A program made the position numbers and the translations under genes. 21,018 bases of DNA from Reyranella sp. (GTDB lineage Bacteria > Pseudomonadota > Alphaproteobacteria > Reyranellales > Reyranellaceae): positions 1-21,018 of the forward strand of contig JADHLS010000006.1 in the NCBI GenBank assembly GCA_016780605.1, written 5' to 3'. Below are positions 1-21,018 of the stretch, in pieces. The stretch's first letter is position 1. Every line of letters begins with the position of its first letter. The notes below the pieces were generated by a model, which ran no database searches, had not been told where the DNA came from, and saw nothing but the letters and a program-made list of their open reading frames with translations.

Positions 1-1165
1 CGAGATCTGGTGGCCGATCATTGACTTCCGCCGCCTCGACCAGGCGGGGACACTCTACGATGTCGCCAACGGCGCCTATCGACGGGTTGAGGCAGTGGCC
101 CGCGGCGTCTCGTTCAGCGCCTTCGACATGGTCGACTTCTTGCGCAACGTGACGCGCCTCGATGTCCTGGCGACCTTTGCTTACGGTTCGGCTGCGGGCC
201 TCGTGCTGTGGCTGATCGGCCGGGCCGTGCTGGGACGCGTCGCGCCGAGGGGCGCCTTGCAGACGGATACCTCGAACATCGCTGCCGGATTGGTCGTGCT
301 CATCTTCATGGGGTCGATCGGCGCTTTCACGGTGACAGCCGGGGCATCGGAGCCGGTCTCCTACGTGCGTGCGAGCTCCTTCATGCTGCCGCTCACGATC
401 GCCGTGGCCGCGATCATCTGGCAGCTCGCCCTCGCATCGGCCGATTGGCACTGGGTTGGACGCCTCCTTCTCGGCAGCTTGGTGCCCCTGGGACTGGCCG
501 CCGTCACCCTTGTGCAGGCGTATGAGAGCCAGAAGCCGACGCTGCTGCCGGTCATGGCCACGGCGGTCCGCTTTGTCGACGGCCGGTACAGCATTTTCGA
601 CGGTTATCGCGACCAGTCGGGCTGGCCTGCGCTGCCAGATGCGACGGCGATTTACCCCGGCATGTACGATGCCTGGAAGAGCGTGGGGCCAGGCCAACGA
701 CTGTGGAGCTTCAACGTCCATACCTACTGCATGCTTCCCGGCTGCCGCGTCGAGTCGCACCTGTCGTCGAAGCTCTCGGCACGGCGTACCGAGATTCTTT
801 ACGGATCCGCCGAGGTCGCGCGCAAGACGCTACAGGAGGAGGGCCTGAACTACTTCTTCATCGCCACGCGGCGGGATATCCGCGATCCGATGATTTGCAC
901 GCCGCTGTTTTCGCCCGATACGATCAGGGACTATCTCGGCGTCAAATGGAGCGATGGCACCGACGCACTGCTGACTTGGAAGGGGCCCGGCGTCGCGCCG
1001 CTTCCGGAGCAGTGGGTGGAGAAATACCGAAAAGCCCTCAAGGACAGCCCGCACACACCCGACTGCAGCGGTGACGGTCCGGCCTTCAGCCATATCGGAC
1101 GGCGTATCCACGACGAGGTAACGAAGGGCAAGCGCTGGGGCCGCGACATTGAGCAGCCAAAATGA
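1..1165 (+). CDS. Polytopic membrane protein, 5' end outside window (possible GT-C-type glycosyltransferase)
   Basis: The reading frame is already open at base 2 and runs to TGA 1163-1165, so 387 C-terminal residues are visible. The first in-frame start inside the window is GTG 95, but in-frame coding continues upstream of it, so this is a partial gene. It shows at least four hydrophobic helices, at about 140-240, 280-345, 380-440 and 460-530, followed by a soluble tail of about 200 residues containing WSFNVHTYCMLPGC and, near the end, a stretch ending in DALLTW. A row of helices followed by a long extracytoplasmic tail is common in GT-C glycosyltransferases and O-antigen polymerases, but I see no diagnostic motif because the N-terminal part is missing. 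The stop overlaps the next gene by ATGA, so it is co-translated with the methyltransferase. The function is an inference. Confidence 0.75.
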   Translation, partial: EIWWPIIDFRRLDQAGTLYDVANGAYRRVEAVARGVSFSAFDMVDFLRNVTRLDVLATFAYGSAAGLVLWLIGRAVLGRVAPRGALQTDTSNIAAGLVVLIFMGSIGAFTVTAGASEPVSYVRASSFMLPLTIAVAAIIWQLALASADWHWVGRLLLGSLVPLGLAAVTLVQAYESQKPTLLPVMATAVRFVDGRYSIFDGYRDQSGWPALPDATAIYPGMYDAWKSVGPGQRLWSFNVHTYCMLPGCRVESHLSSKLSARRTEILYGSAEVARKTLQEEGLNYFFIATRRDIRDPMICTPLFSPDTIRDYLGVKWSDGTDALLTWKGPGVAPLPEQWVEKYRKALKDSPHTPDCSGDGPAFSHIGRRIHDEVTKGKRWGRDIEQPK

Positions 1166-1896
1166 TACTCGGGAGCGCCAGCAGCGGAGCAAAGATGGTT
1201 GAGAGCGGAGAAATGGCTTCGGATGTCGCCAAATGGGGTGATGCTAGCCCAGGCTCGCTACCGACCCGGGTTGCGAAGCGCCAGCGCCGGCAGATGTTCG
1301 AGCGGTTCCTGCAGGCGATGTCACCGGGGCGTGACGATGCCGTTCTCGATGTCGGTGCCACCAATGATCGACTCCACGACCATTCGAACTATTTCGAGGC
1401 CTGGTATCCCCACAAGGACCGTATCACCGCGGCCGGCCTCGAAGACGCCTCGTTCCTGGAACAGGACTATCCTGGCCTGCGCTTCGTCCAAGCCGACGCG
1501 AGAGACCTTCCGTTTCCTGACGCCAGCTACGATCTCGTCCATTCCAGCGCCGTCGTCGAGCACGTAGGTTCGTACGACAAGCAGATCGCCTGCCTAGGCG
1601 AGCTATGGCGGGTCGCGCGACGCGGCATCTTCGTGACCACCCCCAACCGCTGGTTTCCCATTGAAGTTCATACGGTGCTGCCGCTTGTCCATTGGCTGCC
1701 GCCGCACACCTTTCGCGCGATCCTGCGTGGACTTGGACGGGATTTTTTTGCCGACGAAGCGAATCTGAACCTGATGTCCGGCGCCTCGCTCGCGAACGCT
1801 GCGCGAGCTGCCGGCATCACGAATTTCCGCGTCGAAACCGTATCGCTGGTCGGCTGGCCATCGAACCTGCTGTTGATCGCGAGGAAGGGGAACTGA
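1162..1896 (+). CDS. Class I SAM-dependent methyltransferase (Methyltransf_11 type)
   Basis: The product is 244 residues. Motif I is VLDVGATND (61-69), a degenerate form of the usual DxGxGxG loop: the last glycine positions are replaced. It is followed by FVQADARDLPFPD (108-120), which is the motif II/III region, and YDLVHSSAVVEHVG (123-136), the post-motif typical of Methyltransf_11 enzymes. The C-terminal half (TPNRWFPIEVHTVLPLVHWL) resembles methyltransferases found in O-antigen and exopolysaccharide loci. ATG 1162 overlaps the preceding stop as ATGA. An internal ATG at 1195 is possible because the first dozen residues look low in conservation. A glycan or lipid-linked sugar is the likely acceptor by context only. 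The next gene starts one base after its stop. Confidence 0.88.
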   Translation: MILGSASSGAKMVESGEMASDVAKWGDASPGSLPTRVAKRQRRQMFERFLQAMSPGRDDAVLDVGATNDRLHDHSNYFEAWYPHKDRITAAGLEDASFLEQDYPGLRFVQADARDLPFPDASYDLVHSSAVVEHVGSYDKQIACLGELWRVARRGIFVTTPNRWFPIEVHTVLPLVHWLPPHTFRAILRGLGRDFFADEANLNLMSGASLANAARAAGITNFRVETVSLVGWPSNLLLIARKGN

Positions 1897-1897
1897 C

Positions 1898-2893
1898 GTG
1901 AAGGGTCCGTGGACGGTAGCAAGCCAGGCTGAGTTCGCCTCCTCGTTCGGGCGGACGAACTATAGGTTCAAGTATTTTGACCTCGTACTGGAGTCCGGCG
2001 GGGATCCGATCGACATCATCTTCAACTACAAGGACCTGGCCCATCTCAAGGTGGTGCACAATACGTTCGATATCTTCTATTCCCACATCAGCGAAGACGT
2101 CCAAAGCTGCGTCGTCATGCAGAAGCTGTTCGGTCTGAATTTCCCGCTGACGCATATGGCGCTGCAGCTCGACGAAAATCGGATGTTCTTCCACGATTCC
2201 TTTCTCAACATCCTGCTGACCAGCGAAGTGGTTGCCGAGCCGTTGCCCGAGCATCGTGTCAAGGTGACGACGACATACGGCATCGGCGCGCCTCGGCTCC
2301 TCCTGCCGCTGGCCTTTCCGGTCCTGAAATGGCTGCTGACGCGCAACTTCCACGTCCTGATGGAAGGTGATGCGCCGATGCGGGACAGGCGCGGTGATCT
2401 TCGCCGCTGGGGTATGCGGCTGCCGAGGACGACTTACCCGTTCCAGGACACGCTCGACCTGCGGGCTCGCCACGTTTTTCCCAGCGATACGGTCGCGCTG
2501 CCGGAACCGGCCACGATAGCGCTTGCGTCTGTGCCATCCGGTTCGCCGCTGATGTTCGGGCGCAGCGACAACTATGGTGTGCAGATCGTGCGGCGCGACG
2601 ATGCCATCGAGGTCTACCCGCGGATGTGCCCGCATGAGGGCGCCTGCCTCGATCAAGGGGCCTTCAAGGAGCGTAGCCTTTCCTGCTGCTGGCACGGCCG
2701 GCGCTTCGGCCCAATCTTCCGCATCGAGTTGCCGGCGCAGCCGACTGAGTTTGTCGGACCGTTCCACCGTTTCATCGTTTCCCCAGCTGAACTCCGCATC
2801 GTACCGATCGCCTTGAACGGAAGCACCGTCGAAGCCGACTGGACAGCAACAATTACGCCACGTACCACAATGTATGGCGAGCGTGGTGCATGA
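1898..2893 (+). CDS. Rieske 2Fe-2S domain protein with N-terminal SRPBCC/START-like region
   Basis: The product is 331 residues from GTG 1898, one base after the preceding TGA. The C-terminal third holds a full Rieske cluster site: C244-x-H246, then sixteen residues, then C263-x2-H266 (MCPHEGACLDQG and CCWHGRRF). The first 200 residues contain HLKVVHNTFDIFYSHISED (49-67), a strand-rich middle, and EGDAPMRDRRGDLRRWG (156-172). These look by eye like a helix-grip (SRPBCC) fold. In ring-hydroxylating oxygenases the Rieske domain comes first and the catalytic domain second; here the order appears reversed. No mononuclear iron triad (2-His-1-Asp) is obvious. No ferredoxin reductase is present in the window. 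Context suggests oxidation of a sugar or lipid carrier, which is speculative. Its 3' end overlaps the next gene by 20 bases. Confidence 0.85.
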   Translation: MKGPWTVASQAEFASSFGRTNYRFKYFDLVLESGGDPIDIIFNYKDLAHLKVVHNTFDIFYSHISEDVQSCVVMQKLFGLNFPLTHMALQLDENRMFFHDSFLNILLTSEVVAEPLPEHRVKVTTTYGIGAPRLLLPLAFPVLKWLLTRNFHVLMEGDAPMRDRRGDLRRWGMRLPRTTYPFQDTLDLRARHVFPSDTVALPEPATIALASVPSGSPLMFGRSDNYGVQIVRRDDAIEVYPRMCPHEGACLDQGAFKERSLSCCWHGRRFGPIFRIELPAQPTEFVGPFHRFIVSPAELRIVPIALNGSTVEADWTATITPRTTMYGERGA

Positions 2894-5738
2894 AGTTCTG
2901 ACAACAATGGATGGATCCGCCAATTCCGAAAACCCTCTGCGCGACATCGATTGGCTTGCGATGGAGCGACGTCGGCAGACGTTTCTGGACTACTACCTCC
3001 TGGCCGTTGAAGCCTGCCTGCGCGGAGGCGCCAGGGAATGGTGGCAACATGCGTTCACCTATGACGGCTCTTCCGATCACTTGGCGAGTATGATGCTCCT
3101 GAAGGAGTTCTGCCTGCGGCAGGTGCTCTACGAAGCCGGTGACATATGGGCGCTCGGCCGAATCTATGAGGGGCTGGAACCGGAAGGCATCCTCGAAAAC
3201 GATGAACCAGGCCGTTTCCTGCTCGATCTGACGCGACATCTTCGCGGTCGGTTGGCACAGGTCGAGCCGGCACCGGCCGGCCTTCTTGCGCGCACGAAAC
3301 GGATGAAAGAGCGCTGGCAGCAGACTCGGGCTCGAACGCTGCCGGCCATGCTGAGCGTTGTCATCTTCGATGGACCGTCGGGCAACAATTTTTTCGACTA
3401 CTGCCTTGCCTCGCTGGCCAGCGAGGGAAATCTCCCGGCGCTCGCCAAGCAGCGCAGTGTGCGCCTACATATTTTTGGCCGCGAACGCGACCTCCCCGAA
3501 TTCGAGCGGAGGATCGCAGCAGCGTCGCTTGACTGCACGGTTGTCTGCGAACCAATCCCCGAAGATCTCGCCGTTCGCGCGGAAGGTGTGATCGGACCGC
3601 AGCGCGATTGGCTCCTCGGTGCCCTGGAGTGCCTTCATATCCTAGAAGCGAAGCGGCTGCGGGCCGATTTCCATGCGATCAATCCGAATGCGCTTTACGC
3701 CGACGGCTACTTCCAATCCATTTCCCGCTTGAACCGTGATGGTAAGATGGCGGTGCTGACCGCGACGGTCTATGCCGACCTGACTGCGATGCAAAATGAG
3801 TTGGCGCCATTTCGAGCTGCCGACGGGACGATCACCATCCCGCCCGTCGAGCTGGCGACCCTTGGCCTTCGTGCGCTCACGCCTGGCAATGGCCTCAAGG
3901 CCGTGCGGTTCACAGGGTTTCCGGGCAGCTGCGACCCCTGGCATTTGCAGCTAGCGTGGGAGCGTCGCGACAGCCTGCAGATTCGCAGCACGTACCACGA
4001 GATCTCGTTCCTGTCCCATCGCGTGCTGGAGTCACTGCCCCGCCGCTTCTTCATCAAACCGTCCGCCCAGATCGACAAGATGCTCGCCGGGGAAGTGCAA
4101 CCGCATTTCGTCGGCGAGGGGGACGGGATCATGATGCTCGAGCTCAGCAATCGAAGGACCATGCTCGACGGCGAGACGCTCGATCTTGACGACTTCGCCT
4201 CGGCGCTTGCGGCGTCCACCGGCAGGGGCGCGGCAGCTCACTTCAAGCAAGGAGTATCCTTGGCGATCGATCGGGCCGCGCTGGCGGACCGGCCGTGGCG
4301 CGGAGATACCGAATTCCTGGCCGAACAGGCTGCCGTCTTCAAGGCGCTCGACGAGGGCGTGGCATTCGCTGCCCCCAAGGGCGACCAGGTGCTGACCGCT
4401 CTCGGGGTTGTGCATCAATACGAGGTGTCGGAGTACGGACGTGACTGCCTCGGCGGCGTCATCGCAGAAGGCCGGCGGCTGCTGGCTGCTCTCGGAACTG
4501 ATGCCGACATGGACATGGCGATCCGAAGAGGCCTTATCCGGGGAGCGATGAACTTTGACGCGGTCGACACGGCGCTGGAACTTGCCGAACGCGGCGGCGA
4601 AAGCACTGTTTTCATCCGGGACTTCCTGTCGGCGATGGCTAAGCTCAAAGCCGACAATCGGATCCGCGCGAAGCGGCTACGTCCGGCTTTCAATTGGCGG
4701 CGCGTTGCCGTCGTCGGCGTGATTGCCTGGGGCGAACGGTTCGTCGAGAAGTTCATGAACTACTGCCTCGCCTCGTTGTTGGCCGATGGCAACATTCCCG
4801 CCCTAGCCCGCAAGGGGCGGGTGGTGCTCTCGGTCGTCACGACGGCAGCTGATCGTGATCGCATGACCGCACATCCTTCCTTCGCCCGACTTCGGCGGTC
4901 CGCAGAAGTCGTGTTCACGTGCTTTCCGCCGGAGTTCCTGGAGCGTCGTGAGAAGGATGGATTCAACTTCTATCACTTCTATGGCCTGCTCGACCATCAA
5001 AGCGTCTTCCTGGCTGAAGCGTTGCGGGCCGATCTCTACCTGCTGCCCATCGATTGCGTCTATTCCTCGAAGACCTTGAGCAATTTCCACTTCCGCCTCG
5101 AAAGGGATGCAGACTGTTGCTCGATCGGCGCCATCGAGGTCGAAGAGCCGGCGCTTCGGGCCTGGCTCGATGCCGATGGCCGGCGGCAGCCGGGTGGCGT
5201 CCTTGATCTGCCCGGTGAATCGCTCATCCAGGCGGCTGCCCTGCATCCGGATCGCTACTACCGCGCAATGATCATGAGTCCGGACACGACCGAATTCTGC
5301 GCTCACCCGCGCGAGCTGGTCTGGCCCTTCGCGAATGGCCTCGGAATGCACTCGATCTTCATGCATCCTCTCGCAGTATCGGCGCGCTTGCTCACGCGGC
5401 CGTTCCACCCGCACCACGAGAATGTTGACTATGCTCTGCTGCCGAGGCTGCTCCAAGGCGATGGACGGATGACGATCATCGAGAAGGGGAGCGAGGCGAC
5501 GCTGGCGCATTTCGGTGCGCCGGATACGCGGAGTGAATTCCTGCAAGGCGGCTTCTCGATCAGGAGCTTCGTCGAGGCGCATCGATACGACTACGCCGTC
5601 CACCGACGGTTCTTCGAGACACGACAGTTCTTTCCATGCCGTGAATTGCCCTATGCACCGTCGACGGCCTATGAGGCGGAACTGGGCCTGATCCAGTCGG
5701 CGCTCAAGCGAAATCGATTTTCGGCAGATCGAACATGA
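2874..5738 (+). CDS. Large protein with two tandem glycosyltransferase-like halves
   Basis: The product is 954 residues, with no named family that I can assign with certainty. It carries an internal duplication. Around residue 160 the first copy reads NNFFDYCLASLASEGNLPAL, and around residue 615 the second reads EKFMNYCLASLLADGNIPAL. Each is followed by a Rossmann-like alternation, then RLRADFHAINPNALYADGYF in the first copy and ALRADLYLLPIDCVYSSKTL in the second, then a C-terminal stretch with similar H/P-rich spacing. The pattern suits GT-A-like nucleotide-sugar binding domains, with the D/N-rich segment in the place of a DxD motif. The N-terminal 150 residues are helical and charged. No signal peptide or membrane helix is seen. 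ATG 2874 overlaps the Rieske gene by 20 bases; ATG 2907, in frame, is an alternative. Its stop overlaps the epimerase gene as ATGA. Probably a cytoplasmic glycosyltransferase; substrate unknown. Confidence 0.8.
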   Translation: MASVVHEVLTTMDGSANSENPLRDIDWLAMERRRQTFLDYYLLAVEACLRGGAREWWQHAFTYDGSSDHLASMMLLKEFCLRQVLYEAGDIWALGRIYEGLEPEGILENDEPGRFLLDLTRHLRGRLAQVEPAPAGLLARTKRMKERWQQTRARTLPAMLSVVIFDGPSGNNFFDYCLASLASEGNLPALAKQRSVRLHIFGRERDLPEFERRIAAASLDCTVVCEPIPEDLAVRAEGVIGPQRDWLLGALECLHILEAKRLRADFHAINPNALYADGYFQSISRLNRDGKMAVLTATVYADLTAMQNELAPFRAADGTITIPPVELATLGLRALTPGNGLKAVRFTGFPGSCDPWHLQLAWERRDSLQIRSTYHEISFLSHRVLESLPRRFFIKPSAQIDKMLAGEVQPHFVGEGDGIMMLELSNRRTMLDGETLDLDDFASALAASTGRGAAAHFKQGVSLAIDRAALADRPWRGDTEFLAEQAAVFKALDEGVAFAAPKGDQVLTALGVVHQYEVSEYGRDCLGGVIAEGRRLLAALGTDADMDMAIRRGLIRGAMNFDAVDTALELAERGGESTVFIRDFLSAMAKLKADNRIRAKRLRPAFNWRRVAVVGVIAWGERFVEKFMNYCLASLLADGNIPALARKGRVVLSVVTTAADRDRMTAHPSFARLRRSAEVVFTCFPPEFLERREKDGFNFYHFYGLLDHQSVFLAEALRADLYLLPIDCVYSSKTLSNFHFRLERDADCCSIGAIEVEEPALRAWLDADGRRQPGGVLDLPGESLIQAAALHPDRYYRAMIMSPDTTEFCAHPRELVWPFANGLGMHSIFMHPLAVSARLLTRPFHPHHENVDYALLPRLLQGDGRMTIIEKGSEATLAHFGAPDTRSEFLQGGFSIRSFVEAHRYDYAVHRRFFETRQFFPCRELPYAPSTAYEAELGLIQSALKRNRFSADRT

Positions 5739-6706
5739 CAGCGCGTTACATCGTCGTTGGCGGCGCGGGCTTCATTGGCAGCCACTTCGTCGACCGCCTG
5801 CTTGGCGACCGCTCGACAGCGGCCGTCACGGTCTTCGACAACTTCTCGTCCGGGCGGCGCTGGCATCTCGAAGGGCATGCCGGCGACAATCGCCTCTCGA
5901 TCGTCGAGGGTGACGTCAAGGATCTCGAGGCCCTGACCAGAGCAATGGGCGGCCACGATACGGCCATTCATCTTGCCTCCAACCCCGACATTGCCAAGGC
6001 CGCGACGCAGCCCGACGTCGACTTCTATGAGGGCACCTTTCTGACCCACCAAGTTGTCGAAGCGATGCGCCGGTCGGGCGTGAAGACGATCCTCTACGCC
6101 TCGGGCAGCGGCGTGTACGGAGATCTGGGGGAGGTCGAGGCCAATGAGCAGCACGCCGTCGGAGAACCGATCTCGACCTACGGTGCGAGCAAGCTGGCGG
6201 GCGAGGCGCTGATCAGCGCCTACTGCTTCATGTTCGGCCTGCGCGGCCGTGCCTTCCGGTTCGGCAATGTCGTTGGGCCGCACCAGACACACGGCGTCGG
6301 CTTCGATTTTGTCCGCCGGCTGCTGCAGGATCCTAGCCAGCTTTCAATCCTGGGGGATGGCCGCCAGAGCAAGAGCTACATCCATATCGACGACGTCATT
6401 GAAGCGGTCCTGACGGCCCACAAGCACGATGGAGCCGCCTACAATGTCTTCAACGTCGCGACCGGCGACTACATCACTGTCACGGAGATTGCCGAGCTCG
6501 CCGTAGAGTGCGTCGGTCTCAGGCCCGGCAGCGTCAAGTTCAGCTATACAGGGGGCGACCGCGGCTGGAAGGGAGACGTCCCGATCATCCGGCTCGCCAC
6601 CGAGCGCATCCGGGGAATCGGCTGGAAGTGCAAGCGCAGCTCGCGCGAGGCGTTGCGCGCCGCGATGCTGACCATGGTGGGCGAGTTTCGCGCCGGTCGG
6701 ATGTAG
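5735..6706 (+). CDS. NAD-dependent sugar epimerase/dehydratase (extended SDR)
   Basis: The product is 323 residues. The Rossmann NAD-binding motif GGAGFIGSH is at 9-17, the NAD-ribose-binding acidic residue region VFDNFSSG at 33-40, and the catalytic Y149-x3-K153 in STYGASKLAGEA, with the partner serine in ASGSGVYGD (122-130). Length and motif order fit the UDP-glucose 4-epimerase/GDP-sugar dehydratase branch of extended SDRs. The exact substrate cannot be read from the sequence; in this locus a nucleotide-activated hexose or heptose is plausible. ATG 5735 overlaps the upstream stop as ATGA, and the heptose phosphatase starts one base after its TAG. The cytoplasmic enzyme probably supplies or modifies a nucleotide sugar for the cluster's glycosyltransferases. 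Confidence 0.93.
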   Translation: MTARYIVVGGAGFIGSHFVDRLLGDRSTAAVTVFDNFSSGRRWHLEGHAGDNRLSIVEGDVKDLEALTRAMGGHDTAIHLASNPDIAKAATQPDVDFYEGTFLTHQVVEAMRRSGVKTILYASGSGVYGDLGEVEANEQHAVGEPISTYGASKLAGEALISAYCFMFGLRGRAFRFGNVVGPHQTHGVGFDFVRRLLQDPSQLSILGDGRQSKSYIHIDDVIEAVLTAHKHDGAAYNVFNVATGDYITVTEIAELAVECVGLRPGSVKFSYTGGDRGWKGDVPIIRLATERIRGIGWKCKRSSREALRAAMLTMVGEFRAGRM

Positions 6707-6707
6707 C

Positions 6708-7256
6708 ATGGCCGCCGCGGTGTTCCTCGATCGCGACGGCGTTCTCAATCGCACGTTCGTGGTCGATGGCGTGCCGCTTCCGCCGCGTACCATGGATGAG
6801 CTCGCCATCCTGCCTGGCGTTGAGGGGGCCTGCCGGTCCCTCCACGATCATGGCTTTCGACTGATCGTCGTCACCAATCAACCTGATATTGCGCGCGGCA
6901 AGCAGACAGTCGCGGCCGTCGACAGGCTGAACGGCGAATTGCGCCGCCGCTTGCCCCTGGATGACGTTTTGGTCTGCCCTCACGACGACAACGACGGTTG
7001 CGACTGCCGCAAGCCCCGGCCGGGCATGCTGCTCGCTGCCGCGCGGCTTCATGGTGTCGATCTTGCCAGGAGCATCATGGTCGGAGATCGCGACAAGGAC
7101 GTCGAGGCCGGCCGCGCCGCGGGCTGCCGGACGGTCTTCGTCGACGGCGGCTACGGCCGGCCGCCCCAGCCGCCGGCCGACCTTACCGTGCCGAGCTTGC
7201 GGGAAGCGGTGCCGTGGATTATCAGCCAAGGCAGGAGCGTGATCGGGGGACAATGA
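6708..7256 (+). CDS. gmhB: D-glycero-D-manno-heptose 1,7-bisphosphate 7-phosphatase (GmhB-like HAD-IIIA)
   Basis: The product is 182 residues, the normal length for GmhB. The HAD nucleophile and general acid are D8 and D10 in FLDRDGVLN, motif II is TNQ (56-58), motif III is RKPRPG (101-106) and motif IV is GDRDKDVEAG (126-135). Between them CPHDDNDGCDC (90-100) supplies the Cys90, His92, Cys98 and Cys100 zinc site that marks this family and separates it from histidinol-phosphate phosphatases by context. It removes the 7-phosphate from heptose 1,7-bisphosphate, the third step to an activated heptose. The partner kinase, isomerase and nucleotidyltransferase are on the opposite strand at 10295-13632. 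It starts one base after the epimerase stop and its TGA overlaps the transaldolase ATG as ATGA. Whether it prefers the alpha or the beta anomer cannot be seen. Confidence 0.92.
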   Translation: MAAAVFLDRDGVLNRTFVVDGVPLPPRTMDELAILPGVEGACRSLHDHGFRLIVVTNQPDIARGKQTVAAVDRLNGELRRRLPLDDVLVCPHDDNDGCDCRKPRPGMLLAAARLHGVDLARSIMVGDRDKDVEAGRAAGCRTVFVDGGYGRPPQPPADLTVPSLREAVPWIISQGRSVIGGQ

Positions 7257-7933
7257 AGCAGCTGCGCACCAAGATATTTGCCGATGGAGCGGATCTCGCC
7301 GCTCTGGAGAAGCTGTGTGCGAACCCCGCCATTCGCGGCTTCACCACCAACCCGACATTGATGCGCAAGGCCGGCGTCTCCGACTACGAAGCCTTCGCTC
7401 GCGCCGCGCTGAAACTGGTCGGCGATCGGCCGATCTCCTTCGAGGTGTTCTCCGACGAGCTGAGCGAGATGGAGAGCCAGGCGCGCACGCTGGCGAGCTG
7501 GGGCAGCAACGTCTACGTCAAGATCCCGGTCACAAACACCAAGCGCCAGCAGGCCGACGACCTCGTGCGCCGCCTGTCGCACTCGGGCGTGCGCGTCAAC
7601 GTCACGGCGGTGATGACGCTGGGCCAGGTCGAGCGGTTGTCCAAATGCCTGCATGGCGGCGCACCCAGCAACATCTCGATCTTTGCCGGTCGCATCGCCG
7701 ACACCGGCGTCGATCCTCTGCCGACCATGCGCAAGGCGCTCGAGCTGGTTGCAGGGTCGCCCGGCATTGAGATCATCTGGGCCAGCCCGCGCGAGCTCCT
7801 GAACCTCGTTCAGGCGAGCGACATCGGTTGCCACATCATCACCGTCACGTCGGACATCCTGGCCAAGCTGCCGCTGATTCGGGCGGGATCTCGACGACTA
7901 TTCACTCGATACCGTGAAGATGTTCTACAATGA
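7253..7933 (+). CDS. Transaldolase (FSA-like), C-terminus frameshifted
   Basis: The readable product is 226 residues from ATG 7253, which overlaps the GmhB stop as ATGA. Family marks are the conserved Asp in FADGADL (9-15), FTTNPTL (30-36) and VYVKIPVTN (87-95), with Lys90 as the Schiff-base lysine. Later NVTAVMTLGQ and ISIFAGRIADTG line the barrel. The protein follows the short transaldolase/fructose-6-P aldolase family until ILAKLPLI (residues ~202-209). Then it turns into an arginine-rich tail, RAGSRRLFTRYREDVLQ, unlike the family. One extra base near 7880 explains this, because the expected ending is found in the next frame (see 7881-7961). The enzyme exchanges C3 units between sugar phosphates and could make sedoheptulose 7-phosphate for the heptose pathway here. 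The in-frame extension upstream of 7253 inside gmhB is not coding. Confidence 0.88.
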   Translation: MKQLRTKIFADGADLAALEKLCANPAIRGFTTNPTLMRKAGVSDYEAFARAALKLVGDRPISFEVFSDELSEMESQARTLASWGSNVYVKIPVTNTKRQQADDLVRRLSHSGVRVNVTAVMTLGQVERLSKCLHGGAPSNISIFAGRIADTGVDPLPTMRKALELVAGSPGIEIIWASPRELLNLVQASDIGCHIITVTSDILAKLPLIRAGSRRLFTRYREDVLQ

Positions 7934-7961
7934 CGCGACCGCTGCCGGCTTCCGCCTGTAG
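7881..7961 (+). pseudogene. Displaced 3' end of the transaldolase gene (frame shifted by one base)
   Basis: In the frame starting at 7881 the sequence reads GRDLDDYSLDTVKMFYNDAT, then AAGFRL and TAG at 7959-7961. This is the usual C-terminus of the short transaldolase family, where a G(K/R)DL segment is followed by a D-[ST]-V-x-M-F-Y helix. It joins the upstream frame if one base, most simply C7880, is removed, giving a 235-residue protein. No slippery heptamer is visible, so programmed frameshifting is not supported. The corrected gene would stop 6 bases from the stop of the convergent methyltransferase at 7968. Confidence 0.8.
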
Positions 7962-7967
7962 GCCGGC

Positions 7968-8738
7968 TTAGCCCGCCGAACTGAGCATGTTCCGCAGGCT
8001 GTGCGTGAGACGGGCCAGCCCATCGACTGCCGGGCGCGGCAGGCAGCGGACCAGCAATTTGCGCATCCGGGCCCAATAGGGAAGGGTGTCTGCCGGGGTC
8101 TGCCCTGCCGGGACGTGGGCCGCTCTTATGGCGGGGGGCAGGCTATCGGCGATAGAGCGGTGGGCGTAGACGAACACGTTGTGCCGATACCAGAGATAGA
8201 CCGCCCGGTTGCCGTGCAGCCGGGGGCGCAGGAAGTCGAACAGCTCGTAGCCGCGTGCCGCGAATTTGGCCTGCCAGTATCCGGGCGGCTGCTCGTTGAC
8301 GTGGTTCTCGCCGCCCTGGCCGGGGGTGGCGGCGGAGAACAGGATTAGCTTCCCATGCCGGGCCAGGCTGTCGACGAAACCTTCGGCCGCGCGCTCGGGG
8401 ATGTGCTCGGCCACCTCCAGGCTCTCGACGAGGTCGAACTGGCGGTCCAGTACCAGCGGCTGGGCGAGATCGCGCGCCAGGAAGCTTTCCTTGCGGATAT
8501 GCAGCCGCTCGGGATCGATATAGGGGCCGTCCACTCCCTGGATGTCCTGGGCACCGTGCTGCTGCCAGACCGACAACCACATGCCTCGGCCGCAGCCGAG
8601 ATCGAGCACGCTGCGGATCGGCAGCTGCTCAGCCAGCAGGCGAATGACATGGTCGGCCGAGATCGCGGCGGTGCGGTCGGCCGTGTCGAAGAAGCGGTTG
8701 TCGTAGGCGTACAGGGCTAGCGGCTCTTGGTGGCGCAC
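7968..8738 (-). CDS. Class I SAM-dependent methyltransferase
   Basis: The product is 256 residues if started at GTG 8738. The SAM site is VLDLGCGRGMW (44-54), followed by GVDGPYID (motif II), FDLVESLEVAEHIP (motif IV region) and GKLILFSAATPGQGGENHVN, then a C-terminal part with YLWYRHNVFVYAHR. These fit Methyltransf_23/TylF-like enzymes of polysaccharide clusters. The frame is open far upstream but that portion is the shadow of the neighbouring methyltransferase. The conserved part begins about 40 residues before motif I, so GTG 8738 is the best start, although no clear ribosome site precedes it. It overlaps the upstream gene by 22 bases, which suggests coupling. It is the last gene of the minus-strand operon and converges on the transaldolase with 6 bases between stops if the frameshift is repaired. 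Acceptor unknown. Confidence 0.85.
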   Translation of the reverse strand: MRHQEPLALYAYDNRFFDTADRTAAISADHVIRLLAEQLPIRSVLDLGCGRGMWLSVWQQHGAQDIQGVDGPYIDPERLHIRKESFLARDLAQPLVLDRQFDLVESLEVAEHIPERAAEGFVDSLARHGKLILFSAATPGQGGENHVNEQPPGYWQAKFAARGYELFDFLRPRLHGNRAVYLWYRHNVFVYAHRSIADSLPPAIRAAHVPAGQTPADTLPYWARMRKLLVRCLPRPAVDGLARLTHSLRNMLSSAG

Positions 8739-9271
8739 ACGTAGATGTGCGCATCGTGCGGCCGCATGAAGCGGTTCCGCTGATGGCCCTTGTCGAGCAG
8801 GACTTTGACCCCGAACTTCAGGTCGGCGAAGCCGCAGCCGCGCAACTCTTCCTCGAGTTTGCTCTGCCACCAGCCCGACTTGTGTTCGTCGCCCGGCCAG
8901 CGTTGCCAGCCGTAGAGCGTGGCGAAAACGTGGTCGATGGTGAACGGGATCTCGCGACCGGCGAAATGGTCGACGACATAGCGGCACCACACCGGCACAT
9001 CCGGCACGTCGAAGTAGAAGGCGCCGCCCGGCTCGAGCATGCGGTGGATGTTCTTGAAGGTGTCGGTCACCTGTCCGTAGGTCAGATGCTCGATAACGCC
9101 CAGCGCGAGCACCTCGTCGAGAGAGGCCTCCGGGAAGTTGATCTCCCACGGCATGCCCACGATGTCGACGCCTTCGAAGGCGTTGACGTCGTTGTGGATA
9201 TAGCCGGGCGTCGGGCGCTGGCCGCAGCCGATCTCCAGCTTTCGCAATTTGGTGTCCGTCAGGGGCGTCAC
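8717..9271 (-). CDS. Small class I SAM-dependent methyltransferase
   Basis: The product is 184 residues from GTG 9271, with a GAGGA ribosome site at 9283-9279 and a 7-base spacer. Motif I is KLEIGCGQRP (11-20), the acidic residue after strand 2 lies in HNDVNAFEGVDIVG (26-39), and the post-motif ALGVIEHL (56-63) and LEPGGAFYFDVPDVPVW (79-95) complete a Methyltransf_11-like core. It lacks a long C-terminal extension and so is shorter than many family members. The start overlaps the stop of a 29-codon ORF as GTGA, and its end overlaps the next methyltransferase. Proteins of this type often methylate sugars or lipid-linked glycan ends in O-antigen loci; the target here is not known. Confidence 0.87.
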   Translation of the reverse strand: MTPLTDTKLRKLEIGCGQRPTPGYIHNDVNAFEGVDIVGMPWEINFPEASLDEVLALGVIEHLTYGQVTDTFKNIHRMLEPGGAFYFDVPDVPVWCRYVVDHFAGREIPFTIDHVFATLYGWQRWPGDEHKSGWWQSKLEEELRGCGFADLKFGVKVLLDKGHQRNRFMRPHDAHIYVCATKSR

Positions 9272-9357
9272 GGTCGGGTCCTCAAACTTGCCGGCTCCAC
9301 AACAAGCGCATGCCCGTTGTTGTTGTAGATTACAAGCCTGTCGTGCTGCCCGATCAT
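9268..9357 (-). CDS. Tiny coupled ORF, 29 residues, unknown
   Basis: ATG 9357-9355 overlaps the flippase-like gene's TGA (9356-9354) as ATGA, and this ORF's TGA (9270-9268) overlaps the next GTG start as GTGA. The peptide begins MIGQHDRLVIYNNNGHALVV and ends in LRTRP. Both junctions match the coupling seen elsewhere in the operon and the ORF fills the whole gap between two genes, which argues for translation. It has no motif or membrane helix. A (CAA/AAC)-rich hairpin lies inside it, with arms ACAACAA and TTGTTGT on the plus strand near 9300-9327. It may serve only to carry ribosomes across the gap, or be the remnant of a larger gene. Confidence 0.35.
   Translation of the reverse strand: MIGQHDRLVIYNNNGHALVVEPASLRTRP
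9279..9283 (-). promoter_or_regulatory. Ribosome binding site for the 184-residue methyltransferase
   Basis: GAGGA on the minus strand lies 7 bases before GTG 9271. It supports the GTG start and independent initiation in addition to coupling from the tiny ORF. Confidence 0.55.
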
Positions 9358-10298
9358 GACGACACTGGCGGCCGTGCCGGCTGGCCGAGCCAGAGCGCCA
9401 GGCCGGGCAGGGAGGCGACTAGCAGAGCCAGGCCGAAGAGCACCGACACGATCAGGCCCTGTTCGGGCGCTACACCATAGAAGCCCAACAGAACAACGAA
9501 GGCGCCCTCCCGCACTCCCCAGCCTCCCAACGAGACGGGGATCAGGGCCACCAGCAACCCGGGCGCCACTGTGACCGCGCAATCGAGGAAGGAAAGCGGC
9601 GCGCCGATGCTGCGGCCGGCCACGAAGAAGCCGACAATCGCGACCAACTGCCCCAGAAGGCCCGTCCCCAGCAGTAAGGGCACCTGCGACGAGCGGCCGA
9701 CGGCGGATAGAGCAAGGCCCAGCGAGGCTATCGGCCGCAGAAACTTGACACTGTCAAGTCGTCGGGCGGCGAGTGCGATGATCGCGAGGCCCATCACTGC
9801 AAAAAGGCACCCGGCCAGCATGAGCCACAGGAGCCAGCGCACAGGCGCATCACCAATGCGTTGCATCAGCAGCGGAAAGGTCAGCCCGAAGCACAGCAGG
9901 ACGGCCAGCAGGCCGACCAGCCGCTCGATCAGGACACTGTTGATGGCCACGCCGAAAGGCACGCCGGCTTTGGTACAGAACCAGATGCGCCATGCGTCGC
10001 CGCCGATCGAGGACGGCAGGACCTGGTTGAAGAACGCGCCGATATAGAGGCCGCGCGCGATGACCCCGGTCGGCAGGGCATGCCCCAGGCAGGCCAGGAT
10101 CGCCCGCCAGCGCGGAACGCTGACAGCCGGCACGGCAAGAAGCACGAGCACAGCAAGGCCGGCCAGCCACGGATTGGTGGTTTTCAGGATGGCCGCCAGC
10201 TTGGTGAGATCCAGACTGCGGACCAGGAGAGCCAACAGCAGCACCGACAGCGCCACCTTGAGCAGCATCGGCCCCCACCGGCGCACGGCGCTGGTCAC
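9354..10298 (-). CDS. Flippase-like integral membrane protein (LPG_synthase_TM / UPF0104 family)
   Basis: The product is 314 residues from GTG 10298, which overlaps the nucleotidyltransferase stop as GTGA; ATG 10268 is an alternative. Upstream in-frame sequence is a shadow of that gene. About eight hydrophobic helices cover the length, beginning with MLLKVALSVLLLALLV (11-26). The family signature FFNQVLPSSIGGDAWR (89-104) and the late VSLGGWGVREGAFVVLL are both present. The family includes the membrane part of lysylphosphatidylglycerol synthase and AglD-like proteins of glycan loci, and is thought to move or handle lipid-linked substrates. No aminoacyl-transfer domain is fused, so lysyl transfer is unlikely. 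Placed beside a GtrB-like glycosyltransferase, a role in moving polyprenyl-phosphate-sugar across the inner membrane is plausible but inferred. Confidence 0.88.
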   Translation of the reverse strand: MTSAVRRWGPMLLKVALSVLLLALLVRSLDLTKLAAILKTTNPWLAGLAVLVLLAVPAVSVPRWRAILACLGHALPTGVIARGLYIGAFFNQVLPSSIGGDAWRIWFCTKAGVPFGVAINSVLIERLVGLLAVLLCFGLTFPLLMQRIGDAPVRWLLWLMLAGCLFAVMGLAIIALAARRLDSVKFLRPIASLGLALSAVGRSSQVPLLLGTGLLGQLVAIVGFFVAGRSIGAPLSFLDCAVTVAPGLLVALIPVSLGGWGVREGAFVVLLGFYGVAPEQGLIVSVLFGLALLVASLPGLALWLGQPARPPVSS

Positions 10299-11011
10299 AG
10301 CCCGGCCTGATCGACGTAGCGGCCGAAATCTTCGATGCCCGATAGCGATCCGACCTCGTAGAACCGTTGGCTCACCTCGAAGCCCGCCAGTTCTCCCTCG
10401 CCGCTCAGGCGATGGAGAACATCGGCGAGATCGACGACAGCACCCGCCGAGATTCTCTCCGCCACGAGCCGGCGACAGAGCACCAAGAGGCCGTAGTCGA
10501 TATGGGTCATGGTGGCCCGGGTCGCCTCGTCGCAATTCTTGTCGTAGAGGGCCACCAGTGGCGGCGCATAGACGACGTTGCTGCGATCCCAGCGGTTCTC
10601 GTTTCGCAGCACGGTCATCAGCGCGGGCTTTCGTGAGCGGCCATGCTGGGCGAGGACGGGCCGGTAGTCGATGGGCAAGAAGGAATCGCCATAGAGCACG
10701 AAGAACGCGTCGTCGAGTCGCGTCGTCTCAAGCGCCAGCCGCAGCGCGCCGGCCGTGCCCCTGAGGTCCTTGCCCTCGTCGACATAGGTGACCCGAAGGC
10801 CCCAGGCAGAGCCGTTGCCGACGTAGTCGACGATCTGCCGGCCCTTATGGCCGATGCAGTAGACCACTTCATCGATGCCCTGGCGCGCCAGCCAGGCGAG
10901 CTGATAGCTGGCGAACGGCTTGCCGCGGATCGGCACCAGCGCCTTGGGAATTTCGTGCGTGATGGGATAGAGCCTCGTTCCAAGGCCGCCGGCCAGGATC
11001 ACACTCTGCAT
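10295..11011 (-). CDS. hddC: Nucleotidyltransferase, probably heptose-1-phosphate guanylyltransferase (HddC-like)
   Basis: The product is 238 residues from ATG 11011. The nucleotide-binding loop is ILAGGLGTRLYPIT (5-18), followed by PKALVPIRGKPF (22-33), the signature of the sugar-1-phosphate nucleotidyltransferase family. LYGDSFLPIDY supplies the metal-binding Asp of the GxD motif. DEGKDLRGTAGALRLAL matches the sugar-phosphate side. Length is close to single-domain HddC/RmlA-like enzymes, without the hexapeptide repeats of GlmU. The assignment to heptose 1-phosphate rests on the neighbouring HddA kinase and GmhA-like isomerase rather than on a specific residue; a glucose or mannose phosphate cannot be excluded. 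It makes the nucleotide-activated sugar in the cytoplasm. Its TGA overlaps the flippase-like gene as GTGA. Confidence 0.85.
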   Translation of the reverse strand: MQSVILAGGLGTRLYPITHEIPKALVPIRGKPFASYQLAWLARQGIDEVVYCIGHKGRQIVDYVGNGSAWGLRVTYVDEGKDLRGTAGALRLALETTRLDDAFFVLYGDSFLPIDYRPVLAQHGRSRKPALMTVLRNENRWDRSNVVYAPPLVALYDKNCDEATRATMTHIDYGLLVLCRRLVAERISAGAVVDLADVLHRLSGEGELAGFEVSQRFYEVGSLSGIEDFGRYVDQAGL

Positions 11012-11027
11012 CGCCGCGCTGCCTGCG

Positions 11028-12008
11028 CTAGTCCCGCATCATGGTGGTCGAACCGTCGTGATCGAAGCGGAAGGGCACTTCCATCAGTCCTTCCTTGGTC
11101 ATGGCGGCCCGCAGGCGTGTGCGATCCGTCGCGTAGAACAGCAGGAAGCCGCCGCCGCCGGCTCCGACCATCTTGCCGCCGACGGCGCCGGCATCGCGGC
11201 CGACCTCGTACCAGCGGTTGATATCGCCGTTCGACATGTTGGACGAGCGTTTGCGCTTCATCTCCCAGTGTTGATGCATCAGCTCGCCGAAGCGGTGGGT
11301 GTCGCCTTGCTCGAGCGCCTGCTTGATGTCGATGCCGAGCGATTTCACGTAGTGCAGGTTCTCGATCATCGCCGCATCGCCGTCGGATGTCCGCTTGTCC
11401 TGGTCGATCAGGATGTCGGTGGCGGCGCGCGAGTAGCCGGTGAAGAACAGCAGGAGATTCTCCTCCAGATCGGTGAGCGTCTGGTTGGAGATCGAGAGTG
11501 GCCGGACCTTCACGCTGTCGTCGGGCAGGAACTCGAAATGGGTCATGCCGCCGTAGGAGGCGATGTACTGGTCCTGCTTGCCGATCGGATGGCGCAGCAC
11601 GTCGATCTCGATGTGGCACGCCTCCTGCGCAACCTGTTCGGCGGTGACGTGCATGCGCTTGGAGGCATAAAGCGCGCGCAGCAGCCCGACCGAGAAGGTG
11701 CCCGAGGAGCCGAGCCCGGTTCCTGCCGGGATGTCGGCAAGGCTGATGATCTCTACCGCCGGCGGCACCGCGTGGCGGCGCAGCGATTCCCGCACGATCG
11801 GGTGCTGCACTTCATCGATCGTGTCGACATGCTCGAACTTCGAGTACTTGACCTGGTAGCCGGGACTGAAAGTGTGGTTGATGCCGACGTAGATGTACTT
11901 GTTGATCGCGGCCGAGATCAGCTCGCCGCCGAATTTGCGATAGTAGGATGGCAGGTCGGTACCGCCGCCAGCGATCGAGATGCGCAGCGGCGTGCGCGTG
12001 ATGATCAC
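11028..12008 (-). CDS. hddA: D-glycero-alpha-D-manno-heptose 7-phosphate kinase (HddA-like, GHMP family)
   Basis: The product is 326 residues from GTG 12008, which overlaps the glycosyltransferase stop as GTGA. The N-terminus IITRTPLRISIAGGGTDLP (2-20) is the hallmark of the HddA group of GHMP kinases. The ATP loop PAGTGLGSSGTF (94-105) is intact, and the third GHMP motif is VGAGGGGFLLFY near the C-terminus. HPIGKQDQYIASYGG carries the sugar-site residues expected for this group. The enzyme phosphorylates the 1-position of heptose 7-phosphate and defines the GDP-D-alpha-heptose route, as opposed to HldE of the ADP-heptose route. The next gene, the nucleotidyltransferase, begins 16 bases after the stop, so the order kinase-transferase follows the biochemical order. 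Confidence 0.93.
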   Translation of the reverse strand: MIITRTPLRISIAGGGTDLPSYYRKFGGELISAAINKYIYVGINHTFSPGYQVKYSKFEHVDTIDEVQHPIVRESLRRHAVPPAVEIISLADIPAGTGLGSSGTFSVGLLRALYASKRMHVTAEQVAQEACHIEIDVLRHPIGKQDQYIASYGGMTHFEFLPDDSVKVRPLSISNQTLTDLEENLLLFFTGYSRAATDILIDQDKRTSDGDAAMIENLHYVKSLGIDIKQALEQGDTHRFGELMHQHWEMKRKRSSNMSNGDINRWYEVGRDAGAVGGKMVGAGGGGFLLFYATDRTRLRAAMTKEGLMEVPFRFDHDGSTTMMRD

Positions 12009-13054
12009 GAGGGGCGTCCCGCCTGGATGCCGTTCTCGGCGGAGCCCGCGCCCGGCCGCCGCTCGGGTGGGTTAAAGAATCGGTCCACGATGTAGGCTGG
12101 CCGCCCTTTGACCTCGTCATAGACGCGGCCGATATACTCCCCGAGGATGCCGATCGCCACTAGCTGTACGCCGCCGAGCAGCGCGATCAGCAGGGTGATG
12201 GTGGGAAAGCCGAGCGGATAGTGCTCGCCGAACACCAGCGCCTGTACGGCGACGTAGACGCCGACCAGCAGGGCGGTGGCGGCAATGGCGATGCCCGCGA
12301 ACAGCGTGCCGGTCAGCAGCGCCGTGGAAAAGCCAATGATGCCGTTCAGCCCAATGCGGATCGAGCCGAGGTATCTCGGATAGTTGCTGTCGCCGGCGGC
12401 GCGCTCCTGTCGATCGAATTCGACGAACGTCTGGTTGAAGCCGACGAAGGCCACCAGGCCGCGCAAGAAGCCGTGGCCCTCCTTGAGCCGGCACAGCTCG
12501 TCGATCACCCGCCGATTCATGATCCGGAACTCGCCCGTGTCCTTGGGGATCTCGACGTCGGAGAGGGCATTGATGACCCGATAGCCGACGAACGACATCA
12601 GGCGCCGGATCAGCGGCTCGGTCTTGTTGCGCTTGCGACGCTTGGCCATGACGACATCGAAGCCTTCGCCGAGCTTGCGATAGAGGTCGGCGATGAGCTC
12701 GGGCGGATCCTGCAGGTCTACGTCGACCACAACGCAGCTCTTGCCGATGCAGTGGTGCAGTCCCGCCATGACGGCTGCTGGCTGTCCGAAGCGGCGGCTG
12801 AAGCAGAGCAGGCGAATCCGCGAATTGCGCAGGATCTCCTCGAGGATGACCTCCTTCGTGCGATCCGGGGAAGGGTCATAGCAGAACAGGATCTCGTAGC
12901 TGCCGATGGCTTCGAGCACCGGCTCGACGCGCTCGAGGAACAGCCGGATGTTCTTCTCTTCCCGGAAAACCGGAACGATGACGGAAATGTCCGGTTGGTC
13001 GGCGCGCCGCAACAAGGGTCGCGAGACGATGCGCTGTTCGAGCTGCTCTACCAT
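12005..13054 (-). CDS. GtrB/DPM-like family 2 glycosyltransferase, membrane-anchored
   Basis: The product is 349 residues from ATG 13054. The GT2 start is ISVIVPVFREEKNI (23-36), the acceptor-loop region FSRRFGQPAAVMAG (85-98) and the metal site VVDVDLQDPPEL (109-120) with D111 and D113. QERAAGDSNYPRYLG (216-230) is the R-x-A-G-x-S-x-Y element of the dolichyl-phosphate-mannose synthase-like group. Two helices follow, about 246-272 and 283-305, the second running into GILGEYIGRVYDEVKGRP, which marks the GtrB/ArnC/bactoprenol glucosyltransferase type. Such enzymes load a nucleotide-activated sugar onto polyprenyl phosphate on the cytoplasmic face. It overlaps the isomerase gene by 7 bases. The donor may be the GDP-heptose made by its neighbours; this is inference. 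Confidence 0.92.
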   Translation of the reverse strand: MVEQLEQRIVSRPLLRRADQPDISVIVPVFREEKNIRLFLERVEPVLEAIGSYEILFCYDPSPDRTKEVILEEILRNSRIRLLCFSRRFGQPAAVMAGLHHCIGKSCVVVDVDLQDPPELIADLYRKLGEGFDVVMAKRRKRNKTEPLIRRLMSFVGYRVINALSDVEIPKDTGEFRIMNRRVIDELCRLKEGHGFLRGLVAFVGFNQTFVEFDRQERAAGDSNYPRYLGSIRIGLNGIIGFSTALLTGTLFAGIAIAATALLVGVYVAVQALVFGEHYPLGFPTITLLIALLGGVQLVAIGILGEYIGRVYDEVKGRPAYIVDRFFNPPERRPGAGSAENGIQAGRPS

Positions 13055-13632
13055 TTGGTTCGGTTGACCATCAGTTTCGGATGCGACACCAGACAGTGCC
13101 AGACCACCGCCTGGAAAGCTTCGCTGTGCGGTGTCACCAAACCGGGATCGACCACCGGAATCTTGACGACGGCATGGGCGACTTTTGCGGTGTAGCCGCC
13201 GTCGCGTCCGACGATGCCGAAGATGGCAAGCCCGCGCTTGCCCGCTTCATCGAGGGCCTCGATCAGGTTCGGGCTGACATTGCGCTCGCGGTCGCCGCCG
13301 CCGACGGACAGGACGAGCAGCGCGTCCTTGTCGTTGGCGCGGCTGGTCTTGAGCCATGCGGCGAAGACGCCCGCCCAGCCCTCGTCGTTGGTGCGAGCCG
13401 TCAACTCCGAGACGTTGTCGGTTGGGGCGTAGGCCTCGACATCGCAAAGCTTGCGAAAATCGTTGACCGCATGGGAGGCGTTGGCGGCGCTGCCGCCAAC
13501 CCCCAGCACGAACAGCCGTCCCTCGCGGGCCCGTACGGTTGCGAGGCCGTCAGCGAGGCGCTCGATGGCGGCAAGGTCCAGCTTGGCGGCGATCTCCGCG
13601 ACCTGGCCGAAATATTTCTTTGTGAAGCCCAT
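13048..13632 (-). CDS. gmhA: SIS-domain phosphoheptose isomerase (GmhA-like)
   Basis: The product is 194 residues, matching GmhA length (about 190-200). The phosphate-sugar loop is LGVGGSAANASHAVND (43-58) and the C-terminal catalytic element is TPHSEAFQAVVWHCLV (167-182). In GmhA, zinc and catalysis use His and Glu near the first loop and Gln and His near the second. Here H54/D58 and E171/H179 fall at the same spacing, with Glu changed to Asp and Gln to Glu. It would isomerise sedoheptulose 7-phosphate to D-glycero-D-manno-heptose 7-phosphate, the first committed step. It is the first gene of the minus operon, with a purine-rich GGTAGAGG just before ATG 13632. A different keto-sugar phosphate isomerase is the main alternative because of the changed residues. 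Confidence 0.85.
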   Translation of the reverse strand: MGFTKKYFGQVAEIAAKLDLAAIERLADGLATVRAREGRLFVLGVGGSAANASHAVNDFRKLCDVEAYAPTDNVSELTARTNDEGWAGVFAAWLKTSRANDKDALLVLSVGGGDRERNVSPNLIEALDEAGKRGLAIFGIVGRDGGYTAKVAHAVVKIPVVDPGLVTPHSEAFQAVVWHCLVSHPKLMVNRTKW

Positions 13633-13966
13633 AACCTCTACCTACGCGTGCCTGAGCTCAGCGGGAAGGGCCGTAAGGTGACACTGAAGTATGAATTGTC
13701 GCGCCCGATCGAATGACGTTTGGACTTCTTCTCGATTGCTGCCCTAGTGTAACATGGTAAGCGACGTCAAGGGGGATAAGCCTTTGCACAACCATGGCTT
13801 GAAGACGGTCGGAACGATCGGGCAGAGCCATGACCAGGACAGCTGGCGGCGGATGGCACGACGTGCCTGAAGCGGCGCTGCCCGTCTGGCTGGGCGTTAC
13901 GATAGGGATGGCTCACGAGATTCTGTCGTCGGACGATTCAGTCTGTCGGGGCGGGGGCGTTCGTTG
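13633..13966. other. Divergent intergenic region between the two outward operons
   Basis: About 330 bases separate the isomerase gene (minus) from the first paralogue (plus), the only divergent gap in the window and therefore the likely promoter site for both. It is less GC-rich in its left half. On the minus strand TTGACG (13770-13765) resembles a -35 box; a possible -10 TACACT (13751-13746) is too close (13 bases), and no better partner at 17 bases is seen. A perfect dyad, GGCACG-A-CGTGCC, lies at 13855-13867, and TCGTC-G-GACGA near 13925-13935. A 45-codon ORF (13830-13967) fills the right side. No terminator is seen. Confidence 0.5.
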
Positions 13967-13967
13967 A
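13830..13967 (+). CDS. Possible leader ORF, 45 residues
   Basis: ATG 13830 opens a short ORF whose TGA (13965-13967) shares one base with ATG 13967 of the first polytopic paralogue, so it could be translationally coupled. The peptide begins MTRTAGGGWHDVPEAALPVW and has one mildly hydrophobic segment. The ribosome site is weak and no homologue is recognised. It could equally be an accidental frame inside a leader. Confidence 0.2.
   Translation: MTRTAGGGWHDVPEAALPVWLGVTIGMAHEILSSDDSVCRGGGVR
13855..13867. promoter_or_regulatory. Perfect dyad, possible operator
   Basis: GGCACG-A-CGTGCC, 6-base arms with a one-base centre, about 100 bases before the first paralogue and about 220 bases before the isomerase start. 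It has the size of a half-turn operator, but short GC-rich palindromes occur by chance in such DNA. Confidence 0.2.
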
Positions 13968-15628
13968 TGGTCGCCTCGCTGGAAGAGGGGCTGAAGGAAA
14001 AGTCGCTCGGCCGTGGGGTCGTGATGGCGGCGCTTTCGCCGTTGGTGACGGCGATCCTGGCGGCGCTCATCATCTTTGCCCTCTTCACGACCGGCATGCG
14101 GCGCGGCATGGACGGCGCGATCGCTATTGGGGAATCCGAGCAGACGGCTTGGGCAGTGGCCATTTCCGAGATGGTGTATGGCCTGGATAGCTACGTAGCG
14201 CACACTGCGGTCGTCGACGCGATCATTAGGGGTGTGCGCAATGGCACCGGCGGGCCCGCCGATCCGAAATTCCGCGAGAACCTCAACAACCCCGACCTGC
14301 TGAACGCGGCGCTCTCGGCGGCACTTGCGCTCGGTCCACAGCCTGAGGGATTCGTCGCGCAGCGGACCCTGACGACGATGCTGTACGACGACATTGGTAT
14401 CGTCGATTACGACAAGATCGCCTTCAGTCTCTTCGGCTTTCGCGTCCAGTCTCTCTACTACCTGTTCTTCGTCATCGTCTCGCTAAGCACAGCGGCCTTC
14501 CTGCTGCAGTTCTGGGGAAAGCCTGTCGCGCAGGTTCTTCTGCTTTCCAATCTGGCGGCATTCTGGCTGGAGCTTAATGCAGATATCTTTATGCCCGACA
14601 TGCCGTCCTTCTGGGGTATGCGCCACGGCTCGACCTTGGCCATCCTGCCGATGTGGCATCTGGCCCTGCTCCTGGTGTGGCGTACGCGCCTTTCCCTGTC
14701 GGCGGTGGTTCTGGCCTCTGTTCAGGTAGCCATTCTCGTCTTTGCGACGCGAATTCGCGGGTCGGCGGCCTGGACGGTCATCTTCCTCGCCTGCCTCTCG
14801 GCCTTCCTTGCTTATCGGTTCTGGCGCTCGCTCGAAGCAGATCAAACGTCGCTTTTCAAGGTGGCGCGGGCGGCCCTGAGATGGCCCTTCGTCCTGTTGC
14901 TGATCGGTTTGGCCACGAGCAAGATCTATACGAGCGGCAAGCTTCATCCGTCATATTTCACCGACGACATCATGCCCTATCACGGGGCGTGGCATTCCGC
15001 TTACCTCGGCATGATCATATCGCCCACGTTCTGGGCGACGACGGGCAAGGATAGCGGCGCGTGGGGCGACGCCATCGCTTACGAGGTCGCGCTCAGGTAC
15101 TTGCGAGAGAAGGGCTTCATCGCCAAGGAGGGGGACTACATTTCTCCCTGGACCCAGACCTACAAGATGCGCCTGCACGACCGGACGATGCGCGCGATCT
15201 ATCTCGATTTGGTTCGGGAGTACCCATTCACCACGCTAGGCCTCTACCTTTATCATAAGCCGCTCTGGGTTCAGGCGTTCATCGCGCCCAAACTGCGGCT
15301 CACTTCCGAAGAGGCTTGGCTGGTCATATTCCTTGGCGCCGTCGTTATGGCCATCGTGACCGCGGTCGCGCGAAGACCGACGGCGGCCGAAATGCGCAGT
15401 GCCTTTTGGCTGGGTTTGGCGGCCGCCGTTTTTTCGAGCCTGCCCAACATATGGGCCTACACAGGCAATCAGACGGCCACCGACGTCTTGCTCTCTACCA
15501 TGATTTTCGTCGTCCTGCTGACCTGGATGGTTTGCTCACAGGTCCTGATCTTGCTGCGCGACCGCAAGTCCGCGAGGGGTCCCAACACCCTCTATGGTCC
15601 GTTCGCTTCCAGGCGAGGCGCTCAGTGA
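13967..15628 (+). CDS. Polytopic membrane protein, paralogue 1 of a three-gene tandem array
   Basis: The product is 553 residues, family not recognised. ATG 13967 is chosen over TTG 13964 just before it because paralogues 2 and 3 then begin at the same distance from the first helix. Helix 1 is at about 19-42. A hydrophilic loop of about 115 residues follows, with SEQTAWAVAISEMVYGLDSY (57-76) and YDDIGIVDYDKIAF (140-153). Helices come at about 160-182, 186-205, 221-238, 244-262, 266-285 and 305-320. A second soluble segment carries DDIMPYHGAWHSAYLG (333-348) and SPWTQTYKMRLHDR (393-406), and three helices end the protein. The acidic DDxGIVDY in the first large loop recalls the position of catalytic acids in GT-C glycosyltransferases; that reading is inference. 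Its stop overlaps paralogue 2 as GTGA. Confidence 0.85.
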   Translation: MVASLEEGLKEKSLGRGVVMAALSPLVTAILAALIIFALFTTGMRRGMDGAIAIGESEQTAWAVAISEMVYGLDSYVAHTAVVDAIIRGVRNGTGGPADPKFRENLNNPDLLNAALSAALALGPQPEGFVAQRTLTTMLYDDIGIVDYDKIAFSLFGFRVQSLYYLFFVIVSLSTAAFLLQFWGKPVAQVLLLSNLAAFWLELNADIFMPDMPSFWGMRHGSTLAILPMWHLALLLVWRTRLSLSAVVLASVQVAILVFATRIRGSAAWTVIFLACLSAFLAYRFWRSLEADQTSLFKVARAALRWPFVLLLIGLATSKIYTSGKLHPSYFTDDIMPYHGAWHSAYLGMIISPTFWATTGKDSGAWGDAIAYEVALRYLREKGFIAKEGDYISPWTQTYKMRLHDRTMRAIYLDLVREYPFTTLGLYLYHKPLWVQAFIAPKLRLTSEEAWLVIFLGAVVMAIVTAVARRPTAAEMRSAFWLGLAAAVFSSLPNIWAYTGNQTATDVLLSTMIFVVLLTWMVCSQVLILLRDRKSARGPNTLYGPFASRRGAQ

Positions 15629-17226
15629 CCGCCATCACAACCCCACTCGATCAGAGGTCGCTGGCACGAAAGTTTGTCGCCGGCAGCTTGTTGCCGATCG
15701 TGACGGCGCTCCTCGCGGTGCTCATCATTCTTGCGGTCTTCGCGATGGGCGTGCGACGCGGCATGGACGGCGTCATCGCGGTGGGCAAATCCGAGCAGAC
15801 GGCCTGGGCCGTCGCCATTTCCGAGATGGTGTACGGGCTCGACGGCTACGTGGCGCACGCCGCCGTCATCGACACGATCATCCAGCGCATCCGCGGCGGT
15901 ACGTCCGGCCCGGGCGATCCCAACTTCGAAAAGAACATCGCCAACCCCGACCTGTTGAACGCGGCGATCTCGGCCGCGCTCTCGCTCGGCCCTCAGCCTG
16001 AAGGGTTTGTCTCAGAGCGAAGCCTGCGGACGATGGTCGATGACGACATCGGCATCGTCGACTACGACAAGATCGCGTTCGCCCTGTTCGGCTTCCGGGT
16101 GCAGTCGCTCTACTACCTCTTCTTCGTGATCCTCTCGCTCAGTACGTCGGTGTTCCTTCTGCAGTACTGGCGAAGGCCGATGGCTCAGGTTCTGCTCCTG
16201 TGCAACCTGGTTGCGTTCTGGCTCGAGCTCCATACGGCAATGTTCACGCCTCACATGCCGTCATTGTGGGGAATGCGTCATGGGTCGACTCTGGCCATCC
16301 TGCCCACGTGGCATGTTGCCCTGCTGATGGCCTATCGCACGCGCCTGTCCTGGTCAGCCGCGATGCTTGGGCTGATCCAGATTGCGATCATCGTCTTCGC
16401 GATCAGGATTTGCGGTTCCGCCGGCTGGACCGTGATCTTCCTGGCCGCCCTCGCGGCGTTCTTCGCCTTTCAGCTTTGGCGCAACACGCAGCCCGGTGAG
16501 CGATCTCTGGGCACGATTGCCAAGGCAGCGCTGAAATGGCCCTTCGTGCTGCTGCTGATCGGCTTGGCCGCCAACAAGCTGTATACCGATGCGAAGCTCC
16601 ATCCCGCGTACTTCACCGACGACATCATGCCCTATCACGGGGCGTGGCATTCGGCCTATCTCGGCATCATCGTGTCCCCGACGCTCGTTGCCGCGACCGG
16701 AGATCCCAAACGCCCTTGGGGCGATGCCGTTGGTTATGCGGCGGCGCTCCAATACCTGCGCAAGAAGAGCTTCATCGCTACGGAGGGGGAATACTTCTCA
16801 CCTTGGACGCATACTTACAAGATGCGCCTTCATGATCGGACCATGAAGTCGCTCTATCTGGACCTAGTCAGCGAGTATCCCTTCACCACCGTCGCCCTGT
16901 ACGTCTACTGGAAGCCGCTCCATCTCCGTCACGTCGTCGAGTATCTGCTGGCCGGGGTGCCGCCCGAGACGTGGGTGATCGCGGTCGTCGCGTTTCTGCT
17001 GCTTGGGGTGACGGCCGCCCTGATGAACAGGCTCAACCGGACGGACGTTCTCGTCACCATGGCTCTTGCGCTAGCGGCGGTGTTGTTTGCGTCGATTCCG
17101 TCCATATGGGCTTATGCGTCGGTCGACACGGTGGCCGACGCCGTGCTCAGCTTTCTTGTGCTGGCGTTTGTTGTCGCCTGGGCGGTCGGCGTGTGGCTGG
17201 TGAACATGCTGCGCAGCCGTTCGTGA
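15625..17226 (+). CDS. Polytopic membrane protein, paralogue 2 of the tandem array
   Basis: The product is 533 residues from GTG 15625, which overlaps the stop of paralogue 1 as GTGA; the in-frame extension upstream lies inside that gene and is not coding. By eye it is closer to paralogue 1 than to paralogue 3. It repeats the same blocks: first helix, SEQTAWAVAISEMVYGLDGY, DDDIGIVDYDKIAFALFG, QSLYYLFFVILSLST, MPSLWGMRHGSTLAILP, DDIMPYHGAWHSAYLG and SPWTHTYKMRLHDRTM, then three C-terminal helices ending VNMLRSRS. A run of 41 identical bases is shared with paralogue 1 (14957-14997 and 16612-16652). Function unknown; probably inner membrane, acting with the glycan genes around it. An 82-base gap precedes paralogue 3. 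Confidence 0.85.
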   Translation: MTAITTPLDQRSLARKFVAGSLLPIVTALLAVLIILAVFAMGVRRGMDGVIAVGKSEQTAWAVAISEMVYGLDGYVAHAAVIDTIIQRIRGGTSGPGDPNFEKNIANPDLLNAAISAALSLGPQPEGFVSERSLRTMVDDDIGIVDYDKIAFALFGFRVQSLYYLFFVILSLSTSVFLLQYWRRPMAQVLLLCNLVAFWLELHTAMFTPHMPSLWGMRHGSTLAILPTWHVALLMAYRTRLSWSAAMLGLIQIAIIVFAIRICGSAGWTVIFLAALAAFFAFQLWRNTQPGERSLGTIAKAALKWPFVLLLIGLAANKLYTDAKLHPAYFTDDIMPYHGAWHSAYLGIIVSPTLVAATGDPKRPWGDAVGYAAALQYLRKKSFIATEGEYFSPWTHTYKMRLHDRTMKSLYLDLVSEYPFTTVALYVYWKPLHLRHVVEYLLAGVPPETWVIAVVAFLLLGVTAALMNRLNRTDVLVTMALALAAVLFASIPSIWAYASVDTVADAVLSFLVLAFVVAWAVGVWLVNMLRSRS

Positions 17227-17295
17227 CGACGAAGGCAGTGTCGAGCAATCGAGGCTAGCAGCGCCTGCACTTTGGGGCCGAGAGTTCATGTTGCC

Positions 17296-17302
17296 GGAAG
17301 GA
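17296..17302 (+). promoter_or_regulatory. Ribosome binding site of paralogue 3
   Basis: GGAAGGA with a 6-base spacer to ATG 17309. This favours ATG 17309 over ATG 17288, and the resulting N-terminus matches paralogues 1 and 2 in length. Confidence 0.6.
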
Positions 17303-17308
17303 CAAGAG

Positions 17309-18874
17309 ATGGCCGGGGCCCGTGTTTCAGGTGACCGCAGCGGCGGAACGCTGCGGGCCGGCGCCAGCGCCAAGCTGTTCTTCGCGCTCACTGCCATCCT
17401 TGCCGCGATCGTCATCGTCTCGGTCTTCACGTCGGGTATCCAGCGCGGCATGGACCACGTCATGAGCTACGGGCCGGAGTCCGAGCAGAATGCCATGGCG
17501 ATAGCGATCTCGGAACTCTATCACGGATTGAACAGCTACGTCGGCTACACCTCGGTCCGCGAGATTTTGCAGAATGCCATGGGCCCCGAGGGACCGCGAG
17601 ATCCCAGGCTTCTGGCCAATGTCAGGGACGGCAACCTCATCAACAAGGCGATTGCCGCCGCCATCGCCGCGCCGCCGCGGGTGCCGGCCCATGTTGCGGA
17701 CGGCTCCTTGATGACGATGGTCTACGACGACGTCGGCATCGTCGACTACATCAAGATCGCATTCACCGTCTTCGGCCCGACCATTCAGTCGTTGTACTAT
17801 CTCTTCTTTGCAATCCTTTCTCTCAGCACTGCAGCCTTCTTCATTCAATTTCGGGCCCAGGCGGTGGCGCAGGTGGTGTTGCTCGCCGTCCTCAGTGCCT
17901 TTGCCCTGGAACTGCAGACCAACTTCTTCAGCAACGACGTGCCGACTTTCTGGGGAATGCGGCACTGTTCCACCCTGGCACTGGTGCCTCTGTGGCACCT
18001 GGCATTCCTCATGTTGTACCGAGTTCGACTCTCATGGTGGTCGGTCGGGTTCGCGGCTCTCCAGGTCGCGATCGTCCTGCTCGCCATCAAGACGAGAGGG
18101 TCGACGCTGTGGGTTGTGCTGTTCCTCGTCGGGCTTGCCGCCTTCATTGCGCTTCGCGCTTGGTGGCGACTGCCGGCGTCCGATCGATCGATCAGACGCC
18201 TGTTGCGCATGGCGGCGGTATGGCCGCTGATTCTGATGCTGGCCGGCGCGGGCGCCGACAAGGTCTATACCGACGCGAGACTCCATCCGGTCTATTTCAC
18301 CGACGACGTCATGCCGTATCATGGTGCCTGGCACTCCGCCTTTCTGGGTTTTTCGGCCGTTCCGTCCTTTCCGGGCGTGGACATTGCGGGCGTCCAAAGT
18401 TGGGACAGGTTTGGTTACGAGGCCGCGCTATCGTACCTGAAGGCCAAGGGCTTCATCACGACGGAGAAGGAGTATGTCTCCCCGTGGACGAAGACCTACA
18501 AGATGCGCCTGCACGACCGCGTCATGCGATCCGTCTACCTCGAATTGATGAGGGAGAATCCGCTCTCCGCGCTGACGCTTTATGCCTACTGGAAGCCCCG
18601 CCAGCTTCTCATAGCCCTTGGAGTAATCCTCGACGGCGTGTCGCTGATGGCATGGCTGGCAGTTGTGATCGGCCCATTGGCGCTTGCCGTCCTGACAATA
18701 CGCACTTTCCGCATCGACACGATGGAGGTTTGGTCAGTGCTCCTCATGATGCTGTCGGCGATTGCGTTCGCCGCGCTGCCCACCTTGTGGGCGTACGCGG
18801 CGCTGCAGCGGTGGCGGATATCGTGTTGGGCTACTTCGCCTTCCTGCTCGTCGCGATCTGGGCGGTTGGCGTGA
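17309..18874 (+). CDS. Polytopic membrane protein, paralogue 3, C-terminus frameshifted
   Basis: The readable product is 521 residues from ATG 17309 (528 from ATG 17288). It keeps the family blocks SEQNAMAIAISELYHGLNSY, YDDVGIVDYIKIAF, QSLYYLFFAILSLSTAAFF, VPTFWGMRHCSTLALVPLWH, DDVMPYHGAWHSAFLG and SPWTKTYKMRLHDRVM, but is more divergent than the other two, for example Asp to Ile in GIVDYIK. After LPTLWAYAALQ the frame gives RWRISCWATSPSCSSRSGRL, which is unlike a membrane helix, while the paralogues continue with a last helix. The missing helix is found in another frame at 18811-18915, so one base is lost near 18809. The protein as written lacks its last membrane segment. It follows paralogue 2 by 82 bases and is probably in the same transcript. 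Confidence 0.8.
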   Translation: MAGARVSGDRSGGTLRAGASAKLFFALTAILAAIVIVSVFTSGIQRGMDHVMSYGPESEQNAMAIAISELYHGLNSYVGYTSVREILQNAMGPEGPRDPRLLANVRDGNLINKAIAAAIAAPPRVPAHVADGSLMTMVYDDVGIVDYIKIAFTVFGPTIQSLYYLFFAILSLSTAAFFIQFRAQAVAQVVLLAVLSAFALELQTNFFSNDVPTFWGMRHCSTLALVPLWHLAFLMLYRVRLSWWSVGFAALQVAIVLLAIKTRGSTLWVVLFLVGLAAFIALRAWWRLPASDRSIRRLLRMAAVWPLILMLAGAGADKVYTDARLHPVYFTDDVMPYHGAWHSAFLGFSAVPSFPGVDIAGVQSWDRFGYEAALSYLKAKGFITTEKEYVSPWTKTYKMRLHDRVMRSVYLELMRENPLSALTLYAYWKPRQLLIALGVILDGVSLMAWLAVVIGPLALAVLTIRTFRIDTMEVWSVLLMMLSAIAFAALPTLWAYAALQRWRISCWATSPSCSSRSGRLA

Positions 18875-18915
18875 CGTTGTTCGGCCGGCTGGGATTCGGA
18901 CTCCGATCTGACTGA
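18811..18915 (+). pseudogene. Displaced 3' end of paralogue 3
   Basis: In the frame starting at 18811 the sequence reads VADIVLGYFAFLLVAIWAVG, then VTLFGRLGFGLRSD and TGA 18913-18915. It aligns with VADAVLSFLVLAFVVAWAVG of paralogue 2 at the same position. Compared with paralogue 2, eleven rather than twelve bases separate the conserved WAYA from this VAD, so a single-base deletion explains the break. It encodes the final membrane helix. Confidence 0.8.
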
Positions 18916-18935
18916 AGCTCGACCGACGTCCCGTC

Positions 18936-19313
18936 TCAGCTGCTTTGCGGGATAGGGCACCGGGCCCGTGCGAACACCTCGGTCGGCCCGAACACGAAGG
19001 TGCCGATTTCGAGTATGCGGCTCGGCGCCGCATCATGACGAGGTGGTGCAGCAGTGCCCGGCTCTCGTTGCTGATGAGCGATTGCTGCGGATATTCGTGA
19101 TAGGTGCCGACCACCCTCCTGAAGGCGCCGGAACGCCGCCATTGGTCCAGTCCGGCCTCCGAAATCTCGAACTTCTCGCCAGGACAGGGGTGACCATCTG
19201 CCTCGCTGTGGCCACGACTTATGCCTTCTTTCGGTTGAGTGATGACCAAGGGCGCGGGCCCGACGGCGGCCAGTTGCCGACAAAGTGTGCCAAATTTGCA
19301 CAGCGGGGTGGGT
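18936..19313 (-). pseudogene. Remnant of a SAM-dependent methyltransferase gene
   Basis: Read on the minus strand, one frame gives GEKFEISEAGLDQWRRSGAF, later VVGTYHEYPQQSLISNESRA and LLHHLVMMRR. The adjacent frame then gives RILEIGTFVFGPTEVFARAR before a stop at 18938-18936. Helix plus SLIS..ESRALLHHLV followed by RILEIGTF is the N-terminal half and motif I of an O-methyltransferase-like SAM enzyme. The frames join if one base is restored near 19020. The rest of the catalytic domain is absent: after the motif I helix the frame ends at CPIPQSS, 20 bases from paralogue 3. The start is not certain; the frame is open back to a TGA at about 19313 and a TTG at 19249 is possible. It is both truncated and frameshifted. 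Confidence 0.6.
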
Positions 19314-19417
19314 CACATTACTGGCTTCGGCACCTGGTACTGGCGCGGTGGCGCTGCATTTGAGCTGTCACAGGTCGCAGCAAATCTCATTCCCCGCCAA
19401 TTCTAACACGTGGTACG

Positions 19418-19445
19418 TTGAAATTGCGGAAATCGGCAATTCCAA
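19418..19445. promoter_or_regulatory. Imperfect 10-base inverted repeat before the transketolase
   Basis: TTGAAATTGC and GCAATTCCAA, separated by 8 bases, match at nine of ten positions. The repeat ends 14 bases before ATG 19460, where a repressor site or an RNA hairpin covering the ribosome site could act. No T-run follows, so it is not a typical terminator. Confidence 0.3.
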
Positions 19446-19459
19446 GTACACCCCCCTAC

Positions 19460-20320
19460 ATGAAGTATAAGTCTGCGCTCAAATACGCAACCGACCTTGA
19501 CCTGGTCCAGCAGGCCGCGTTGGACGATCGGAGCCGGCACCTTCGTCGCCTTATCTTCCGAGCCATTGAAAAGGGCGGGCGCGGCCATATCGGGCCGGCG
19601 CTTTCGCTAGTCGAGATCATCCGCGTCCTGTACGACGACGTCCTTCGTCACGACCCGGCCAAGCCCGCCTGGCGCGAGCGTGACCGTTTTATCCTCAGCA
19701 AGGGCCATGGTTGCCTGGCGCTCTACTCGGTCCTCGCCGATCGCGGCTTTTTCGACATCGCCGAGCTCGACCGCTTCTGTCACTTCGATTCGTTCCTGGG
19801 CGGCCACCCCGAGACGGTGGTGCCGGGTGTCGAAGCCTGCACTGGCGCGCTGGGTCACGGCCTCTCCATCGGCCTCGGCATGGCGCTGGCTGCCCGCATG
19901 AGCGGTCGCGACAGCAAGGTCTACGTGCTGATGGGGGACGGCGAGATCAATGAAGGTTCGGTTTGGGAAGCGGCCGCCTGTGCCGACAAGCACCATCTGT
20001 CGAACCTGACTGCGATCATCGACTACAACAAGATCCAGTCGGCCGGCAGCGTCTTCGACATCCAGAACATGGAGCCGCTGGCCGACAAGTGGACGAGCTT
20101 CGGTTTCCGCGTGTTCGAGTGCAACGGCCACGACGTTACCGCCTTGCGGCAGGTCTTCCGCGAGGCCGCGGAGTATCCGGGCGATCGGCCGCGCGCCATC
20201 ATCTGCCACACCGTCAAGGGCAAGGGCATTCCCGCCGCCGAGAACAACGCCGACTGGCATCACAAGTCGGATCTAAAGCCGGCCGAGCTGCAGATCGTTC
20301 GCAGCGCGCTGGGTAGCTGA
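19460..20320 (+). CDS. Transketolase, N-terminal (ThDP-binding) subunit
   Basis: The product is 286 residues from ATG 19460; TTG 19418, in frame, would add 14 residues across the inverted repeat and is less likely. GGRGHIGPALSLVEI (39-53), SKGHGCLALYSVL (80-92) and ACTGALGHGLSIGLGMA (126-142) are the phosphate- and thiazole-side motifs. The ThDP motif begins with GDGEINEGSVWEAA (159-172) and closes at IIDYNK (186-191). The protein ends after the first domain, as in two-gene transketolases, and the second domain is the next gene 14 bases on. The enzyme moves C2 units between ketose and aldose phosphates and can form sedoheptulose 7-phosphate, the entry compound of the heptose genes here. A dedicated copy in a glycan locus suggests a special substrate or local supply; that is inference. 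Confidence 0.93.
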   Translation: MKYKSALKYATDLDLVQQAALDDRSRHLRRLIFRAIEKGGRGHIGPALSLVEIIRVLYDDVLRHDPAKPAWRERDRFILSKGHGCLALYSVLADRGFFDIAELDRFCHFDSFLGGHPETVVPGVEACTGALGHGLSIGLGMALAARMSGRDSKVYVLMGDGEINEGSVWEAAACADKHHLSNLTAIIDYNKIQSAGSVFDIQNMEPLADKWTSFGFRVFECNGHDVTALRQVFREAAEYPGDRPRAIICHTVKGKGIPAAENNADWHHKSDLKPAELQIVRSALGS

Positions 20321-20327
20321 GGGGAGG
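20321..20327 (+). promoter_or_regulatory. Ribosome binding site of the transketolase C-terminal subunit
   Basis: GGGGAGG immediately after the TGA of the N-terminal subunit, with a 7-base spacer to ATG 20335. This is the strongest ribosome site in the window and fixes the start. Confidence 0.7.
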
Positions 20328-20334
20328 CTGGGCA

Positions 20335-21018
20335 ATGCGTAAGCGCAGTCTCGACATGGTCCATGCGCTGGCCAAACGCGATGAACGCGTCGTGTTCATC
20401 GGTTCCGACCTCTCGCCCAACCTGCTTGGCGAGATGAAGAAAGAGTTTCCCTCGCGTTACTACATGGAGGGGATCGCCGAGGCGAACGTCATCGGCATGG
20501 CCGCCGGCATGGCAATGGACGGCTACATCCCCTACGTCAACACCATCGCCACCTTCATCACGCGACGCTGCTACGAGCAGGTGGCGATCGATCTCTGCTT
20601 GCACGACCTGCCTGTACGCCTGATCGGCAACGGCGGCGGCTACGTCTACGCGCCGCTCGGGCCGACCCACGAGGCGATCGAGGACATCGCGATCATGCGC
20701 GCGCTGCCGCGCATGACGGTCACCGCCGTGTGTGACGCCGAGGAGATGACGCGGCTGATGGATGCCACGCTCGACTGGCCGCATCCCATCTACATCCGCC
20801 TCGCCAAGGGCGGCGATCCGGTCATCAGCAAGCCCGAGCGCGGCTTTGCCATCGGCAAGGCGATCGACATGATCGACGGCGAGACCGGCGCCTCCGACGT
20901 GCTGCTGGTCGCCACCGGCGTGGCGACGACGCAGGCGCTGAAAGCGGCGGGAGCCCTGGCCGCGGATGGTATCCGACGCCGCCTGCTGCATTGTCACACG
21001 GTGAAGCCGCTCGACGTC
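20335..21018 (+). CDS. Transketolase, C-terminal subunit, 3' end outside window
   Basis: The first 228 codons are visible, from ATG 20335, and the frame is still open at the window end. The pyrimidine-binding domain is clear: FIGSDLSP (21-28), YYMEGIAEANVIGMAAGMAM (42-61) with Glu49 as the ThDP-activating glutamate, then YVNTIATFITRRCYEQV (67-83), a GGGYVYAPLGPTHEAIEDIA segment (100-119) and YIRLAKGG. A third, C-terminal domain begins with SDVLLVATGVATTQAL, as in transketolase and the E1 beta subunit group. Together with the preceding gene it forms one complete enzyme, probably an alpha2beta2 assembly. The two genes are 14 bases apart and clearly co-transcribed. Confidence 0.92.
   Translation, partial: MRKRSLDMVHALAKRDERVVFIGSDLSPNLLGEMKKEFPSRYYMEGIAEANVIGMAAGMAMDGYIPYVNTIATFITRRCYEQVAIDLCLHDLPVRLIGNGGGYVYAPLGPTHEAIEDIAIMRALPRMTVTAVCDAEEMTRLMDATLDWPHPIYIRLAKGGDPVISKPERGFAIGKAIDMIDGETGASDVLLVATGVATTQALKAAGALAADGIRRRLLHCHTVKPLDV

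Follow-up and report, generated by a model that had tools for sequence, protein, structure and literature searches.

Among the closest described systems are ArnT, the undecaprenyl-phosphate aminoarabinose transferase, and the PMT protein O-mannosyltransferases, both of the GT-CA type. The GT-CA superfamily is defined by a shared TM1-7 core fold (PMC12041299), and the GT136 pentofuranose system is presented as a three-component periplasmic glycosylation (PMC11127046). Here, we describe three consecutive genes (A, B and C) within a window of 21,018 nucleotides (the whole stretch of DNA that was analysed), whose products are best read, on predicted structure, as GT-C-fold glycosyltransferases and, in the libraries searched, as an undescribed sequence family of the GT-C superfamily. 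We consider it probable (roughly 0.75) that this GT-C-fold family would act last in a three-component system for periplasmic glycosylation.

Three paralogous genes in a glycan locus

The open reading frames bear out an earlier note on this DNA, which had reported three tandem paralogues; all three lie on one strand (Table 1), and the pairwise identities (60% for A-B, 46-49% for A-C) are far above chance. The stop of A overlaps the start of B (GTGA) and 61 bp separate B from C, so that the three genes look like a single operon. The GTG start of B lies at 15625, and B was analysed from one codon later (15628). The span up to 18915 that had been ascribed to the three genes needs correcting for C, whose frame is broken near the 3' end (about 18.8 kb): it meets an in-frame stop at 18874, and its homologous C-terminus runs on in another frame to 18915. 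P0039 (535 aa), an uninterrupted close relative of C, shares 96% identity with it over 521 columns.

Table 1. Features of the window, with positions and supporting matches
Feature	Position	Strand	Remarks
SDR nucleotide-sugar epimerase/dehydratase, putative	5735..6706	+	PF01370; NCBIfam models below cut-off
GmhB-like HAD phosphatase	6708..7256	+	TIGR01656 over cut-off; PRK08942 3.2e-36, below cut-off
Transaldolase, TIGR02134 type	7244..7933	+	294 bits over cut-off 282
LPG_synthase_TM / TIGR00374 'flippase-like'	9354..10301	-	Candidate donor flippase; start codon inferred
HddC-like nucleotidyltransferase, specificity uncertain	10295..11011	-	PF00483
HddA-like heptose-phosphate kinase, GHMP family	11028..12008	-	NF049969 6.8e-53, 180 bits vs cut-off 600
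GT2, GtrB/ArnC type	12005..13054	-	PF00535; hydrophobic C-terminal part; proposed polyprenyl-phosphate sugar synthase
SIS-domain phosphoheptose-isomerase-like (GmhA-like)	13048..13632	-	PF13580
Paralogue A	13967..15628	+	ORF; 553 aa, polytopic, predicted GT-C fold
D142-x-G144-x-x-D147 motif of A	14390..14407	+	Candidate active-site acids, N-tip of helix before TM2
Paralogue B	15625..17226	+	ORF; 533 aa, GTG start, 60% identity to A
Paralogue C	17288..18874	+	ORF; ATG start, 528 aa in frame
Split transketolase pair	N 19418-20320; C from 20335, open at window end 21018	+	PF00456, PF02779, PF02780

Genes for glycans were found in all eight loci that could be placed, in line with the suspected glycan locus and at odds with the possibility, raised in the same note, that homologues might occur mostly outside such loci. 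A homologue of the window GT2 lies within 10 kb in seven of the eight (these genomes hold one to five such genes). As expected of a three-component system, the window GT2 resembles sll0501 (1.7e-63), which we take to be a GtrB, and ArnC (7.1e-37), its closest solved chains, while its matches to the NCBIfam PgfS and ArnC models fall below cut-off; it adjoins heptose-kinase-like and nucleotidyltransferase genes both here and in one distant genome. The solved chains nearest to the HddA-like protein comprise heptose-phosphate kinases and putative sugar kinases, and those nearest to the GmhA-like protein (below the NCBIfam cut-offs) are phosphoheptose isomerases (4.9e-12). The HddC-like protein gives mixed solved chains, two of them named for the 6-deoxy-D-mannoheptose pathway. 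Among NCBIfam models, none of which reaches its cut-off, it matches NF049965 (5.9e-22) less well than MurU-like and other ones. The flippase-like protein matches PF03706 (2.6e-44) and TIGR00374 (52.8 bits, over the cut-off of 43.2); in the three loci examined, the flippase candidates were of the LPG_synthase_TM (window and G014) and EamA (G161) types. The split transketolase pair is 90-95% identical in the loci of G012, G014 and G054.

Predicted fold and conserved residues

The AlphaFold2 model of A (pLDDT 88.2, pTM 0.88) reproduces the layout previously described, which A, B and C have in common: TM1 (14-45), a 115-residue loop (46-160), six membrane helices within 161-325, a second loop of some 120 residues (about 326-447) and three final helices (448-536), with helices 401-418 and 420-444 taken as non-membrane-spanning and counted in the second loop. 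Between TM1 and TM2 lie helices 55-71, 80-91, 100-106, 109-120 and 144-156, and similar ones occur in the model of a distant subfamily member (pLDDT 88). Compared with solved structures by Foldseek, both models gave GT-C-type chains throughout rows 1-35 (Pmt, STT3/AglB, ArnT, AftA, Emb, DPY19, PIG-U), with weak E-values; the higher-scoring rows are enzymes, and unrelated chains first appear further down, as short partial alignments. The BFVD fold search returned no match at E<=0.001. The TM1-7 core of the GT-CA superfamily is thus seen in two independent models, a computational result with weak Foldseek E-values, and juxtamembrane helices, possible counterparts of JM1/JM2, are present between TM1 and TM2 of A. 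These matches make a GT-C-type enzyme far more probable than a transporter (an enzyme had been suggested beforehand), and no strong match to a characterised transporter appeared in what was searched. A simple transporter, contradicted by fold and residues, was dropped.

All five sequence blocks singled out beforehand are present in A, B and C: DD[IV]GIVDY, QSLYYLFF, [FL]WGMRH[GC]STLA, DD[IV]MPYHGAWHSA and SPWT[QHK]TYKMRLHDR. Among 73 family sequences, D142 and G144 are invariant (73/73 each), D147 is found in 71/73 and D49 in 44/73. Most of the conserved charged residues lie on the predicted periplasmic side, with the majority of the conserved acids in the terminal part of the first loop (between TM1 and TM2), and the acids and histidines formerly placed in soluble parts fall mainly in predicted periplasmic segments. 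D142 stands at a helix tip, but that of the loop's last helix, whereas the essential Asp of GT-CA enzymes is expected at the tip of JM helix 1. Position 264, which is Arg in 71/73 sequences, is Cys in copy B, which also has Lys in place of R409 and keeps D142, D147, D368 and the histidines; A and C retain R264 and R409.

Relatives, distribution and sequence novelty

No named family had been recognised for these blocks, and none in Pfam, NCBIfam or PHROGs fits the proteins. With A, B and C, Pfam returned only DUF3318 (E 5.5) and NCBIfam only a CrcB model (E 2.6), both on B; PHROGs gave no family match, and the solved-structure sequences gave two matches, both with E above 1, and none by profile. 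For 45 members of the A1 profile, Pfam yielded three families at E 0.08-0.09 (one member each) and no match to PMT_2 (PF13231) at E<=0.1; for five distant members the best was DUF3493 (E 0.0012, below cut-off) on a G161 member. Alignment by hhalign of the A3 profile with 32 PMT_2-locus proteins (at least two of them out-of-frame ORFs) gave probabilities of 1.1 (local) and 1.4 (global), in a run with no positive control. An assignment to PMT_2 was not made, as no sequence link was found. Database relatives are named hypothetical only, or are unnamed.

In the tree, A, B and C form separate supported lineages, each with its own relatives in other assemblies, which speaks against a local triplication; a recent event of this kind was dropped on that evidence. 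Counting the source genome throughout, the A1 profile found the family in 5 of 146 relatives and 3 of 385 class genomes, and the A3 profile in 5 of 385 class genomes; further occurrences amounted to 1/398 phylum genomes, 4/76 relatives (G078 included), 4/65 same-genus genomes, 1/4 in the order of G161 and 2/7 in the family of G131. The G078 match (E 2.7e-4) falls within a frame that resembles an ABC transporter and is probably spurious; the G347 match is cut by the end of its contig. A third protein search, with A3, listed 47 proteins, of which P0072 was new. The genome-contig collection gave 12 pattern stretches and no relative with A alone, and one locus with the profile; a pattern search of viral contigs and searches of plasmids with A and with P0051 found no relative. 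G012, G014 and G054 carry one copy each, G161 two divergent neighbours and G131 two copies.

Proposed role and alternative readings

The computed basis of our reading consists of fold similarity, conserved residues clustered on the predicted periplasmic side and the co-location of GT2; from it we infer the catalysis, donor chemistry, flippase, acceptor and reason for three copies. The adjacent GT2 would load a sugar onto polyprenyl phosphate at the cytoplasmic face of the membrane, the flippase-like protein may carry the product across, and, in the periplasm, each GT-C paralogue would pass the sugar from the lipid phosphate to an acceptor (a glycan or a lipid), by means of the first-loop acids and the conserved Arg, His and Asp of the surrounding loops. 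On this reading, A, B and C probably attach sugars, possibly seven-carbon ones, to a surface glycan at the periplasmic face of the inner membrane. Probably the copies differ in the acceptor position that each modifies, or at least one of them works as a partner subunit. The separate lineages and Cys264 of B appear compatible with specialisation, which would suit different substrates and a hetero-oligomer alike.

The chances seem even that the copies use the same polyprenyl-phosphate sugar and differ in acceptor or linkage, like the serotype-specific Gtr enzymes. Three GT-C copies face a single GtrB-type GT2 (the only such gene in the source assembly at E<=1e-15) and belong to distinct lineages with relatives elsewhere; the assembly is, however, 60.7% complete, so that further donor synthases may be missed.

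It is conceivable, if rather unlikely, that the paralogues assemble into a hetero-oligomer with one catalytic copy and another serving as its divergent partner, like Pmt1-Pmt2 or EmbA-EmbB. B combines R264C with R409K where A and C keep both residues; P0008, of the B clade, has R264C, H339P and P493T and, like the A-type P0004, sits on a 5,745 bp contig; and G161a deviates (R219K, H339R, H343T, D368E) next to G161b, which keeps the usual residues. Yet P0020 and P0025, on contigs of one size, both carry the usual residues wherever they were compared, both G131 copies deviate alike (R219H, H327S, H339Y), three assemblies have a single copy, and B itself still holds D142, D147, D368 and the histidines; few loci allow such paired comparisons.

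A heptose donor for GT2 and A, B and C is plausible but unproven. The GmhA-, HddA-, GmhB- and HddC-like enzymes would yield a nucleotide-activated heptose, from which GT2 would make Pren-P-heptose for A, B and C to place on a periplasmic glycan. It is not our preferred reading, since the GmhA-, HddA- and HddC-like proteins fall below NCBIfam cut-offs, the sugar genes look different in other loci (CDP-sugar-like in G012 and G054, judged by eye) and, in the G161 stretch examined, no relative of the window's GmhA-like, GmhB-like or transaldolase proteins was found. That the three found a GT-C heptosyltransferase family using polyprenyl-phosphate heptose, with B (R264C) as divergent partner subunit, we hold to be doubtful; if true, the donor would be a lipid-phosphate-linked heptose, on which exact-phrase searches of the paper collection used found no paper.

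A GT-C-like fold devoid of transferase activity (a PIG-U-like accessory or a lipid-linked sugar transporter) is improbable, given that the higher-scoring fold matches are enzymes, that D142, D147, R264 and D368 are conserved in an enzyme-like way and that a flippase-like protein is already in the locus. A polysaccharide polymerase or O-antigen ligase (GT-CB) acting on diphospholipid-linked oligosaccharide would suit polytopic proteins with a large periplasmic loop in a glycan locus, but is most improbable, as both the extended loop that follows TM1 and the top matches resemble GT-CA and Foldseek places WaaL no higher than rank 42 (probability 0.06, distant-subfamily model), absence from a list being compatible with GT-CB.

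Comparison with described systems

On the preferred reading, as GT-C-fold transferases, proteins named hypothetical or unnamed would gain a testable function and the GT-C superfamily a new sequence family, and three paralogues with one donor synthase would offer a natural test of the division of labour among GT-C paralogues. The three differ from the AftA, AftB and Emb arabinosyltransferases in having no Pfam Arabinose_trans match and, in the model of A, no extra C-terminal domain. They share no detectable sequence similarity with ArnT or the PMT enzymes, and differ from these in having most of their conserved acids where the first loop ends and in occurring as tandem copies. With the GtrA/GtrB/Gtr* and GT136 systems they have in common a GT2 resembling a polyprenyl-phosphate sugar synthase near a GT-C-fold protein and, in the window, G161 and G014, a flippase-like neighbour; they differ in comprising three GT-C copies of no known family in one apparent operon, in flippase candidates of LPG_synthase_TM or EamA/SMR type, and in a possible heptose donor.

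Sequence family and conservation

The three tandem membrane-protein genes are closely spaced, A and B overlapping by GTGA and B lying 61 bp from C, with pairwise identities of 60% (A vs B) and 46-49% (A vs C). The five sequence blocks that an earlier note had claimed to be common to the three paralogues were recovered, each of them in A, B and C. The frame of C is broken near 18.8 kb (in-frame stop at 18874, the homologous C-terminus running on in another frame to 18915); an unbroken close relative is present on other contigs (P0039), and the break may be an assembly error or real.

Coordinates of the paralogues and of the split transketolase pair (L013, L014 and L015, DNA stretches from other genomes)
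Feature	Position	Strand	Remark
Paralogue A	13967-15628	+	membrane protein ORF
Paralogue B	15625-17226	+	GTG start at 15625; analysed from 15628
Paralogue C	17288-18874	+	in-frame ORF; frame broken near 3' end
Split transketolase pair	window 19418-21018
Split transketolase pair	L013 15536-17130
Split transketolase pair	L014 2530-4085
Split transketolase pair	L015 15636-17188

No model in Pfam, NCBIfam or PHROGs matched the paralogues. A protein search recovered 48 proteins (P0001 being A itself), none with precomputed Pfam domains and annotated, where at all, as 'hypothetical protein'. A distant subfamily of 23 proteins, found via a gene of G161 (a genome from another family of the class), was homologous to the main group (hhalign probability 100, E 8.9e-57). 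Conservation was assessed in a set of 73 sequences, to which the window contributed 3, other genomes 8 and the database proteins 62; five fragments were excluded, as were P0001, P0009, P0039 and P0049, which coincide with the three paralogues and the G161 gene or are next to them. By the numbering of A, seven residues were kept in 73/73 (A119, D142, G144, F153, F156, F168, W269), while D368 (72/73), D147, H231 and R264 (71/73 each) and R219 (70/73) were near-invariant and H327, H339 and H343 reached 69/73 apiece.

Predicted fold and candidate catalytic acid

The AlphaFold2 model of A (built from 45 sequences; pLDDT 88.2, pTM 0.88) starts with TM1 (14-45) and a 115-residue loop holding five helices, and continues with six membrane helices within 161-325, a loop at ~326-447 and three helices at 448-536. 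The long helices 401-418 and 420-444 of the second loop are taken as non-membrane-spanning in this model. Net positive charge is found on the short loops (182-185, 238-243, 289-305, 469-472) and on the C-terminus, the N-terminus being uninformative (2 Lys/Arg vs 3 Asp/Glu). Since by the positive-inside rule these segments should be cytoplasmic, we infer that the two long loops are periplasmic, provided that 401-418 and 420-444 do not cross the membrane. Of the conserved charged and histidine positions listed above, all would face the periplasm except H231, which is within a membrane helix.

According to PMC12041299, GT-CA enzymes have in common TM1-7, a set of juxtamembrane (JM) helices that separates TM1 from TM2, and an Asp, essential and located where JM helix 1 has its tip; PMC7801869 aligns a first-loop acid across TMTC proteins, ArnT (D55) and Pmt (D77). 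The universal acid of the A-C family, D142, sits at the N-tip of helix 144-156, directly before TM2, and D49, closer to TM1, is Asp in 44/73. Either may be the acid of the GT-C site. Predicted fold is the only basis on which the paralogues, members of no named sequence family, are assigned to the GT-C superfamily.

Glycan genes and GT2 linkage

The minus strand next to A encodes a GmhA-like SIS protein, the GT2, an HddA-like kinase, an HddC-like nucleotidyltransferase and an LPG_synthase_TM protein, and the plus strand of the window a GmhB-like phosphatase, a transaldolase and an epimerase, with a split transketolase downstream. Among solved structures the GT2 is closest to ArnC and sll0501, which we take to be a GtrB; it is the sole such gene at E<=1e-15 in its assembly (60.7% complete).

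In G161 the GT2, HddA, HddC and two methyltransferases follow the window's order (identities 72%, 75%, 58%, 79% and 55%) and adjoin two paralogues just 30-35% identical to A-C; an EamA-type protein (SMR-like by eye) replaces the LPG_synthase_TM protein, and the G161 stretch examined yielded nothing related to the GmhA, GmhB or transaldolase of the window.

Linkage was evaluated at eight loci from seven genomes (window, G012, G014, G054, G131, G161 with two, and G347), the two GT-C genes of G131 being counted once and that of G347 being truncated at a contig end. A homologue of the window GT2 (E<=1e-15, 27-100% identity; 1 to 5 per genome) lay <=10 kb away in 7/8 loci, with a chance probability of ~1e-13 under uniform placement (~1e-11 after dropping G054, a near copy of G012). 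This value is support, not proof, since the 10 kb limit was fixed with the distances already known and the null takes no account of the clustering of glycan genes. At G014, the one locus that departs from the pattern, a shorter GT2 lies immediately downstream and an LPG_synthase_TM gene close by.

The two highly diverged G131 members (L016 4543-6219 and 17141-18829) are separated by ~11 kb, an interval that contains two GT2 genes. On L022 a member of the distant subfamily (6150-7790) has a GtrB-like GT2 of its own (8831-9838) at a distance of ~1 kb, and genes nearby look by eye like an aminotransferase, an epimerase and a nucleotidyltransferase. The split transketolase pair (90-95% protein identity) occurs <=5 kb from the GT-C genes in the window, G012, G014 and G054 and may be a marker for a single variable glycan locus in the genus; unlike the pair, the GT-C proteins there are only ~30% identical. 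The window also encodes a 954-aa protein (2874-5738) matching nothing in Pfam or NCBIfam, with partial relatives (47%, 55%) where the stretches of G014 and G054 end; a Rieske [2Fe-2S] domain protein (1898-2893) within the glycan locus; and a membrane protein truncated by the window start (2-1165), with a soluble C-terminal part and no Pfam match, which may, as a guess, be another membrane glycosyltransferase.

Distribution and the three copies

The distribution of the family is patchy: relatives occur in 4/65 genomes of the genus (own genome included) and in a few further genomes of the class, while a phylum sample of 398 genomes held no carrier besides the own genome, and no relative was found in the plasmids and viral contigs searched. 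One database relative is named as from Reyranella sp.

In a 75-row tree A, B and C belong to separate lineages, and all three lineages include relatives from other assemblies, A neighbouring B and C being more distant. This makes the array old, unless it was built from diverged copies. P0004, of the A clade, and P0008, of the B clade, come from contigs of one length, and P0020 and P0025 (with near-consecutive locus tags) from contigs of another, which suggests that arrays exist elsewhere too. Position 264 is Cys in B and P0008 and Arg in the remaining 71/73. One of the neighbouring G161 copies (G161a) is replaced at several conserved positions that the other (G161b) keeps, both G131 copies share the same deviations, and P0020 and P0025 are canonical at the positions checked. 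This pattern fits either relaxed specialisation or a partner subunit that has diverged, the cases being too few to choose.

Comparison with known systems

Because the neighbours that point to it score below NCBIfam cut-offs, we treat a heptose donor as a novel case rather than a verdict; exact-phrase searches for a polyprenyl-phosphate heptose retrieved no paper from a library of open-licence papers. PMC11127046 describes a three-component logic for the GT136 pentofuranose system as well as for GtrA/GtrB/Gtr*. The gene arrangement of the window fits the same logic, and by inference the A-C locus would work like these two systems.
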